64,000 nt of DNA from Sneathiella aquimaris (lineage in GTDB: Bacteria; Pseudomonadota; Alphaproteobacteria; Sneathiellales; Sneathiellaceae), in contig NZ_CP112881.1 of the NCBI RefSeq assembly GCF_026409565.1, forward strand, positions 620,001-684,000, in the 5' to 3' direction. Positions 1 through 64,000 of the stretch are shown here, piece by piece. The translations under genes and the position numbers were made by a program. Under the pieces are notes generated by a model, which made no database searches, had not been told where the DNA came from, and worked only from the letters and a program-made list of their open reading frames with translations. The stretch's first letter is position 1. Each line of letters begins with the position of its first letter.

Positions 1-954
1 GTCGCCCCGCTCAAACGTACCGATGACTTTAGTCACGCCTGCTGGCAACAGGCTGGTTCCCCGTGACAAGGCCTGAAGGGCACCTGCGTCAACGCAGTAG
101 GTTCCTTGTGTCGACAATCCGCCAGCGATCCACTTTTTGCGGGCACTCCTGGGCGTGTCTGCAGCAACAAAGCAGGTTGTCCGCGCCCCGCGTTCAATTG
201 CTGTTAAGGGGTGCTGGATCGTGCCACTGGCGATGTACATGTGACATCCTGCAGCCATCGCGATTTGGGCCGCTTTTAGTTTCGTGACCATGCCGCCGCT
301 TCCAACGTCCGTTTGAACACCCCCTGCCATTGATAGAATATCTTCAGTCAGGTTCGAAACTTCCGAAATGAATTCGGCGTCCGGATTTTGTGACGGGTCC
401 TCTTTATAAAGGCCATCCACGTCACTCAGCAGGATAAGGCAATCAGCACCAATCATCTGTGCGACGCGGGCGGCCAATCGATCATTGTCGCCATAGCGGA
501 TTTCGCTGGTGGCGATGGTATCGTTTTCATTGATAACTGGAACAGCGCCGAGGGACAGCAACGTCGATAAAGTGCTTCTGGCATTCAGATAGCGCCTGCG
601 TTCTTCCGTATCCCCCAGGGTGAGAAGGATTTGCGCCACATTCAGGTCATATATGCCCAAAAATTCCTGGTAGGCATGGGCGAGTTGGATCTGTCCGGCG
701 GCCGCAGCAGCCTGACTTTCTTCCAGCTTTAACACGCCGGTCTTAAGTTTAAGAATTTGACGCCCAAGCGCTATAGAGCCCGATGAGACGATCAGAACTT
801 CCTGTCCGCGTTCGCGCATGACAGAGATATCCTCTGCCAATGCACTTAGCCAGGATTTCCGTAATTTTCCTGTCTCCCCGTCGACCAGAAGGGCCGAGCC
901 AATTTTTATGACAACCCGCTTGGCCGTTGTGAATCTATCGCTTAAGGCTGCCAT
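1..954 (-). CDS. proB: Glutamate 5-kinase, C-terminus cut by window edge
   Basis: Phosphorylates L-glutamate in the first step of proline synthesis (cytoplasm). One frame of 318 codons stays open from an ATG (complement 952-954) to the left edge; ProB is usually about 370 residues with a C-terminal PUA domain, so the end of the protein is missing. Amino-acid-kinase signatures are readable in order: [71 protein letters not shown] and [12 protein letters not shown]. The start overlaps the end of obg by 13 bp, which suggests translational coupling. The obg-proB pairing is common in alphaproteobacteria. Confidence 0.95.
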
Positions 955-2006
955 TTCTCTTCTTCTTCGCCTGCTTCCAACCGTTCAGCTGCTTGTTGTT
1001 CGGCTTTCTCATCCTCTTTGTCCGCATGGATGATATCCATCAGTTCAAACAGGACTTCGTCAACCTTGTCTCCCGTAACAGCGGAGATCGTCATGACTTT
1101 GCTACCAGACAATTTCTCAAGGATCGCAACTTTTTCCGCAATTTCCTCATCCAGCAGAGAGTCGATCTTGTTTAGGACAAGAATTTCTTCTTTTTTGGCA
1201 AGATCTTCGGCATATGCGTCCAGCTCACCCCGAATGGTCTTGTAAGAGGCCGCAACATCTTCTTCGGTACCGTCGATCATATGGAGCAAAACACGGCAAC
1301 GTTCCACATGTCCAAGGAAACGGTGGCCAAGACCAACGCCTTCTGACGCGCCTTCAATCAGACCAGGAATATCGGCGAGCACAAATTCACGGTTGCCCGC
1401 CCGGACAACACCCAATTGAGGAACAAGTGTTGTAAACGGGTAGTCGGCAATTTTTGGTCGGGCGCGACTGGTTGCACTGAGGAACGTTGATTTTCCGGCA
1501 TTCGGCAAGCCGACCAAACCCGCATCGGCGATCAGTTTCAGGCGCAGCCAGATCCAGCGTTCCTCGCCGGGCCAGCCCTCTTCAAATTTCCGGGGGGCGC
1601 GGTTGGTTGATGTTTTAAAAGCCGCATTGCCGCGGCCGCCGTCACCGCCCTTACACAAGGCAATTTCCTGACCAACCTCGGTCATATCGGCAATGAGTGT
1701 GTCATTGTCATCTTCAAGGACCTGCGTTCCGACAGGAACCTTCAGAATAACATCCGGGGCGGATGCTCCGGTACGGTCACGGCCCATTCCATGTCCGCCA
1801 TTCTTGGCTTTGAAATGCTGCTGATATCGGTAATCAATCAGGGTGTTAAGGCCGTCAACACACCGGATAAGGACAGAACCGCCTCGACCGCCATCGCCGC
1901 CGTTCGGACCGCCAAATTCAATGTATTTCTCGCGCCGGAAACTGACAGAGCCGGGCCCGCCGTTACCAGACTTTAGATAGATTTTCGCCTGATCTAGAAA
2001 TTTCAT
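942..2006 (-). CDS. obgE: GTPase Obg/CgtA
   Basis: Essential ribosome-associated GTPase acting in large-subunit maturation and stress control. The 354-residue protein has the glycine-rich Obg domain (about 1-158), then the G domain with P-loop GLPNAGKS at 166-173, the switch/G3 segment [10 protein letters not shown] and the G4 motif NKID. The C-terminus is a short acidic, Glu-rich tail, usual for proteobacterial Obg. It lies downstream of rplU-rpmA in the common rplU-rpmA-obg-proB order, but a hairpin terminator sits between rpmA and obg, so obg must be expressed by readthrough or from its own promoter in the 112-bp gap. Confidence 0.97.
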
Positions 2007-2057
2007 GATAATTGTCGCCGTTTTGCGGCAGAATTTGCTGCCTTGTTAGATAAACGC

Positions 2058-2088
2058 AAAAAAGGGGAATGGCCAGACCATTCCCCTT
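2058..2088 (-). terminator. Intrinsic terminator after rplU-rpmA
   Basis: A perfect 11-bp inverted repeat (2062-2072 with 2078-2088, arm AAGGGGAATGG on the plus strand) with a 5-nt loop. On the minus strand it is followed by a U run (A run at 2058-2063 on the plus strand). It lies 30 bp past the rpmA stop and before obg. Confidence 0.85.
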
Positions 2089-2118
2089 CTTCAAATCTTT
2101 AAACCGTCGTTGGTGGCT

Positions 2119-2376
2119 TTACGCCTGACCCGCCACGGATACGTAGATCTTTCCGCCACTTTTCTTGGTAAAGGTTACTTTACCTTCAGTAACGGCGAAG
2201 ATGGTGTGATCCTTGCCCATTCCAACATTTTCACCCGGGTACCACTTAGTGCCACGCTGGCGCAGAATGATGTTGCCAGGAATAACGGCTTCGCCGCCAT
2301 ATTTTTTGATGCCAAGGCGGCGACCTGCGGAGTCGCGACCGTTACGGGATGAACCACCAGCTTTCTTATGTGCCAT
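2119..2376 (-). CDS. rpmA: 50S ribosomal protein L27
   Basis: Large-subunit protein whose N-terminus reaches the peptidyl-transferase centre. The 85 residues start directly with [16 protein letters not shown], the conserved L27 N-terminus, with no Firmicutes-type cleavable leader, and continue with [24 protein letters not shown] and GKDHTIFA. Length matches the family. It follows rplU after 5 bp and should be co-transcribed with it. Confidence 0.98.
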
Positions 2377-2381
2377 CTAGC

Positions 2382-2780
2382 TTACTCCTCGCTTGCTTTT
2401 TCAGCGGCCTTTTTAGGGGCTGCTTTTTTGGCTGCTGCTTTCTTAGGGGCTGCTTTTTTAGCGCCTGAAGCTGCAATATCTGTAATTCTCAGAACAGTAA
2501 TGTCCTGACGATGACCGGCTTTACGACGGTAATTTTGACGACGTTTCTTTTTGAAAACGACAATCTTGTCAGCCCGGCCCTGCTCTAGAAGAGTGGCTGA
2601 AACAGTCGCACCTTCTACAGTAGGGGCACCCACTGTCAGAGCACCATCTTCCGCGGTGACGGCTAGAACTTGGTCCAGCTGTACAGTATCACCAGCTTCA
2701 CCTGAAAGGCGTTCTACTTTGATAACATCGTTTTTGGCGACTTTATATTGCTTGCCGCCGGTTTTGATCACTGCAAACAT
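2382..2780 (-). CDS. rplU: 50S ribosomal protein L21 with Lys/Ala-rich tail
   Basis: Binds 23S rRNA in the large subunit. I start it at the ATG with complement 2778-2780 because [14 protein letters not shown] is the universal L21 N-terminus; the frame stays open upstream but that part has no family similarity. Core signatures are [25 protein letters not shown] and a conserved ITDI. The 132-residue product exceeds the bacterial core of about 103 by a tail built from [13 protein letters not shown]-type repeats ending in EKASEE. Such basic Ala/Lys/Pro tails occur on alphaproteobacterial L21 and probably give extra RNA contacts. First gene of the rplU-rpmA unit. Confidence 0.96.
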
Positions 2781-2851
2781 GGCTGATCCGTTTCGAACAT
2801 AATGGATGGTCGCCGGGACGTGTTTCCCCGCGCACCTCAATTGAAGGCCGC

Positions 2852-2879
2852 AATATATCTATGGTCATTGTTAAGTCAA
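2852..2879 (-). promoter_or_regulatory. Probable sigma-70 promoter of rplU-rpmA
   Basis: On the minus strand TTGACT (2874-2879) is followed after 16 bp by TATATT (2852-2857), each one mismatch or less in key positions from the -35/-10 consensus. This would give a leader of about 65 nt before the rplU ATG. Confidence 0.6.
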
Positions 2880-3149
2880 CATGATTCACAGTCTTTATTG
2901 CAGTTTTTCGACAAAGGGCTCGAATATGGACGTTATTGTAGGGACTGGAGGGACAAATCAAGGTTTGTATTCTGATCCGTGTTTCCTGCAGGGCAGCGGA
3001 CTGATCGTTTTTTTTGGAAATTTTGTCGCAAAAAATGAATCACAGGCGCAAATTTACGAATCCTTATTACTCAGGCTTGCACAACGGGATCAAAAAGTGT
3101 GAACTGTTGGTCCATTCCTCATAGAAAAAGAATAAGAGAGGGCAATATA
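2880..3149. other. Intergenic region between rplU and the MaoC gene
   Basis: The gap between the divergent rplU and MaoC genes (2781-3149) is 369 bp. Apart from the rplU promoter and a Shine-Dalgarno (GAGAGGG, about 3136-3142) before the MaoC gene I see no convincing feature. A 73-codon plus-strand frame at 2881-3102 has no recognisable content. Confidence 0.5.
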
Positions 3150-3644
3150 ATGAACGCAGACAACAACGCGGAACGTTTTGATCCGTTCAGCCATACATTG
3201 GTTGAAACAAAGGGATTTGAAGAATTACAGGTAGGAGACCGGTTTCCTATTCCCTCCCGTACCATTGGGGACGCAAATTTTGCGGCGTTTCAATTAGCAT
3301 CGGGGGATAATCATCCTATTCACTATGACGAAGAATACTGCAAAGCGTTGGGCTATGACGGATTGCTTGCCCACGGCTTTCAGCTACTCATTCAGACTTG
3401 CCCGGGCGCCGGATTATTCCCCCATGTCCTTGGAGATTGCATGATCGGTTTTATTGAGCAGTCCAGTAAATTCCTGAAACCGCTTATTGCAGGGGATACG
3501 GTTTATCCGTTACTTGTTATTTCAGATCTAAAAAAACAGACCAAAACGGGTGTCGTGACCGTCAAATCAACGGTCCACAATCAGCGCAATGAGCTTCTGA
3601 TGGAAGGCGAAATGAAATTCCTTGTGAAGCTTAAACTGGAATAG
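3150..3644 (+). CDS. MaoC-family (R)-specific hydratase-like protein
   Basis: Hot-dog-fold protein of the MaoC/enoyl-CoA hydratase-2 type, expected to hydrate or dehydrate a CoA thioester. The signature is GDNHPIHYDEEYCKALGYDG followed by LLAHGFQL, where Asp and His are the family's catalytic pair (D-x-N-P-I-H). Single hot-dog domain of 164 residues. I start at the ATG at 3150, which has GAGAGGG just upstream, rather than at an upstream in-frame codon at 3099. A dioxygenase gene follows after 10 bp, so the two probably form an operon. The substrate cannot be read from sequence; some members act in methylmalyl/mesaconyl-CoA chemistry. Confidence 0.85.
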   Translation: MNADNNAERFDPFSHTLVETKGFEELQVGDRFPIPSRTIGDANFAAFQLASGDNHPIHYDEEYCKALGYDGLLAHGFQLLIQTCPGAGLFPHVLGDCMIGFIEQSSKFLKPLIAGDTVYPLLVISDLKKQTKTGVVTVKSTVHNQRNELLMEGEMKFLVKLKLE

Positions 3645-3654
3645 GGATCGAGAT

Positions 3655-4647
3655 ATGGCTGGATATATGTCTTTCCGGGATCAGTCGCGGCACTATTTTG
3701 ATCGACCTCATGAAGGCCCTGCAACAGAACCGGTGAAGGGAGAGGCGGCTTGGACAGGGGACACGCTTCGCTCGTCAGAAAGCTGGATTGAAACCTTTTC
3801 GCAGGAAGAGATTTCAGAAATTAATGCTGCACTGGATTTTTCGGCACAACAGGGAAAGGCAACCAACGCACTTGGTCCGTCTGACTTTCCACTGCCGCTC
3901 TTGTCGGAAAAAATACAGAAGTGGCAGAAGGTGCTGCGTTGCGGACGCGGATTTCAGGTTCTGCGAGGGTTGCCGGTTGATGACTGGGGAGCGGAAAAGG
4001 CAGAGCGTTTTTTCTGGTGCTTCGGTCTTCATCTTGGGCGACCGGGGGCGCAGAATGCAGCGGGTGACTTGCTGGGGCATGTCATCGATACAGGGGCCGC
4101 TGAGAATGACCCGCTTTCCAGATTATACAAGACGGCATCCAAGATAAAATATCATTGTGACGGGGCCGATATCGTCGGCCTTTTATGCCTGAATAAGGCG
4201 AAGTCAGGGGGGCAAAGCCGGATTGTGAGTTCTGTCACTGTGTTTAACCGGCTTCTGGAAAGTCGGCCGGATCTGGCAGCATTGCTCTTTGAAAGCCGCC
4301 CGTTGGATATTCGAAATGAAAGTAAATCGGGCGCCCGGTCGCATATCCGAGTAACTCCCTGTGCTTATGCAAAGGGCCGGTTATCCACTTTTTACCATGC
4401 GGATTATTTCAGATCTGTTGTTCGTCACGCGGATGTGCCTGCTTTTTCTGAAATTGACCAACAGCTTCTTGATTATTATGAACGGATTGCCGCTGATCCA
4501 GCCCTGTATCTGGATATGGATCTTGAGCCCGGCGACATCCAACTTTTATCCAACCATACAAACCTGCATGCCAGAACGGATTATATTGATCAGGACGATC
4601 CTGCCGAAAGACGGCACCTTCTCAGGCTTTGGTTGTCTTTAGAATAA
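3655..4647 (+). CDS. TauD/TfdA-like Fe(II)/2-oxoglutarate dioxygenase
   Basis: Probable non-haem iron oxygenase of the TauD/TfdA superfamily. The metal-binding facial triad is visible as H-x-D in KYHCDGADIVGLLCL at about residues 163-165 and a distal His in LSNHTNLHART near residue 303; the Arg expected to bind 2-oxoglutarate is in ERRHLLRLWL near the C-terminus. The 330-residue length fits the long TauD-like group (family core about 280). Ten bp downstream of the MaoC gene and probably co-transcribed. The substrate is unknown; placement opposite amine and acyl-CoA catabolism genes suggests a degradative role. Confidence 0.82.
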   Translation: MAGYMSFRDQSRHYFDRPHEGPATEPVKGEAAWTGDTLRSSESWIETFSQEEISEINAALDFSAQQGKATNALGPSDFPLPLLSEKIQKWQKVLRCGRGFQVLRGLPVDDWGAEKAERFFWCFGLHLGRPGAQNAAGDLLGHVIDTGAAENDPLSRLYKTASKIKYHCDGADIVGLLCLNKAKSGGQSRIVSSVTVFNRLLESRPDLAALLFESRPLDIRNESKSGARSHIRVTPCAYAKGRLSTFYHADYFRSVVRHADVPAFSEIDQQLLDYYERIAADPALYLDMDLEPGDIQLLSNHTNLHARTDYIDQDDPAERRHLLRLWLSLE

Positions 4648-4652
4648 TAATA

Positions 4653-4688
4653 GCCAGAAAGGCGCGTTGTATCTGGAACCTTTCTGGC
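4653..4688. terminator. Perfect inverted repeat between convergent genes
   Basis: GCCAGAAAGG (4653-4662) and CCTTTCTGGC (4679-4688) form a perfect 10-bp stem with a 16-nt loop, six bases past the dioxygenase stop. The T run on the plus side is short and interrupted, so termination is likely but not certain. Confidence 0.5.
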
Positions 4689-4746
4689 GGATCCTGTTTT
4701 AATCAGAACGTCCAGAACCGTGTTTTGGGGCACTGATACAGGCGTG

Positions 4747-6294
4747 TTATGGCCTGACGCCAAAGCTGGGGCGCCCGGTTTTTCGAAGCGGTGCTGCGAG
4801 ATCCGCAAATTCACACAGTAATTTTCGCGTATCGCGAGGATCAATGATTTCTTCCACCATAAAGCGCTCTGCCGTTCTGAAGGGTGATTTATACTGGTTC
4901 AGGCGGGCTTCGATCTCCGCGAGCGTGGCTTCGGGATCATCAGAGGCTTCTATTTCCGACTTGTAAGCGGCTTCCAGCCCCCCTGCGACGGGTAAGGATC
5001 CCCAGTCACCGGACGGCCAGGCATATCTGATATTGAAGCGTGATGCGTTCATATGGGCAGCCCCAGCAACCCCGTAGGCTTTGCGCAAAATAATACTGCA
5101 CCACGGAGTTTTCGCCTGAAATATAGCAGTCATCGCCCGAACGCCGTGGCGAATGGTGGCTTGTTCTTCAGCTTCGCGCCCAACAAGAAAGCCCGGGACA
5201 TCAACCAGATGAACCACCGGCAGGTGAAACGTTTCAGCAAGGTCGACAAAACGTAAGACTTTATCTGCGGCATCGGCTGTCCAGGCGCCAGCATAATGGT
5301 AAGGATCGCTTGCCATGACGGCGACGGGCCAGCCATCCAACCGGGCAAATCCGGTAATAACGGAGCGGCCCCATTTCTTGCCCATTTCGAAAAAGCTGTC
5401 TGCATCGAAAACCGATTTCAGAATTTTCCGCATTTTATAAACCTGTCTTGGGTTTCGCGGAATTGCCTCAATCAACCAGTCATCTTTTCGGTCCGCCGGA
5501 TCCACACAGGCTGAACGAGCTGGTAGTTGGTGCACAGATGGCGGAAGGTAGGATAAAAACTGACGGGTTCGCTCGAAGGCTTCCTCTTCAGAGGCGACTT
5601 CGTCGTCAACAGCCCCGTTTCTAGTATGAATGTCTGAGCCGCCAAGCTCATTCTTGCCGAGATGTTCTCCAACCCGTGCAACAACGGGCGGACCGGCAAC
5701 AAACATCTGTGAGGTGCCTTTGACCATCATGGAATAATGTGAAGCGGCAACCCGCGCGGCGCCCAGTCCGGCGGTTGAACCAAGCGCCAGCCCAACAACA
5801 GGCACTGTCGACAGGTTGTCGACAACCACTTCCCAGCCCCGAACAGCCGGAATATAAGTACGCCCTTCTGTTTCGATCGTTTTTACGGATCCGCCGCCGC
5901 CCGTACCGTCAACCAGCCGGACCAGGGGCAGTTCCAATTCATTAGCCATTTGTTCGACGTGGGTGAGCTTCTCGCGAATGCCGGCATCATTGGCGCCTCC
6001 GCGGACCGTGAAATCGTCGCCGGCAACAATCACCGTTCGGCCATCCAGTTTGCCTCGTCCCGTAATGAGGTTGGCGGGTTGCATCTGGGTAATATTCCCC
6101 TCCTCATCATAGTCTACTTTGCCCGTTACCGAGCCGACTTCATGAAAGCTGTCTGGATCAAGCAGTTTCTGGATGCGATCTCTAACCGGCAGTTTTCCGT
6201 TCTTTATGTGGCGGGCCAGTTTTTCTTCGCCGCCCATTTTTCTGGCAAGTTCTTGACGGCGGCGAAGTTCGCTAATTTCTGGTTTCCAGGACAT
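4747..6294 (-). CDS. Acyl-CoA carboxylase carboxyltransferase (beta) subunit
   Basis: Carboxyltransferase half of a biotin-dependent acyl-CoA carboxylase (propionyl-, methylcrotonyl- or geranyl-CoA type). The 515-residue protein has the two crotonase-like halves: N-terminal VRDRIQKLLDPDSFHEVG, DFTVRGG and the glycine-rich RLVDGTGGGGSVKTIE; C-terminal VVHLVDVPGFLVGREAE and ILRKAYGVAGAAHM. No biotin carboxylase or biotin-carrier alpha subunit lies nearby, so the partner must be elsewhere or the gene may act with a general alpha subunit. It is downstream of the dimethylglycine dehydrogenase-like gene by about 60 bp on the same strand. Confidence 0.88.
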   Translation of the reverse strand: MSWKPEISELRRRQELARKMGGEEKLARHIKNGKLPVRDRIQKLLDPDSFHEVGSVTGKVDYDEEGNITQMQPANLITGRGKLDGRTVIVAGDDFTVRGGANDAGIREKLTHVEQMANELELPLVRLVDGTGGGGSVKTIETEGRTYIPAVRGWEVVVDNLSTVPVVGLALGSTAGLGAARVAASHYSMMVKGTSQMFVAGPPVVARVGEHLGKNELGGSDIHTRNGAVDDEVASEEEAFERTRQFLSYLPPSVHQLPARSACVDPADRKDDWLIEAIPRNPRQVYKMRKILKSVFDADSFFEMGKKWGRSVITGFARLDGWPVAVMASDPYHYAGAWTADAADKVLRFVDLAETFHLPVVHLVDVPGFLVGREAEEQATIRHGVRAMTAIFQAKTPWCSIILRKAYGVAGAAHMNASRFNIRYAWPSGDWGSLPVAGGLEAAYKSEIEASDDPEATLAEIEARLNQYKSPFRTAERFMVEEIIDPRDTRKLLCEFADLAAPLRKTGRPSFGVRP

Positions 6295-6355
6295 TTGAGT
6301 CTCCCCTTATTATTTTTTTAGAATACTAGGCGAGAGCCAATCAAATAGCGAGGGC

Positions 6356-8809
6356 TTAAGATTTAGGCCGTTCAGATTTTGGATCATACAAGGGGCCAAG
6401 GCTTGCCGAGGCGGGATATTTAACGCCGGCAATTTCGATTTCGTACATACTGGCGAGCAACGCTGATTTATCAAAATGCCCGTCGTATTTTACATATCCC
6501 AAACCGACTGCGCTGCCGACGGTATGCCCATAGGCTGCGGAAGAAATATTCCCGGCCCGTTTGCCATCACGCCAGATCGGTTCGTCGTGCAACAGCGTGG
6601 CGTCTTTATCTTGCAATGTGAAAATAAGGAGACGTTTACCATACCCTTCCTGTTTTTGTTTGAGCAACGCGTCTTTTCCGATGAAACCTTCTGGTTTGTC
6701 CCAGTCAATTGTGAAGGCAAGGCCCGCTTCAAGGGGGGTGTCTTCGTCCGTAATATCGTGGCCCCAATGGCGATAGCCTTTTTCAATGCGAAGCGAGTCC
6801 ATCGCGTGATACCCCGTATGTTTGAGGCCATGCTTTTGCCCGGCAGCGACAATAGTATCGTAAACATTTTGTGCAAATTCAGTTGGAATATAAAGTTCCC
6901 AGCCCAATTCTCCAACATAGGTGATCCGCGTAGCCTGTACCTTTGCGTAAGCAAGATCAATTTCCTGACTGGTACCAAATGGAAAGGCCTTGTTGCTTAA
7001 ATCGCTGCTGGTGAGAGATGAAAGCAGGGCGCGGGAATTGGGGCCCATAATCCCTAAAACCGCATAGGCCGACGTCACATCTGTTGCTGTTACGCGATCC
7101 TTTTCTGTGATCTGTTTGTTGATCCAGTGAAGATCCCGCACTTGCGATCCCGAGGCGGTGACTACCATAAAACAGGATTGCGAGAGGCGGGTGATGGTAA
7201 GGTCCGCTTCGATCCCTCCGCGGGCATTGAGCCATTGAGTATAGACAACCTTACCATTTTCTACAGCGAGGTTGGCAGTGGAAAGCCGGTTCAGGAAAGC
7301 TTCCGCATCAGCACCCTGCACTAGATATTTGGCAAATGAGCTTTGGTCAAACAGGCCAACTGTTTCCCGCACAGCGGTATGTTCGGCGGCGGCATTGTCA
7401 AACCAGTTCTGGCGGCCGAAACTATACTTATATTCCGCTTTCATTCCGTCGGTTGCGTACCAGTTGGGGCGCTCCCATCCTGCTTGTTCACCAAAGCACG
7501 CGCCGGCTTGTTCCAATCGATCGTGGAGTGTTGATTTGCGAACGTTTCGGGCGGTTTCAGGCTGACGAAAAGGCCAGTGCATTTGATATAAGAGACCCAG
7601 ACTTTCTTTGGTTCTGTCATACAGATATTGCCGATTGGACTGAAACGGCATGGTCCGGCGAATATCCACATCCCAAAGATCCATGGTCGGTTCGCCTTGG
7701 TCGATCCAGTCAGCAAGGACCTTTCCCGCTCCGCCAGCTGATTGAATGCCGATGGAATTAAAGCCGGTGGCTATGAATAGATTTTCCATATTGGGCGCTT
7801 CACCGAGCAAATATCGATCATCAGGCGTGAAGCTTTCCGGACCATTGAAGAATGTGCGAATACCTGTCTTCTCCAGAATAGGCATCCGCCGCATGGCGTT
7901 CATCAGAAACGGTTCGAAATGGTCCAGGTTGGGGGGAAGTTCATCAAAGCAGAAATCTTCTGAAATTCCGTTGTGCCCCCACGGTTTTGCAACCGGCTCA
8001 AACGCACCGATCAAGAGTTTTCCGGCATCTTCTTTGATGTAGATACTATGATCGGGGTCGCGCAGGACGGGCAGATCATTGGGCAGGCCATCGATCCCTT
8101 CCGTTACAACGTAGAAATGCTCAGCGGCATGTAAGGGGACGGAGACGCCAATAGCGGCGGCGATGTCCCGGGACCACATTCCGCCGCATAAAACCACCTT
8201 TTTTGCGGATATGGGGCCGTGATCAGTCTCAACGCCGGTTATCTTTCCGTCACGATGCTGGATATTTTCAACTTTGACCCCTTCATGGATATGGGCCCCG
8301 TTGTCGCGGGCAACAGAGGCCATGGCGCGGGTGGTATCGATGGGGTTGGTTTGGCCATCGCTTGGCAGAAAAATGGCGCCAAGCAAATCATCTGTTGTAA
8401 TCAAAGGCCAACGATTTTTGATTTCTTCCGGGGTAAAAATCTCGCATTCCAGTCCCAGGTTGCGGGCCATGGAAGCGCCGCGGCGTAACTCTTCCCATCG
8501 GCCTTCTGTCATTGCACAGCCTAAAGAGCCGTTCTGTTTAAAGCCGGTGGAATAGTCAGTGGTGGTTTCCAGATCACGATAGAGATCACTGGTATATTGA
8601 GCCATGCGCGTAAGGTTACTGGTCGCCCGTAATTGCCCAACCAGTCCAGCCGCATGCCACGTGGTTCCGCATGTCAGTTCTTTGCGTTCCAGCAGATGGA
8701 CATCTTTATACCCAAGTAACGCAAGGTGATACGCGACAGAGCAGCCGATGACACCGCCCCCGATGATGATGATATCTGCGCTTTGAGGAAGTGAGACTGT
8801 TCGTGACAT
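6356..8809 (-). CDS. Dimethylglycine/sarcosine dehydrogenase-like flavoprotein with GcvT domain
   Basis: FAD-dependent oxidative N-demethylase of the DMGDH/SARDH family, transferring the methyl carbon to tetrahydrofolate. The 817 residues match full-length DMGDH. Order: dinucleotide fold [20 protein letters not shown] near the N-terminus; [11 protein letters not shown], where the family's His attaches FAD covalently; a central FAO segment ending in [17 protein letters not shown]; then an aminomethyltransferase (GcvT-like) half with [24 protein letters not shown] and [17 protein letters not shown]. The upstream cupin regulator ends 9 bp before it, pointing to a regulator-enzyme operon. Precise amine substrate unknown. 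Confidence 0.9.
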
Positions 8810-8818
8810 GGCGTTTTC

Positions 8819-9418
8819 CTAATAGTTCGGTGGTGTGATGACCCACGCAATGACAAGATTTTCATCGCCGGGATTGACGCAGGCATGTTCTCCTTTGTCA
8901 GGCAGGGAAAAACTGTCCCCTTCCCTCAAAGAAAACGTTTTTCCGTTAATCGTGATATCGAGAAGACCCTGTAGAATAAGGCCAGCCTCTTCTCCTTTGC
9001 GCTGCCTCGGCCGATCTCCGGTTCCGGCGCCGGGTTGATAGGTGGTCAGAAGAAATTCCAGCGACCCGCTGAGATTGGGAGAGAGCAATTCTTCGGTCAA
9101 TCCAGTGCTGGAAAGATCAAGTGTTTTTCGGTTTTCCTTGCGAACTATGAAATCCCGTTCTTCTTTTGGGGCATTTGCCTGCCCGCTAAAGAACCAGCTG
9201 GCCTGAACGCCCAACGCGGCAGAAATATCCTGCAGGACCGGGATGGTCACCGAGCTTTTCCCCCGCTCTATCTGGCTGATATACCCGACTGACTTGCCGA
9301 TCGTTTCTGATAATTCTGTCAGTGTCAGTCTTTTGGCCCGGCGTAAATCCCGGATCTGGTGACCAATGGCAAGTTCATCCATCGAGGGATGAACTTTATT
9401 TTCCTGCATGTCACTCAT
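8819..9418 (-). CDS. XRE-family regulator with C-terminal cupin domain
   Basis: One-component transcription factor of the PuuR/SutR-like group. Residues about 16-75 form an XRE helix-turn-helix (LRRAKRLTLTELSETIGKSV, then YISQIERGKSSVTIPVLQDI); residues about 115-199 form a small beta-barrel cupin with PGAGTGDRP, EEAGLILQGLLDITING and LREGDSFSLPDKGEHAC. It is first in a minus-strand unit with the DMGDH-like dehydrogenase 9 bp downstream, so it most likely senses the amine or a product and controls that enzyme. An imperfect inverted repeat GTGAAA/TTTCAC at 9444-9468 could be its own operator. Confidence 0.88.
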   Translation of the reverse strand: MSDMQENKVHPSMDELAIGHQIRDLRRAKRLTLTELSETIGKSVGYISQIERGKSSVTIPVLQDISAALGVQASWFFSGQANAPKEERDFIVRKENRKTLDLSSTGLTEELLSPNLSGSLEFLLTTYQPGAGTGDRPRQRKGEEAGLILQGLLDITINGKTFSLREGDSFSLPDKGEHACVNPGDENLVIAWVITPPNY

Positions 9419-9838
9419 AATTTGGGTCCAAAATTATTCATACGTGAAATTATTAAGCATTTTTTCACAACAGAAAAATTTTGCAACATATTTTTATTAT
9501 AGAGAAAAGAAGTTTGATTTTTTCAATGAAATTGAACCAGGGCGCAGGTAAGGCCAGAGATGGCGACGTTGTCTGTCGTTTGAAGAAGTTTTTTTGGGGG
9601 GAAGTTTGGTGTGCGAGCTGAGACCGGGTGTGTACGGCACCCGGCCTATTCAAAACGCTACTGATTACGCAACTGGTACTCAACTCTTTACGCTACGAGA
9701 TACGCTACTCTTTAAGCTACTGGCGTGGATAATAGGGGCCGGATCTTAAAAAGCAGTTAGGGAACACGGTTAAAAACCGTTTACTTTTGATTTTTTTTGA
9801 AATTTCTGGTTATCCTGTATTTTGCAAGGAGGGCGTGA
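9419..9838. other. Divergent intergenic region, cupin regulator / mscS
   Basis: This 420-bp stretch has no convincing gene. It contains the inverted repeat GTGAAA...TTTCAC (9444-9468) close to the regulator start, a GC-rich hairpin CCGGGTG/CACCCGG (9624-9630 with 9638-9644) without a T run, a cluster of CGCTAC-type short repeats (9656-9720), a small hairpin ACGGTT/AACCGT (9766-9780) and a strong Shine-Dalgarno AGGAGGG before the channel gene. Confidence 0.5.
9683..9720. repeat. 14-bp direct repeat, 24-bp period
   Basis: ACTCTTTACGCTAC at 9683-9696 and ACTCTTTAAGCTAC at 9707-9720 differ at one base. Further CGCTAC copies lie at 9656-9661 and 9703-9708. Function unknown; could be tandem protein-binding sites. 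Confidence 0.6.
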
Positions 9839-11125
9839 ATGACAGAAGAAAAACTGGCTGAGATTTTTAATCAGTTTTGGGGATATGTTGTTCAATCCCT
9901 TTCAGAGCCTCAAATCCTTGTACAGATCGGCGCAATCATCATTGGATATGGCCTCGCTCATATCGTTACCCCGAAAATCCAGCATTCCCTTGACGAACTA
10001 CAGAAGAAGATATCAGGAGCGTTTTTTCTCAAGATTGCGGACGCTGTTTTTTCAGTAACCCGTCCTGCCATCTGGCTGATCATCCAGTTTCTTGTCTTGG
10101 CGGGGATACAGGGGACAGGGCATCCTTCTTCCATTCTAAGTGTCACCTGTTCGCTCTTGAGTGCGTGGGTTGTCATTCATATTTTTACCCGCCTGATGCA
10201 GAACACTACCTGGGCTCGTCTGGTTGCTTTGTGTGTCTGGGTGATTGCGGCGCTGAATATTGTCGGCCTGCTGACGCCGACACTCGAATTCCTTGATAGT
10301 CTTGCTTTCAGTTTCGGGGATACGCAGATTTCAATGCTGAAAATCGCCAAGGGCGTTGTGGCAAGCATTATTGTTTTCTGGATCTTTCTGGGTGTCTCCC
10401 GTTTTACCGAAGCCCGCATCTACAAATCCAAAGCCCTGACACCTTCGGTTCAGGTGTTGCTGGCAAAACTTATTCGGGTCGGCCTTATCGCCGCGGCGAT
10501 TTTGATCGTTTTATCCAACTCGGGCATTAACATAACAGCCTTCGCGGTTTTCAGTGGTGCGCTGGGTGTTGGTATCGGCTTTGGCCTACAAAAGGTTGTG
10601 TCCAATCTGATCAGCGGCGTTATTTTGCTTTTGGATAAAAGTATAAAGCCCGGCGATGTGATTGAGGTTGGTCAAACATACGGCAGGGTTCATTCTATGG
10701 GCGCCCGATATGCGTCTGTTATTACCCGCGATTCAATGGAGTTTTTAATCCCGAACGAGGATCTGATTACACAGCAGGTTGTGAATTGGTCTTACAGTTC
10801 AAAGAATGTTCGTTTAAGGACGCCGATCGGTGTGGGGTATGGGTGCAATATTCCCGATGTTATCAAGTTGGCGGAAGAGGCAGCAGCCAGCCAAAAACGA
10901 GTATTGAAAACACCCGCGCCACGGTGCCTGATGCGCGGGTTCGGGGATAGTTCCATTAATCTGGAGCTGCGTTTTTGGATTGCCGACCCAGAGGCGGGCT
11001 GCGCCAATATTACGAGCGATGTTCTGATCGCCGTTTGGCAAATTTTCCGGGATAATGATGTGGATATTCCTTTCCCGCAACGGGACGTGCGTGTCCAGAT
11101 GGTCGAAAAACCCGAAACATCCTGA
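9839..11125 (+). CDS. MscS-family mechanosensitive ion channel
   Basis: Inner-membrane channel that opens under membrane tension to release solutes. The 428-residue protein has about five predicted membrane segments, ending with the glycine/alanine-rich pore helix FAVFSGALGVGIGFGLQKVV and the family segment SNLISGVILLLDKSIKPGD, then the beta domain (VEVGQTYGRV-like, PNEDLITQQVVNWS) and the alpha/beta cytoplasmic cage. It is longer than E. coli MscS (286 residues) because of extra N-terminal membrane segments. ATG preceded by AGGAGGG. Monocistronic as far as I can see. Confidence 0.93.
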   Translation: MTEEKLAEIFNQFWGYVVQSLSEPQILVQIGAIIIGYGLAHIVTPKIQHSLDELQKKISGAFFLKIADAVFSVTRPAIWLIIQFLVLAGIQGTGHPSSILSVTCSLLSAWVVIHIFTRLMQNTTWARLVALCVWVIAALNIVGLLTPTLEFLDSLAFSFGDTQISMLKIAKGVVASIIVFWIFLGVSRFTEARIYKSKALTPSVQVLLAKLIRVGLIAAAILIVLSNSGINITAFAVFSGALGVGIGFGLQKVVSNLISGVILLLDKSIKPGDVIEVGQTYGRVHSMGARYASVITRDSMEFLIPNEDLITQQVVNWSYSSKNVRLRTPIGVGYGCNIPDVIKLAEEAAASQKRVLKTPAPRCLMRGFGDSSINLELRFWIADPEAGCANITSDVLIAVWQIFRDNDVDIPFPQRDVRVQMVEKPETS

Positions 11126-11201
11126 CTCTTCGTTTTCAAATCAGGATCCACCCACAGTTCATCCTTGTTCTGACGGCAGTTTTCTTTTGGAAAAAGGCAT
11201 T

Positions 11202-11229
11202 TTGATACGCTTTACCTCCGCCGTATTAT
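11202..11229 (+). promoter_or_regulatory. Probable promoter of zur-znuC-znuB
   Basis: TTGATA (11202-11207), a 16-bp spacer and TATTAT (11224-11229) give a good sigma-70-like promoter about 38 bp before the zur ATG. The Zur-like palindrome starts at the next base, exactly over the expected transcription start. Confidence 0.6.
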
Positions 11230-11242
11230 GTTATAATGTAAC
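11230..11242. promoter_or_regulatory. Probable Zur operator
   Basis: GTTATAATGTAAC is a 13-bp palindrome with a single mismatched pair. It closely resembles the GTTATAnnATAAC-type Zur boxes of alphaproteobacteria (family knowledge). Position over the start site of the promoter feeding zur-znuCB predicts zinc-dependent autorepression. Confidence 0.7.
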
Positions 11243-11267
11243 GCTCTTATTCCTGATGAGGTGGGTT

Positions 11268-11729
11268 ATGCACGAATGCCACGAACATGCACTCTGTGTT
11301 GAAGATGCTGTTCAAGCGGCGAACCGTATCTGTGATGAACGCGGTTTGCGCTTCACAGACTTACGGCGACGGGTTCTTGAACTGGTCTGGGAAAATCATG
11401 GATCAGCCAAAGCATATGATCTGTTGGAAAAACTGGGTTCCGACTATAGTGCAAAGCCCCCAACCGTTTATCGCGCACTTGATTTTCTACAAGAAAATGG
11501 ATTGGTTCATAAAATTAACAGCCTGAATGCCTATGTTGGCTGTAGCCATCCGTTGAAGCATCAGGATTGCTTTTTCCTAATCTGTTCTGTCTGTAATGAG
11601 GTGCAGGAATGTTGTACGGGCCAAATCGTGGATGTCGTTCGTGATATGGCTAAAAAAAGCCATTTCTCGCCCCATCACACCACATTGGAAATAGAAGGTG
11701 AATGCGAAAAGTGCGAGGCACGAAGCTAG
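11268..11729 (+). CDS. zur: Fur-family zinc uptake regulator Zur
   Basis: Zinc-responsive repressor. I start at the ATG at 11268 (MHECHEHALCVEDAV) with GAGGTGG just upstream; the frame is open further 5' but that part overlaps mscS and is not family-like. The 153 residues hold the Fur winged helix (LRFTDLRRRVLELVW, YSAKPPTVYRALDFLQENG) and the dimerisation/metal domain with HPLKHQDCFFLICSVCNEVQ and a terminal CEKCEARS, a C-x2-C pair that would form the structural zinc site. It is immediately followed by znuC and preceded by a Zur-like palindrome, which supports Zur over Fur, Mur or PerR. Confidence 0.92.
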   Translation: MHECHEHALCVEDAVQAANRICDERGLRFTDLRRRVLELVWENHGSAKAYDLLEKLGSDYSAKPPTVYRALDFLQENGLVHKINSLNAYVGCSHPLKHQDCFFLICSVCNEVQECCTGQIVDVVRDMAKKSHFSPHHTTLEIEGECEKCEARS

Positions 11730-11733
11730 TTAA

Positions 11734-12591
11734 ATGGATAGTTTGATCTCTGCGAAACATGTCTGTGTTTCCCGCGACTCTCAGGACATCCTGAAAGACA
11801 TTTCCCTTGATATTGCAGAACAGGATTTTGTGACGATTATCGGGCCGAACGGGGCCGGAAAATCGATGCTGCTTAAATGCCTGATGGGTTTCTATCCCCC
11901 AGACAGTGGCCATGTCACCATGCGAAAGGGTCTGGTAATGGGCTATGTGCCGCAGCGTCTGGTGGCTGACCCGACTATTCCGATAACGGCGCGTAGATTT
12001 CTGACGTTACGCCGAAAAACCGACAAGGCTGGATTAAAGCATGTTATTGAGGAAACGGAAGTCGGCGACTTTCTTGATAAACCGCTGGCCGTTTTGTCGG
12101 GAGGACAATTGCAACGTATCCTTCTGGCCCGTGCCCTATTGAATAGTCCTGACCTGCTTGTGCTGGACGAGCCTGCCCAAAACCTTGATATCACTGGACA
12201 GCTTTCTTTCTACAAATTGCTGGATCGTGTTTATCGAGAACGGAAAATGAGCGTTTTAATGGTTTCTCATGACCTGCATCTGGTTATGTCGTCGACCCGC
12301 AATGTCATCTGTCTGGCACAGGAAATCTGTTGTCACGGAGAACCTCGTGATGTGACAAAAGACCCCGAATTCATTTCATTGTTTGGAACGGATATGGCGG
12401 AGTTGATGGCAAGCTATCAACATCACCATTTTCATGATGACGATCCCCATCATCATCTTCACGCTCACAATTTTACGCACCCCCACACTCATCTTCATAC
12501 CGGGGCCGACATTTGTGAGGAGGACCATCTTCAGGAACTAAGCGGCGCTGACGAAAAAACTGCCGGATCAGGGACGCATAAACATGGTTGA
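11734..12591 (+). CDS. znuC: Zinc ABC transporter ATPase ZnuC with histidine-rich tail
   Basis: Energises high-affinity zinc import. ATP-binding signatures: Walker A GPNGAGKS, ABC signature LSGGQLQRILLARALL, Walker B LLVLDEPAQ and a switch His in MVSHDLHLV. The core matches ZnuC (about 250 residues) but the last roughly 65 residues are loaded with His (16 His, for example HHHFHDDDPHHHLHAH), plausibly a zinc-binding buffer or sensor. Starts 4 bp after zur and overlaps znuB by 8 bp. The periplasmic binding protein gene znuA is not in the window. Confidence 0.93.
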   Translation: MDSLISAKHVCVSRDSQDILKDISLDIAEQDFVTIIGPNGAGKSMLLKCLMGFYPPDSGHVTMRKGLVMGYVPQRLVADPTIPITARRFLTLRRKTDKAGLKHVIEETEVGDFLDKPLAVLSGGQLQRILLARALLNSPDLLVLDEPAQNLDITGQLSFYKLLDRVYRERKMSVLMVSHDLHLVMSSTRNVICLAQEICCHGEPRDVTKDPEFISLFGTDMAELMASYQHHHFHDDDPHHHLHAHNFTHPHTHLHTGADICEEDHLQELSGADEKTAGSGTHKHG

Positions 12592-13393
12592 CCCTTTTAT
12601 TCTTCGAGCGTTGGCCGCTGGTGCGGGTATTGCCCTGATCGCGGGCCCTTTGGGTTGTTTTGTCGTGTGGCGACGGATGGCTTATTTTGGGGATTCTCTG
12701 GCCCATAGTGCCTTATTGGGCATCGCACTGGGGTTGCTGACCGGAATCAGCAGTAATCTGGGCACTGTTCTGGTTTGCAGCGGTTTTGCTCTCATTCTGT
12801 TATGGCTTCAGCATACCCGTATTCTGGCCACCGATACATTGCTGGGTATATTGGCGCATGCGGCTTTATCTATTGGTATGGTCGCCCTTAGTTTTGCCGG
12901 GAATCAACGATTTGACCTGCAATCTTATCTGTTTGGCGACATCCTGACGGTTCGCACTGAAGAGTTATACTGGATATTCGGGGGCGGCGCGCTGGTCCTT
13001 GTATTGTTGCTGAAAAACTGGCTGGCCCTTACCCTGATGACCATTCATGAAGATCTGGCAAAGGCAGAAGGGGTCAAGACATTCTGGGTCAACCTGATGT
13101 TGATGTTGCTGATGACCATAGTTGTTGCAGTTTCCATTCGCATTGTTGGAATTTTATTGATTACTTCTTTACTCGCTATTCCGGCGGCAACAGCCCGTCA
13201 ATGGGTGCAGAGCCCGGAAGCAATGGCCATTCTTGCCGCATTTTTTGGTCTATGTGCCGTTGTCGGAGGGATCTTTGGCTCTGCGTATCTGGATACGCCT
13301 ACAGGGCCTTCCATCGTAACAGCGGCAACTATCATGTTTGCTTTTTTGTTTCCACTCTCTCAGCTATTGCAAAAGTATCGGGGCATCCGTTAG
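12584..13393 (+). CDS. znuB: Zinc ABC transporter permease ZnuB
   Basis: Inner-membrane permease of the ABC-3 family, partner of ZnuC. The 269-residue protein is hydrophobic throughout with about eight membrane segments; it opens with FILRALAAGAGIALIAGPLG, then VWRRMAYFGDSLAHSALLG, the conserved early signature of ZnuB/MntB permeases, and later VVAVSIRIVGILLITSLLAI. Its ATG lies inside the end of znuC (8-bp overlap), indicating translational coupling in the zur-znuC-znuB operon. Confidence 0.95.
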   Translation: MVDPFILRALAAGAGIALIAGPLGCFVVWRRMAYFGDSLAHSALLGIALGLLTGISSNLGTVLVCSGFALILLWLQHTRILATDTLLGILAHAALSIGMVALSFAGNQRFDLQSYLFGDILTVRTEELYWIFGGGALVLVLLLKNWLALTLMTIHEDLAKAEGVKTFWVNLMLMLLMTIVVAVSIRIVGILLITSLLAIPAATARQWVQSPEAMAILAAFFGLCAVVGGIFGSAYLDTPTGPSIVTAATIMFAFLFPLSQLLQKYRGIR

Positions 13394-13460
13394 GGGGCGT
13401 TTACATCTTCTGCCTGCACGACTACCATGCGTAAATCGCCTGAAAATAAAAGAGAATGTA

Positions 13461-13859
13461 ATGATACAAAAAACGATTGAGAACTGGCACGAACTGTTAA
13501 AAACAAAAGACGTGGCGGGGCTGGATGCAATTTTGCACGATGATGTTGTTTTTCATTCTCCTGTCGTTCACACCCCACAAAAAGGGAAGCAGATTACGAC
13601 CTTGTATCTTGCCGCCGCGTTTAACGTTTTGAACGGCGATGATTTCAAATATTTACGAGAGGTGATCGGTGGGCAAGAGGCGGTTCTGGAATTTCAAACT
13701 GTCATTGATGGGATCACGTTAAACGGTGTCGATATGATATCCTGTGATGAAAATGGGTTGATTACAGACTTTAAAGTAATGGTAAGGCCCTTAAAAGCAG
13801 TCAATCTGATCCACCAGAAAATGGGCGAAATGCTGGCGGCCCTGGGTAAGGCTTCCTAA
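13461..13859 (+). CDS. NTF2/SnoaL-like small protein
   Basis: A 132-residue cytoplasmic protein with the cone-shaped NTF2/SnoaL-like pattern: N-terminal helix IENWHELLKTKDVAGLDAIL, then DDVVFHSPVV and a mixed beta C-terminal part. Start chosen at the ATG at 13461 (MIQKTIENW), which has AGAGAA upstream; the longer frame runs into znuB. Members are enzymes or small-ligand binders; no catalytic assignment is possible. It sits 67 bp behind znuB and could be read through from the zinc operon, but nothing ties it to zinc. Confidence 0.75.
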   Translation: MIQKTIENWHELLKTKDVAGLDAILHDDVVFHSPVVHTPQKGKQITTLYLAAAFNVLNGDDFKYLREVIGGQEAVLEFQTVIDGITLNGVDMISCDENGLITDFKVMVRPLKAVNLIHQKMGEMLAALGKAS

Positions 13860-13903
13860 GTCAGGCTTAGCAACTCAAGCAATCCGCATAAGGAAAGACA
13901 GGA

Positions 13904-15679
13904 ATGTCAGTCGACCAGATCATTCTATTTACGTTATTTGCCACTGTTTTTATCTTCCTTCTCTGGGGACGCTGGCGGTATGACCTTGTTGCGTTTATCG
14001 CCTTGATTATTGGGCTGGTTCTGGGGGTGGTTCCGACCAGTGAAGCCTTTTCCGGATTTGGTCATCCGGCGACAATTATTGTAGCGCTGGTTCTGGTTGT
14101 CTCTCGTGGTCTCGTCAAATCCGGGGCGATCGACATGATCACCAGGAAACTGACGGCAATGGAACTCGGATTGTCGCGGCATATTATCGCGATGAGTGGA
14201 TTGGGCGCTGTATTCTCCGCCTTCATGAATAATGTCGCTGCGTTAGCGATATTAATGCCTGTTGATCTTCAGGCTGCGAAAAAAGCGGAACGGTCGCCCC
14301 GAATTACGCTGATGCCGCTGGCTTTTGCGACTATTTTGGGCGGGATGATCACGCTTATCGGTACGCCGCCCAATATCATAATTGCGGCTTACCGGGAACA
14401 GGCGCTGGGCGAAGCTTTTGGAATGTTTGATTTCGCGCCTGTCGGTTTATCCTGTGCGGTTGTTGGAATAGCGTTTGTCGCTTTTTTCGGCTGGCGCTTA
14501 ATCCCGGTAAGCGAAAAAGACAAAAACCCCACAGGTGATCTTCTTGATCTGGAAGGATATGTGGCTGAACTGATTGTCGTAGAAGGCACGGATGTGATCG
14601 GCAATATGGTGCGGGATCTGGATGCGGTTGCTGAAGAAAATGACGTGTCGATTGTTGGCCTGGTCCGAAATAACCGGCGCCTTGCAGGATACGCGCGCAA
14701 CGTGGAAATCAAGGCGAAAGACATTCTGGTTGTCGAGGCAGGACCCCAATCCATTGATCAGTTCAGAGGCGCGCTGAAACTTGAATTCGATGGCGAAAAA
14801 CGTCATGAGAAAGTTGCCTCAGGCGGTATGACGCTGACAGAAGTTGTGGTGCCGGAAAATTCCGTCATCGTCGGGCGCTCAGCGTTGTCCCTGCGCTTGC
14901 TGGCACGGCACGGCGTTACCTTGCTGGGGGTCTCTCGGCAGGGGAAGCGGTTTCGCGAACGGGTACGCCGTCTTGACATTGAAGCCGGTGATATTCTGTT
15001 GCTGCTTGGCCCATCGGAACGGGTAAATGACGGTATCAATTGGCTCGGTGTTTTACCCTTGGCAGAGCGTGGCCTGTCCGTCACCCAATATAAGAAAGCA
15101 TGGCTGGCAACGGGCATATTTGCGGCGGCCATTGGTGTTGCCAGTTTTGGAGGTCTGTATCTTGCCGTTGCGCTGGCCATTGTTGTGGCAGCTTATATCC
15201 TGCTCGAAATCGTGCCTATTCACGAAGTCTATCAGCAGATTGAATGGCCCGTGATCGTGCTTTTGGGATCAATGATCCCGTTGGGGGCTGCACTGGAAGC
15301 ATCGGGCGGCACGGGCCTGCTGGCACAATCCATTGTTAGTTTGACCGATGGGTTGCCGACTATCGCCGTTCTGGCCGCGCTGATGATTGTTATCATGACC
15401 TTGTCAGACGTTTTGAATAACACAGCAACTGCTGTTGTCGGGGCGCCGATTGCGGTGGATGTTGCGAACCGCCTGGGGGTTAGTCCCGATCCGTTTCTGA
15501 TGGCCGTGGCTGTTGCCGCGTCCTGCGCCTTTTTAACCCCAATCGGACACAAGAACAATACGTTGATCATGGGGCCGGGTGGCTACAAATTCGGTGATTA
15601 CTGGCGTATGGGGTTGCCGCTGGAAGTTCTTATCGTTGGCATCGCCACACCATCCATTTTGTTTTTCTGGCCGTTATAA
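13904..15679 (+). CDS. SLC13-family permease with two RCK_C (TrkA-C) domains
   Basis: Inner-membrane anion/citrate-type permease of the ArsB/NhaD-DASS superfamily. Layout of the 591 residues: N-terminal membrane half with FSAFMNNVAALAILMPV and TLIGTPPNIIIAAYREQ (the family's substrate-loop motif); two central cytosolic TrkA-C domains at about 215-300 and 305-385 (ELIVVEGTDVIGNMV; TEVVVPENSVIVGRSALSLR); C-terminal membrane half with SDVLNNTATAVVGAPIA. The protein type is widespread as a putative sulfate, dicarboxylate or metal-oxyanion transporter; the ligand cannot be assigned. AAGGAAAG precedes the ATG. Confidence 0.88.
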   Translation: MSVDQIILFTLFATVFIFLLWGRWRYDLVAFIALIIGLVLGVVPTSEAFSGFGHPATIIVALVLVVSRGLVKSGAIDMITRKLTAMELGLSRHIIAMSGLGAVFSAFMNNVAALAILMPVDLQAAKKAERSPRITLMPLAFATILGGMITLIGTPPNIIIAAYREQALGEAFGMFDFAPVGLSCAVVGIAFVAFFGWRLIPVSEKDKNPTGDLLDLEGYVAELIVVEGTDVIGNMVRDLDAVAEENDVSIVGLVRNNRRLAGYARNVEIKAKDILVVEAGPQSIDQFRGALKLEFDGEKRHEKVASGGMTLTEVVVPENSVIVGRSALSLRLLARHGVTLLGVSRQGKRFRERVRRLDIEAGDILLLLGPSERVNDGINWLGVLPLAERGLSVTQYKKAWLATGIFAAAIGVASFGGLYLAVALAIVVAAYILLEIVPIHEVYQQIEWPVIVLLGSMIPLGAALEASGGTGLLAQSIVSLTDGLPTIAVLAALMIVIMTLSDVLNNTATAVVGAPIAVDVANRLGVSPDPFLMAVAVAASCAFLTPIGHKNNTLIMGPGGYKFGDYWRMGLPLEVLIVGIATPSILFFWPL

Positions 15680-15683
15680 TCCA

Positions 15684-16142
15684 TTAGTCCGGTATGTTGA
15701 ACGTCACTGTGTCGACAACGGATTCCAGAACGATATAGGTGCTTGTCTGCTGTACTTTGGGGAGCTGGGCAATCGTCGTTCCCAGAAAATGGCGATAGTC
15801 TGTTACGTCTTTTGTTCTGATTTTGAGCAGATAATCAAAATTCGCGGCGACCATGTGGCAGGCTTGTATTTGCGGGACCTTTTGAACAGCAAGATTAAAC
15901 TCCTGCAAAGCCGCGGTTGTGGTATCGTTGAGGGTAACCTGTACGAAAGCAATGTGACCGGCATCCAACTGGGCAGGATTTAGGTGTGCCCCGTATCCTT
16001 GTATGGCCCCCGTTGCTTCCAGTCTCTTTAATCGTTCAATACACGGTGTCTTGGTCAATCCAACCCGCGCTGCCAGTTCAGTCATTGTGATTCGAGCATT
16101 TTTTTGCATTTCTGCCAGTATTTTCTTATCGATTTTATCCAT
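15684..16142 (-). CDS. putR: Lrp/AsnC-family activator of putA
   Basis: 152-residue leucine-responsive-type regulator: N-terminal helix-turn-helix (MTELAARVGLTKTPCIERLK) and C-terminal RAM ligand-binding domain (VTLNDTTTAALQEF, VAANFDYLLKIRTKDVTDYR). It is divergent from putA with a 174-bp shared intergenic region, the arrangement known for PutR/PrdR, which activates proline dehydrogenase in response to proline in alphaproteobacteria. The role is inferred from family and context; both are strong. Confidence 0.9.
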   Translation of the reverse strand: MDKIDKKILAEMQKNARITMTELAARVGLTKTPCIERLKRLEATGAIQGYGAHLNPAQLDAGHIAFVQVTLNDTTTAALQEFNLAVQKVPQIQACHMVAANFDYLLKIRTKDVTDYRHFLGTTIAQLPKVQQTSTYIVLESVVDTVTFNIPD

Positions 16143-16181
16143 TTGACTGCTTTTATTAAGAATTTCAGGAAATTAGGAGAG

Positions 16182-16212
16182 CATAAGTAACATAAGTAGT
16201 TCAATTGTTCAA
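16182..16212. promoter_or_regulatory. Direct repeats in putR-putA intergenic region
   Basis: CATAAGTA occurs at 16182-16189 and 16191-16198 (9-bp period), followed by GTTCAA at 16199-16204 and 16207-16212. Closely spaced repeats like these are typical of Lrp-family binding regions; PutR binding here is an inference. Confidence 0.4.
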
Positions 16213-16316
16213 AAAATGTAAGAATTTTGGTCTCGATGACTAGTTGATTTGCCCTAAACTCTCCGCCGAGACCTTGCTGTATTTTGTCTGCTGGCTCTGA
16301 TTTGAAGGGGTTCCCG

Positions 16317-19300
16317 ATGGAAATGAAATTTGAAAACCATGAAACTGTTTTGCGCAATGTCATTCGGGGCGCGCATCTGGCCGATGAAGAAAAGGCGATA
16401 CAAACCCTGACTGATTATCTGTCCATGTCAGAAAACACGCGCGAAGCGCTGGTCTCGGATGCAGCAGATCTTGTTCGTCAGCTTCGCCGGGCAAAAAATC
16501 CCGGATTAATGGAAACTTTTCTCGGTGAATATGGTCTCAGCACGGAAGAGGGAGTGGCTCTCATGTGCCTGGCCGAAGCACTCCTGAGGGTTCCAGATGA
16601 CTCGACAATCGATATGCTAATCAGTGACAAGATCGCCCCGGCGGACTGGGGTCAGCATTTGGGTCACTCCACGTCGCCATTGGTGAATGCTTCAACCTGG
16701 GCGCTGATGCTGACAGGCAAGGTGATTTCACCCAAGGAAACAGAAAACTGGGACGTTGTCAGCAACATCAAGCATCTGATTAAGCGCGCTGGAGAGCCTG
16801 TTATTCGGAAGGCTGTTGCCCAATCGATGAAGATTTTGGGGCACCAGTTTGTTCTGGGCCGTGATATTTCTGAGGCCATGCAGCGAGCAAAAGGGATGGA
16901 GGATAAGGGATATCAGTATTCATACGATATGCTGGGGGAGGCCGCCCGGACGGCGAAGGACGCACGGAAGTATTTCTTAAGTTATTCCCGCGCAATCGCC
17001 CGGCTTTCGGAGGCCGCGTATCATTCTGATATCCGCGACAACCCCGGTATTTCAATCAAGCTTTCCGCCTTGCACCCAAGATACGAGTTTTTGCAGAAAG
17101 AGCGGGTGCTGGAAGAACTGGTGCCCCGGGTTCTCAGCCTTGCCGAGCAGGCTAAAAATGCGCAGATGGGTTTTAATATCGATGCAGAAGAGGCAGATCG
17201 GCTGGATTTGTCGCTTGATGTTATTGAGGCTGTCTTTTCTCAGAAGGATTTAAGAGGGTGGGACGGTTTTGGCGTTGTTGTACAGGCTTATAGTCCGCGC
17301 GCCTTTTATGTTCTTGATTGGTGTTATAATCTGGCAAAGCGCCTGAACAGGCGGATCATGGTTCGTTTGGTGAAAGGGGCATATTGGGATACAGAAATCA
17401 AGCTGGCCCAGGTAGAAGGGTTGCCCGGATATCCCGTCTTTACCAAAAAGGCAGCGACGGATGTGAGCTATATGGCCTGTGCGAAAAAGTTGCTGTCGAT
17501 GACCGATCATGTTTACCCGCAATTTGCCACCCATAATGCTTATTCAATGACGGCTATAATGGCGCTGGCAGGTGACGAGAGAAACTTTGAATTTCAGCGG
17601 TTGCACGGTATGGGTGAAGGACTGCACGACATCGTCAAGAAAGAAAATTCGACACGTTGCCGGATTTACGCCCCGGTTGGTGTGCATGAGGATCTTCTGG
17701 CGTATCTGGTGCGCAGGTTACTGGAAAACGGTGCCAATAGTTCATTTGTCAATCAGGTGCTGGATGAAAAGGTGCCCGCGCGGGATGTGGTGCGCGATCC
17801 AATTTCGCTTTTGGACGGGGTTACTGAACACTCTACGTTCAAACTCCCGGCACCAAAGAACATCTTCCCGGATGGGCGGATTAATTCAGACGGGATGAAC
17901 CTTTCGGACCCTGCGGTGCTCGATGAATTTCTGTCGAAGCGTGCTCAGTTCGAAGGGAAGCAATGGACAGCGGGTCCGATCCTCAACGGAACAGAAGAGG
18001 TTGGCGAGGCGCAAGCGGTCATCAATCCTGCGGATCTTCAGGATAGTGTTGGGCATGTTTCATCTGCGACGCTTGAACAAGTGGAAAACGCGGTGCAAAT
18101 CGCGATCGCAGGACAGGTTGCCTGGGCGAGACGCCATGCCACAGAACGCAGTCAGATTCTTCGGCAGATTGCTGATCTTTATGAAGAAAATCGCGTTGAA
18201 CTGATGACAATTTTAGGCCGGGAGGCTGGAAAGTCTCTGCTGGATGGATTGAGCGAAGTCCGCGAGGCCGTCGACTTTTGCCGATTCTATGCGAATGAAG
18301 CGGAGAAAGAAGCGTTGTCCGCTTCGGGCGATGCATTAGGAGTTTTCGTTTGTATATCACCCTGGAATTTTCCGCTTGCCATCTTTACCGGTCAAATAGT
18401 TGCGGCGTTGGTAACCGGGAATGCTGTATTGGCAAAACCGGCTGAGCAGACGCCGCTTATCGCGTCTTTTGCGGCCCGGTTGATGCTCAAGGCAGGGGTT
18501 CCTGATGACGTGCTCCAGCTGGTGCCAGGTGCCGGGCAGCTTATCGGGAACGCTCTTGTATCGCGGCCCGATATCGCTGGTGTCTGCTTTACGGGGTCAA
18601 CCGATACCGCGAAGGTAATTTGCCGCGCAATGGCGGATCAGGGGGCAGCCTACGCACCCTTTATTGCTGAAACCGGCGGGATCAACGCGATGGTTGTTGA
18701 TTCTACAGCCCTTCCCGAGCAGGCCGTGCGCGATATCGTAGCATCTGCCTTTCAAAGCGCTGGCCAACGCTGTTCCGCATTGCGGGTCCTGTATGTTCAG
18801 GAAGATGTGGCGGAGAGAACGATTTCAATGCTGAAAGGGGCGATGGATGAATTGATCATTGGAAACCCTTTGAACATCGATATCGATGCGGGTCCGGTTA
18901 TTGATACGAAAGCGAAACAAAATATTGAAACCTATTGTGCTGCTATGGAAGAAAAAGGGGCGTTGCTGAAAAAGGTCCTTCCCAACGACGCGGTCGCTTC
19001 ATCAGGACATTATGTTGCGGCTTCGCTGTTCCGGATTAATGGCATCCATGAATTGGAACGGGAAGTTTTTGGCCCCGTGCTGCATGTGGCAACCTATAAA
19101 GCAGATCAGGTTGAGCAGGTCATAGATGCCATAAACAATACTGGGTTTGGACTGACAATGGGATTGCATACCCGAGTGGATGGTCGTGTCCAAAGCTTTG
19201 CGGAAAAAGCAAAGGTTGGCAATCTGTATGTGAACCGAAATCAGATTGGGGCTGTTGTCGGGGTTCAGCCTTTTGGCGGCGAAGGGTTGTCGGGCACTGG

Positions 19301-20021
19301 ACCAAAGGCGGGCGGTCCTTTATATCTGCATCGTTTTGTTGGCAAAAAAATAAAAATCGGATCGACGCAGGAAACAAGCTTACGGATGGGGAAGGCGCCA
19401 TCGTCTCCTCTGGCCTTACCGTCGTTGCCCGGCACGGCTCTGGCTAAGTGGCAGCTCCATCCCGACCGCCGGACTGCAATTTTGTCGGTGGCGCAATCAT
19501 TGGCGAAATCAACCGCGTTTGATAGTTCCGGTTTTGAGAAGAAGGCGAAGGATTTCGATCAGGACATTATGCTTCTGCCGGGACCAACCGGGGAAAGCAA
19601 CCAGCTTCAGTTTCATGCCCGCGGAACAATTTTTGTTATGGGTGACGACTGGATGCGGGACTGCCTTTTGGCACTGATGGTCGGTAATCGCGTGATAGTG
19701 CAGGCCCCGCAAGCGGATTTTGATATCATGCTCAGGGCTTTGAGTTTGTATTCTGTGCCGGATGCCCTGATTACACGGGTTCCTTCCGAACAGGTTGAAA
19801 ATGTTGTTCGTGAGTTAAAAGGTCTTTCCTCCTGTGCCCTAAGTGGCGGAGCACTGAATGCAAAACAGATGCGGATCTGGTTGTCAGAACGGACAGGTCC
19901 GATCGTCTCTCTATTGGACGGTGCCAAGGGGTGGAGGGAATTCGCGGCGGAACGAACCTTGAGCATTGATACGACAGCATCGGGCGGGAATGCCGCCTTG
20001 CTGGCCGCGGTTGATGGCTAG
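16317..20021 (+). CDS. putA: Bifunctional proline dehydrogenase / P5C dehydrogenase PutA
   Basis: Oxidises proline to glutamate in two coupled steps at the membrane surface. Proline dehydrogenase barrel at about 150-480 (NIDAEEADRLDLSL, RLVKGAYWDTEIKLAQ, FATHNAYS, EFQRLHGMGEGLHD, RIYAPVGVHEDLLAYL), then an aldehyde dehydrogenase with SPWNFPLAIFTGQI, catalytic Glu in AETGGINAM and Cys in SAGQRCSALRV. The C-terminal extra domain makes it a long (type B) PutA of 1234 residues. It lacks the ribbon-helix-helix DNA-binding N-terminus of E. coli PutA, consistent with control by the adjacent PutR. Start chosen at the ATG at 16317 with GAAGGGG upstream; a TTG at 16284 is in frame. Confidence 0.96.
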   Translation: MEMKFENHETVLRNVIRGAHLADEEKAIQTLTDYLSMSENTREALVSDAADLVRQLRRAKNPGLMETFLGEYGLSTEEGVALMCLAEALLRVPDDSTIDMLISDKIAPADWGQHLGHSTSPLVNASTWALMLTGKVISPKETENWDVVSNIKHLIKRAGEPVIRKAVAQSMKILGHQFVLGRDISEAMQRAKGMEDKGYQYSYDMLGEAARTAKDARKYFLSYSRAIARLSEAAYHSDIRDNPGISIKLSALHPRYEFLQKERVLEELVPRVLSLAEQAKNAQMGFNIDAEEADRLDLSLDVIEAVFSQKDLRGWDGFGVVVQAYSPRAFYVLDWCYNLAKRLNRRIMVRLVKGAYWDTEIKLAQVEGLPGYPVFTKKAATDVSYMACAKKLLSMTDHVYPQFATHNAYSMTAIMALAGDERNFEFQRLHGMGEGLHDIVKKENSTRCRIYAPVGVHEDLLAYLVRRLLENGANSSFVNQVLDEKVPARDVVRDPISLLDGVTEHSTFKLPAPKNIFPDGRINSDGMNLSDPAVLDEFLSKRAQFEGKQWTAGPILNGTEEVGEAQAVINPADLQDSVGHVSSATLEQVENAVQIAIAGQVAWARRHATERSQILRQIADLYEENRVELMTILGREAGKSLLDGLSEVREAVDFCRFYANEAEKEALSASGDALGVFVCISPWNFPLAIFTGQIVAALVTGNAVLAKPAEQTPLIASFAARLMLKAGVPDDVLQLVPGAGQLIGNALVSRPDIAGVCFTGSTDTAKVICRAMADQGAAYAPFIAETGGINAMVVDSTALPEQAVRDIVASAFQSAGQRCSALRVLYVQEDVAERTISMLKGAMDELIIGNPLNIDIDAGPVIDTKAKQNIETYCAAMEEKGALLKKVLPNDAVASSGHYVAASLFRINGIHELEREVFGPVLHVATYKADQVEQVIDAINNTGFGLTMGLHTRVDGRVQSFAEKAKVGNLYVNRNQIGAVVGVQPFGGEGLSGTGPKAGGPLYLHRFVGKKIKIGSTQETSLRMGKAPSSPLALPSLPGTALAKWQLHPDRRTAILSVAQSLAKSTAFDSSGFEKKAKDFDQDIMLLPGPTGESNQLQFHARGTIFVMGDDWMRDCLLALMVGNRVIVQAPQADFDIMLRALSLYSVPDALITRVPSEQVENVVRELKGLSSCALSGGALNAKQMRIWLSERTGPIVSLLDGAKGWREFAAERTLSIDTTASGGNAALLAAVDG

Positions 20022-20183
20022 AGATTGAAGCAAGCGAAGGAGCGATAGAATTGTTTGGGGTTTGAAGGTGATTGTTCACAGTTTGTAAAGGTTCATAATC
20101 TAGGCTTTTTTTAGTAAGGTGAGTGACTGTTGCCAATATAATGTCAAGTTACTCTGTTTTTTCTTAGAGCCCAGGTTGTTCGA

Positions 20184-22250
20184 TTGATCCGAAATCCTAA
20201 ATTTCTGTCTTTTGCTGTCTTGTTGACGCTTGCCGTCGCGACCTTTGTTGCTGGATATGAAATCGAAAAAGTAAACGAGCAAACCCGCCGCGATATCCAG
20301 ACAAACGATAGTCAGCGCGCCGCCAATGAAATCAGTATTCGTCTTTCTGCTCAGGTAAGAGAAAGCATTTTCATTCTCAGCGGTCTGAAAGCCCTGATAG
20401 AAGGCAATCCCAACTTGAAGCAAAGTGAGTTTGAGCATTATGCTGGGTCGGTTCGCCGCTTGGGGCCTGGTATTAGAAGCATTGCAGCGGCCCCTGATAT
20501 GGTCGTCACCTATGTACATCCAATAAAAGGGAACGAAGCCTCGATTGGCTTGGATTATCGGAAGGCTCCAGTAGAACAGCGGGCTGCCGCCTTCAGAACC
20601 CTTCGCGTTGGACAGCCAATTGTTGCCGGACCTGTTCGTCTGGTTCAAGGAGGGGTCGCCTTTATTGTCAGGTTGCCTGTTTATGTCAAGGACGCCGGAG
20701 GGGGGAGCAAAGACTGGGGAATTCTGGCGGCTCCGATTGACGTCAATGTGTTCTTTCAACAATCGGGATTGTTCGAATTTGCGGACGAATTTGAATTGGC
20801 TATTCGGGGGCATGATGGCCTTGGGGAGCAAGGCAGAGTTTTCTATGGAGATGCTTCTTTATTTACAGAACGGGCTCAGCCTGTGCGTGAAACGATTGAG
20901 CTGGGCAGTGGAAATTGGGTGTTAGCCGTCACCCCAAAGGGGGGCTGGGTAACTCAGGCGCCTGATCAGATGATTATCCGCATAGCGATGGTTTTGACTT
21001 TTCTGGTGTTAAGTATCACCTGGCTGACCATTTTTGGTTATTTGAAGGAACGCAATGCAGCACGCGTCAGAAGTCAGCAAATTCTCAAAGAAAAATCGGA
21101 ATTCCTCGAAATTTTATCGCATGAGATTCGTTCGCCGCTTCAGGGCGTCTTAGGAGCTCAGCGGTATATACTGGATAATGGGTTTAAAGAATCCATGCGT
21201 CCTATTGTCGAGACAGCTCATGAATCAGGAAATTATATTCTTAGTCTGATAAATGATTATTTGGATTTGCAACGTGCCGAAAGCGGTAATCTGTCGGTGA
21301 ATTTAACACCTGTTAATATTCGGCAAGTGATCGACGATGCTTTTCGGATCGTTACAACGGGTAAAAAAGACAGTAGTTTGTCCGTAAAATTCTCGATTGC
21401 GCAAGAAGTGCCGGCAAGATTGATGCTCGACCAGCGTAAGGTCAATCAAGTACTCGTCAATATTATTGATAATGCCCTTAAATATACGGCTCGGGGATAT
21501 GCAAATATTTCTGCAACGTATCATACGATGGATGATACGCCTGTTCTGATAATCCACGTGGAAGACACTGGTGTGGGAATAAACGAGGAAGACCTTGAAA
21601 CCCTTTTTGACCGATTTACCAGAAGCAGTACTGGTGAAAATAGGTCCGGGTCGGGTTTGGGGCTGGCAATCAGTAAATCCCTCGTCGAAGCTATGGGGGG
21701 TACAATAACGGTCCGGAGTGAAGTCGCCAAGGGAACAGATTTCTCAATTTCGCTTCCAGCTTTTGTCCCAACTGAAACAGAGCTCGCCAAATTCGATCCC
21801 TTGGACAAGGAAGAGGTAAAGGTCTCTGCGCCGGACAGTAGTGATCAACTTTCCGGTTTGCGAGTATTGATTGCTGATGATGTGGTTGTGAACAGACTGT
21901 TGTTGAACGCCATGCTTTCCACGTTGGTAAAAGATGTAATCCTTGCAGAGGATGGTCAGCAAGTCCTCAATATTCTCGAAGAAGAACATGTCGATGTGAT
22001 TATCATGGATGCCATGATGCCCAATGTCAGCGGGATTGCCGCGACGATGAAAATAAGGCAGCAGGCTCAGTTTGATCAGATCCCAATCATCGGATTAACG
22101 GGTGAAGAATCCATGAAAAGTCAGGCAGAACTGCTGCGGGCGGGCATGGATGTAGTCCTGTTAAAGCCAATTGATCTTGCGCCGATTTTATCTGCCATCA
22201 AAGAGCAAACGGTGCAGCGGGAAAAAATCGCGTCGCACCCAAACCGGTAA
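20184..22250 (+). CDS. CHASE-domain hybrid sensor histidine kinase
   Basis: Membrane sensor kinase with attached receiver. TM1 at about 6-24, periplasmic CHASE ligand-binding domain to about 260, TM2 (AMVLTFLVLSITWLTIFGYL) at about 268-288, HisKA with ILSHEIRSPLQG (phospho-His 313), HATPase with NIIDNALKY, EDTGVGIN and GSGLGLAISKSLVEAMGG, then a receiver from about 559 with VIIMDAMMPN (phospho-Asp 609) and LKPID. Start is a TTG with CAGG eight bases upstream; no ATG or GTG fits before the first membrane helix. No response regulator partner is adjacent, so its output is unknown. CHASE domains bind small ligands such as cytokinin-like compounds or peptides. Confidence 0.9.
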   Translation: MIRNPKFLSFAVLLTLAVATFVAGYEIEKVNEQTRRDIQTNDSQRAANEISIRLSAQVRESIFILSGLKALIEGNPNLKQSEFEHYAGSVRRLGPGIRSIAAAPDMVVTYVHPIKGNEASIGLDYRKAPVEQRAAAFRTLRVGQPIVAGPVRLVQGGVAFIVRLPVYVKDAGGGSKDWGILAAPIDVNVFFQQSGLFEFADEFELAIRGHDGLGEQGRVFYGDASLFTERAQPVRETIELGSGNWVLAVTPKGGWVTQAPDQMIIRIAMVLTFLVLSITWLTIFGYLKERNAARVRSQQILKEKSEFLEILSHEIRSPLQGVLGAQRYILDNGFKESMRPIVETAHESGNYILSLINDYLDLQRAESGNLSVNLTPVNIRQVIDDAFRIVTTGKKDSSLSVKFSIAQEVPARLMLDQRKVNQVLVNIIDNALKYTARGYANISATYHTMDDTPVLIIHVEDTGVGINEEDLETLFDRFTRSSTGENRSGSGLGLAISKSLVEAMGGTITVRSEVAKGTDFSISLPAFVPTETELAKFDPLDKEEVKVSAPDSSDQLSGLRVLIADDVVVNRLLLNAMLSTLVKDVILAEDGQQVLNILEEEHVDVIIMDAMMPNVSGIAATMKIRQQAQFDQIPIIGLTGEESMKSQAELLRAGMDVVLLKPIDLAPILSAIKEQTVQREKIASHPNR

Positions 22251-22251
22251 T

Positions 22252-23502
22252 TCAACTCAAGCCCTTACAGCTGGCGTAGAAGCTGCTGGTCGCGGGCCAG
22301 TCAGAAAAAATACCTTTCACACCAACCTCTTTCGCTAATACATCCAAAACCTTCAGAATGTCCCCGTCCGTTTTAATGGCATTTTTGACAGTCTGATAAT
22401 ACCAGCCCCCGCCGGTTTGCATGGGGCCGGATCGTTCGAGGCTCCATCCGATCAGGGAAAGGCCCGCTTTTCGGGCTTCGAGTGCATAGGCAGACGGGAC
22501 GATTTTATTGTCGCTGTCCAAATCCAGAAGCATCCAGATTGGCGGCGCGAGGATCTTGACACCCTGCTCCGCAAGTTCTTGCATCGTGGGGGAAAAGCTA
22601 TCCGGATTTGACGGGTTGATTTGCCGGTAGCGACCATCCAGATAGGTCGCCTGTTTTCCAAAATCAGGTTCGTTTTTTATCCAGTATAAAACGTCATCAA
22701 GATTAAAGGATTGAAGAAAGACCCGTGATGGATCAATGCCTTTTTCTTTGTAGGCATCGACCAGTTTCTGGGCGTATTTTTCCTGACTGAAATCTCCCTG
22801 GTAAGGCATGGATACGGCAGGTTTTTTGAGTTCTGGAATGAATTTCGCGCCCAGCTGGTCGATCAGGTCAATGGAATCTGCATGAGAAAGAAGGGTCCCC
22901 TTCGTGGCGTAAAGGTCCGTCCGCCAAGGCGATGTGCCTTTTACATATTCCTGTACCGTCTTAGCTTTCGTGTTCACACCGTCCATTTTCCCGTTGAGGG
23001 AGTAAAATTCTGACAGGGTGATATCAGATGTACAGCATTTGGCCGTTGCTTTCGAACCATCACCTGCGGGAGAAAATGGCTGTGTGCACTTACCGGCCAG
23101 ATCGGGTCTCAACAGGATATCCGTCGTTTGATGAAGATCGCACTGTGAATGACGGCAGACCAGTTCTTGGTCTTTTGTAAAGGTGGCATCGCATTCTATG
23201 ATGCCTGCACCCATCCGGGCAGCCGCTTCATACGATTGTTTCGTATGCTCTGGAAATTGCAGAGGCGCCCCGCGATGCGCGATTGAAAAATCTGTTCGGT
23301 AAAATGGTCCGGTTTTACAAGAAGACAAAGCCTCTTTCAAAGGCCCTTCTTCCAGATCTTCCAGCAGATAAAAGGGACGCGGTCCAATTTCTGCTTTTAT
23401 GGAGGTGTCTGCCGCTTTGGCAAGATCAGAAAAACTCATCAGAAGGGTGCCGGTAAAGGCTATCGCCATCAAAGCTCGCAACGTTGGAGAGTGCTGTGTC
23501 AT
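22252..23502 (-). CDS. Exported glycerophosphodiester phosphodiesterase
   Basis: Hydrolyses glycerophosphodiesters to glycerol-3-phosphate. Signal peptide at about 1-30 ([22 protein letters not shown]). GDPD signatures: [20 protein letters not shown] (catalytic His-Arg), [20 protein letters not shown] (metal Glu/Asp and second His). The 416 residues include an insert with CTSD/CC cysteines, as in periplasmic plant/GlpQ-like enzymes; several Cys could form disulfides. Its ATG overlaps the stop of the upstream CYTH gene by 4 bp, so the two are translationally coupled. Confidence 0.9.
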
Positions 23503-24017
23503 GCGTCTGCCGATCTGTTAATAGAAGGATCATTGTCAAATGCCATACGGATATTGCTGTAAGCAGGCAAAGAAGTCACGTCCTCTCCTGCCCAGTCCGG
23601 TTTTAAAAAATTCTCATCCACATGTGAAAGCTCGATTTCTGCGAGAGTCAGAAAGGGGTTGGGGGACTTGAATTCGTCAACTTCCCAGATAAAACCATCG
23701 GGGCCTTTAACTGTATGGCGCACTTTGTGGATAATGTGGCCCTTAGCCTGTTCCTGTTGCGACCGCACATCCTCAACCGGAACTTCATATTCGAACTCCT
23801 GCCGGTCAATAATGTCAGCAGAACGTGACGGGTATTTTATTGTGAGAAATCCTGTGTTTCCTTTTTGACGCAGCCGCACAGTCGGAACTTGATCAAGCCC
23901 CGTGAGATAATACTGGATAATTTCTTCGGATTTCACGATATCGGATTTCCAGCCTTCCGAAGCCACCAGAAATTTGCGTTCAATCTCAACGGTTTTGTCT
24001 TTTTTGGGGCGTGTCAT
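23499..24017 (-). CDS. CYTH-domain protein (inorganic triphosphatase-like)
   Basis: CYTH family beta-tunnel protein that binds triphosphates and divalent metal. N-terminal EIERKFLVA is the defining E-x-E-x-K signature; the tunnel residues continue as [24 protein letters not shown] and [16 protein letters not shown]. At 172 residues it is a single CYTH domain like NeuTTM or CthTTM, without a CHAD domain. Bacterial single-domain members usually hydrolyse inorganic tripolyphosphate. First gene of a two-gene unit with the exported glycerophosphodiesterase (4-bp overlap). Confidence 0.88.
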
Positions 24018-24188
24018 TACGGGGCATCGCTTTTGTTGGAATGAAAGGGGATAAGGGCCTCAGTGATTAAGAAGGTTATTATATTTTGACATCGAACCGG
24101 CGACAACCTATCTTTCGCGCCGTCGTCGCCATCGGGAGTTTCCCATAAAGCCAAGGCGTTTCTTCATGTTGAAAGAAAGTATTGTGTT

Positions 24189-25055
24189 ATGACGCTCCCC
24201 CATATTGGTTTGGCGCTACTCATCAACGTTATCTGGGGATTTGCCTTCGTTGCCGCGAAAGAGGGTATTGCCCATTACTCGCCTCTTCTGTTTACGGCTC
24301 TGCGTTTCTTGTTGGTCGCGGTGTTTCTGGCGTTTTATCTGAAACCGGTAAAAGGCAGCATGAAGACTGTGGCCGCCATTGCCGTTCTGGTTGGCATCAT
24401 TCACTTTTCATTTTTGTATTTTGGCCTTTTTGTCGCGGGCGGGGTGTCGGCTGTTGCCATTACGATTCAGCTTGTTGCGCCTTTTTCACTGATAATGGCC
24501 GTAATTTTTCTGAAGGAAACAGTAGGTTGGCGCCGGATCGTCGGTCTGCTGATGGCGTTTGGCGGGGTAATGGTTCTTGGTTTTGATCCGGCCGTTCTGG
24601 ATCAGATCAATGGTGTTGTTCTTGTCGCCATGGCTGCCTTTTGTATGGCGGGCGGGATAATCCTGATGCGATTGGTTCAAGGGGTCGGAACTATGGCCAT
24701 GCAGGCGTGGATCGGCCTCATTTCCTTTCCCGTAATGCTCGCATTGTCTTTCATTTTTGAACAAGGTCAATATGAGGCCATTACGACCTTTGAATTGCGA
24801 TCCTTTGCGGCGCTAATCTTTACCGCGGTGGTTACTACGATTGTCGCCCATGGCGGTTGGTATTATTTGCTGCAGAAATATCCGGTCGCTGTTCTAACCC
24901 CCTATGGCCTTCTCGCACCTGTTTTCGGTGTGGGGTTTGGTGTTTTCCTGTATGACGAACCGATTAGCTGGAAATTTATCATGGGCGGCGCGCTGACCCT
25001 TGCCGGTGTTTTTGTGATTAATATCAGAACGGCGAAGAAGTCGGTGACGGCATAA
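24189..25055 (+). CDS. EamA-family (DMT) transporter
   Basis: Inner-membrane exporter of the drug/metabolite superfamily. 288 residues with ten predicted helices in two EamA halves: NVIWGFAFVAAKEGIAHYSP and LTALRFLLVAVFLAF in the first; a second repeat ending in PYGLLAPVFGVGFGVFLYDE and FIMGGALTLAGVFVI. The pattern resembles EamA/YdeD amino-acid-derivative exporters (O-acetylserine/cysteine), but the substrate is not certain. Divergent from the CYTH unit. Confidence 0.88.
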   Translation: MTLPHIGLALLINVIWGFAFVAAKEGIAHYSPLLFTALRFLLVAVFLAFYLKPVKGSMKTVAAIAVLVGIIHFSFLYFGLFVAGGVSAVAITIQLVAPFSLIMAVIFLKETVGWRRIVGLLMAFGGVMVLGFDPAVLDQINGVVLVAMAAFCMAGGIILMRLVQGVGTMAMQAWIGLISFPVMLALSFIFEQGQYEAITTFELRSFAALIFTAVVTTIVAHGGWYYLLQKYPVAVLTPYGLLAPVFGVGFGVFLYDEPISWKFIMGGALTLAGVFVINIRTAKKSVTA

Positions 25056-25158
25056 TCGTCCTGTTTTATCCGTTCTAACGTTCAAAGCGGCGAGGCGTTT
25101 TTTATCTGGGCCGCCTGCGGTCTCTTCTGCAATCGGGCGCGGGGTCTAAACCCGTTCG

Positions 25159-25626
25159 TTAGCGATTATCGTCAAAGTAAATCTTTAATCGGTCGAGATA
25201 AGTAAATAGCTGCTTTTTGTCGGTTTCTTCCCAGTCGTCAAAAACACCGCTCATACCGCGGATTAATCTACTTTGGGCGATGGCATGGGATTGTTTTCCC
25301 TGCTCTGTCAGGAAGAGGATTTTGGATCTGCCATCCTCCGGGTTCGGTTCTTCTTTTAAAAATCCATTTGAGACCATTTTGGCCAGGGTTTTGGTAATGC
25401 CCGGCTGTGGCTGCTGCATCGCCCAGGCGACATTAGACACGGTCTTTCCTTCGTCCGGGCGATGGCTGAAATGATTGAGCAGAATGAACTGGGGCATTGG
25501 CACGTCCGTCCCGTCCAAGAGCCGTTTGGCCTGAGTACTGCTCAACTGTTCGATGATCCCGATCCAGTTGATGATTTGGAAATCGAGGGCACTTGCAGAG
25601 CCTGTTTTCTTTTTGTTTGTTGTCAT
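25159..25626 (-). CDS. MarR-family transcriptional regulator
   Basis: 155-residue winged-helix repressor-type protein: LFTYLDRLKI at the C-terminal dimer helix, recognition region VSNVAWAMQQPQPGITKTLA, and wing with PEDGRSKILFLTEQGKQ (conserved D-x-R in the wing). Its ATG overlaps the stop codon of the upstream nitroreductase-like gene by 4 bp, so it is the second gene of that unit. The double palindrome in that unit's promoter is the obvious candidate operator. Confidence 0.9.
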   Translation of the reverse strand: MTTNKKKTGSASALDFQIINWIGIIEQLSSTQAKRLLDGTDVPMPQFILLNHFSHRPDEGKTVSNVAWAMQQPQPGITKTLAKMVSNGFLKEEPNPEDGRSKILFLTEQGKQSHAIAQSRLIRGMSGVFDDWEETDKKQLFTYLDRLKIYFDDNR

Positions 25627-26780
25627 GCTCTCATTATATCAGTCAGTTTCCGTCTTGGGGAAGGGGCGGGTTTCTCTTGATACCCAATTCGGAAGAACAT
25701 TTGTATCCTTTCCTGACCACCAATGTTTAAATGTTGGTTGAAGGCAGTTTGTAAGGCCGTCATTTCCGGGTATTCCTGCAGGATCTGACTGACCGGATGC
25801 ATAGCGATGCCAAGGCTCGTGGCCATCAAATTCAATCGGACATAAGACCGACCTGCATTAACCTGTGCTTCCCGTGAATTATCCTGTGTGCTGAGCCAGC
25901 CGAAGCCATGGGTGCCGTCGGCCCAGCCGAGCGCATAGTCAAGGCCACCCTGATGAGCGATGGTACCGGGCGTCATTGCTTTTTCCTCTGAAAACTGACC
26001 AAAGGCCTTCAACCACCAGAAAAGCGGCCCGTTTAAATCAATGCCATCCCGATGTTTCGCGATTTCATCAGCGCCGATACGGGTTCTAACAACACTTTCT
26101 TTAAGTGTACGAGGCGTTGTCATCTCGGTAATCATGGCTTTCTTGGCGAAATCGCGTAAGGGGCGAACCGTGTCTTCGGTAATCGCAAAACCCGTCTTTT
26201 GTCCGGGTAAAAGATTAAATGCTTTCATTTGACCGTGATGATCTGCCGAAAGCGAGACCTGCCGGTATGGCTGTTTGTTGGAGCGCCGTTTCAGCAATTG
26301 TTCAAACAATGGATCCCGCTTGATGGTTGGGTCTTTCTGCAATGTGATCCGGGCAATGGCGCGTGCACCAATTTCCAATGCATCTTCTGCAGGGCTACCA
26401 TCCGGGTAAAGGATCACCAATGGCCGATATCCTCTTTGACGGGCGGCGATGGTCAAGATTTCAAGAAATGTTCCCTGACCAATTGTGATCTGCCGGGAGT
26501 AGGGGTCAGTGTCGGGAAGCAGGCGACTGTCATCAGCAAAAATTGTAATGATGTTGTTCTGCCGCAGATCTGCGATCCAGGATTGCATATTGTGCGGGTT
26601 GGGTGCGAGGAGGGCATAGGACAACATCCATTCGCGATCCTCCAGTGTTTCGTTCGGCCCCTGCCAGCTTTCTATGGCTTCAGAAGGCATTTGATCGCAC
26701 TGACTGAGCCCAACGGCGCTGGCTGCCAGAACAACACCTGTGCCGCCGAGTGTTTTTAGAAAACGTCTTCTATTCATCAT
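25623..26780 (-). CDS. Tat-exported Acg-like nitroreductase-family protein
   Basis: FMN-binding nitroreductase-fold protein. The N-terminus MNRRRFLKTLGGTG is a twin-arginine (Tat) signal followed by a hydrophobic stretch to about residue 27, implying export of a folded, cofactor-loaded protein. The body resembles the Acg-type double-length nitroreductases: LLAPNPHNMQSWIADL, DTDPYSRQITIGQG and a second half with AHQGGLDYALGWADG, RSYVRLNLMATSLG. Length 385 fits. Two tandem ATGs (26780, 26777) follow AGGAG; the second has better spacing. Activity untested: some Acg proteins bind FMN without reductase activity. Lead gene of a unit with marR. Confidence 0.85.
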   Translation of the reverse strand: MMNRRRFLKTLGGTGVVLAASAVGLSQCDQMPSEAIESWQGPNETLEDREWMLSYALLAPNPHNMQSWIADLRQNNIITIFADDSRLLPDTDPYSRQITIGQGTFLEILTIAARQRGYRPLVILYPDGSPAEDALEIGARAIARITLQKDPTIKRDPLFEQLLKRRSNKQPYRQVSLSADHHGQMKAFNLLPGQKTGFAITEDTVRPLRDFAKKAMITEMTTPRTLKESVVRTRIGADEIAKHRDGIDLNGPLFWWLKAFGQFSEEKAMTPGTIAHQGGLDYALGWADGTHGFGWLSTQDNSREAQVNAGRSYVRLNLMATSLGIAMHPVSQILQEYPEMTALQTAFNQHLNIGGQERIQMFFRIGYQEKPAPSPRRKLTDIMRA

Positions 26781-26794
26781 ATTCTCCTATTTGT

Positions 26795-26826
26795 ATTCCT
26801 GGGAATATAGATATATTCCAAGGAAT
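26795..26826. promoter_or_regulatory. Double palindromic operator, probable MarR site
   Basis: ATTCCTGGGAAT (26795-26806) and ATTCCAAGGAAT (26815-26826) are two 12-bp palindromes of the form ATTCCnnGGAAT, 20 bp centre to centre (about two helical turns), themselves symmetric about the intervening ATAGATAT. One lies in the spacer and one over the -10/start of the nitroreductase-marR promoter; the divergent MFS gene starts 76 bp away and may share control. Confidence 0.8.
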
Positions 26827-26831
26827 GTAAA
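26804..26831 (-). promoter_or_regulatory. Probable promoter of nitroreductase-marR
   Basis: Minus strand TTTACA (26826-26831), 16-bp spacer, TATATT (26804-26809); each box has five of six consensus bases. Both palindromes of the operator overlap it, which fits steric repression. Confidence 0.65.
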
Positions 26832-26902
26832 TAAAAAACTATCTTCTGGTCTCACTTGCCGGAATTCAGTACTCTTTCACTCCTTTCTAATTCGGATTTT
26901 TC

Positions 26903-28087
26903 ATGACGTCAGTCCCTTATTCCCCCAAGTCTGCCGAGCTTCGCCTGACGGGTTACTACTCAGCGTTTTTTGCTGTTTACGGGATCGCGATTCCGCTTTG
27001 GCCGCGCTGGCTTGAAGGTCAGGTTTCGCTGGAAAATGTCGGGTTAGTTCTGGGCCTTTCCTACTGGCTGAAATTGATTGTCGTACCCGTTACGTCGTGG
27101 GTTGCGGATACGACAGGGGATCGCCGTCGGGTCATGATTGCTCTTGCCCTGATTGTTTTTATCGGATTGTTGATCCTGCCTCACATGAACGGCTGGGTTT
27201 CCTACCTTGTGATCTGGGGAATCGCTGGCGCGGCACTGTCTACGGGGATCCCTCTCTCTGATGGGTTGACCATGCGCCTTGTTCAGTTGCTTGACCTGGA
27301 ATTTGGCACCGTTCGACGTTGGGGATCTGTCAGTTTTATGGCGGTGTCTTTAGGCGTTGGTGCGCTTGCTGACTGGGGCGGCTTGGATGCCATCTACTAT
27401 TCTATTTTGGCGGCGTCCGTTCTTCTGCTGATTGCCGCCTATTTTACGCCGAGGATCTATACGAAGCCGGATCAGGGTAAGGCGCCCTTTTTTAAGCCCT
27501 TATCCTTGCCGAATTTTCCTTTATTCGTGGTAACCGTTGCTCTCCTTCTCTCTACGCACGCTGCGTTATATGGTTTCAGTGCGATCTACTGGAAGTCACT
27601 TGGATACTCCAATACCGTTATCACTATTCTATGGATCGTCGGCGTGATCGCTGAAATTTTCATGTTTAGTGTGTCCGGAAGGTTGATAAAGCGGTTCGGG
27701 GCCATGCTTATGATAATTGTTGCGGGGCTTGGGGGTGTTGTGCGGTGGACGCTTTTGGCTTACGCCACGGATCTTCCGGTTCTGGTTTTTGCGCAGCTCT
27801 TGCATGCTTTGACATTTGCCCTGCTCTATATGTCATTGATTGCCTATATGACGAAAAGGATCCCTCCCGCCATATCCGCTTCAGCGCAGGGTTTGTATGA
27901 CAGTTTGTCCATGGGTGTTTTCTTCGGCATATTGACCATGCTCGCCGGTTACCTGTTTGAAATGGACCCCCAATACAGCTTTTTGCTGATGACAGGCTGC
28001 GCCCTGCTGGGGGTTGGTTTGGCCGTTATATTGCTTATCCGTGTTCGGTCGTATGAAAAGGGATTGGAACTGGATGAACACCGTTAG
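26903..28087 (+). CDS. MFS transporter (MFS_1-like, HcaT/LacY-related)
   Basis: Inner-membrane major facilitator with 12 predicted helices in 394 residues. N-terminal SAFFAVYGIAIPLWPRWLEG and the loop ADTTGDRRRVMIAL between helices 2 and 3, plus GTVRRWGSVSF, are typical of the MFS_1-like/nucleoside:H+ symporter and HcaT-type group. Substrate unknown. Divergent from the nitroreductase-marR unit with the palindromic operator between them, so co-regulation is possible. Its stop overlaps the convergent phosphatase stop by 4 bp. Confidence 0.88.
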   Translation: MTSVPYSPKSAELRLTGYYSAFFAVYGIAIPLWPRWLEGQVSLENVGLVLGLSYWLKLIVVPVTSWVADTTGDRRRVMIALALIVFIGLLILPHMNGWVSYLVIWGIAGAALSTGIPLSDGLTMRLVQLLDLEFGTVRRWGSVSFMAVSLGVGALADWGGLDAIYYSILAASVLLLIAAYFTPRIYTKPDQGKAPFFKPLSLPNFPLFVVTVALLLSTHAALYGFSAIYWKSLGYSNTVITILWIVGVIAEIFMFSVSGRLIKRFGAMLMIIVAGLGGVVRWTLLAYATDLPVLVFAQLLHALTFALLYMSLIAYMTKRIPPAISASAQGLYDSLSMGVFFGILTMLAGYLFEMDPQYSFLLMTGCALLGVGLAVILLIRVRSYEKGLELDEHR

Positions 28088-28890
28088 TCAAAAGGGCTGC
28101 TTTTGAAGTTTGTCGTTGTGCCACTTTCCAGAAATCTGACTTTATTATTTTCGAAAATAGCCGCCGTTATTTTCCCTTTTTTGCGATAACTCCCTGTATC
28201 GATACTGATTCTGTGAGGGGTTATTTCGGGTTTGAAACCGGACATGATGGTGTGCCCATGGACAACCATGAATTTTCGTTTCGGGCCGCTGTAATCAAGG
28301 AAGGGGGCTCTGATCCACATCAAATCCTCCTCATTCTGATCTTTAATGGATTTATCCATCCGTATTCCCGCATGCACAAAGAGCAGCGGTCCTTTCCGGT
28401 AAAGCAGGTCGAGTTTATTGTAAAATTTGGCGTGGGCTTTTGGAAAATGATCTCGCATCAAGGTCAGGCTTTGGTGAATGTCTTTTCCTTCAAGGGAAAA
28501 CCCACAAAACCGCGCGTAGCTATACGCAGTTTCTTTCCCGCCATTTTTCCACCAAAGCTCGGCTCTTGTAAGATCGCCAGACAATGTTTCGATCATTAAC
28601 TGTTCGTGATTGCCTTTCAGAAAAACCTCTCGGTGGTTCTGTTTCTTGGATTGTTTGCGCCGATCCGATAAATAGTTGATAACCTCAGCTGAAAGTGGCC
28701 CGCGATCCGCGAAATCCCCAAGAAAAACCATGGCTTCATCTTCAACAGGATTGTCTTCACGGTAACTGTCGACCTGTTCCATCAGGGTTGTCAGCCGGTC
28801 GATTTGCCCATGTATATCGCCGATTGCGATCACGCGCTGTGACGGTTCCAGTGCAACTCTGATCTTTTTTTTATCTGAAAATCCGAACAT
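28084..28890 (-). CDS. Metallophosphoesterase, PP2A-like serine/threonine phosphatase
   Basis: Calcineurin-like phosphoesterase. The three core metal-binding motifs are intact: GDIHGQ, GDFADRGP and KGNHEQL, followed by FVHAGIR and VVHGHTI. The 268-residue length and the GDFADRG/GNHE pattern match bacterial PPP-type (PrpA/lambda-like) protein phosphatases or diadenosine tetraphosphatase-like enzymes; which one cannot be decided by eye. Cytoplasmic, no signal peptide. Lies between the MFS gene (convergent) and the porin. Confidence 0.88.
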   Translation of the reverse strand: MFGFSDKKKIRVALEPSQRVIAIGDIHGQIDRLTTLMEQVDSYREDNPVEDEAMVFLGDFADRGPLSAEVINYLSDRRKQSKKQNHREVFLKGNHEQLMIETLSGDLTRAELWWKNGGKETAYSYARFCGFSLEGKDIHQSLTLMRDHFPKAHAKFYNKLDLLYRKGPLLFVHAGIRMDKSIKDQNEEDLMWIRAPFLDYSGPKRKFMVVHGHTIMSGFKPEITPHRISIDTGSYRKKGKITAAIFENNKVRFLESGTTTNFKSSPFD

Positions 28891-28946
28891 GTATCCTGTT
28901 ATCCCACTGAAGTAGGCAATGTTGCATAACCGGGGGCGTTGGGCAA

Positions 28947-28976
28947 AATAAAAAGGGTGGCATTCCTGCCACCCTT
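28947..28976 (-). terminator. Intrinsic terminator downstream of porin gene
   Basis: AAGGGTGGCA (28953-28962) and TGCCACCCTT (28967-28976) form a perfect 10-bp stem with a 4-nt loop, followed on the minus strand by a T-rich run. It lies 67 bp past the porin stop. Confidence 0.85.
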
Positions 28977-29043
28977 GGGTCTGCTTGTCCTATGAACCCG
29001 CCAGGGAAAATAGAAGCCACAGCTGGTTTGTTCGTCTGAACCT

Positions 29044-30105
29044 TTAAAATTCGATGGCATAGGAAACCAGAAGCCCAAGGCCCTGGTTGTCGATGCTTCC
29101 TTCTTCAGCAAACCGCCAGCCACCGGCAATTCCGATTCCGTTTTCGAAAGTATAGCCAACGGAAAGATCAGCAACATAATCGTCTGCGTCTGTACCGCCT
29201 GTTTCTGTGTCCCGCCGTTGATACATGGCAGAGGCATTCCATGCACCATACTCAAAGCCCACCCCGGCAGACAGGTAATGGGCCGTATCCCCATCAATTC
29301 CGCCATTGTTATCCAGATACACATATTCAATAAGCGGTGTTGCAGAAATCGTGTCTGTTACGTTGAATTGATAGTCTGCGCCAGCGGCAAACCCATTTTG
29401 CCGATCCGTACCGTCGTCTCCTTCAGCCAAAGAGGAGAAACCCAGATGATACCGCAAGCCGTCTACAGCCGTAAAATTGCCATCCAGTGCAATCGCGAAA
29501 GAGTTCAGTTTTTCAGTATTGCCCGCCCCGCCGTCTTTTTTGTCGAGGGGGCCCCGGCTGTCACCAACAGAATCACTGAAGAAACTGGTATCTTTAAAGA
29601 AACTGCTGACAGAAGCGGTATGGTTGCCAGCCGCAGAAAAATTAAGCGCGCCGCCAAGACCGATCATTTCGGCAAGTTCGTAATCCTCACTTAGATCTGC
29701 GCCGTAAAGACCGGGTGCCGCGTCCCATGCAATCCCGAAATTCGGGGTAAATTTACCGGCATATAGTGAAAATAAGTCCGTATCGTAATTCACAGTCAGA
29801 ATGTTGACATAGCCACCAATATCTTCAAATGCTCGGTCATCCGTTGCATCTTGAACGGGCTCTACAGTTGCTTCCAGATTAATGGAGAGAGTTTGGGTGA
29901 ACCCAACCTTTGTTGACAAAACAACTGTTGGGTAAAGATCATTGATTTCTGAAGCCTTGTCATCAGAATCGTAGGTCCAGTCATTTTGCAGCTCAAGAGA
30001 CAACTCGCCGGATATCGTCGGATAAGAAGGCGCCTCTTCGGCGGAAACGTTCAGGGAAAAACAAAGTGCCGGAAGCAGCGGAAGGGCCAGTTTTTTCATT
30101 GCCAT
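29044..30105 (-). CDS. Outer-membrane porin-like beta-barrel protein
   Basis: 353 residues with a cleavable signal peptide (MAMKKLALPLLPALCFSLNV, cleavage near SAEE) and alternating-residue beta strands ending in YAIEF with terminal Phe, the signature recognised by the BAM machinery. Repeated strand-turn pattern (GVGFEYGAWNASAMYQRR, DLSVGYTFENGIGIAGGW) supports a porin. Start at 30105 avoids a long unlikely extension from 30150. A strong inverted repeat resembling a Fur-family box lies about 100 bp upstream, so expression may respond to metal supply. Substrate unknown. Confidence 0.8.
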   Translation of the reverse strand: MAMKKLALPLLPALCFSLNVSAEEAPSYPTISGELSLELQNDWTYDSDDKASEINDLYPTVVLSTKVGFTQTLSINLEATVEPVQDATDDRAFEDIGGYVNILTVNYDTDLFSLYAGKFTPNFGIAWDAAPGLYGADLSEDYELAEMIGLGGALNFSAAGNHTASVSSFFKDTSFFSDSVGDSRGPLDKKDGGAGNTEKLNSFAIALDGNFTAVDGLRYHLGFSSLAEGDDGTDRQNGFAAGADYQFNVTDTISATPLIEYVYLDNNGGIDGDTAHYLSAGVGFEYGAWNASAMYQRRDTETGGTDADDYVADLSVGYTFENGIGIAGGWRFAEEGSIDNQGLGLLVSYAIEF

Positions 30106-30203
30106 ATAGCTTTCTTTTTTTTGGGAGAGAGCGGGAGTTGTTAGCTCCAAGACGCGTCTTCATGGAAGTTGTGAAAGGTGATATCGCTTTTAAAAATCAT
30201 TTG

Positions 30204-30231
30204 CAATAAGAATTGCGAATAATTCTTATTG
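30204..30231. promoter_or_regulatory. Fur-family-like palindromic operator
   Basis: CAATAAGAAT (30204-30213) and ATTCTTATTG (30222-30231) are a perfect 10-bp inverted repeat around TGCGAATA. AT-rich hexamers of the AATAATTCTTATT kind resemble Fur/Irr/Mur boxes (family knowledge). It lies between the porin (minus) and the MsbA-like gene (plus). Confidence 0.6.
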
Positions 30232-30379
30232 TTATGAGGCGCGGTAATCAGTGGCGTTCCGGGTACACCGTTGTAAAAGTCAAAGGGTGTATTACGTAAA
30301 ACATCTGTTCAGGGTGGCTGGTGAATGGTAAGCCTAGGCTCAAATATGTTGGAAGTTCCCTCCCCGTCGGAGTTAAAAA

Positions 30380-32188
30380 TTGATTGATCAAGCGAAGTCG
30401 AAACAGGAAATGGCAGCTCAACCTGATCGACAGTCGGCAAGAATGTTGTATGGCCGTTTGCTGCGGGATTATGTGTCCCGCTACAAATTTAAGGTTATCG
30501 CCGCCATTTTCTTTATGATTTTGGGCGCAGCAACGACGGCGGCGACCGCCTTCCTGATGAAACCAATTGTCGACCGTGTCTTTCTGGAAAAAGATGAAAA
30601 TACGGTTTTATATACGACCCTGTCGATTGTTGCCGTTTTTGCGGCGCGCGGTTTTGCGGCTTTCTGGCAAACCGTATTGATGAATTGGGTGGGCAGTAAG
30701 GTTGTTGCGGATATTCAATCAGATCTTTTCAGCAAGGTCGTGAACGCTGATCTGGCGTGGTTTCATGCCAATCCAACAGGGCAACTGATTTCCCGCTTTG
30801 TGTTCGACACAACGCTGCTTCGAACCGGGACGACACAAACCTTGATTGTTCTGACAAAAGACAGTCTGACCGCCATTTTTCTGGTGGGATCGCTTTTCTA
30901 TTATGACTGGAAAATGGCGTTTTTCATTGTTGTTGTTCTACCGCCCTCAGCCCTTGCGATTAAACAACTGGGCCGGCGATCCCGAAAGGCGATTAAGAAT
31001 AATCTTGAACAGACCGGGCATTTCAGTTCCTTTCTGGAGGAAGTCTTCCAGGGTATTCGCGTTGTTAAGGCCTATAGCCAGGAAGCCCAGACCCAAAAAC
31101 ATGGAGACGAGGTTATTGAGCGGCGTTTCAAGTATGATTTGAAGGCCATGCAGGTTCAGGCAACTGCGAACCCCATTGTGGAAAGTGTTTCCGGCGGTAT
31201 TATTGCTGCCGTCATTTATTATGGCGCGAGTAGTGTAACCGCCGGCGAAACAACTCCTGGTACCTTCTTTGCCTTTATTACCGCAGTGATGCTCGCGTAT
31301 CAGCCTATTAAGAGCGTGGCGAAAATTACGCCCCAGATGCAAAATGGTGTTGCCGCAGCAGAGCGCGTGTTTCACATGATGGACGTGGTGCATGAAGTCA
31401 CTGAAAAAGAAGACGCCAAACCACTTGTCCTTGAAAAAGGCGAGGTGCAGTTTGATCACGTGACTTTTTCATATGGCGGAGAAGAAGCAATTTTGCGGGA
31501 TCTTTCCTTGACACTTGAGGCAGGTAAACGGATCGCGTTGGTTGGGCCGTCTGGCGGTGGAAAGTCGACGATTATGAACCTCATTCCGCGCTTTTATGAT
31601 GTTGCCGAAGGGCGCATTCTGATTGACGGTCAGGATACACGGGATGTTACTTTCCGGTCACTACGCGATAAAATTGCGTTGGTCAGTCAGGATATTTTCC
31701 TGTTCGATGATACGGTCCGGGCAAATATCGCCTATGGCGGTGTTGATGCCTCAGAAGAAGATATTGTTGCTGCAGCAAAGGATGCGGCTGCGCATGACTT
31801 TATTATGGCGTTGCCAGAAGGATATGACACGAAGGTTGGCGCCGATGGTGTCCGGCTATCAGGCGGGCAGAAGCAAAGAATTGCCATTGCCAGGGCCATG
31901 CTGAAAGATGCGCCTATCCTGCTTCTGGACGAAGCAACTTCGGCACTGGATACAGAGTCAGAGCGAAAGATACAGTCTGCCTTGACCCGATTGATGGAAG
32001 GGCGCACGTCCCTTGTTATTGCGCACCGGTTGTCGACTATTCTGGATGCTGATCGTATTTATGTGATTGTCGAGGGACGGGTCGCCGAATCCGGTACGCA
32101 TGCTGAACTTCTGGAAATCAGTGGTGTCTATGCAGATCTTTACAACAAGCAATTCGAATCCGATAGTTCGATTGCCTCTGTCTCCTGA
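30380..32188 (+). CDS. msbA: MsbA-like ABC exporter (fused permease-ATPase)
   Basis: Half-size ABC exporter that as a homodimer flips lipid A-type lipids across the inner membrane. Six-helix membrane domain from about 35-330, beginning VSRYKFKVIAAIFFMILGAA; nucleotide-binding domain with Walker A GPSGGGKST, ABC signature RLSGGQKQRIAIARA, Walker B ILLLDEATSALD and switch His in IAHRLSTI. 602 residues as expected for MsbA. The TTG at 30380 has GGAG seven bases upstream; an in-frame ATG at 30410 is the alternative start. Convergent with a heptosyltransferase-like gene, which supports a lipopolysaccharide role, but other lipids are possible. Confidence 0.88.
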   Translation: MIDQAKSKQEMAAQPDRQSARMLYGRLLRDYVSRYKFKVIAAIFFMILGAATTAATAFLMKPIVDRVFLEKDENTVLYTTLSIVAVFAARGFAAFWQTVLMNWVGSKVVADIQSDLFSKVVNADLAWFHANPTGQLISRFVFDTTLLRTGTTQTLIVLTKDSLTAIFLVGSLFYYDWKMAFFIVVVLPPSALAIKQLGRRSRKAIKNNLEQTGHFSSFLEEVFQGIRVVKAYSQEAQTQKHGDEVIERRFKYDLKAMQVQATANPIVESVSGGIIAAVIYYGASSVTAGETTPGTFFAFITAVMLAYQPIKSVAKITPQMQNGVAAAERVFHMMDVVHEVTEKEDAKPLVLEKGEVQFDHVTFSYGGEEAILRDLSLTLEAGKRIALVGPSGGGKSTIMNLIPRFYDVAEGRILIDGQDTRDVTFRSLRDKIALVSQDIFLFDDTVRANIAYGGVDASEEDIVAAAKDAAAHDFIMALPEGYDTKVGADGVRLSGGQKQRIAIARAMLKDAPILLLDEATSALDTESERKIQSALTRLMEGRTSLVIAHRLSTILDADRIYVIVEGRVAESGTHAELLEISGVYADLYNKQFESDSSIASVS

Positions 32189-32197
32189 CGAGGGTTG

Positions 32198-33139
32198 TTA
32201 CTGACCAAGGCTGTTAAAAAACGCTTCGATTTCACGGCTGACCCGAGAGAGAGGAAGAACGTCGTTATCTCCACAAGGGGGGAGGTGAATAGGCTGTCCT
32301 TCCGGAATCCCTTTAATAAGAAGCGTGTGTTTTCCAGAGGGGCCATACACAACGGGTTTGCCGATTCCAAAAAGCCCGACTGTTGGAACGCCGACTGCAA
32401 CAGCGCTGTGCATCAAACCGGAATCGTTTCCAACAAACAGACTGGCGTGAGACAGATAGCAGGCAGCCTCCAGCGGCGTTGTCTTTCCAACGAGGTTTAT
32501 TATCTGGTCGGATGGCAGGCCTTCAACAACAGGCATCGCCTGTTTTTCTTCCCCAGGTGCCCCCAGAATGGCAATGCGAGCCCCGTTTAAAATACCTTTT
32601 TCGCCGGTTAGTGTTTTCGCCAGATTCAGGAAATTCTCGTGATGCCATTGCTTTTGATCGAAATTTGCTGTTGGCGCCAGCGCTAGAACTGGTCGTTTGT
32701 CTGTCTCTAATTTCAGCAGGAGGGCCGTTTTGGCAAGGTCTGCCGCCGATGGAATAATCAACGGAGGGATAGCATGGTCGACGCCAATAAGACGGGCATT
32801 CGCAACCGTTTTATGCACCGTGTCGTCTCCGCCAGTCCAGATATGCCGATGGCGAGCGGGCATGATGCTGAAGATGCTGCCTCTATAGTCGACGATGCGG
32901 TTCCAAAAATGTGGGCCTGCCTTAATGGCGGCCTTGATCCAGTGACGGTTATATTTTTCTTTTCGCAACGTTATAACGCGTTCAACCTGTGGGATGGCTG
33001 CGAAAATATCGGCTGGAATTGTTCCGCAAATCACCGTTACCGGTATGTCAGGTTCCTGCTTGATCAGGTGATGCAATATTCCTGTCGTCAGAACAGCGTC
33101 GCCCAAACGGTTGGACGTGACAAACAGATTACGTTTCAT
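32198..33139 (-). CDS. GT9-family glycosyltransferase (heptosyltransferase-like)
   Basis: Likely transfers a sugar such as ADP-heptose onto lipopolysaccharide core. N-terminal NRLGDAVLTTGILHHL is the GT9 loop; the C-terminal half has ALAPTANFDQKQW, AILGAPGEE and the donor-binding LFVGNDSGLMHSAVAVGVP, then GLFG. I start at the ATG with complement 33137-33139 (MKRNLFVTSN), preceded by AAGGGT; the frame extends upstream without similarity. 313 residues matches the family. Located tail-to-tail with the MsbA-like exporter. Confidence 0.88.
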   Translation of the reverse strand: MKRNLFVTSNRLGDAVLTTGILHHLIKQEPDIPVTVICGTIPADIFAAIPQVERVITLRKEKYNRHWIKAAIKAGPHFWNRIVDYRGSIFSIMPARHRHIWTGGDDTVHKTVANARLIGVDHAIPPLIIPSAADLAKTALLLKLETDKRPVLALAPTANFDQKQWHHENFLNLAKTLTGEKGILNGARIAILGAPGEEKQAMPVVEGLPSDQIINLVGKTTPLEAACYLSHASLFVGNDSGLMHSAVAVGVPTVGLFGIGKPVVYGPSGKHTLLIKGIPEGQPIHLPPCGDNDVLPLSRVSREIEAFFNSLGQ

Positions 33140-33276
33140 GATTACCCTTAATATATCAAGCAGACGATTTATTCTGTTCTTACCGGAAAAATGACAGAGA
33201 ACCCACTTATTTTTAGGAACAGCCTGCCTGCACATGTCCGTGAAGCGTACCGGATTATCTTGAAATCTTCGTTTGC

Positions 33277-33303
33277 AACGATCATTATATTGGAACGATC
33301 ATT
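33277..33303. repeat. Tandem AACGATCATT repeats before peroxiredoxin gene
   Basis: AACGATCATT at 33277-33286 and again at 33294-33303 (17-bp period). Each copy is nearly self-complementary around GATC. Position 36 bp before the ATG suggests a regulator-binding site; no regulator is identified. Confidence 0.5.
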
Positions 33304-33338
33304 CAAATTAAACAATCCGTATCGTTACAGGAGAAAAA

Positions 33339-33866
33339 ATGTCCTCACATAAACTTGCCGCAGGAAGCCCCTTTCCTGTCATTACAGTGCCATCGGTAAA
33401 TGGTGAACAGATGTCAGTTGGTGCCCCAAATGATAAAGATCGCTGGACCCTGGTTGTCGTCTATCGGGGACGTCATTGTCCTCTCTGTGTAAAATATTTG
33501 GACAGTCTGGAGTCACTATTGTCGGATTTTGATGCCGTAAATACAGATGTTGTCGCCGTTTCGGGGGATGGTCTTGAAAAAGCCAAAGAGCAGGTTAAAC
33601 TGGGTAATCTTACACTTCCACTGGCCTATGATCTTAGTATTGAGCAAATGAAGTCCCTGGGCCTGTATATTTCCAACCCGCGCTCTCCGGAAGAAACTGA
33701 TCAGCCATTTCCCGAGCCAGGATTGTTTGTAATCAGACCGGACGGCACTATTCAAATTCTCGACATTTCAAATGCCCCTTTTTCCCGCCCGGACCTGAGT
33801 TCGATCTTAAGGGGCATCACTTTCATTCAGGAAAAAGGGTATCCTGTGCGCGGTACATACTCGTAA
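33339..33866 (+). CDS. Peroxiredoxin-like AhpC/TSA-family protein
   Basis: Thioredoxin-fold protein of 175 residues. Redoxin signatures: GSPFPVITVPSVNGEQ, TLVVVYRGRHCPLC and VVAVSGDGLEKAKEQ. The active-site area has a C-x2-C (Cys47, Cys50) rather than the classical peroxiredoxin T-x3-C, as in the peroxiredoxin-like/AhpC-TSA group whose activity is mostly untested. No signal peptide, so cytoplasmic. GGAG-like Shine-Dalgarno (CAGGAG) upstream of the ATG. Tandem AACGATCATT repeats lie upstream. Confidence 0.85.
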   Translation: MSSHKLAAGSPFPVITVPSVNGEQMSVGAPNDKDRWTLVVVYRGRHCPLCVKYLDSLESLLSDFDAVNTDVVAVSGDGLEKAKEQVKLGNLTLPLAYDLSIEQMKSLGLYISNPRSPEETDQPFPEPGLFVIRPDGTIQILDISNAPFSRPDLSSILRGITFIQEKGYPVRGTYS

Positions 33867-34270
33867 ACCGAGCAAACTGTGACTTAATTGTTACTTTTCT
33901 TTCTATCGATCCTGTCAGTTTCGCAAAAAAAGAATTGGTTCAGTTCTTTTATGGTAGACGATTTTTAGCCTACTTACGCGTGTTTTTGAATCATTTTTCG
34001 AGAGGCAGCTGACATTCTGAGCAAGGCCGCAAAGTCTTTTGCAGCCTTGTTTTTTGCCCGTTGTCATAAAAATGTTGGGGTGTCTGTTTATTCGTATATG
34101 AAGAACATTGAAATGTTTGGTGTTTTTTCAATACTGTGTTTAGGTTAGAAAAGTGGGGGTTTTTCTGATGGTTTCACAAAAATGTGACAACAAAATAATG
34201 AAGCGTTCTTTCATTTTCTGCTGGCATATTTTGAAAACAGATGAAAAATGAGTGCGTGTAGGATGGTAAA
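33867..34270. other. Intergenic region before the cold-shock gene
   Basis: A 404-bp gap without a credible gene. It holds an intrinsic terminator at 34022-34055, 155 bp beyond the peroxiredoxin stop, and then an AT-rich leader before the cold-shock gene. The distance of the terminator from the stop leaves room for a small RNA ending at about 34055. Confidence 0.5.
34022..34055 (+). terminator. Intrinsic terminator
   Basis: CAAGGC (34022-34027) and GCAAA (34029-34033) pair with TTTGC (34038-34042) and GCCTTG (34044-34049) with one internal mismatch and a 4-nt loop, followed by six T. Confidence 0.9.
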
Positions 34271-34792
34271 GTGTTGATCGGTAGTCGGGGACTGGGTGCG
34301 ATGCAAGAGAATAGTACAGTACAATCGAGTGTAGAAATACGTGATAGTATCGAATGCAAGGTAAAGTGGTTCAATACGGCGAAGGGCTTTGGCTTTGTAG
34401 AGCCGCTGGATGGCTCGGGCGACGCATTTGTTCATATATCCGTTTTACAGCATAACGGATTGCAGGGGTTACCGGAAGGGGCGCCAATCATTTGCGATCT
34501 TGCTGCGGGGGTACGGGGGCAACAGGTTCAAAAAATTGTGGACCTTGGACCAGCACCAGTTCTGGACCGGACGGATAGTGACTCCGAACTGATAGAGGGT
34601 ATTGTCAAATTCTTTAACACAGAGAAAGGATTTGGTTTTGTGACCCCAATGGATGCCAGCCGAGATATTTTTGTGCATATGAAGGCACTTGAAAAATCGG
34701 GGCTCGGTATGTTGGAGGCTGGCCAGCAGGTTCGATTAAACGTCAAGGACGGTGAAAAAGGTCCACTTGCCGAGGGTGTTGAGCTCCTTTAA
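34271..34792 (+). CDS. Tandem cold-shock-domain protein (CspD-like)
   Basis: Nucleic-acid chaperone with two cold-shock domains: the first at about 28-95 with KVKWFNTAKGFGFVEP and DAFVHISVL, the second at about 107-173 with IVKFFNTEKGFGFVTP and DIFVHMKALE. Both carry the RNP-1-like FGF motif. Double-CSD proteins of this length are common in alphaproteobacteria. The start may be the GTG at 34271 (AGGATGG upstream) or the ATG at 34301. Its 5' region is long and AT-rich, as for many cold-shock genes controlled through leader RNA structure, though I cannot show that here. Confidence 0.92.
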   Translation: MLIGSRGLGAMQENSTVQSSVEIRDSIECKVKWFNTAKGFGFVEPLDGSGDAFVHISVLQHNGLQGLPEGAPIICDLAAGVRGQQVQKIVDLGPAPVLDRTDSDSELIEGIVKFFNTEKGFGFVTPMDASRDIFVHMKALEKSGLGMLEAGQQVRLNVKDGEKGPLAEGVELL

Positions 34793-34829
34793 GCAGGAGA
34801 CTTCTTACGCCATACGGTTTTACGGAAGA

Positions 34830-34857
34830 GTCCCGCACAGGTAGGCGGGGCTTTTTT
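34830..34857 (+). terminator. Intrinsic terminator of the cold-shock gene
   Basis: GTCCCGC (34830-34836) pairs with GCGGGGC (34845-34851, one G-T pair), loop of 8 nt, then six T. 38 bp past the stop. Confidence 0.85.
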
Positions 34858-34970
34858 GTGTTTTAAGTCCCGTTGGTTTAGAAGCTTGCCAAGTGCTGCT
34901 TGAATAGGGCACTCTTATCCAACACGGGAAAACCCTGAAAAAATAAGAAATAACAATCAGGAGAAAAGTA

Positions 34971-36155
34971 ATGTCAGGCGTATTATCAGGCATTCGAGTA
35001 TTAGACTTTGGTCGCTATATTGCTGGCCCTTACTGTGCAACAATCATGGGCCAGTTAGGGGCAGAGGTCATTCGTATCGAAAAGCTGGCGGGAAGTGAAG
35101 ATCGATATATGACACCCCTTACCGAATCCGGGGAAGGCGGTCTCTTATTTCAAATAGCCCATGACAAAATGGGAATGACGCTTAACCCAATGAAACCCGA
35201 AGGGCGCGAAATTGTGGAGAGGCTGGTTAAAACCGCGGATGTGGTGGTTGCCAATCTCCCGGTTGATACTCTGGAAACCATGGGGCTGGATTATGAAAGC
35301 CTGAAAGCGATTAAAGAAGACATCATTCTGACCCATCCCTCTGCTTTTGGAGATGTTGGGCCATACGCAAATAAAGTAGGTTTTGATGGGATCGGGCAGG
35401 CGATGTCGGGCGCGATGTATATGTCCGGTGACGGTCATGAGCCACGCAAACTGTATGGTCCGTGGGTCGATTTTTCTACCGCGATGATCAGTTGTATTGG
35501 CACGCTCGCAGCATTGATGCATCGGAATGCGACCGGTGAGGGACAGGTTGTTGGGACTTCCTTGTTTGGATCGTCCATTTTGATTTCCGGGGTGACCCTG
35601 ATGGAACAGGCCATGCTGGATCTCAATCGCGTTGGAACCTCAAATAGGGCTCAGGGTGCGGGGCCGGCTGATACATTTCAAACAAAAGATGGCTGGGTTT
35701 TGGTACAGTCCATTGGCCGGCCACTTTTCGAGCGCTGGGTGAAGTTGATGGGCGAAGATCACTGGTTGGAAGATCCACGTTTTGAGACGGATCAGGGCCG
35801 GGGCGATAATAATGAAATCCTGTCGGAACGAATGGCAAAATGGTGTATTGAGCGCACGACCGAAGAAGCGTTGGAGCAGATGGCTGCCGTGCGACTTCCT
35901 TGTGGTCCGGTTCTGTCCCCGCAACAGGTGTTGGAAGATCCGCATTTGAAAGCGATGGGATTGTTGAAAGAGATTAACTATCCCAACGCAGATAAGCCGA
36001 TCCCGGTTGCAGATTTCCCGGTTAAAATGTCCAAGTCAGATACGTCCATCAAGAAACGTCCACCTACACTGGGTGAACACACGGACGAATTGATGGAGAG
36101 TCTGGGTTATTCAAAAGACGAAATTACCGCCTTGAAAGAAAAGCGGGTTATTTGA
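34971..36155 (+). CDS. Class III CoA-transferase (CaiB/BaiF family)
   Basis: Moves CoA between acids through covalent aspartyl intermediates. The 394 residues carry LDFGRYIAGPYCATIMGQLG, GAEVIRIEKL, HPSAFGDVGPYA and the conserved Asp in GPWVDFSTAM, as in formyl-CoA or alpha-methylacyl-CoA racemase-like enzymes, and end with the typical LGEHTDELMESLGYS. CAGGAG precedes the ATG. The acid substrate is not known; the nearby SDR and enoyl-CoA hydratase make a role in fatty or aromatic acid breakdown reasonable. Confidence 0.92.
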   Translation: MSGVLSGIRVLDFGRYIAGPYCATIMGQLGAEVIRIEKLAGSEDRYMTPLTESGEGGLLFQIAHDKMGMTLNPMKPEGREIVERLVKTADVVVANLPVDTLETMGLDYESLKAIKEDIILTHPSAFGDVGPYANKVGFDGIGQAMSGAMYMSGDGHEPRKLYGPWVDFSTAMISCIGTLAALMHRNATGEGQVVGTSLFGSSILISGVTLMEQAMLDLNRVGTSNRAQGAGPADTFQTKDGWVLVQSIGRPLFERWVKLMGEDHWLEDPRFETDQGRGDNNEILSERMAKWCIERTTEEALEQMAAVRLPCGPVLSPQQVLEDPHLKAMGLLKEINYPNADKPIPVADFPVKMSKSDTSIKKRPPTLGEHTDELMESLGYSKDEITALKEKRVI

Positions 36156-36174
36156 TGCTGGACGGGCCTGTCTC

Positions 36175-36873
36175 TTAGGAAGCAGGTCCGATCCACTGGT
36201 TTAGAAAATTATCCAGCCATACTCTTAATGTGTCATCATGTTCGGCGCGGTCTGCCAGTTGCTCTTCTGCGGATTGTGCCCCGGGTTCCACCAGCATGTG
36301 ACTTGCCTTGTCCAGCCAGCGACGGTTCATGGCTTCCGTTACTTCCGGGTGGAACTGAATACCAAACGCGTTTGTTCCATATTGAAAAGCCTGATTGGCA
36401 AATTCCGGGCTGGTCGCTAACAGTTCGCACGCCTTCGGCAGGTCGAACCCCTCTTTATGCCATTGGAACGCTTTCATGGGGCTGGGAAAGAGCGGGTGGC
36501 CTTCCTGCGTGGGGTGCACTGGATGGTAGCCAATTTCCATATAACCGTCCGGGTGCCGGTCCACGGCCGCGCCAAGACTGCGGGCCATTATCTGAGCCCC
36601 CAGGCATATCCCGAAGTAGGGTTTCTCGGCATTCAGCACTCGGTCAACATACCGTGTTTCCTGAAGAATATAGTCCTCATGGTCATCATTTGCACTCATC
36701 GGACCGCCAAAGACAACAGTGGCCTTATGTTCTGAAACATCGTCAGGTAACGTATGGCCAATGGCCGGGATACGCATATCCAGTTCATATCCGAGGGTTC
36801 GAAGTGCTTCGCCCACCCGACCGGGGTCAGAGCGGGCTTGGTGAAGAATTAATAGGATTTTATTGGAGGACAT
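36175..36873 (-). CDS. Class I glutamine amidotransferase-like protein
   Basis: GMP-synthase-type GATase domain standing alone (232 residues). Nucleophile elbow PYFGICLGAQIMARSLG with catalytic Cys, and the His/Glu pair in FGIQFHPEVTEAM. FGGPMSANDD early in the protein is typical of the YfeJ/GuaA-like stand-alone group, which includes gamma-glutamyl hydrolases. Start placed at the ATG with complement 36871-36873 (MSSNKILLIL); a TTG at 36894 is in frame upstream. Lies 32 bp after the SDR gene on the same strand. Confidence 0.87.
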   Translation of the reverse strand: MSSNKILLILHQARSDPGRVGEALRTLGYELDMRIPAIGHTLPDDVSEHKATVVFGGPMSANDDHEDYILQETRYVDRVLNAEKPYFGICLGAQIMARSLGAAVDRHPDGYMEIGYHPVHPTQEGHPLFPSPMKAFQWHKEGFDLPKACELLATSPEFANQAFQYGTNAFGIQFHPEVTEAMNRRWLDKASHMLVEPGAQSAEEQLADRAEHDDTLRVWLDNFLNQWIGPAS

Positions 36874-36905
36874 CCGTGACTCAATACAAAACAATAAACT
36901 GAAAA

Positions 36906-37667
36906 TTACATCGCACTGATGCCGCCATCAAGGACCAGTTCCGCTCCGGTCATAAAACGGGATTCATCTGATGCTAGATATAAGACACCGTAAGCAATAT
37001 CATCCGGTTCGCCTATATGTCCAATTGGAACCTGACGGGACAGCTTGGCGATACCATCTTCTGCACCATGGCGGGCAAACATGGAATCCAGAATTGGCGT
37101 TCTGACAAATGTCGGATGAACAGAATTACAGCGAATGCCGTTTTTCTTTTTGGCGCAGTGCAATGCGACAGATTTACTTAGATGCCGGACACCCGACTTG
37201 GCGGAATTATAGGCGGCCATATTATGGCCTGCAATAATACCAGCAATACTGGAGATATTTACAATCGATCCGAGGCCGTCTGTCTTTTCCATATGGGCAA
37301 TGGCGTATTTACATCCTAAAAACACGGAATCAAGGTCGATTTCGTGAACCCGTTTCCAAGTGGCGAAATCTGTGCTTTCCACATCAGAACCATCCCCAAT
37401 GCCCGCATTGTTGACAAGAATGTTCAGCCCGCCAAAATGGTCGACAGTCTGTTGCAAAACATCCTGCCATCTTTGTTCATCAGTTACATCATGTTGAAGA
37501 GCAAGAGCTGCCTCACCGATCAAGGAGGCGGTTTCTCGGGCGCTTTCTTCATTAATATCGGTAACGGCTACTTTTGCGCCTTCCTTCGCCAGCATAATAG
37601 AAATCGCGCGGCCCAACCCGCTTCCGGCACCTGTTACCAAAGCAATTTTATTGTTCACTCTTCCCAT
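36906..37667 (-). CDS. Short-chain dehydrogenase/reductase
   Basis: Classical NAD(P)-dependent SDR of 253 residues. Cofactor motif TGAGSGLG, an Asp in VTDIN after beta-2 favouring NAD(H), NNAGIG, catalytic Ser in ISSIAG and Y-x3-K in AAYNSAKSG, with the C-terminal LASDESRFMTGAELVLDGG. Resembles cyclohexanol/3-hydroxyacyl-CoA dehydrogenase-like members. First gene of a probable pair with the amidotransferase. Substrate not assignable. Confidence 0.92.
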   Translation of the reverse strand: MGRVNNKIALVTGAGSGLGRAISIMLAKEGAKVAVTDINEESARETASLIGEAALALQHDVTDEQRWQDVLQQTVDHFGGLNILVNNAGIGDGSDVESTDFATWKRVHEIDLDSVFLGCKYAIAHMEKTDGLGSIVNISSIAGIIAGHNMAAYNSAKSGVRHLSKSVALHCAKKKNGIRCNSVHPTFVRTPILDSMFARHGAEDGIAKLSRQVPIGHIGEPDDIAYGVLYLASDESRFMTGAELVLDGGISAM

Positions 37668-37821
37668 TGAAAATTTCCTGTTGTTTTGTTCCAGTGTGTC
37701 TGGAATGCTTTTTATTTAGGGTAAATCTGTGATGAAAGGCAGTTTAACGCTGTCGAAACTGGACACAAGTGAATTACTGTATAAAACATGTTTTGTTTTC
37801 TAATGACTTTGTTTGGATAAT

Positions 37822-38532
37822 ATGAGTACGCACACTGTAAATCATGAGTTGCCTCAGTGGCTTTGGTTATGGCTTGTCGTTTTCCTTCTTGCCATTCAAT
37901 TTGCCGCCCGGTTTGTTTCCCCTGAATTTTCCGCCATGTATATGGAAGGTGAATATGGGTTGATGGAAAACCTGACGGTTGTCATTCTCGCCATTGCGCT
38001 GTTTATAGGGATCAGTATTTTAAAAAATCACAAGGTCCTGCGGTCGTCCTATCTGACAGCCTGGTATGGCCTTTTGGTCCTTGGGTGCCTTTACTTTGCA
38101 GGGGAAGAGGCAAGCTGGGGTCAGCATTGGCTCGGCTGGGAGACACCGGACGATTTCAGGAAACTAAACGATCAGGAAGAAACCAACCTGCATAACATGT
38201 CTTCTTGGTTGGATCAAAAACCCCGGACCCTTATTGAAATAGCGGCCATCATTGGCGGGATCATAATGCCCGTATACTGGCGAATAAAAGATGGTTTTCC
38301 GAAAGCCGGGACTTGGCAAGCTTACTTCTGGCCGACTTGGGTTTGTGTGCCAGTGTCGATCATTATTGGAACAATCAAGCTTCCGGATCGCCTGATCGGT
38401 TCTGAAAATATTCCAAATCCATTTGATCTGAATGTGAGTGAAGCCCAAGAGGTTTTTGTGGCAATGGCATTTTTGATATATTTTTCTTCGGTAGCGGTTA
38501 GAATGAAGCGTCAAAAGCGCGATTTGATGTAA
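37822..38532 (+). CDS. Membrane protein of unknown function, EExSWGQ motif
   Basis: 236 residues with about six membrane helices (WLWLWLVVFLLAIQFAARFV, VILAIALFIGISIL, WYGLLVLGCLYFAG, IEIAAIIGGIIMPVYW, and two more), so an inner-membrane protein. Between helices it carries FAGEEASWGQHWLGWETP and NDQEETNLHN. I recall the EExSWGQ...ETNLHN pattern from widely distributed uncharacterised membrane proteins; charged Glu and Trp beside a helix suggest an active or binding site, but no function is established. ATG at 37822 chosen over a TTG three codons earlier. Confidence 0.75.
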   Translation: MSTHTVNHELPQWLWLWLVVFLLAIQFAARFVSPEFSAMYMEGEYGLMENLTVVILAIALFIGISILKNHKVLRSSYLTAWYGLLVLGCLYFAGEEASWGQHWLGWETPDDFRKLNDQEETNLHNMSSWLDQKPRTLIEIAAIIGGIIMPVYWRIKDGFPKAGTWQAYFWPTWVCVPVSIIIGTIKLPDRLIGSENIPNPFDLNVSEAQEVFVAMAFLIYFSSVAVRMKRQKRDLM

Positions 38533-38557
38533 TTGAGCCCGAGAAACCTGATATCGG

Positions 38558-38633
38558 TAGACTCTTTGAATTTACAGCGATATATCAGGAGCGGGCGGCA
38601 GACATGCCGCTTAAAATTTATTAAAGATGAGTC
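38558..38633 (+). promoter_or_regulatory. Candidate gcrA promoter with GANTC methylation sites
   Basis: TAGACT (38558-38563), 17-bp spacer, TATATC (38581-38586) is a weak promoter match. GACTC at 38560-38564 overlaps the -35 box and GAGTC at 38629-38633 lies 31 bp before the ATG; both are GANTC sites for CcrM. Confidence 0.4.
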
Positions 38634-38663
38634 GCAGGGCGTTGACGCTGAAAGAGACTGGAT

Positions 38664-38990
38664 ATGAGCTGGACTGAAGAACGCATTGAAAAACTGAGAA
38701 AACTTTGGGGATCAGGCAAAACGGCTGCTGAGATTGCTGAAGAATTAGGTGATGTTACCCGCAATGCTGTGATTGGTAAGGCAAACCGTCTTGGTCTTTC
38801 TGCAAAAGCCACTCCGGCTGCGGCACCAAAGCCAAAGAAAAAAGTTGTTCCGGCACATCGTGCCTGCCAATGGCCGATCGGACATCCAGGAGAGGCGGAC
38901 TTTCATTTTTGCGGAGATGAGTCTGTGCCAAGCAAGCCCTATTGCCTGAAGCATTGCAACATGGCCTACCAGTCTAAAGACAATAACTAA
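38664..38990 (+). CDS. gcrA: GcrA cell-cycle regulator
   Basis: Sigma-70-binding transcription factor that activates GANTC-methylated promoters and controls the alphaproteobacterial cell cycle with CtrA, DnaA and CcrM. N-terminal DNA-binding part WTEERIEKLRKLWGSGKTAA then EIAEELGDVTRNAVIGKANR; C-terminal sigma-interacting domain with CQWPIGHPGEADFHFCG and KPYCLKHCNMAYQ, whose Cys/His residues are conserved. At 108 residues it is shorter than Caulobacter GcrA (about 173) because the Pro/Ala/Lys linker is short; both functional ends look complete. Confidence 0.95.
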   Translation: MSWTEERIEKLRKLWGSGKTAAEIAEELGDVTRNAVIGKANRLGLSAKATPAAAPKPKKKVVPAHRACQWPIGHPGEADFHFCGDESVPSKPYCLKHCNMAYQSKDNN

Positions 38991-39003
38991 ACATTGTTTG
39001 TGA

Positions 39004-41055
39004 TCACTGAATGATAATGCCCAGCTTGTCTTTATCATTCAGATACTGATATTTGATTTTGGCGTTCAGTTGTTTCTCTTTAGAAATCATCCGGCCTCTA
39101 TTGTCTCTTTCATACAGATAGCCGACAGCCCAGGCTGATATAGGTCGGCCGAGATTATCCTTTTCTGCAATCAATGCCCCATGACGTGAGAATTCTGACG
39201 TGCCGCTTTTGCGTCTCCGTGTCCATCCCGTCAGTCGCCCCTGATCATCATAATGATAGTCGTCCCGCCAGTCCCTTTTTGGGAAAATCCGGGGGTCTAA
39301 ATAGGTTTTTTGATCGTTTCTGTGATCGATCGCCAATAATTTTCCGTTCGGATCATAGTGTCGTTTCTGGATGACCGGGTAAAAAAGATTGATGAAAGAT
39401 GGGGCCGACATGTGGGTGCCGTTGTTGGCAAATACACCAATTTCCACACGACTGCTTCTGAGGTCACTCTGGATGGGGGATCGAAATGGCTCGTGCCATT
39501 TTACGGTTATTTCAGCCTGGCTCGCGGATGAGTTTGTAGGTGTGATTTTGATTTTATCAGGGTCGCCCTGCAAAATGACCCATTTGTAACTTACCGATTG
39601 TCCCTCTGGAACCCGGGTGCTGGCAGCATCAACAGTTATTTTTTTCTCGAATGCCGTTGTTCTGACGATCCGTGAAATGCTGGCTGGCGTATCAAACAGT
39701 TTTTCAGGAAGTTGTCGCATAAACTCATCCCAGCCTTTTCTGGGTTCTGTTTCCTCTTTTACAGAAAGCACGACAAGGGGCGGGATGTCGTCATAAGTCA
39801 GGTCATTCGCTAACTGAACCATTTTCAGGGGATCCAGTAGATCCCCATCAAATACAACGGGATGGGCTCGGTGGCTTAGGTAGTCCGCTTCTGATTGCAC
39901 TGTTTTCAACCCTTGCCGAAAAACCATCTGGACCGTTGGCATAAGCCGCCTGTCTTTGATAAGAGCGTCTTTTACATCTGGTTTTAACGCCGCCAGAATG
40001 GCCGCGATCGCACGCAGGTGGGGCTGGTCAGAGCCAGACTTTCCTTTGGAAATTATCAGGTAAGGGCTGTTCGCCGGATACAGGTCGCCGTTCTTCTTTT
40101 TGAAGTCACCGACGGCCGGATAGACGTAAAGGTGGTTGTTTATATATTGCAAGAATAAGCGCGCAGGGTCACCACCCGTGGTGTAGGCTAATCGCGCAAG
40201 GCTTCTCCAGTAGGGTCCACTATTCAAGGCGGTAGACGAATTCCCAAAGGTCGGTGCATTGAACAGGATCGATGCGTTTAATCCAAAATCAATGTTGTTC
40301 TGTTGAGCTGCTTGATCGTAGGCGGTCAAAGCAAGCTGTGGAAATTCTTTAGCGTTCAGGTATGAATGTCTGCGGTCACGGTTGTCGTAAATATCGCCAG
40401 CGTTGCCTGCGCCGCGTCCGGATCTGAATAGCTGATTTAGCTGGGCCGCGACGTCTGATTTATTGTTCTGGACAGTGGCCGGAGCTACTTTTCGGCTATT
40501 GAACTGAAAGGACGATCGCAACATCCCGATCCGTCTTTCCCATCTTGTATTCTCAGATGTAACCTTCGCCAGGCCGTTTTCGATTTTTGATGCTTTTACC
40601 GCGGGCCGTTGCACAGAAGTCTGTGCAAGCAGCTTTTCAACAATTTTCTGAAACCGGTCATCTTTTCGAAGATTGGTAAGGTTCGGGTCTTTATAGAGCG
40701 CTTGTTTGTTGTCGAACCCCATTAAAACCGCGGTATCCAGGGCCGTGAAGGCTTCATCCAACCGTCCCTGAATAGCCAATAGGGAAGCTTTCAGATAATG
40801 GCTTTCCATATGCCACGGGTATTTTTCTGTCAGATTGTTTAGTCCGGCTTCCGCATTTTCAAACCGTTTGTTGGTCAGGGCGGCAATGACAGCCTGTAAC
40901 TGTTTGGCAATAACGGGGATTGCAAATTCATCCCGTTTTGGCGGCGCCGACTGGTTGGTCGATTGCTGCGCAATTGCAAAATCTGACAGTAAAGAGCCAG
41001 TTAGCAGAAGGCCGACGGCAAGCATGCGATAAGGGGATCTTCGGTTTTTAAACAT
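39004..41055 (-). CDS. Exported protein with TPR-like N-terminus and YD-like C-terminus, function unknown
   Basis: 683 residues with a signal peptide (about 1-29, LAVGLLLTGSLLSDFAIAQ). Residues about 45-140 look like tetratricopeptide repeats (ANLTEKYPWHMESHYLKASL-type helices); a central region has conserved-looking LTYDDIPPLVVLSVKEETEP and an immunoglobulin-like stretch around SYKWVILQGDPDKIKI; the last 110 residues have YD/RHS-like units (HYDPNGKLLAIDHRNDQKTY, YHYDDQGRLTGWTRRRK, YLYERDNRG). No family is recognised. The DOPA-dioxygenase-like gene lies 43 bp upstream on the same strand. Periplasmic or outer-surface location is inferred from the signal peptide. Confidence 0.75.
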   Translation of the reverse strand: MFKNRRSPYRMLAVGLLLTGSLLSDFAIAQQSTNQSAPPKRDEFAIPVIAKQLQAVIAALTNKRFENAEAGLNNLTEKYPWHMESHYLKASLLAIQGRLDEAFTALDTAVLMGFDNKQALYKDPNLTNLRKDDRFQKIVEKLLAQTSVQRPAVKASKIENGLAKVTSENTRWERRIGMLRSSFQFNSRKVAPATVQNNKSDVAAQLNQLFRSGRGAGNAGDIYDNRDRRHSYLNAKEFPQLALTAYDQAAQQNNIDFGLNASILFNAPTFGNSSTALNSGPYWRSLARLAYTTGGDPARLFLQYINNHLYVYPAVGDFKKKNGDLYPANSPYLIISKGKSGSDQPHLRAIAAILAALKPDVKDALIKDRRLMPTVQMVFRQGLKTVQSEADYLSHRAHPVVFDGDLLDPLKMVQLANDLTYDDIPPLVVLSVKEETEPRKGWDEFMRQLPEKLFDTPASISRIVRTTAFEKKITVDAASTRVPEGQSVSYKWVILQGDPDKIKITPTNSSASQAEITVKWHEPFRSPIQSDLRSSRVEIGVFANNGTHMSAPSFINLFYPVIQKRHYDPNGKLLAIDHRNDQKTYLDPRIFPKRDWRDDYHYDDQGRLTGWTRRRKSGTSEFSRHGALIAEKDNLGRPISAWAVGYLYERDNRGRMISKEKQLNAKIKYQYLNDKDKLGIIIQ

Positions 41056-41098
41056 CTTTGGATTATAGCGCGATCAACTTGGTGCTGAGTAGTAAAAT

Positions 41099-41443
41099 CT
41101 ATAATTTGCGATAATCCAGATTTTTTGGTTTCCCTAGCCAGATTGCAAGGGTGGTATGGTCTTCCAGATCATTACCGGTCTCGGGATGGACAAGGATATC
41201 GAGCGGGCCGCGATTTAGGTTTAACCAAGGAACGACCTGTCCAAATTCTTCCGTACTTATAATTACTTGAAACATCGCGCTGGGATGTGGACCGACGGGA
41301 TGATCATGCCAGCGCCCAAGGATGACTGAAAATTGTCGTTTCATGTCTTCGCGTATTTGCTCAGCATGCGGACGGGAGTCCGCGGTATAGTAAATATGGG
41401 CGTGATATCCAGTGATATCGGAAAGCGGCCTGGTCAAGTGCAA
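41099..41443 (-). CDS. DOPA 4,5-dioxygenase-family protein
   Basis: Small (about 114 residues) protein of the DOPA-dioxygenase fold: GYHAHIYYTADSRPHAEQIR, WHDHPVGPHPSAMFQV and the terminal VHPETGNDLEDHT. The His residues in HAH, HDHPVGPH and VHPETG are the family's presumed metal ligands. The fungal relatives extradiol-cleave DOPA; bacterial homologues are mostly untested. There is no ATG near the start: TTG at 41443 or 41437 follow GGAG, the second with better spacing. Probably in a unit with the downstream exported protein. Confidence 0.85.
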   Translation of the reverse strand: MHLTRPLSDITGYHAHIYYTADSRPHAEQIREDMKRQFSVILGRWHDHPVGPHPSAMFQVIISTEEFGQVVPWLNLNRGPLDILVHPETGNDLEDHTTLAIWLGKPKNLDYRKL

Positions 41444-41848
41444 TTCTCCGTTAAAAGGTTCGTCAGCGTGTCGCGCAGGTTTGCAGCTACGATATACCTG
41501 TTCAAGGTAAATTTAAAGAAATGTGATCGACATTACTGTTCAGTGTCGTGTCTCTTGCGGCGGCGCTGATTCTTCAGGGACACATGGAGAAATTGATCTA
41601 GGTTGAGGAAACTACGCTTATGGTTAATTAATTTACATTAATTTTGAAATTTATACCCAATCTGGGGGGCAGTGTGGGGAATACCACTAAAATCTTATTT
41701 ACAGTTTGACAGCAATCGGGCTCTCAATAGTATTGTATTAATGTTTTGTTAATAAATGCGCATTCTCCGGTGTTGAGGATGTTGCATGGGGTTTGTTTAA
41801 TACAGGCTTACCAGAGGGTACTGGGTGCTTACAGCGAAAGAGGGCCAA
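41444..41848. other. Divergent intergenic region before VPLPA-CTERM gene
   Basis: 405 bp without a credible gene. It becomes AT-rich near 41620-41760 and holds TTGACA at 41706-41711 with a weak -10 (TAGTAT, 41728-41733, 16-bp spacer), which would give a leader of about 110 nt before the ATG at 41849 (AGAGGG upstream). Confidence 0.45.
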
Positions 41849-42526
41849 ATGAAAAAATTAAATAAGATACTCACTGCAGCGGCGTCAGGACTCGTTCTGG
41901 CCTTGGTGTCTGTTGCTCCAGCGCATGCGTTGCTGGTTGGGGTTTCAAATTCTCAATCAACTTTAGACAATATCGCCACCGGTGCGTTTGCCGAAATTCT
42001 GGATCCTAATAATCCCGTTCAGGTCGCGAACTCAACTGTTTCTAATCTAGCACAACAGGGATTTACCGAACAACGCGGTGTTCTGTTGACCTCTGCGTTG
42101 GATGTTGATGGTGGCAGCGTTGCTGCGGGCAATCGCGTTGATAGTCATATGATCTTTCTTAATAAATCTGATCAAACATCAGGAACGTTGAGAAGTCTCG
42201 GTGTGACTTGGGAATTTGACGGTCAGATCTTGGGCGTGATGTCGGATGCTGGCGGCTTAAAAGAAGCAGCCTCGAATGCACTGCTGGGCGCGACGAGTAC
42301 AACCTATCCTGGAGCTTTTGGGAATCGGGGTATGGAAGGTGCTGACAATTATTTTATGCTCGGGAATTTGCTAACAGTTGATATGCTGGTAACTCAGCCA
42401 GGTGACTGGATCCGCGTTGTGACTGTGTCCGCAGTTCCGCTTCCTGCAGCGCTTCCTTTATACGGCGCTGGTGTGGCTCTTATGGGCTTCCTGGGGTGGC
42501 GTAAACGTCGGAAGGCTGCTGCCTGA
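41849..42526 (+). CDS. VPLPA-CTERM sorted surface protein 1
   Basis: 225-residue exported protein. Signal peptide MKKLNKILTAAASGLVLALV with cleavage near PAHA-LLVG; secreted body without a recognised domain; C-terminal sorting signal VPLPAALPLYGAGVALMGFL followed by GWRKRRK. That tripartite end (VPLPA, hydrophobic helix, basic cluster) is the VPLPA-CTERM tag processed by exosortases (XrtD-type) in alphaproteobacteria. Start at 41849 with AGAGGG upstream. No exosortase is in this window. Confidence 0.88.
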   Translation: MKKLNKILTAAASGLVLALVSVAPAHALLVGVSNSQSTLDNIATGAFAEILDPNNPVQVANSTVSNLAQQGFTEQRGVLLTSALDVDGGSVAAGNRVDSHMIFLNKSDQTSGTLRSLGVTWEFDGQILGVMSDAGGLKEAASNALLGATSTTYPGAFGNRGMEGADNYFMLGNLLTVDMLVTQPGDWIRVVTVSAVPLPAALPLYGAGVALMGFLGWRKRRKAAA

Positions 42527-42544
42527 CGGATTAAGAAATTCAGA

Positions 42545-42576
42545 AAAACGGCGGCTTTTCAGTCGCCGTTTTTTTT
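42545..42576 (+). terminator. Intrinsic terminator
   Basis: AAAACGGCG (42545-42553) pairs with CGCCGTTTT (42564-42572), loop of 10 nt, continuing in a T run. It ends the VPLPA-CTERM 1 transcript, 18 bp past the stop. Confidence 0.9.
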
Positions 42577-42671
42577 GTTCGCGATCTTGCGGGATAGCAT
42601 GAGTTCCGGCAAAGTGAGACTGCTATAAAAAACATCCAAATACTTTTGGACATAATAATAAGGAAGAATGC

Positions 42672-43532
42672 ATGTCTTACGAACAGATTACTTATGAAAC
42701 GGAAGGTCCTCTTCTGATCATTACTTTGAACCGCCCGGACAAAATGAACGCCTTCACACATGTTATGCGCGATGAACTGATCGATGCTTTTGATCGGGCC
42801 GACGCAGATGATGAGGTGCGGGCTGTTATCGTCACCGGTGCAGGACGGGCCTTTTGTGCAGGGGCTGATTTGTCCGCGGGTAAAGAAACGTTCGATTACA
42901 AGGCAAGAGGGCTTTCCGATGGGACTGAAATTCGCCGAGATGGTGGGGGGCAAGTGACTTTGCGGATGTTCCAGTGCAAAAAGCCGATTATCGGGGCGAT
43001 CAATGGGGCCGCTGTTGGTATCGGGGCCACTATGACCCTGCCGATGGATATTCGTATCGCTTCTGAAGAAGCCCGCTTCGGCTTTGTTTTTTCTCGCCGC
43101 GGGATTGTTCCGGAAGCGTGCAGTAGCTGGTTCCTTCCAAGGCTGGTCGGGATATCACAAGCGCTGGACTGGGTCTATTCAGGACGGGTTTTTCCTGCTC
43201 AGGAAGCCTTGGAGGCCAAATTGGTCAAGTCGCTTCATCCGACGGAAAGTTTGCTGGCCACAGCAAAAGAGATTGCCATGGGATTTGTTGAGCAAACGTC
43301 AGCCGTATCGATTGCCTTAAGCCGTCAGATGATGTGGCGCATGCTGGGGGCTGATCATCCAATGGAGGCGCATAAGGTGGATAGCCGAGGTATCTTTTTT
43401 ATGGGACAAAGTCCGGACGTCGCAGAAGGGGTAACTTCTTTTCTGGAAAAAAGACCGGCGAAGTTTTCTATGAAACCTTCACAAGATATGCCGTCCTATT
43501 ATCCGTGGTGGGAAGAGCCAGAGTTTAAATAA
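42672..43532 (+). CDS. Enoyl-CoA hydratase/isomerase (crotonase family)
   Basis: 286-residue crotonase. Oxyanion-hole motifs ITLNRPDKMNAF and TGAGRAFCAGADLS, then AINGAAVGIGATMTLPMDIR and the catalytic-Glu region RRGIVPEACSSWFLPRLVG; VYSGRVFPAQEALEAKLV is also typical. Single-domain, cytoplasmic, likely beta-oxidation or related. AAGGAAG precedes the ATG. Located between two VPLPA-CTERM genes without obvious functional link. Confidence 0.93.
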   Translation: MSYEQITYETEGPLLIITLNRPDKMNAFTHVMRDELIDAFDRADADDEVRAVIVTGAGRAFCAGADLSAGKETFDYKARGLSDGTEIRRDGGGQVTLRMFQCKKPIIGAINGAAVGIGATMTLPMDIRIASEEARFGFVFSRRGIVPEACSSWFLPRLVGISQALDWVYSGRVFPAQEALEAKLVKSLHPTESLLATAKEIAMGFVEQTSAVSIALSRQMMWRMLGADHPMEAHKVDSRGIFFMGQSPDVAEGVTSFLEKRPAKFSMKPSQDMPSYYPWWEEPEFK

Positions 43533-43541
43533 ACTCGAAAT

Positions 43542-43567
43542 AAAAGGGAGCTCAATGGCTCCCTTTT
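43542..43567. terminator. Bidirectional terminator between convergent genes
   Basis: AAAAGGGAGC (43542-43551) pairs perfectly with GCTCCCTTTT (43558-43567), loop of 6 nt. The A run on one side and T run on the other let it serve both the enoyl-CoA hydratase (plus) and VPLPA-CTERM 2 (minus) transcripts, stopping 9 bp away on each side. Confidence 0.85.
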
Positions 43568-43576
43568 GTCATTCTA

Positions 43577-44218
43577 TCAAACTTGGTTCTTCCGCCGTCC
43601 GAGCCAGCCCAGGCCGAGCAGGGCTCCACCAAAGAGCAGTACGGCAGGGGGGAGAGGGACAACCGAAATGCGAATTGCCATGTCATCAAAGTCATGATCG
43701 CCTGCACCGTCACCAAATAAGGCAATGATCGACCGTCCATCATTTGAAAGGGCTGAAAAGGCAATCGCAAGTGGGTTGTCAATGTTGCCGTTTTCAGCTT
43801 CCTGTCCGCCGCCTCCGGAGGTGGTGAATTTGAAAGGTAACAAACCGTTTGCATTCGGGGTCAGGGAAACCGTGACACTGTTTGTGCCGGGCAGGTCAGA
43901 ATCTGTGCTGAACAGAATGCCAAATCCAGCCAGTTCGATCGCCTTGTTGATATATCCGGCTTCTTTTCCCAAGTAATCAAACCGGACAGTTGCAGGGCCC
44001 GACAAAGCCAGTCCTTCATTTGTGTTTGTGCTGTCAAACACAGTGACCTGATCTACATTGGCTTGCAAACCTGTCAGTTGCAAATGTGATGCGCCGCTGA
44101 AATTCGACGGCAAAGTAACGCCTGACTGTCCGCCAACTAACGAAAGCGTAGCGGCGTGAGCTGCCATTGGCGTCAAAAGCGCAAATGTGATTGCAATAAT
44201 TTTAATCAACTGTTTCAT
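43577..44218 (-). CDS. VPLPA-CTERM sorted surface protein 2
   Basis: 213-residue exported protein: signal peptide MKQLIKIIAITFALLTPMAA with cleavage near AHA-ATL; beta-rich body (LPSNFSGASHLQLTGLQANV, GYINKAIELAGFGILFSTD) ending in FGDGAGDHDFDDMAIRIS, a segment resembling calcium- or carbohydrate-binding jelly rolls; C-terminal VPLPPAVLLFGGALLGLGWL then GRRK, an exosortase tag. ATG at 44216-44218 with GGAG nine bases upstream. Body architecture differs from VPLPA-CTERM 1, so they share the sorting route, not the fold. Confidence 0.85.
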   Translation of the reverse strand: MKQLIKIIAITFALLTPMAAHAATLSLVGGQSGVTLPSNFSGASHLQLTGLQANVDQVTVFDSTNTNEGLALSGPATVRFDYLGKEAGYINKAIELAGFGILFSTDSDLPGTNSVTVSLTPNANGLLPFKFTTSGGGGQEAENGNIDNPLAIAFSALSNDGRSIIALFGDGAGDHDFDDMAIRISVVPLPPAVLLFGGALLGLGWLGRRKNQV

Positions 44219-44221
44219 CAA

Positions 44222-44912
44222 CCAGTACTCCGATATTAGAACTGTCGGGCGTACCCCCGAAAATCATTACTCGTTTATTCTCATCCTGTTTTAGGGGAGC
44301 GACTGGTTCTGTGTCATCCCTCATTCGAAGGAAAATTTGCATAAAAGTTTCAATATTATAGTTAATTTTCTTAAGGGTTTCATGATTTTGCCAAATTTGC
44401 GCCTTGATTGGCGGCGAAAAGCAGTTTTTCGGGAAAGTGCGGATTATTCTTTTGTGATTTTTTTGCGGCAATTTTGCGGGCACCCGACATGCTTTTTGTG
44501 AGGGTGTTTTTGTTTATTCGGTTTTTCTTCAATTTCGCAAAGTGATGGATAGTAGAGAAGTTGGATTGCCGAAAAACATAAAAATAAATATCGACAATAG
44601 AAAATCCAGTTTTATAAAATTACGGCGTATTGATATGTTTATATTAGTCTAATTATTTGTATTTTGGATTATTTGTATCGTATTGTGAAGTAATAGTTGT
44701 ACTTTTTATTACGGTTTTACTATCAAGTGAATTTTGAAACAATTTTATGTAATTTTTTTACTGATTATTTGACAAATATTGTTCAATTTTTTTAGCCAAT
44801 ATTTAAAACCGGTAACTAATTGTTTATCAATTGAGACTACCTTCCCCTGATATTGAGTTGATGTACATGCGCCTCCGATCTCGTCGGATAACGCTACAGG
44901 AGAATAAAAAAG
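44222..44912. other. Long AT-rich regulatory region upstream of giant gene
   Basis: 691 bp with no credible gene, strongly AT-rich between about 44480 and 44830 with many T-A steps and A/T runs. TTGACA at 44769-44774 is a possible -35 but no good -10 follows at 16-18 bp. The proximal end (44880-44912) carries AGGAGA before the ATG. Such AT-rich leaders are typical sites for xenogeneic silencers (MucR/Ros-type in alphaproteobacteria), an inference. Confidence 0.5.
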
Positions 44913-47900
44913 ATGAGTTCCACAATCACTGACACTGAAAACGGATTGCTAGAAAACGCGGCTTCTGATTTTGGCAGTTCGAAAAATTTTGGTCAGGATC
45001 CTTCTCTTAACGGGATGGATAGCTTTACAATAAGTGCCACTTTTGAGCTGGATACATTGTCAGGTGGAACGCAGGCCCTTGTATGGAACACACAGCAATA
45101 TGGTCTCATTATCCATAATGACACGCTTTATGTTTATCTGCGTGGTACCGATGGGCGCATGGACGTTTTCCCCGTTGCAGACGCATTCGATAGCACTGGA
45201 TGGCATGATGTTCAGGTTGTTGTTGATGATCAGTCCGGCACACTGGACATCTGGGTCGATGGCGAGAACTCCTACTCAGGCTCAAGCGAGAACATTCAGT
45301 TGGGCGGTACCCAGTATTCTGGCGTGACAGCAGGCGTAACTCCTTGGGGGCATCAGCTTCAGGGTCAGATCGCCGATGTTTCCATTACAGATGAAGCGTT
45401 GGAGATCGATGGAAGTCAGTCGATTTATGAGCGCATGTATGCAATGGACGAAGGTGATAACGCCTCTACGTTAGAAGCGGCGCCGACTGACCCGGACGGA
45501 CCAGCAGAAAATACAGCTGCTGAAATTTCTGGTACAGATACAGGATCGGTCACGGAAGATGCCAGCCTGACCACAAGCGGCAAACTGAATGTATCCGATG
45601 CGGATGCGGGGGAAAGCAGCTTTCAGGCAGGCAGTCAGAACGGAGCCCATGGCACATTGTCCATCGATGCAGCTGGCAATTGGACTTATGTCGGCACTGA
45701 TAGTGCGGCCATTCAGGCACTGGATGCGGGTGATGTTTTAACTGAAACCTTCACGGTCATGACAGCCGATGGCACAACTCAGGACATTACGGTTACCATC
45801 AACGGAACCGAAGATGCTGCTGAAATTTCTGGTACAGATACAGGATCGGTCACGGAAGATGCCAGCCTGACCACAAGCGGCAAACTGAATGTATCCGATG
45901 CGGATGCGGGGGAAAGCAGCTTTCAGGCAGGCAGTCAGAACGGAGCCCATGGCACATTGTCCATCGATGCAGCTGGCAATTGGACTTATGTCGGCACTGA
46001 TAGTGCGGCCATTCAGGCACTGGATGCGGGTGATGTTTTAACTGAAACCTTCACGGTCATGACAGCCGATGGCACAACTCAGGACATTACGGTTACCATC
46101 AACGGAACCGAAGATGCTGCTGAAATTTCTGGTACAGATACAGGATCGGTCACAGAAGATGCCAGCCTGACCACAAGCGGCAAACTGAATGTATCCGATG
46201 CGGATGCGGGGGAAAGCAGCTTTCAGGCAGGCAGTCAGAACGGAGCCCATGGCACATTGTCCATCGATGCAGCTGGCAATTGGACTTATGTCGGCACTGA
46301 TAGTGCGGCCATTCAGGCGCTGGATGCGGGTGATGTTTTAACTGAAACCTTCACGGTCATGACAGCCGATGGCACAACTCAGGACATTACGGTTACCATC
46401 AACGGAACCGAAGATGCTGCTGAAATTTCTGGTACAGATACAGGATCGGTCACAGAAGATGCCAGCCTGACCACAAGCGGCAAACTGAATGTATCCGATG
46501 CGGATGCGGGGGAAAGCAGCTTTCAGGCAGGCAGTCAGAACGGAGCCCATGGCACATTGTCCATCGATGCAGCTGGCAATTGGACTTATGTCGGCACTGA
46601 TAGTGCGGCCATTCAGGCGCTGGATGCGGGTGATGTTTTAACTGAAACCTTCACGGTCATGACAGCCGATGGCACAACTCAGGACATTACGGTTACCATC
46701 AACGGAACCGAAGATGCTGCTGAAATTTCTGGTACAGATACAGGATCGGTCACAGAAGATGCCAGCCTGACCACAAGCGGCAAACTGAATGTATCCGATG
46801 CGGATGCAGGGGAAAGCAGCTTTCAGGCAGGCAGTCAGAACGGAGCCCATGGCACATTGTCCATCGATGCAGCTGGCAATTGGACTTATGTCGGCACTGA
46901 TAGTGCGGCCATTCAGGCACTGGATGCGGGTGATGTTTTAACTGAAACCTTCACGGTCATGACAGCCGATGGCACAACTCAGGACATTACGGTTACCATC
47001 AACGGAACCGAAGATGCTGCTGAAATTTCTGGTACAGATACGGGATCGGTCACGGAAGATGCCAGCCTGACCACAAGCGGCAAACTGAATGTATCCGATG
47101 CGGATGCAGGGGAAAGCAGCTTTCAGGCAGGCAGTCAGAACGGAGCCCATGGCACATTGTCCATCGATGCAGCTGGCAATTGGACTTATGTCGGCACTGA
47201 TAGTGCGGCCATTCAGGCACTGGATGCGGGTGATGTTTTAACTGAAACCTTCACGGTCATGACAGCCGATGGCACAACTCAGGACATTACGGTTACCATC
47301 AACGGAACCGAAGATGCTGCTGAAATTTCTGGTACAGATACGGGATCGGTCACGGAAGATGCCAGCCTGACCACAAGCGGCAAACTGAATGTATCCGATG
47401 CGGATGCAGGGGAAAGCAGCTTTCAGGCAGGCAGTCAGAACGGAGCCCATGGCACATTGTCCATCGATGCAGCTGGCAATTGGACTTATGTCGGCACTGA
47501 TAGTGCGGCCATTCAGGCACTGGATGCGGGTGATGTTTTAACTGAAACCTTCACGGTCATGACAGCCGATGGCACAGAGCATACCGTTCAGGTGAACATC
47601 AACGGTGCTGATGAGGCGCCTGTTGTTGAGGTGCCGCAACAAACAGAGGAAGAACTTTTATCCGATGCAGCGGTTGAGTTCGGAGGCCCGCAGAATTTTG
47701 GTCGAGGTGCTGAACTCAATGGTATGGACAGCTTTACGATTAGTGCCACATTTGAGCTGGATACTCTCTCTGGCGGCACTCAGTCACTGGTCTGGAATAC
47801 GCAGCAATATGGTCTGATCCTGAGTGGGGACAATTTATATGTTTACCTGCGCGATACGGGCGGCCGTATGGATGTTGCGGTAGTTGCGGATGCGTTTGAT

Positions 47901-50900
47901 CAAACGGGATGGCATGACGTCCAGGTTGTTCTGGATAAAGCGGCGGGTTCTCTTAATGTTTATGTTGACGGGGCAGTCGCCTATACTGGATCGAGCGATG
48001 CGATCGCATTGACCAATGCGCCAAGCTCAGATGTTTTTGCCGGCCAAACCGAATGGGGACATCCTTTGCAGGGTCAACTTGCTGATGTCTCTATCGTCGG
48101 GGAAGCAATGGATGTCGACGGAAGCCAGACAACATATGAACGCATGTATGCGATGGATGAAGGGGATTTGGCCTCTCAACTGGCAGCGGTTGCACCAACT
48201 CCGGACCCAGAGCCAGAACCAACACCAGAAAATACAGCAGCCGAAATTTCGGGCGATACAGCCGCGCGCGTCGCGGAAGACGGAACGCTTGCCACTTCTG
48301 GAAAACTGAATGTAACAGATATAGATGCTGGCGAGAGCAATTTTCAGGCAGGGACACTGGCGGGCGCATATGGTGCGCTTGTCATTAGCGCCGATGGTAG
48401 TTGGAGCTATGCGGCGAATGACAGCGCGCAGATACAGGCCTTGGATGTCGGAGACACACTGACCGATACGTTTACGGTTCAATCTGCGGACGGGACCGAA
48501 CAGACAGTAACAATCACGATCGATGGTGCTGAAGATGCCGCGGTTATTTCAGGCACAGATACTGGATCTGTGACCGAAGATGCCTCAATGAGCACCAGTG
48601 GCAAGTTGAATGTCAGCGATGCCGACCAGGGCGAAAGTTTTTTCCAGGCAGATGAATTGACCGGTGATTACGGTTCTTTCTCAATCGATACCAATGGAAA
48701 CTGGAACTACACCGCGACAGACAGTGCGCAACTCCAAGCCCTTAATACCGGAGACAATGTTACTGAAAACTTCACCGTTTTGAGTGCCGATGGCACACAG
48801 CATACTGTGGATGTGACGGTAAATGGCGCAGATGAAGTGGTCGTTACCCCGCCAACAGGTGGCGGGGGTGGTCTTGAAATTGAGGTTGGCAGCATCGCTG
48901 AGCTCGTTGCGGCGATGGAAAATGCGGTAGGCGGAGAGACAATCAAGTTACGTCCAGGCGATTATGAGCCCTTCACATTAGACGGTTTTGTTTTCCCTGA
49001 AAACGTTACTCTTACGTCGGCCGATCCAAATAACCCGGCGCATTTAGAGAACCTCATTTTAAAGAATTCTACAAACATTACATTTGAGAATCTTACTTTC
49101 CATTCAGAAGATGCGCCTTACGGATCGTGGGGAGAGTTTCTATTTACAGTTACGCATAGCTCGAACATTGACATTAAGAACAATCACTTCGGCAATGACA
49201 GCCCTACGGCCCATGCAGACAATTTCATTGGTTTAACAGTAAAAAATTCTGATGGGATTGATGTAACAGATAATGAATTTACTAATCTTGGAAATGGCGC
49301 AGGTTTTAGTTATACGCAAAACCTGAATGTTTCGGATAACTATGTTCACAATGTTCGGTCTGATGGATTTGATTTCACAAGTGTTCAGCACGTTGAAGTT
49401 ATAGGTAATACGATTAAGGATCTTTATCCTACAGGCGGAGATCATTCAGATAATATCCAGTTTACGGGTAATCGGAACATGCCTCCAAATACGGATATTG
49501 TTATTCGGGACAACGTAATTGTTCAGGGTGATGGTAATCCTGGGCAGGGTATTTTTATGAAAACTGATCCTGAATCGCCGTTCCAAAATGTAGTGATTGA
49601 AAACAACATTGTTTATCAGTCGGCTTACCATGGGATAACGGTTTATAATGCAGATGGATTGACCATTAACCAAAATACAGTCGTTTCACCGCCCGACACA
49701 CAACTACCAGTCTGGATTAAGGTTTTTGACGTCCAGAACACTGTTGTTGAAAACAATATAACAAACACGATGGCTGTCGTTGGTGATGATTCGTCGGTTG
49801 AATTTATCAATAATATTTTGACTGAAACCAGCAATGCTACCGGTCTACTGCCCTATAGTGAAGTGTTTGCCAATGAACTTGTTCGTTTGACGTCAGACGT
49901 AGATGGGTTTTTGGTCAACTCTGAGTTTTCTGCAGGGGCTGAAGTCGCCGTATTTTTGGCGAATGACGAACCCCTGGCGGGCAACACTACGAATAATGAC
50001 ATAAGAGGAACCGAAGAAGCAGATATAATATACGGTTTCTCCGGAGAAGACACCTTGAATGGAGAGGGCGGTGACGACACTCTCTACGGCGGAAACGGTG
50101 ATGATCAACTGATCGGTGGAAGCGGTGATGATGTTCTCGTTGGTGGAAACGGAGCTGACATTCTTGTGGGCGGAGAGGGGCAAGATCTCTTCTTATTCTC
50201 TGACAGAAAACAATCTGCTCCAGGAGAGCAAAACCGCGACAGCATTCAAGATTTCAATGCTACAGGAGAGGACAAAATCTCTCTCGAAGGACTAATTTCT
50301 GGAGAGTTTGATTTTATCGGAAGTGCAGAATTTAGCGCGCCTGCCTCTACCGAAAGCGTCGATGCTCAATTGACAAATATAGCGGGTGACTTCGGAGCTG
50401 GAGTTGTGAACCTTGGTTATGGGGATCAGTTTTTTGGCATGACAGATTTGACCGTGAGCGCCACCTTTGAATTGAACAGTTTATCAGGTGGAAAGCAGGC
50501 AGTTGTTTTCAATCATAAACAGTACGCTATCAAGGTTGTTAATGACGATATGCAGATCATGATGCGCAAAGTGGATGGTACTCAGGATACCATTAATATC
50601 GGCAATGTTTTAGGCGAAACTGGATGGCATGATACGCAGCTGGTTTTGGATAGCGGCGCTGGCACTTTAGAGTTATGGCTAGATGGCGCCGTTGTGTATT
50701 CAGGGTCAAGTGCAGGATACCAAATTGGCGAGGATGCCAGTCTTGATTTGACTGCTGGGGGATTGCTTTGGGGTGAAGAGCTCGACGGACAAGTTGCAGA
50801 TGTCACTATTTTGGACAAGGTAATTGATTTCTCTGCGGAAAATACAGTGCTGGATCGCATGTATATGATTGACGAGTATGATGAGTTTATTGCAATCGAC

Positions 50901-51047
50901 CGGACGACTGGAAACGGTCAGGCGCGTTTCGATGAAGAGACGCAAATGCTTTCCATTGACCTTGATGGTGACCTGGAAGCGGACATGGAAATGGAGCTGG
51001 TTGGTGTATCTCTTCAGGATCTCGATAATTCGGACTTTTTAATCTAG
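44913..51047 (+). CDS. Giant modular adhesin/enzyme: LamG, VCBS repeats, beta-helix, RTX
   Basis: 2044 residues, no N-terminal signal. Order: LamG-like jelly roll 1 (about 5-185, FTISATFELDTLSGGTQ, TGWHDVQVVVD); seven VCBS repeats of exactly 100 residues (202-901); LamG-like 2 (910-1087); VCBS 8-9, divergent (1107-1310); Gly-rich linker; right-handed parallel beta-helix (1323-1646) with GGDHSDNIQF (His1511) and YHGITV (His1573); RTX nonapeptides (1693-1770, GGDDTLYGGNGDDQLIGGSG); LamG-like 3 (1813-1993); and a serralysin-type end GDLEADMEMELVGV...DFLI. RTX plus this C-terminus predicts type I secretion; no transporter gene is nearby. The beta-helix resembles the separate gene at 56419-57747. 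A role in binding or modifying exopolysaccharide is inferred from context. Confidence 0.9.
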   Translation: MSSTITDTENGLLENAASDFGSSKNFGQDPSLNGMDSFTISATFELDTLSGGTQALVWNTQQYGLIIHNDTLYVYLRGTDGRMDVFPVADAFDSTGWHDVQVVVDDQSGTLDIWVDGENSYSGSSENIQLGGTQYSGVTAGVTPWGHQLQGQIADVSITDEALEIDGSQSIYERMYAMDEGDNASTLEAAPTDPDGPAENTAAEISGTDTGSVTEDASLTTSGKLNVSDADAGESSFQAGSQNGAHGTLSIDAAGNWTYVGTDSAAIQALDAGDVLTETFTVMTADGTTQDITVTINGTEDAAEISGTDTGSVTEDASLTTSGKLNVSDADAGESSFQAGSQNGAHGTLSIDAAGNWTYVGTDSAAIQALDAGDVLTETFTVMTADGTTQDITVTINGTEDAAEISGTDTGSVTEDASLTTSGKLNVSDADAGESSFQAGSQNGAHGTLSIDAAGNWTYVGTDSAAIQALDAGDVLTETFTVMTADGTTQDITVTINGTEDAAEISGTDTGSVTEDASLTTSGKLNVSDADAGESSFQAGSQNGAHGTLSIDAAGNWTYVGTDSAAIQALDAGDVLTETFTVMTADGTTQDITVTINGTEDAAEISGTDTGSVTEDASLTTSGKLNVSDADAGESSFQAGSQNGAHGTLSIDAAGNWTYVGTDSAAIQALDAGDVLTETFTVMTADGTTQDITVTINGTEDAAEISGTDTGSVTEDASLTTSGKLNVSDADAGESSFQAGSQNGAHGTLSIDAAGNWTYVGTDSAAIQALDAGDVLTETFTVMTADGTTQDITVTINGTEDAAEISGTDTGSVTEDASLTTSGKLNVSDADAGESSFQAGSQNGAHGTLSIDAAGNWTYVGTDSAAIQALDAGDVLTETFTVMTADGTEHTVQVNINGADEAPVVEVPQQTEEELLSDAAVEFGGPQNFGRGAELNGMDSFTISATFELDTLSGGTQSLVWNTQQYGLILSGDNLYVYLRDTGGRMDVAVVADAFDQTGWHDVQVVLDKAAGSLNVYVDGAVAYTGSSDAIALTNAPSSDVFAGQTEWGHPLQGQLADVSIVGEAMDVDGSQTTYERMYAMDEGDLASQLAAVAPTPDPEPEPTPENTAAEISGDTAARVAEDGTLATSGKLNVTDIDAGESNFQAGTLAGAYGALVISADGSWSYAANDSAQIQALDVGDTLTDTFTVQSADGTEQTVTITIDGAEDAAVISGTDTGSVTEDASMSTSGKLNVSDADQGESFFQADELTGDYGSFSIDTNGNWNYTATDSAQLQALNTGDNVTENFTVLSADGTQHTVDVTVNGADEVVVTPPTGGGGGLEIEVGSIAELVAAMENAVGGETIKLRPGDYEPFTLDGFVFPENVTLTSADPNNPAHLENLILKNSTNITFENLTFHSEDAPYGSWGEFLFTVTHSSNIDIKNNHFGNDSPTAHADNFIGLTVKNSDGIDVTDNEFTNLGNGAGFSYTQNLNVSDNYVHNVRSDGFDFTSVQHVEVIGNTIKDLYPTGGDHSDNIQFTGNRNMPPNTDIVIRDNVIVQGDGNPGQGIFMKTDPESPFQNVVIENNIVYQSAYHGITVYNADGLTINQNTVVSPPDTQLPVWIKVFDVQNTVVENNITNTMAVVGDDSSVEFINNILTETSNATGLLPYSEVFANELVRLTSDVDGFLVNSEFSAGAEVAVFLANDEPLAGNTTNNDIRGTEEADIIYGFSGEDTLNGEGGDDTLYGGNGDDQLIGGSGDDVLVGGNGADILVGGEGQDLFLFSDRKQSAPGEQNRDSIQDFNATGEDKISLEGLISGEFDFIGSAEFSAPASTESVDAQLTNIAGDFGAGVVNLGYGDQFFGMTDLTVSATFELNSLSGGKQAVVFNHKQYAIKVVNDDMQIMMRKVDGTQDTINIGNVLGETGWHDTQLVLDSGAGTLELWLDGAVVYSGSSAGYQIGEDASLDLTAGGLLWGEELDGQVADVTILDKVIDFSAENTVLDRMYMIDEYDEFIAIDRTTGNGQARFDEETQMLSIDLDGDLEADMEMELVGVSLQDLDNSDFLI
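45516..47615 (+). repeat. Seven tandem 300-bp VCBS-encoding repeats
   Basis: Units begin at 45516, 45816, 46116, 46416, 46716, 47016 and 47316, each exactly 300 bp; only the last about 40 bp of unit 7 diverge. Comparing units by eye, I find differences at four positions only (ACA/ACG twice, GCG/GCA twice), all third-base and silent. Units 1 and 2, 3 and 4, and 6 and 7 are identical to each other. Confidence 0.97.
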
Positions 51048-51066
51048 TATATTTTTATATATCCAG

Positions 51067-51112
51067 AATAAAGGGCAGTGTTCGCTGAAAGGCAACAGTG
51101 CCCTTTATTTTG
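51067..51112 (+). terminator. Intrinsic terminator of the giant gene
   Basis: AATAAAGGGCA (51067-51077) pairs with TGCCCTTTATT (51099-51109); after one mismatch TGTT pairs with AACA. The loop is 11 nt and the 3' side ends in TTTATTTT. Located 19 bp past the stop. Confidence 0.9.
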
Positions 51113-51231
51113 TGCGCCACTGATTTTTTTTCAGGTGCTTTCTTGCCTGTTATTATGTTTGATAGCTTAACGTTTCAGAAACGTCACTGAATTAAACATA
51201 CATAATAGAAAACAGGAAGAAAAACTGGGTA

Positions 51232-51837
51232 ATGGAAAGCTTAGCACGGTCACAGAGATCATTCTTTTCGAGGGTACTGACGAAAATTGATCGGCTTTTC
51301 TCATCTCTTTTTCGAGGAAGGCGGTTCGCTCAGTTTGGTGCCGGCAGTTATGTCGGCAAGCCGTTTCTTTTATCTGGCCTTGATGCGGTAAAGGTCGGAC
51401 GTAAAGTCACCATTTGGAAAATGGCTCGAATTGAAGCCTTAAAAACATCTCCATCCTCTATTGTCCTGAACATAGGTGACGAGACGGTTATCCATCCATT
51501 TGTACATATTGCTGCGGCACACTCTGTCGAGATTGGAACAGAGTGTTTGTTCGCTTCTGGTGTTTATATCAGTGACCATGATCATAACTGGCAGGACGTA
51601 AACACTCCGACCTTAAAAAAACCAGGATTAACAGTAGGCGCCGTGAAAATTGGAAATGGGGTGTGGTTGGGTGAGAGAGCGATGATTCTAAAAGGGGTCA
51701 CGATAGGGGAGGGATCTGTAATCGCCGCAGGTTCCGTTGTGTCAAAGGACATTCCAGCCAGATGTGTCGCCGGGGGCGTACCTGCTAAAGTTCTGAAAAT
51801 TTGGGATGAAAAATTAGAGGAATGGGTGAAGGCGTGA
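51232..51837 (+). CDS. Hexapeptide-repeat (LbetaH) acyltransferase, WcaF/WbbJ-like
   Basis: Probable O- or N-acetyltransferase decorating the polysaccharide. The 201 residues form a left-handed beta-helix: VGRKVTIWKMARIEAL, GDETVIHPFVHIAAA, GTECLFASGVYISDHDHNWQ (the DHDH segment holds the family's active-site His) and GNGVWLGERAMILKGVTIG, GEGSVIAAGSVVSKDIPAR. First gene of the plus-strand exopolysaccharide block; its end overlaps the next glycosyltransferase by 16 bp. Confidence 0.92.
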   Translation: MESLARSQRSFFSRVLTKIDRLFSSLFRGRRFAQFGAGSYVGKPFLLSGLDAVKVGRKVTIWKMARIEALKTSPSSIVLNIGDETVIHPFVHIAAAHSVEIGTECLFASGVYISDHDHNWQDVNTPTLKKPGLTVGAVKIGNGVWLGERAMILKGVTIGEGSVIAAGSVVSKDIPARCVAGGVPAKVLKIWDEKLEEWVKA

Positions 51838-53165
51838 AGAAGAAGCTTCTAATAATAGCCTACTTTTTTCCTCCCATCGGTGGCGCAGGTGCGCAGAGAC
51901 CGACGAAGTTTGCTAAATATCTTGCAAAAGATGGATGGGATGTCACTGTCCTCACCAAAGAACAAATAGATGAGGGGAACCGCTGGGAACCTAAAGACTT
52001 ATCTTTGTTTGATGATGTGGATGATAAGACAGGCCAAATATCTGTAATCCGGATCCCTGAAAAAGGGAAAACCACTGGTCAGTTTGCAATTGATCCTTTT
52101 GAAAATTGGGCTCTTTCCGCTGGGAAATATACCCTGGACCTGCTCGATAAAGATCATTTTGATGCTGTTTTTATTACGATGTCGCCTTTCTCCTTAACCA
52201 TTGCCGCAGACGAAATTAGAAAAAGATCATCAGTTCCAGTGATACTGGATTTAAGGGATCCCTGGATACTGGATGGATGGACACCTCAGAAAACGTATCT
52301 GCATTGGCAGCTCAATTACCGTAAAATGAGCCACGCGTTAGTGCACGCGAGCGGTGTGGTTGCAAACACTGAAGAGGCGGGTAAGCTTTTTTTAGAAAAC
52401 TTTGAACAATTGGATGAGAAACAGTTGTGTGTCATCGAAAACGGTTTTGACGAAGAGGATTTTACCAGACCACTAGAGACCCCCGAAGACCGCGCGCCAA
52501 AAAAGACTTTTACTTTAATGTTTTCGGGTTCTTTATGCACCCAGCCCAAAATGAATTGGTCCAGTCCGAAAGACATATTGAAACATTTGCTGCGATATTC
52601 GCCTGAGAAAATTGACCCGTCCGGTCGTACCCTTATTCATTTGCTCAAGGCAGTCGAGATATTGGAAAGCAGAAATGAACCGCTTGCCAAAATTCTAAAA
52701 ATTGAATGTTTAGGATTGGCAACAGAGATGGACCGGGAATCGGTTGAGGCTTCTCGGGTTGGCAATATCGTGACATTTTGTGGTTATATTCCGCATGATC
52801 AAGCGGTTAAGAAAATTAGATCTGCGGACGGATTATTTTTACCGCTGCATGGTGCTGCAAGTCTATCCAGAAGTAGAATTGTACCGGGGAAAACATACGA
52901 ATATATGGCCACAGGTTTACCCATATTAGGGTGCTTGCCAGAGGGCAATGCTCGAGAGCTTATCGGGAAGTATGAAGGGGGATTTGTGGCCAACCCCTTA
53001 AATCCTGAGGAAATTGCGGATCAGTTGCTAAAAATGTGGCAGTTTTCTGGAAGCGAAAAACCTGCTCCAGAAGCAAATAGCTGGATATACACTTATGAGA
53101 GGAAAAACCTTACAAAAAAACTTGCAGTTTTTCTTGAGAAGATTATTCAGGCAAACTCGAAATGA
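51822..53165 (+). CDS. GT4-type glycosyltransferase
   Basis: 447-residue GT-B fold glycosyltransferase. N-terminal acceptor domain begins KKLLIIAYFFPPIGGAGAQR, a typical GT4 glycine-rich loop; middle VILDLRDPWILDGW; C-terminal donor domain with TLMFSGSL, VTFCGYIPHDQAVKKIRSAD and PGKTYEYMATGLPILGCLPE (conserved Glu region). Likely adds a sugar on the cytoplasmic face during repeat-unit assembly. ATG at 51822 overlaps the previous gene by 16 bp; a GTG at 51834 is possible. Sugar specificity unknown. Confidence 0.9.
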   Translation: MGEGVKKKLLIIAYFFPPIGGAGAQRPTKFAKYLAKDGWDVTVLTKEQIDEGNRWEPKDLSLFDDVDDKTGQISVIRIPEKGKTTGQFAIDPFENWALSAGKYTLDLLDKDHFDAVFITMSPFSLTIAADEIRKRSSVPVILDLRDPWILDGWTPQKTYLHWQLNYRKMSHALVHASGVVANTEEAGKLFLENFEQLDEKQLCVIENGFDEEDFTRPLETPEDRAPKKTFTLMFSGSLCTQPKMNWSSPKDILKHLLRYSPEKIDPSGRTLIHLLKAVEILESRNEPLAKILKIECLGLATEMDRESVEASRVGNIVTFCGYIPHDQAVKKIRSADGLFLPLHGAASLSRSRIVPGKTYEYMATGLPILGCLPEGNARELIGKYEGGFVANPLNPEEIADQLLKMWQFSGSEKPAPEANSWIYTYERKNLTKKLAVFLEKIIQANSK

Positions 53166-53224
53166 GTAGTTTGGCGATTATTATGGCACGGGTTTCGTTC
53201 TGGTTTTTTAAGGGCGGTGTTTAG

Positions 53225-54547
53225 ATGGCGACACTTGATTGGGCAAATCAAACGACGGCACACCCTGTCGGTCTTGGTCTAATGGCGGTGTGTGCCGGAG
53301 CTACGCTCGTTGTCCGGCGAGAGTATGCTATTTTTCCTCTGCTGATTATGATTATGGCAATCCCCAGTGCGCAACGGATTGTAGTCGCAACAATTGATTT
53401 CAGTTTTATTCGAATTCTCGTTATGGCAGCCCTCTTTAGGGCGTTTATGAGAAAGGAACAACTGGGTCTAACGCGCCAAACACCTGATATTGCAATAATA
53501 TTTTGGATGGTTTGGGGGATTTTTTCTTATGGACTCCTCTTCGGGACAGTTTCTGCCTTTATTACCCGGACAGGTTTTATGTTGGACGCTGTCGGGTCAT
53601 ATTATCTCGGGCGAATATATGTGAGAAATGTCTTGGATTTAAAGCGCGTAATGGTGTTTTTGGGCATCGCGTCTATTCCTATGTTTATGTTTTTCTCAAT
53701 TGAGCGAGCAACGGGACAAAACCTGTTTTCCATTTTTGGCGGTGTACCAAAATATACTTTGATCAGGGACGGTCGTTTGCGTTGTCAGGGGCCTTTCTCT
53801 CATCCGATTATGGCAGGCGTTTTTTGGGCGGTATTGTTGCCGTGGCTGGGGTCTTTCTGGATAACAAAACAAATACCAAAAATTCTATTGATTACGTTCG
53901 CGGTATGCTTTCTGGGCATTGTATTAAACTCAGCGTCTTCAACACCTGTCATGTCGGTGGTTTTTGTTGTAATTGGAATGGGTTTCTATTTGTTTCGGGG
54001 ATATTTAACGCAGATTAGATGGCTGGCCTTTTTCACATTAATCGCCTTGCATATGGTGATGCAAAAACCCGTTTGGCATCTCATTTCTAGGATTGATATC
54101 ACTGGAGGTTCGACAGGTTGGCATCGCTATTATTTGATCGACCGGTCGATCGCTCATTTCCATGAATGGTGGCTGTTCGGTGTCCAGTCAACAGCACATT
54201 GGGGGCGCGGCCTGCAGGATGTCACAAACCAGTTTATCTTGGAAGGGGTAAGGAGCGGTGCTTTTGGCCTAATTCTTTTTTGCGTGTTCGTATACACGCT
54301 CTTCAAGCTTTATGGACGTAGTATCAAAGCTGCAAGACAAAAAAGCGACAGGTGGATCATGTGGGGGGCAGGGGTCATCCTTTTTGTTCATTGTATGAAT
54401 TTTCTCGCGGTCTCTTATTTTGGTCAAATGCAAAACGCTTTTTATCTGCTTTTAGGGGCATCAGTTAGTATTGGCGCGACGATTATTCAGCGGACAAAAA
54501 AAATGAAAAGGCAGGAAGCAATCGTTGCGCAGGAGCGACTTGCTTGA
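53225..54547 (+). CDS. Wzy/O-antigen-ligase-like polymerase
   Basis: 440-residue polytopic membrane protein with about ten helices. MAIPSAQRIVVATIDFSFIR near the N-terminus, then RCQGPFSHPIMAGVFWAVLL, a region like the conserved Wzy_C/WaaL periplasmic loop, and a large loop with WHRYYLIDRSIAHFHEWWLF and GRGLQDVTNQFILEGVRSGA, where O-antigen polymerases keep H-x-N-type residues. Expected to polymerise undecaprenyl-linked repeats in the periplasm. Sits between GT4 and FemAB-like genes in the same transcription block. Confidence 0.83.
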   Translation: MATLDWANQTTAHPVGLGLMAVCAGATLVVRREYAIFPLLIMIMAIPSAQRIVVATIDFSFIRILVMAALFRAFMRKEQLGLTRQTPDIAIIFWMVWGIFSYGLLFGTVSAFITRTGFMLDAVGSYYLGRIYVRNVLDLKRVMVFLGIASIPMFMFFSIERATGQNLFSIFGGVPKYTLIRDGRLRCQGPFSHPIMAGVFWAVLLPWLGSFWITKQIPKILLITFAVCFLGIVLNSASSTPVMSVVFVVIGMGFYLFRGYLTQIRWLAFFTLIALHMVMQKPVWHLISRIDITGGSTGWHRYYLIDRSIAHFHEWWLFGVQSTAHWGRGLQDVTNQFILEGVRSGAFGLILFCVFVYTLFKLYGRSIKAARQKSDRWIMWGAGVILFVHCMNFLAVSYFGQMQNAFYLLLGASVSIGATIIQRTKKMKRQEAIVAQERLA

Positions 54548-54607
54548 GGCTTTAGAGGCAGGTCAATAGAAAGAACACTTATAATTGTTTAGTGAATTGA
54601 AAGATAA

Positions 54608-55651
54608 ATGACGGATCTCAGGATTGACTATCTCACCGAAAAAGAATGGAATTTATTCACTAAACTTTTTCTAGATCATAACTATCGTCAATTTTGGGCG
54701 TTCGGAAATGAAAGCGCAAAAAGATTAGGTGCCATAAGTGAATATGTCGGTATTTACTTAAAGGATGAACTTATCGGAATGGCCAATGTCAGGATTAAAA
54801 AGATACCGTTGTATCCAACTGGCATCGCTTATATCAATGGGGGGCCGATACATCTCAAACAACAAAATGCCGAAGAAAACCTTGAGAATTTTAGGTTTTG
54901 CCTGAAAGCGCTTACAGCAGAATATGTTGCGCAACGTAATCTGGTTTTAAGGGTGAAATGTTCGATTTATGATGAAGAAGGGAATACGGCGCGGGACAGG
55001 GTTTTTCAGAACGATAACTTCAGACGAATTCAACCAGAAGAATGTTACAGAACCTTTTTGGTCGACGTGTCGAAAACCGAAGACGAAATAAGAGCATCTT
55101 TGCACGGAAAATGGCGCAACCAACTTAATCGTGCAGATAAAAATGATTTAACAGTTTTATCTGGAACTGGAAGCGATTTGTTCGAGACATTTGAAAAACT
55201 ATTCGAACAGTTGAAAGAAAAAAAGGGATTTAGTGTTGCGCTTGATGTGGATTTTTATGAAAAAACTCAAACCAAGCTTCCAGAACATGAAAAGTTTTTG
55301 GTTCAAGTCGCACTGAAAAACAATGAAGTCCTATCAGCCCATGTGGGAAGCTATGTCGGGAATACTGCGGTTTATTTATTAGGTGCGTCTAACCCGAAAG
55401 GCAATGAGCTAAAAGCGTCTTACCTTCTTCAATGGTACGCTATTCGAAATGCCAAAAAGTTGGGTTGCGATTGGTATGACCTAGGCGGAGTAGATCCAGC
55501 AGGCAATAAAGGTGTTTATCATTTTAAGAAGGGGTTTAAGGGCACGGATGTGACAGCTGCTGGCCCATATCAAGCGGGAAGTGTAATGAATGTATGCATA
55601 GTCAGTATGGCAGAAAGAGCGTATCGCTTTCTCTTAAAATTAAGATCTTAA
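54608..55651 (+). CDS. FemAB/GNAT-fold aminoacyl- or acyltransferase-like protein 1
   Basis: 347 residues with the duplicated GNAT architecture of FemA/FemX: IAYINGGPIHL in the first half, CSIYDEEGNTARDRVFQNDN, HGKWRNQLNRADKNDL, and the diagnostic C-terminal YLLGASNPKGNELKASYLLQ, WYDLGGVDPAGNKGVYHFKK. FemAB proteins in Gram-negative polysaccharide loci, including exosortase-linked ones, are thought to attach amino acids or acyl groups to sugars. No Ser/Gly peptidoglycan-bridge role is expected here. Followed by the deacetylase after 17 bp. Confidence 0.85.
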   Translation: MTDLRIDYLTEKEWNLFTKLFLDHNYRQFWAFGNESAKRLGAISEYVGIYLKDELIGMANVRIKKIPLYPTGIAYINGGPIHLKQQNAEENLENFRFCLKALTAEYVAQRNLVLRVKCSIYDEEGNTARDRVFQNDNFRRIQPEECYRTFLVDVSKTEDEIRASLHGKWRNQLNRADKNDLTVLSGTGSDLFETFEKLFEQLKEKKGFSVALDVDFYEKTQTKLPEHEKFLVQVALKNNEVLSAHVGSYVGNTAVYLLGASNPKGNELKASYLLQWYAIRNAKKLGCDWYDLGGVDPAGNKGVYHFKKGFKGTDVTAAGPYQAGSVMNVCIVSMAERAYRFLLKLRS

Positions 55652-55668
55652 GTTTGGTGATATTATAA

Positions 55669-56418
55669 ATGATAAATTTTCTTAATAGGGCTTCTCGGAA
55701 GATCAACCGATATCTGGCGCGTATTTCACCTGTGAAAACATCGACGCAGATTTTCAACGCTCCAATAGTGAGTTTTACGTTTGATGATTGCGCTAAAAGC
55801 GCCATCACCCGGGGCGCTAAAATTCTTGAAAGTAAAGGGATTTGCGGTACTTATTATGTTTGTGGAGGCCTGACCGACAAACTTGAAAACAACACAATCT
55901 GTCACAGTTTAGAAGATCTAATGGGCCTGAAGGCGAAAGGCCACGAGATCGCGTCTCATCTGTTTAATCATGTGCGCTGCGAAGAGCTAACCGCAGATGA
56001 AATCAGGGAAGAGTTCTCTAAAAGCAAAGAGTTTTTATCACAGTTCGGTTTGGAGCTTAATCGGACTAATTTTTCTTATCCCTTTGGATCGATAAATATG
56101 CGGGCCAAAAAAGAAGCCGCTCGTGAGTTTGCTACCGCGCGGGGTATCGCCAACGGTATAAATGTCTCCAAAATTGACCTAGCCTGTTTGAAAGCCAACG
56201 CGTTGTATGCGGATGACGTTTCAAGGGGCGTCATTACAGAGTTGATTGATCAGACAATTCGTGATTCGGGCTGGCTCATATTCTATACTCACGATGTTGA
56301 TGAAAACCCGACAAAATATGGCATTACGCCTGAACTCCTTAAATTTGCTGCAGAATACGCAAAAAATAAAGGGTGCAGTATTCGGCCAATTTCCGATGTT
56401 GTAGAGCAATACTTCTAG
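55669..56418 (+). CDS. Polysaccharide deacetylase (CE4/NodB-like)
   Basis: Removes N-acetyl groups from the polysaccharide or its precursor. NodB motifs: VSFTFDDCAKSAITRGAKIL (catalytic and metal Asp), HEIASHLFNHVRC (metal His-x3-His), FSYPFGSINMRAKKEA, and a late GWLIFYTHDVDENP (motif 5 His). 249 residues, no clear signal peptide. Last gene of the plus-strand block: its stop codon (56416-56418) abuts the stop of the convergent beta-helix gene with no base between. Confidence 0.9.
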   Translation: MINFLNRASRKINRYLARISPVKTSTQIFNAPIVSFTFDDCAKSAITRGAKILESKGICGTYYVCGGLTDKLENNTICHSLEDLMGLKAKGHEIASHLFNHVRCEELTADEIREEFSKSKEFLSQFGLELNRTNFSYPFGSINMRAKKEAAREFATARGIANGINVSKIDLACLKANALYADDVSRGVITELIDQTIRDSGWLIFYTHDVDENPTKYGITPELLKFAAEYAKNKGCSIRPISDVVEQYF

Positions 56419-57747
56419 TTATTGGGACGGGGAGTATTGGAAAGCGCCAACGTCACTCCTTTCTGATTTGGGCCTGGGACGGCCTTTAATATCAGTTTGT
56501 GTTTTGAACAGCATATTTGCCTTTTTTCGGGCTGGACTGTTTTCTTTTAGGTTGAAGTTAAAATTCTCAGGATCTTGAAAAATTTCGTTTTTATTTGAAA
56601 TTTGTAGGTTGCTATGTCTGAAGACCCCGGGGATCTTTTTTCCAAATGAAGCCGCAATGTTATTAGCGATAACAGATCCGGAAGACGCCATCCCTTTTTT
56701 ATGATTAAATATTTTGATACTTGCGGGCCCCGGTTTTCGGTCGTTAGGGTCAATAACAGTATTATGAATAATTCGGACGTTTTTTGCGCCCATCACTGTT
56801 ATGCCGTGCCAGTGGTCAACAACGACCAAATTGTTTTCGATGATCCAGTTTTCATACATTCCATCAAAAAGGCCGATCCCTTGCATTGCGCAAGTAAATT
56901 TGGCGTTTGGATTGTCAGATCCGATAAACGTGTTTCCTCTTAATACCACGTTAGAGATTGTTCCTCGTCCCGTTCGTCCATTGGGTCCACTGGACCAGGA
57001 TTGAAAGCCATCATCATGATTTTGATCTACTTTGATGCAGTTCTTGACGGTATTGCCTTCGAACAACAAATCGTTCGCTAAACCTCTCATTCCATCTGCT
57101 GAAAACTGATCGATAACGTTGTTCTTCACAACTGAGTTCTCTCCCATCACGGTAATACCGTTTCCAACATTGGTAAGTAGGTTGTTTGAGATGCTCACGT
57201 TTCTTCCGCTGGAACGAATTCCGTCGGAGGCTTTTTCATGCCAGTCTTTTTGCGACCATCGTGACGCGTCAGGAATAGACTGAATATTGAGATTCGTCAG
57301 CGAAATAGAGCTGCTCTTTTTGTCAATAAGGACAAGTTTGGTTTTCTTGTAGTCTTTCGCAAGAGATCCGTTGATTTTTAGGTTATGGAGAACCCAGTTT
57401 TGGCTCGAATTAATTAGGATGCTGCTGAATTCAGCCTTCTCCCCTTTGGCCGATGTTACTGTTACCGGCTTCTTATTTTTACGGTTCTTGATCGTTAGTG
57501 CTCCGTAATTTCCTCCCGACAATATGAGTGTGTCTCCCGACTCCAGAATGTTTTTAGACATTGCTTTTTTAAGCGTGGACCAGGGATTTTGCTGGCTTCC
57601 GTTCTCACCAGCGTAAGGAGCGCGATTTATATCAACATAAATATTTTTAGCGGTAACATTTGTCGCCAACAAAATGATTGGCATTGCAATCAAAATAAAG
57701 ATCCTCAGTGACAAAATATTTTTCTGCACTAGTTTAATATTAGGCAT
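56419..57747 (-). CDS. Exported right-handed parallel beta-helix protein
   Basis: 442 residues with a signal peptide (about 1-33, LSLRIFILIAMPIILLATNV then TA-K). The rest is a parallel beta-helix of the pectate-lyase/epimerase superfamily with N-x-N-type turns (VSISNNLLTNVGNGITVMGE, VVKNNVIDQFSADGMRG) and a His/Asp cluster DQNHDDGFQSW (His244) and DHWHGITV (His314). It aligns by eye with the beta-helix of the 2044-residue protein. In the EPS operon such a protein is expected to be a lyase or epimerase acting in the periplasm during export; no catalytic activity is proven. Last gene of the minus-strand block. Confidence 0.85.
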   Translation of the reverse strand: MPNIKLVQKNILSLRIFILIAMPIILLATNVTAKNIYVDINRAPYAGENGSQQNPWSTLKKAMSKNILESGDTLILSGGNYGALTIKNRKNKKPVTVTSAKGEKAEFSSILINSSQNWVLHNLKINGSLAKDYKKTKLVLIDKKSSSISLTNLNIQSIPDASRWSQKDWHEKASDGIRSSGRNVSISNNLLTNVGNGITVMGENSVVKNNVIDQFSADGMRGLANDLLFEGNTVKNCIKVDQNHDDGFQSWSSGPNGRTGRGTISNVVLRGNTFIGSDNPNAKFTCAMQGIGLFDGMYENWIIENNLVVVDHWHGITVMGAKNVRIIHNTVIDPNDRKPGPASIKIFNHKKGMASSGSVIANNIAASFGKKIPGVFRHSNLQISNKNEIFQDPENFNFNLKENSPARKKANMLFKTQTDIKGRPRPKSERSDVGAFQYSPSQ

Positions 57748-57782
57748 TTGACCTCTTTCGGGATTTACCTGACGATCACAGC

Positions 57783-58847
57783 TTATCTGCGTAGAATGCG
57801 TTTGATGATTTCTTTCGCTCTAGTTTTTAGATGTCCCGGGAAATGTAGTGCGCGGTTTGTCACGGTATAATGTTCGGAGACGCGCTTAACTTCTGCCGGT
57901 GAGAATTCTCCCTTATATTTGTAAATATAATAGTGGGAGTTGTCAGAGGTTACTGTTGAATCATATCCTTCCAAGTCAAACCTGTGGCATCCGGATTTTT
58001 TTGCCCATTTCATACCTTCGAGCCATAGTAATGGAGAGATTCTAAGGTTTTTAAGCTCTTTAAGCTTTTCTGTATCACCTGCAAAATGACGTCCATGGGC
58101 TGTGACGTTACTTCTATATATTTGCAATCCTGCGATCACAGTTTTTTCATGCAAGGCACATAAAACGATCCCATTTTCGCCTTTTTTGTAAAAGTTTTCA
58201 AACGAGAAAGCCATGCTCTGTGAGTCTAACTCGGAAAGGTGACGATTTTTTCTAAGATTGTTTAATAGTGCAAGAAATTCGAGATATGTCGACTTGTCAG
58301 TAATTGGTTGTACGGTGATTTCCTGCCTTTCAGCCCTTCGGGTTTCTCTACGTGCACTTTTTGAAAAGGCAGAGAAAATTTCATCTTCACTTCTAGTTAA
58401 ATCAACAATGCCGGTTTTGCGGAATGGTTGGGGTTCGGCGGAAGAAAAGCCCGCATCCTTTAAAACTCGATGAGCGATTAGTGCGTCTTCTTCTAACCAA
58501 TAAGGGGAGACATTCAATCGGCCAACGTTTTTAAAAATAGTCTGTTTTTTAAGGTTATTGATAAACGAATAAAAATCATCCTCATTATTAATGATCGGCC
58601 CACTTAGTATATTGGCTTGTGAGAATTTATTTTTAAAGATTCGGCTGGGAACAAGGCTGGCTAACGCAACCGCGCTAATCGTGTTTTCTTTTCTACCGAT
58701 TAAGAAGTAGCAGGCGTTTCCTTCCGCTTTCTCAATATTTGCAAAAACAGGGAGTTGTCTAGGATGCTGATTTTTAGAATTCTCCAAAAAACCTTCCCAT
58801 TCAATTTGTAACGGCCCGTCGAGAGACTTGAAGCATTCAATTTGCAT
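57783..58847 (-). CDS. FemAB/GNAT-fold transferase-like protein 2
   Basis: 354 residues, GNAT-type double domain: NVGRLNVSPYWLEEDALIAH, PFRKTGIVDLTRSEDEIFSA, SKSARRETRRAERQEITVQP (the basic helix common in FemAB-like proteins of polysaccharide loci) and the diagnostic HRFDLEGYDSTVTSDNSHYY. Likely acyl/aminoacyl transfer to the polysaccharide or lipid-linked precursor, substrate unknown. It overlaps the preceding DegT gene by 11 bp and is 35 bp before the beta-helix gene, so the minus-strand block is a tightly packed operon. Confidence 0.83.
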   Translation of the reverse strand: MQIECFKSLDGPLQIEWEGFLENSKNQHPRQLPVFANIEKAEGNACYFLIGRKENTISAVALASLVPSRIFKNKFSQANILSGPIINNEDDFYSFINNLKKQTIFKNVGRLNVSPYWLEEDALIAHRVLKDAGFSSAEPQPFRKTGIVDLTRSEDEIFSAFSKSARRETRRAERQEITVQPITDKSTYLEFLALLNNLRKNRHLSELDSQSMAFSFENFYKKGENGIVLCALHEKTVIAGLQIYRSNVTAHGRHFAGDTEKLKELKNLRISPLLWLEGMKWAKKSGCHRFDLEGYDSTVTSDNSHYYIYKYKGEFSPAEVKRVSEHYTVTNRALHFPGHLKTRAKEIIKRILRR

Positions 58848-60054
58848 GTTTTTTACCTGTTGGAATAAAGGCGGGTGCTGCTTTAAGGTCTCTTAGAATG
58901 AATTCAAGCGTTTTAACCATGTAGTCAATTTGTACACTATCAAGGTATTGATGAATAGGAAGAGAGACCAAGTGGTTCTTTAAAAAGCACGCTGATTTTT
59001 GGTCCTGCCAATCTAACTGTGAATGGAAACCTGACCACCAGGGTGTCGCTGCGATACCCGCGACGTTTAATGCGTCACAAACAGAACCTTGCTTCTCTAC
59101 AAGTATAGGGAACGAAAGAGGACAGGTTTCTGATGTGATTTCAGAAAACAAAGGAGACATTCCGCTTAAGTTTTTCGTCTTTTTTGCTAAATATTCGAAG
59201 TTCTGCTTTCGCTTTTCCCTTGTTATATCAGGGTCATAGCGTTCCAATAGTGCTTTAGTGATGCTACTAATTTTTGAGTTGTTAAAAGCCGTTTTGTAGT
59301 AATAGTGCTGAGGCATGTCTGGAAAATCAGTTTGATCTTTTGCTGATGAAATATTCGGCTCGTTAGCGTCAGGTTTTAATTTAGCTATGAGTTTAGAGTA
59401 GAGGTTCTTGCCTAAGAGAGTTTGCAAACCAGCTCTGACTAAAGCTTTTTCTACAAATAATTTGGGAAGAGAATTGCTGAAATGAGTTGAGATCGTGTTT
59501 GTATTATCGATAAGTGCGCCTCCCCCGATTGAAGGAAAGAACTTGTAGAAACAAAATATCGCATAAGCGCCAAAACTTCCGGCAGGGTGACCATTGAGTT
59601 CAGAAAAGAGAGATAATGCGCAATCTTCTATTACAACAGCGCCTATCTGGTCAGCGTATTCACAGATTTCCGCTATGTTTGGTTGGACGACACCAAAATA
59701 GTGAATGATGTAAATCGCTTTTGTCTTTTCACTTGCCTTAGCCTTTATGTCTTCTAGAGAGATAGTTGTGTCTATATTGATACTGTATAACACGATCTTT
59801 GCACCAGCCTTTATGGCAGGATCAACCTCCGATCCGCAATTAAACGAAGGCATCAAAATCTCATCGCCTTCTTGAAAATCTAGTTGTTTCATGACTTCGA
59901 AAATACCGGTCCGGGCATTTGCACAGTAATAGACATTTGACCTATTGAATCTGCTTTCTAGGGTTTCCACCACATTCCCTATCGATTTTTTTCTAAGTAA
60001 ATTAGAAAAGCTAATCGTTGGATCTTCACAGTTGAGCACTCTCTCAGTTTTCAT
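58837..60054 (-). CDS. DegT/DnrJ/EryC1/StrS-family aminotransferase
   Basis: PLP-dependent sugar aminotransferase fold, 405 residues. N-terminal CANARTGIFEVMKQL and EILMPSFNCGSEVDPAIKAG, a VVIEDCALSL segment with the PLP-contacting Asp, and the catalytic Lys in IFCFYKFFPSIGGGALID. Family members make amino-deoxy sugars from keto-sugars; that would supply an amino sugar whose modification fits the neighbouring acyltransferases. One bp separates it from the upstream GNAT gene. No sugar-nucleotide dehydratase is seen in the window. Confidence 0.88.
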   Translation of the reverse strand: MKTERVLNCEDPTISFSNLLRKKSIGNVVETLESRFNRSNVYYCANARTGIFEVMKQLDFQEGDEILMPSFNCGSEVDPAIKAGAKIVLYSINIDTTISLEDIKAKASEKTKAIYIIHYFGVVQPNIAEICEYADQIGAVVIEDCALSLFSELNGHPAGSFGAYAIFCFYKFFPSIGGGALIDNTNTISTHFSNSLPKLFVEKALVRAGLQTLLGKNLYSKLIAKLKPDANEPNISSAKDQTDFPDMPQHYYYKTAFNNSKISSITKALLERYDPDITREKRKQNFEYLAKKTKNLSGMSPLFSEITSETCPLSFPILVEKQGSVCDALNVAGIAATPWWSGFHSQLDWQDQKSACFLKNHLVSLPIHQYLDSVQIDYMVKTLEFILRDLKAAPAFIPTGKKHAN

Positions 60055-60055
60055 T

Positions 60056-60802
60056 TTATAGGATTTCCTGAGCTGGCACTGGAGCTTTCAATAAATTCGT
60101 TTGCCGTTTACCAGAGCGCTTATACTCTGCCACATATCCAAGATAGCTCCACCCCATTCGTGCAAGCGAGGATTGTGTGGTTGTGTTGTAATCTCTACAG
60201 TTTACGAAAAAGAGCGTAGTTCCAAATTGAGCCCGGTGGATCATCAATTGCCATAAAAACTTGTCGAAAAGCTTTTTACCGCGATATTCAGGAAAAACTG
60301 TTGTTTGCCACACAAGTTCAGCATTGTCAGGAAGCGGTACAAAGAAATCACGCGCTTGTTGATTGTTTCTGAGCCAGCCCAATCCTGCTGTTTTTCCGTC
60401 AATTTCTCCAACAATTAGTTGATACTCGAGATCCGTGAGCCAGCCAAAGTCACCCCAACCAAGAGACTCTTGCTCATCTCTCAATCTCGCTAAAACCTCA
60501 GCGTCCAAGTCTTCCCAATTTAGGATTACGCGAAATTTGAGGCCTGGAAACGCAGATTTGTCTTTGTAATCCATGTTGGAAATGTCGAGGGAATAGATGT
60601 AATGATGCTTGCTGAACAAGGTGTCGCGAACTGATCGGATGAACTGGCGCAAAAACGGAAGCCAACCTTTTTTCCAGGCAGACTTGAGTAAAATAACTTT
60701 TTGTTTTTGCGTGGCCAACTCTTTTGTTCTCCGTTGAAAGCGAATGATAACGAGTAAATTTTGGTACAGCTTATAATATACTGACATCCTATCACGTTTC
60801 AT
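60056..60802 (-). CDS. GNAT-family acetyltransferase
   Basis: 248 residues with a single GNAT domain: KFRVILNWEDLDAEVLARLR, KTAGLGWLRNNQQARDFFVP, VFPEYRGKKLFDKFLWQLMI (motif A, acetyl-CoA pyrophosphate loop of the R-G-K/G type) and FVNCRDYNTTTQSSLARMGW. First gene of the minus-strand block. No good Shine-Dalgarno fits the ATG at 60802; the ATG at 60787 (MSVYYKLYQ) is the alternative. Target unknown; likely the amino sugar or polysaccharide. Confidence 0.82.
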   Translation of the reverse strand: MKRDRMSVYYKLYQNLLVIIRFQRRTKELATQKQKVILLKSAWKKGWLPFLRQFIRSVRDTLFSKHHYIYSLDISNMDYKDKSAFPGLKFRVILNWEDLDAEVLARLRDEQESLGWGDFGWLTDLEYQLIVGEIDGKTAGLGWLRNNQQARDFFVPLPDNAELVWQTTVFPEYRGKKLFDKFLWQLMIHRAQFGTTLFFVNCRDYNTTTQSSLARMGWSYLGYVAEYKRSGKRQTNLLKAPVPAQEIL

Positions 60803-60989
60803 TTAATAGAATGAAAGCATCAACAATTTATTACGAATTGTTTCATTTATTTTCCGAACGTTAAGGTGAAATTAAAGTCATTAACGCATTTACTTTGATA
60901 AGGTTTTTATAGAAAACGAACAAAAGAGACGTTTAGAAAATCGTATTTGGCTTTGTTTTTTTAATGGCAAATTTTTGAAAGTAATAAAA

Positions 60990-61931
60990 ATGAATCCGGA
61001 AGTGTCCGTCATTATTGTTAGCTGGAATGTAAAAGAAATGGTTTTGGATTGCGTCAGAAGTGTTTTGGCGCAGACAAAGGCGACGTGTGAGGTGATTGTC
61101 ATTGACAACGCCAGCGGTGACGGAACTGTCGAAGCGATATCTGCTGAATTTTCGGACGTCTGTATTATAGCCAATGATGATAATATAGGTTTTGCGGCGG
61201 CAAATAATCAGGGGATCGAGATATCCAAGGGTGACTATATTCTATTGTTAAACCCGGACACGCTCATTGTCGGTGATGCCATAGATCAGATGCTTGAATG
61301 GATGAAGAAAGATAGAACGGTAGGATGTGGTGGATGCCAGGTTTATGAAGCCGAGGACGTAATTCAAAGAACCTGCTTTAGCGACCCTGGCCCTTGGAAC
61401 ATTTTTCTTGTTCAAACTGGACTTCACAGGCTGACGATCTTGAGAAAATTCCTGGGTAAGCCAGAATATTCATGGTGGGATCGGCGGTCAGAAATGGATG
61501 TCGACGTTGTCTCCGGGATGTTTATGATGGTGCCAAAAACAGTGATTGATGATATCGGGTCAATGGATGACGCTTTCTTTGTTTACTCTGAAGAGGCCGA
61601 TTGGTGCCGCCGGATTCGAAAAGGCGGATATCGGTGCGTTTTTACTCCTATTGCAAAAATCATTCATCGGGACGGCGGGAATAAAAGCACCTATCAAATT
61701 CGCCCCAAAATGTATATCCAATTGCAAAAAAGCCAACTTATTTATGTGCGTAAGCACTACGGCTTGTCAGGGTATATATTAGTAAAATTTCTGTATCTGG
61801 CTGCAATGTCAACAAGGGTATTGAGTTTCGGCCTCTTATCATTGTTATCGGCGAACCACCGGTTTAGAGGGAACGCTTCTCTTGCGCTTAAAGCAATACA
61901 ATTCCATTTGTTTTCCAAGGAACCGGTGTAA
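60990..61931 (+). CDS. GT2-family glycosyltransferase (WbbL-like)
   Basis: Inverting glycosyltransferase of 313 residues, rhamnosyltransferase-like. GT-A signatures: SVIIVSWNVKEMVLDCVRSV, VIVIDNASGDGTVEAI, GFAAANNQGIEISKGDYILL and the metal motif LNPDTLIVG; acceptor side SGMFMMVPKTVIDDIGSMDD, SEEADWCRRIRKGGYRCVF. ATG at 60990 chosen (MNPEVSVII), avoiding an upstream TTG. Begins the third transcription block, divergent from the GNAT gene across 187 bp that show nothing else clear. Confidence 0.92.
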   Translation: MNPEVSVIIVSWNVKEMVLDCVRSVLAQTKATCEVIVIDNASGDGTVEAISAEFSDVCIIANDDNIGFAAANNQGIEISKGDYILLLNPDTLIVGDAIDQMLEWMKKDRTVGCGGCQVYEAEDVIQRTCFSDPGPWNIFLVQTGLHRLTILRKFLGKPEYSWWDRRSEMDVDVVSGMFMMVPKTVIDDIGSMDDAFFVYSEEADWCRRIRKGGYRCVFTPIAKIIHRDGGNKSTYQIRPKMYIQLQKSQLIYVRKHYGLSGYILVKFLYLAAMSTRVLSFGLLSLLSANHRFRGNASLALKAIQFHLFSKEPV

Positions 61932-61935
61932 GTTG

Positions 61936-63162
61936 ATGGATAAAGATATCAATTTGCTGGGAATAAAGTCGAACACTGGTTTGTCGGTGAAAGTACTGAG
62001 ATCCTGTTCGGATTTGCAGGCATATAGTTCGCAATGGGATGGATTTGTCGAGAAAAACGGCAGTGATATATATTTTACCATCGACTGGCTTCAAACATGG
62101 CTGGAGTTCTACGGAGCAAACTCTAAAATTTACTGTTTTCTAGTATATTGTGATGACCAAGTGGTCGCGGCAGTGCCGTTGGGTGTTGATAAACTTGGTT
62201 TTGGTCCATTTTCAATTCGTCTCGCTCGATTACTTGGGGCATATGGAACGATTGCGGTCTTTAATCTTGCAATTTCACCTGGTTTTGAAAAACAGGTTTT
62301 AGAGAGTGTGACCGAGTATTTGACAGAAGAAAATTGTTGCGATTGCATATCTATGTCTCCGTTATCAGGGCAGTCAGGATTTAGTCAATTTTTAGCCTCA
62401 GAACCAGCTCAATCCGGTCACGCATGGAAGATGGAAATATCAAATATAGGTCTTCACACTCTGTTTGAGCTTCCAGAGAGTTATGATCAATATCTTGGAT
62501 CTTTGGGAAAAAGTAAGGGGAAGAAAATTCGATATGAAGAGCGCCTACTTTCCAAAAACTTTGATGTTGTAAACCGGGCCATCGACGGACCAGAGGCCAA
62601 CGAATATTTTGACACATTTGTCGAGTTGCATACCAAATTATGGAATGAGCAAGGAAAACTTGGTCATTTTGGAGACTGGCCGCAAAGTTTGGAATTTAAT
62701 CGAGCGTTAATTCGAAAATTCAGTCAAAAAGGAAAGGTCAAATTTTATGAGCTATCAACTGAAGGGCGCCCGCTCTCGATAGGCTATAGCTATGAGTTTG
62801 GCAAAACGTCCCATAATCGGTTAACCGCGAGAGATACAGATCCAAAATTAAAAAAATTTGGTCTAGGTCGGTTAGGTTACGTCAAGATTCTACAATTGCT
62901 TATTGAAGAAGGAAAACGAATAGAGGAAACAGGGCCCGGGCATTACGACTACAAAGTTTCAATTGGCGGTAAAGAGTATCAAATGATGCGTTTGCTGATT
63001 GCTCGGAATTCGATCGTTGCAAAAGCAAAAACGAAAATTTACCAAAAATTGTATGATGGTCTCAATTTTCTATATTATCGGGTTTGGTTTTTAAAAATCT
63101 CTCCCAAAATTTTTAAAAAAAATGCCCCTCTATGGTCCTTTTGGATTCGGGCTAAACTGTAA
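61936..63162 (+). CDS. GNAT-fold protein, CelD/BcsL-like
   Basis: 408 residues of the acetyltransferase group common in cellulose- and EPS-associated loci. SQWDGFVEKNGSDIYFTIDW, GPFSIRLARLLGAYGTIA, GKSKGKKIRYEERLLSKNFD (basic helix), and late ETGPGHYDYKVSIGGKEYQM, which matches the typical D-F-x-G-x-E-x-Y-K end region. Start at the ATG at 61936, 4 bp after the GT2 stop; the longer frame runs into GT2. Substrate unknown. It overlaps the flippase ATG by one base. Confidence 0.84.
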   Translation: MDKDINLLGIKSNTGLSVKVLRSCSDLQAYSSQWDGFVEKNGSDIYFTIDWLQTWLEFYGANSKIYCFLVYCDDQVVAAVPLGVDKLGFGPFSIRLARLLGAYGTIAVFNLAISPGFEKQVLESVTEYLTEENCCDCISMSPLSGQSGFSQFLASEPAQSGHAWKMEISNIGLHTLFELPESYDQYLGSLGKSKGKKIRYEERLLSKNFDVVNRAIDGPEANEYFDTFVELHTKLWNEQGKLGHFGDWPQSLEFNRALIRKFSQKGKVKFYELSTEGRPLSIGYSYEFGKTSHNRLTARDTDPKLKKFGLGRLGYVKILQLLIEEGKRIEETGPGHYDYKVSIGGKEYQMMRLLIARNSIVAKAKTKIYQKLYDGLNFLYYRVWFLKISPKIFKKNAPLWSFWIRAKL

Positions 63163-64000
63163 TGTCGATTGAGTCAGGAAAAGCTCTTAGTTGGTCCTTT
63201 GTGATGAATATTTCATCTCTGGGGATCAATGCAGGCTTAATGTTTGTGCTTGCCGCTATCCTTGGTCCTGAGAATTTCGGTATTGTTGCTATTGCCAGCA
63301 TATTTTTGTTTTTCTTACAGATTTTGGGCGGGCAGTTTTTTATTACTGTTCTTATTCAAAGAGACGTTCTGGAAGAAGAGCATGTCGACACGGTATTCTG
63401 GTTGAGTTCTTGTTGGTGCGTGTTGATGGCTTGCCTGGCAGCTTTAATGGCTGATTTCTGGGCGGGTGTGAACCGCACTCCTGACGTTGCGCCTGTTATT
63501 ATGGCTCTTGCCCCATTGGTCCTGATCAAAGGTTTGGCAATCGTTCCTCGAGGATTATTGTTAAGACACTTAGATTTTAAGCACACTACAATCGCTATGG
63601 TTTTGGGCTCTCTTTGTGGTGGCATTGGGGGTATTTATCTTGGATTATCAGGATACGGCGTTTGGGCACTTGTCGTTCAGCAATGGATATTAGAGATCGT
63701 TTTGCTATGCCTTGTTTGGTTTTTCTCTCGCTTCAGACCACATTTCCGATTTTCCAGAAAACATCTGATTGACGTTCTTCCCTTCGCACGGGGCGCTTTT
63801 CTCAATGAACTCGGTGGATTTGCCCAATCTCGTTCAGAAGCCATCCTGCTCGGCATTCTGTTCGGACCGGTTTTGATTGCGCTCTATCGAATTACAGACC
63901 GAATGGTTCAGATCATCACGTCTATTCTATCAAGGTCTATTGCGTCGTTTTTATTGCCGTTCGCATCCCGGCATCAGAATGATGAGGTGAAATTAAAGCA
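63162..64000 (+). CDS. Wzx-type polysaccharide flippase, cut by window edge
   Basis: I read 279 codons from the ATG at 63162 (its A is the last base of the preceding TAA) to the right edge, open throughout. Membrane-spanning segments alternate from the start (ALSWSFVMNISSLGINAGLM, VLAAILGPENFGIVAIASIF) with the polysaccharide-transport family pattern GPENFGIVA and LPFARGAFLNELGGFAQSRS, EAILLGILFGPVLIALYRIT. This is the PST/WzxC type that moves lipid-linked repeat units across the inner membrane. Pairs with the Wzy-like protein at 53225-54547 for Wzx/Wzy assembly. C-terminal half lies outside the window. Confidence 0.9.
   Translation, partial: MSIESGKALSWSFVMNISSLGINAGLMFVLAAILGPENFGIVAIASIFLFFLQILGGQFFITVLIQRDVLEEEHVDTVFWLSSCWCVLMACLAALMADFWAGVNRTPDVAPVIMALAPLVLIKGLAIVPRGLLLRHLDFKHTTIAMVLGSLCGGIGGIYLGLSGYGVWALVVQQWILEIVLLCLVWFFSRFRPHFRFSRKHLIDVLPFARGAFLNELGGFAQSRSEAILLGILFGPVLIALYRITDRMVQIITSILSRSIASFLLPFASRHQNDEVKLK

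Follow-up and report, generated by a model that had tools for sequence, protein, structure and literature searches.

A candidate deacetylation and re-acylation cassette in the XrtD exopolysaccharide locus of Sneathiella aquimaris

What do FemAB- and GNAT-type transferases contribute to an exopolysaccharide (EPS) locus? The question is posed by a stretch of 64,000 nucleotides of the Sneathiella aquimaris genome (contig NZ_CP112881.1, positions 620,001 to 684,000). This stretch is referred to here as the window, and coordinates are in its numbering unless marked as genome positions. Its right end encodes three FemAB-type proteins, a probable fourth GNAT, a polysaccharide deacetylase and a DegT aminotransferase among the genes for glycosyltransferases. 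What HfsK-type FemAB/GNAT proteins use as donor and acceptor when EPS or holdfast is made is a gap that this set could address. With the deacetylase, the glycosyltransferases and the three FemABs encoded together and recurring on a plasmid of another order, it is a tractable system; should the attached groups prove to be amino acids, EPS synthesis would be shown to draw on tRNA. The reading favoured here, with somewhat more than even confidence, is that of a horizontally acquired glycan-modification cassette placed on the conserved XrtD exosortase chassis of a Wzx/Wzy-dependent EPS locus and working by the steps proposed below.

Extent and chassis of the locus

Positions 51232-64000 are the left part of a single Wzx/Wzy EPS locus. 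The original prediction held that the cluster continues to the right, and genome 684-705 kb indeed encodes Wzx, PssD/PssE, PrsT, an Xrt-associated ATPase, Wza, a PCP/kinase pair, the exosortase XrtD and a WcaJ-type initiating transferase. Of these, Wza, the exosortase, the PCP/kinase pair and the initiating transferase map to genome 692-704.6 kb, which is 8-21 kb beyond the window end; the flanking genes form one locus with those in the window and are not parts of unrelated operons. A Wzx/Wzy-dependent locus is recognized by a flippase, a PCP, a Wza-type export protein and an initiating transferase, all of them in one locus. The Wzx gene starts at 63162 on the forward strand, crosses the window end at 64000 and stops at genome 684646 (window-equivalent 64646), the whole protein matching PF13440 with 192.6 bits. 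NCBIfam models identify the export protein (TIGR03027, 231.8 bits, cut-off 180), the initiating sugar-phosphate transferase (TIGR03023, 507 bits, cut-off 410.75) and an outer-membrane protein (TIGR03016, 170.5 bits, cut-off 90.85), while the PCP stays slightly below its cut-off (TIGR03007, 240.5 bits against 278.85).

XrtD (TIGR04152, 448.4 bits, cut-off 400) and PrsT (TIGR02917, 317.3 bits, cut-off 312.2) are both present, the combination that marks an exosortase EPS system of the PEP-CTERM/VPLPA-CTERM kind. VPLPA-like tails are seen by eye at 41825-42526 and 43577-44221 and at genome 702081-702710; the sorting-signal profiles score below threshold (TIGR03370, 16.6 bits against 25.35; PF07589, 15.2 against 20.7). 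An Rfam scan of genome 664001-684000 found no RNA.

Within the window the locus begins with an LbetaH (hexapeptide) O-acetyltransferase on the forward strand (51232-51837; Hexapep 64.8 bits, cut-off 27), whose best NCBIfam model is WbbJ with 121 bits, under the cut-off of 243. The following GT4 glycosyltransferase gene (51822-53165, forward; PF13692/PF13439 above cut-off) overlaps it by 16 bases, and a homologue with 51% identity lies in the XrtD locus of genome G021. A putative Wzy-like polymerase (53225-54547, forward) has no Pfam or NCBIfam match; it is proposed from its hydrophobic profile, its position and its similarity to other Wzy-like proteins, with homologues in the sister loci of G023 (65%), G021 (56%) and G014 (50%).

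Two predicted secreted proteins accompany these genes. An RTX-type protein (44913-51047, forward) carries cadherin-like/VCBS repeats, LamG domains and a beta-helix domain by Pfam, and has homologues beside the locus in seven congeners. The type I secretion genes found at genome 693324-696776 (PrtD/HlyD matches) probably export it. Its beta-helix domain is related to protein F, a right-handed beta-helix protein encoded at 56419-57747 on the reverse strand, and the F-family profile matches RTX residues 1335-1618. An alignment of five F-family members contains invariant NHDDGFQSW and VDHWHGI motifs; PF13229 is matched by three of the five, F itself having no Pfam match, and a PDB search with the family gave none. 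Homologues of F adjoin the ATPase gene in three genomes (G006, G010, G015). The chassis of the locus is ordinary and conserved in the genus, but the modification cassette is not conserved.

The modification genes

The genes named in the original prediction are all intact ORFs, the LbetaH, GT4, GT2, Wzx, deacetylase and DegT products scoring above their Pfam cut-offs. It had also counted four GNAT-fold proteins. Three of them (D, G and K) exceed Pfam cut-offs for FemAB or Acetyltransf_6, and the fourth (I) is a probable GNAT below threshold.

Protein D (54608-55651, forward) is FemX-like, with two GNAT domains expected (PF02388, 99.8 bits, cut-off 24; PF13480, 47.7 bits, cut-off 22), and matches FemX/FemA structures in a PDB search. 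It aligns to Weissella FemX over residues 48-308, which places Lys307 at the position of FemX Lys305, a residue with a catalytic role (PMC12945691). Protein G (57783-58847, reverse) passes the same two profiles (PF02388, 33.3 bits; PF13480, 26.8 bits), and its gene overlaps the DegT gene by 11 bases. Protein K (61936-63162, forward) matches PF13480 (Acetyltransf_6) with 65.5 bits against a cut-off of 22, and the FemAB profile PF02388 gives no match. Across an alignment of five homologues it keeps an invariant GxGxYDYK motif and a C-terminal extension (YYRxW ... WxxW). The lysine at the FemX Lys305 position is invariant in D and is matched by Lys312 of G and Lys340 of K through their alignment to D; this alignment is weak for K, and a K-versus-D profile comparison is not significant alone (probability 0.6%). 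An AlphaFold model of K from two sequences (pLDDT 38) and one of I from a single sequence (pLDDT 34) are too poor for use. Protein I (60056-60802, reverse) is a probable single-domain GNAT encoded one base from the DegT gene. It scores 14.5 bits with PF00583 (cut-off 20.7), GNATs make up three of its four weak PDB matches, and a stretch resembling GNAT motif A, V-x-P-E-[YF]-R-G, is retained in a plasmid homologue of 37% identity.

The deacetylase E (55669-56418, forward; PF01522, 61.4 bits, cut-off 23.1) has TFDD and SHxxxH motifs and no visible signal peptide. By its score with the HfsH model NF050820 (151 bits, E 4.3e-44, equivalog cut-off 400), it is related to the holdfast deacetylase HfsH without being an equivalog. 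The DegT/DnrJ/EryC1/StrS aminotransferase H (58837-60054, reverse; PF01041, 99.5 bits, cut-off 19.8) carries its PLP lysine in FCFYKFFPxIGGG. No NDP-sugar dehydratase that could supply its substrate was seen in the locus. The GT2 glycosyltransferase J (60975-61931, forward; PF00535, 89.8 bits) is 50-61% identical to GT2 enzymes of the congener G023, the Paracoccaceae contig L034 and an Aliiroseovarius plasmid, and 32-38% to other GT2s of the genus.

Variation in the genus and recurrence elsewhere

EPS cassettes differ widely across the genus. The FemAB-deacetylase-GT2-FemAB core is shared with one of the nine congeners whose loci were read, and within the genus the FemAB-DegT-GNAT trio (57783-60802) is known from this genome alone; in G023 the slot between F and J holds an AT3-SGNH acyltransferase in place of the trio. 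Acetyltransf_6 matches at the XrtD locus occur in this genome and G023 only among the genus genomes searched, so the GNAT richness for which the locus had been singled out is unusual. K is tandemly duplicated in G023. The G+C content of D, K, G and H is 0.40, as against about 0.48-0.55 for the other genes of the window, which fits acquisition.

Plasmid NZ_CP081154.1 of Aliiroseovarius sp. M344 (Rhodobacterales) carries homologues of J, K, D, H, I and G together with a deacetylase, that is, all seven modification genes. Like the locus described here, this uncharacterized one also includes a beta-helix protein, Wzy, a flippase (Wzx), Wza, a sugar transferase, an ATPase, PCP, kinase and PssD/PssE. 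It differs in having two DegT genes, no exosortase in the stretch read, and additional genes for two sulfotransferases and a PKS-NRPS with a phosphopantetheinyl transferase, with IS elements between sub-blocks. The K, G and I families were found on this plasmid only among 72,556 plasmids, and it holds the sole homologue of G (43% identical). L034, a contig from a Paracoccaceae MAG, encodes J-K-D-DegT and a deacetylase together (five of the seven) plus Wzy. D homologues are known from G023, L034 and the plasmid, close relatives of H from the latter two only. J lies next to K, and D next to the deacetylase, in this genome, in G023 and on the plasmid. The deacetylases of L034 and the plasmid belong to another subfamily than E (27-32% over about 120-140 residues) and take the same role beside D. 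The modification genes are a real, mobile gene set, and their joint recurrence in unrelated genomes supports a single deacetylation and re-acylation pathway.

Wider searches gave a sparser picture. A class-wide search with K, which sampled few genomes per family, returned this genome only. A DegT-based scan of genome contigs found, besides L034, a distant DegT in a Pelagibacteraceae contig within an unrelated sugar locus. Among the class loci fetched, a deacetylase lies beside a D-like FemAB in G077 alone, in an operon of overlapping GT2, DegT, FemAB and deacetylase genes whose FemAB comes from a different branch. In most genomes the D-like FemABs lack a neighbouring deacetylase, which weighs against the favoured reading, and a general FemAB-deacetylase coupling in the class was rejected. 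Relatives of D on Azospirillum plasmids adjoin partition and metabolic genes, not EPS genes.

Proposed pathway, alternatives and known systems

The best reading of the cassette is an N-deacetylation/re-acylation module that probably strips acetyl from amino sugars and installs different acyl groups or amino acids, which aminoacyl-tRNA or acyl-CoA may donate. The original prediction had likewise proposed an amino sugar that is deacetylated and then re-acylated or aminoacylated. Deacetylation with re-acylation draws support from the recurrence described above; between acyl and aminoacyl groups the sequence does not decide. The succession of steps, their substrates and the donor are inferred as follows. 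The WcaJ-type transferase would start the repeat unit on undecaprenyl phosphate, and PssD/PssE, GT4 and GT2 enzymes would extend it. In the cytoplasm, E would deacetylate a HexNAc in the lipid-linked unit, and the amine exposed in this way would be re-acylated by D, which is encoded beside E. K, coupled to J, may modify the sugar added by J or a neighbouring one. H and I, a pair like WecE/WecD, may synthesize or complete another N-acylated amino sugar, on which G would act. Wzx, Wzy, PCP and Wza would then flip, polymerize and export the polymer. Outside, the two secreted proteins with a beta-helix, F and the RTX protein exported by the type I route, may bind or trim it.

Plain N-acylation is a serious contender, if somewhat short of an even chance. 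Here all four transferases would use acetyl-CoA or another acyl-CoA, like WecD or PglD, and adjust both the extent and the kind of N-acylation, a role proposed for HfsK. The resemblance of I to a single-domain GNAT and its place next to an aminotransferase agree with this, as does the naming of HfsK as a putative N-acetyltransferase. D and G, on the other hand, are closer to FemAB than to acetyl-CoA GNATs, and to remove acetyl groups only to put them back would be futile; some of the donors, at least, should therefore be other than acetyl-CoA.

It is possible, with a lower probability, that D, G and K work as genuine FemABX-type transferases, moving amino acids from aminoacyl-tRNA onto amino sugars and rendering the polymer partly cationic or zwitterionic. 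The FemAB scores of D and G, the structural matches of D and the lysine common to all three proteins point this way, and GNAT-fold tRNA-dependent enzymes work outside peptidoglycan too (PMC12945691). Against it, K matches only PF13480, whose members as a class are not known as tRNA users, no donor is known for HfsK, the closest relative that has been studied, and neither a tRNA gene nor one for an aminoacyl-tRNA synthetase was seen among the ORFs in the locus. The fuller version, in which J-K, D-deacetylase and I-H-G form a transferable pathway whose three FemABs put amino acids from charged tRNA on the amino sugars of the EPS repeat unit, is a shade more doubtful still.

It is unlikely that peptidoglycan or exosortase-sorted proteins are the targets of the FemABs and that these stand in the EPS locus incidentally. 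Gram-positive FemABX enzymes do act on peptidoglycan precursors, and 59 of 385 genomes of the class have D-like FemABs that lack EPS neighbours. In the tree, however, the EPS-locus D proteins separate from these stand-alone FemABs (the four together with support 88/62, the stand-alone group with 100/99), and the set travels with GT2, deacetylase and Wzx/Wzy-type export genes in two orders. An accidental accumulation of GNAT genes with no shared pathway, which would suit the variability of the cassettes and the exchanged slot in G023, is already disfavoured and very improbable, as the same rare families recur together independently on one plasmid and in one MAG.

The deacetylation/re-acylation cassette has relatives in several known systems, although no characterized locus with the same gene order was found. 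D aligns with Weissella viridescens FemX (PDB 1NE9, 4II9), an enzyme acting on UDP-MurNAc-pentapeptide. Rhizobium PrsDE and the cadherin-like Rap lectins (PMC5061743) also combine type I secretion by EPS genes with a secreted calcium-binding protein of cadherin-like repeats; the protein described here has LamG and beta-helix domains as well, and its polymer binding is putative. The XrtA locus of the PEP-CTERM/EpsH system (PMC1569441) shares exosortase, PrsT, TIGR03016, TIGR03027, PCP, kinase, a deacetylase and FemAB-type proteins. It differs in its exosortase, which here is XrtD (VPLPA-CTERM), and in having one FemAB instead of three. The XrtA-associated NCBIfam families do not include the present proteins: with FemAB TIGR03019 (cut-off 260) D reaches 40.4 bits and G and K give no match, and with deacetylase TIGR03006 (equivalog cut-off 276) E reaches 28.2 bits, which indicates other subfamilies.

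A precedent is the Caulobacter holdfast, where the deacetylase HfsH is joined by three FemX-like GNAT paralogues, HfsK, CC2278 and CC1244, re-acylation of the HfsH-exposed amine has already been proposed, and HfsK is named a putative N-acetyltransferase (PMC5362036). Deacetylase plus FemAB/GNAT chemistry is therefore known in kind, and to call it not deducible from known loci was an overstatement. Such enzymes are not always important, since Hirschia hfsK mutants show no biofilm defect (PMC8449245). Both systems have an HfsH-like deacetylase, several FemX-like GNAT paralogues, a WcaJ/HfsE-type initiating transferase and a proposed cytoplasmic modification of the EPS precursor. HfsK is a FemX-like double GNAT with a c-di-GMP-binding C-terminal extension, and K has a conserved C-terminal extension. 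Neither E nor the initiating transferase reaches the equivalog cut-off of its holdfast counterpart, HfsH and HfsE respectively. The hfs locus of Caulobacter and Hirschia does not contain hfsK or its paralogues (PMC8449245), whereas here all the FemAB genes lie inside the EPS locus, joined by a DegT aminotransferase and a single-domain GNAT on an XrtD exosortase chassis.

Composition and extent of the locus

The region at window positions 51232-64000 had been described as a Wzx/Wzy exopolysaccharide (EPS) locus unusually rich in FemAB/GNAT transferases, and family scans (Pfam/NCBIfam) uphold this observation. They confirm the LbetaH acetyltransferase, the GT4, the DegT aminotransferase H (58837), the GT2 J (60975) and Wzx, recognize two FemAB proteins, D (54608) and G (57783), and identify K (61936) as an Acetyltransf_6 protein. 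The deacetylase E (55669) has HfsH as its best NCBIfam match (151 bits, short of the equivalog cut-off of 400 bits). The fourth GNAT, protein I (60056, 248 residues), is only probable: its GNAT matches all lie below cut-off, and it carries a stretch similar to GNAT motif A (V-x-P-E-[YF]-R-G) that is retained in its sole relative. The Wzy assignment is putative and comes from position, hydrophobicity and relatives.

The window represents bases 620001-684000 of one 3.94 Mb contig, and the right end of the region is the window edge only. Reading genome positions 683001-722000 shows the locus running on through Wzx (683162-684646), PssD (684669), PssE (685172), a glycosyltransferase (685677), PrsT (687139) and an XrtA-type ATPase (689673), followed on the minus strand by a TIGR03016 outer-membrane protein (690893) and a TIGR03027 Wza-type export protein (692417). 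A type I secretion ATPase (693324) and an HlyD protein (695454) come next, and then, all on the minus strand, a PhzF-like isomerase (696790), exosortase XrtD (697638), a tyrosine kinase (699282), PCP (700101), a small protein whose tail is VPLPA-like (702081) and an initiating transferase of the WcaJ type (703112). The predicted rightward continuation, with an initiating transferase, Wza/Wzc and an exosortase, was correct in every point. Another gene for an initiating sugar transferase (Bac_transf), ~340 kb away at genome 362418-362969 (stretch L006), indicates that the genome probably holds a further polysaccharide locus.

The beta-helix protein F (56419) is related to the beta-helix part of an RTX protein (window 44913-51047) that has cadherin-like repeats and LamG domains (Pfam). 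The locus also includes genes for type I secretion, and F/RTX beta-helix proteins are retained beside the loci of most congeners. In Rhizobium, cadherin-like EPS-binding lectins are secreted via PrsDE (PMC5061743), and by this parallel F and the RTX protein may bind or trim the polymer. The stretches NHDDGFQSW and VDHWHGI are invariant in the F family and look like an active site; a PDB search by sequence matched no solved structure to the family. Seven successive VCBS/cadherin-like repeats of the RTX protein (~100 residues each) are near-identical by look, which suggests recent expansion of the array. Immediately left of the locus, two small proteins (window 41825-42526 and 43577-44221) carry VPLPA-like C-terminal tails (VPLPAALPLYG..., VPLPPAVLLFGG...); they fall below family thresholds and are likely XrtD substrates.

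The modification genes within the genus and beyond

XrtD was found in 18 of 25 genomes of the genus and the XrtA-type ATPase in 19. The locus was compared gene by gene in nine congeners, all of which share PrsT, the ATPase, the outer-membrane protein, Wza, XrtD, the kinase, PCP and the initiating transferase (39-81% identity). Only one of the nine, G023, has counterparts to D, E and K, and none has G, H or I. When hits across the genus were placed relative to XrtD and the ATPase, Acetyltransf_6 proteins lay at the XrtD locus only in the S. aquimaris genome and G023. The G+C content is 0.40 in the FemAB and DegT genes versus 0.48-0.55 in genes sampled elsewhere in the window. Judged by sequence, the glycan-gene part is a variable, acquired cassette upon a fixed chassis. 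The G023 core consists of D-E and J-K-K-Wzx, and an AT3-SGNH acyltransferase (genome 4010436-4012457; L021 437-2458) sits where the window has I-H-G, suggesting that the FemAB-DegT-GNAT trio occupies an exchangeable modification slot. Both copies of the K tandem duplicate (genome 4006416-4008952; L020 16417-18953) have the motif GxGxYDYK.

Searches of 72,556 plasmids with H, I and D led to a single record, NZ_CP081154.1 of Aliiroseovarius sp. M344 (Rhodobacterales), and K, G and I matched no other plasmid in that set. The plasmid encodes relatives of I (35% identity), H (two copies, 38% and 32%), D (29%), K (27%), J (50%) and G (43%), together with a beta-helix protein, Wzy, flippase, Wza, sugar transferase, ATPase, PCP, kinase, PssD and PssE. 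J, K, D and a deacetylase adjoining D are consecutive on one strand. As in the window, I is located upstream of a DegT gene; G comes farther upstream, past an IS21 element. On L034, a MAG contig from the Paracoccaceae, J-K-D are contiguous and DegT adjoins J in opposite orientation; the contig also encodes Wzy and, on the far side of an insertion sequence, a deacetylase. In a class-wide sample of 385 genomes, matches to H, I and K came from the S. aquimaris genome alone, bar one partial DegT match. The reunion of such rare families in differing orders is best explained if the modification genes form one functional, transferable set. The plasmid locus also contains a PKS-NRPS (L036 24964-35253; NZ_CP081154.1 60964-71253) with class III aminotransferase, condensation and thioesterase domains, accompanied by a phosphopantetheinyl transferase, a pairing that might furnish an unusual acyl or aminoacyl group. 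In a plasmid sulfotransferase (L036 11079-12077), residues 1-41 match the N-terminus of G (44%), as though this gene had taken the place, in frame, of a former G gene between J and DegT.

FemABs resembling D are common without EPS neighbors (59 of 385 class genomes); among the loci fetched, a deacetylase adjoins one only in G077, a genome of the same class. There GT2, DegT, FemAB and deacetylase follow in succession with overlapping reading frames (L069 8251-12372), and CDP-glucose-type sugar genes adjoin the operon. Since this FemAB falls in the stand-alone branch of the tree, apart from D, a comparable combination appears to have been put together a second time. The plasmid and L034 encode deacetylases of a subfamily distinct from that of E (27-32% over about 120-140 residues); the predicted activity is retained and the gene itself exchanged between loci.

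Probable site of action and candidate donor

No signal peptide is visible in E, D, G, K or I, so the enzymes would likely work on the cytoplasmic side, modifying sugars linked to nucleotide or lipid ahead of the Wzx step. Taking off an acetyl group and then restoring it would be futile; at least one FemAB should therefore transfer a different group. The alignment of D with Weissella FemX covers residues 48-308 and places D Lys307, invariant in four lineages, on FemX Lys305, the catalytic lysine of that enzyme (PMC12945691). Lys312 of G and Lys340 of K occupy the same place in profile alignments, that of K having weak overall support. Natural-product pathways also include tRNA-dependent GNAT-fold enzymes (PMC12945691). 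On these grounds aminoacyl-tRNA is a serious candidate donor.

Precedents for deacetylation and re-acylation

The proposal that the polymer is deacetylated and then re-acylated is partly supported: the set recurs elsewhere, but its chemistry, held in the original prediction not to be deducible from known loci, has precedent. No description was found in the open-access literature of the full set in a single locus with DegT and GNAT, or of its spread to another order. According to Sprecher et al. (PMC5362036), HfsK and two paralogues in Caulobacter are FemX-like GNATs that alter the holdfast; the authors propose acylation of amines exposed by HfsH and report that genes of this type lie in EPS gene clusters of several phyla. 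In both Caulobacter and Hirschia, according to Chepkwony et al. (PMC8449245), the hfs locus does not include hfsK or its paralogues; they saw no biofilm phenotype for hfsK in Hirschia. The XrtA system likewise has FemAB (TIGR03019) and deacetylase (TIGR03006) families of its own, but the S. aquimaris proteins lie far below both cut-offs.
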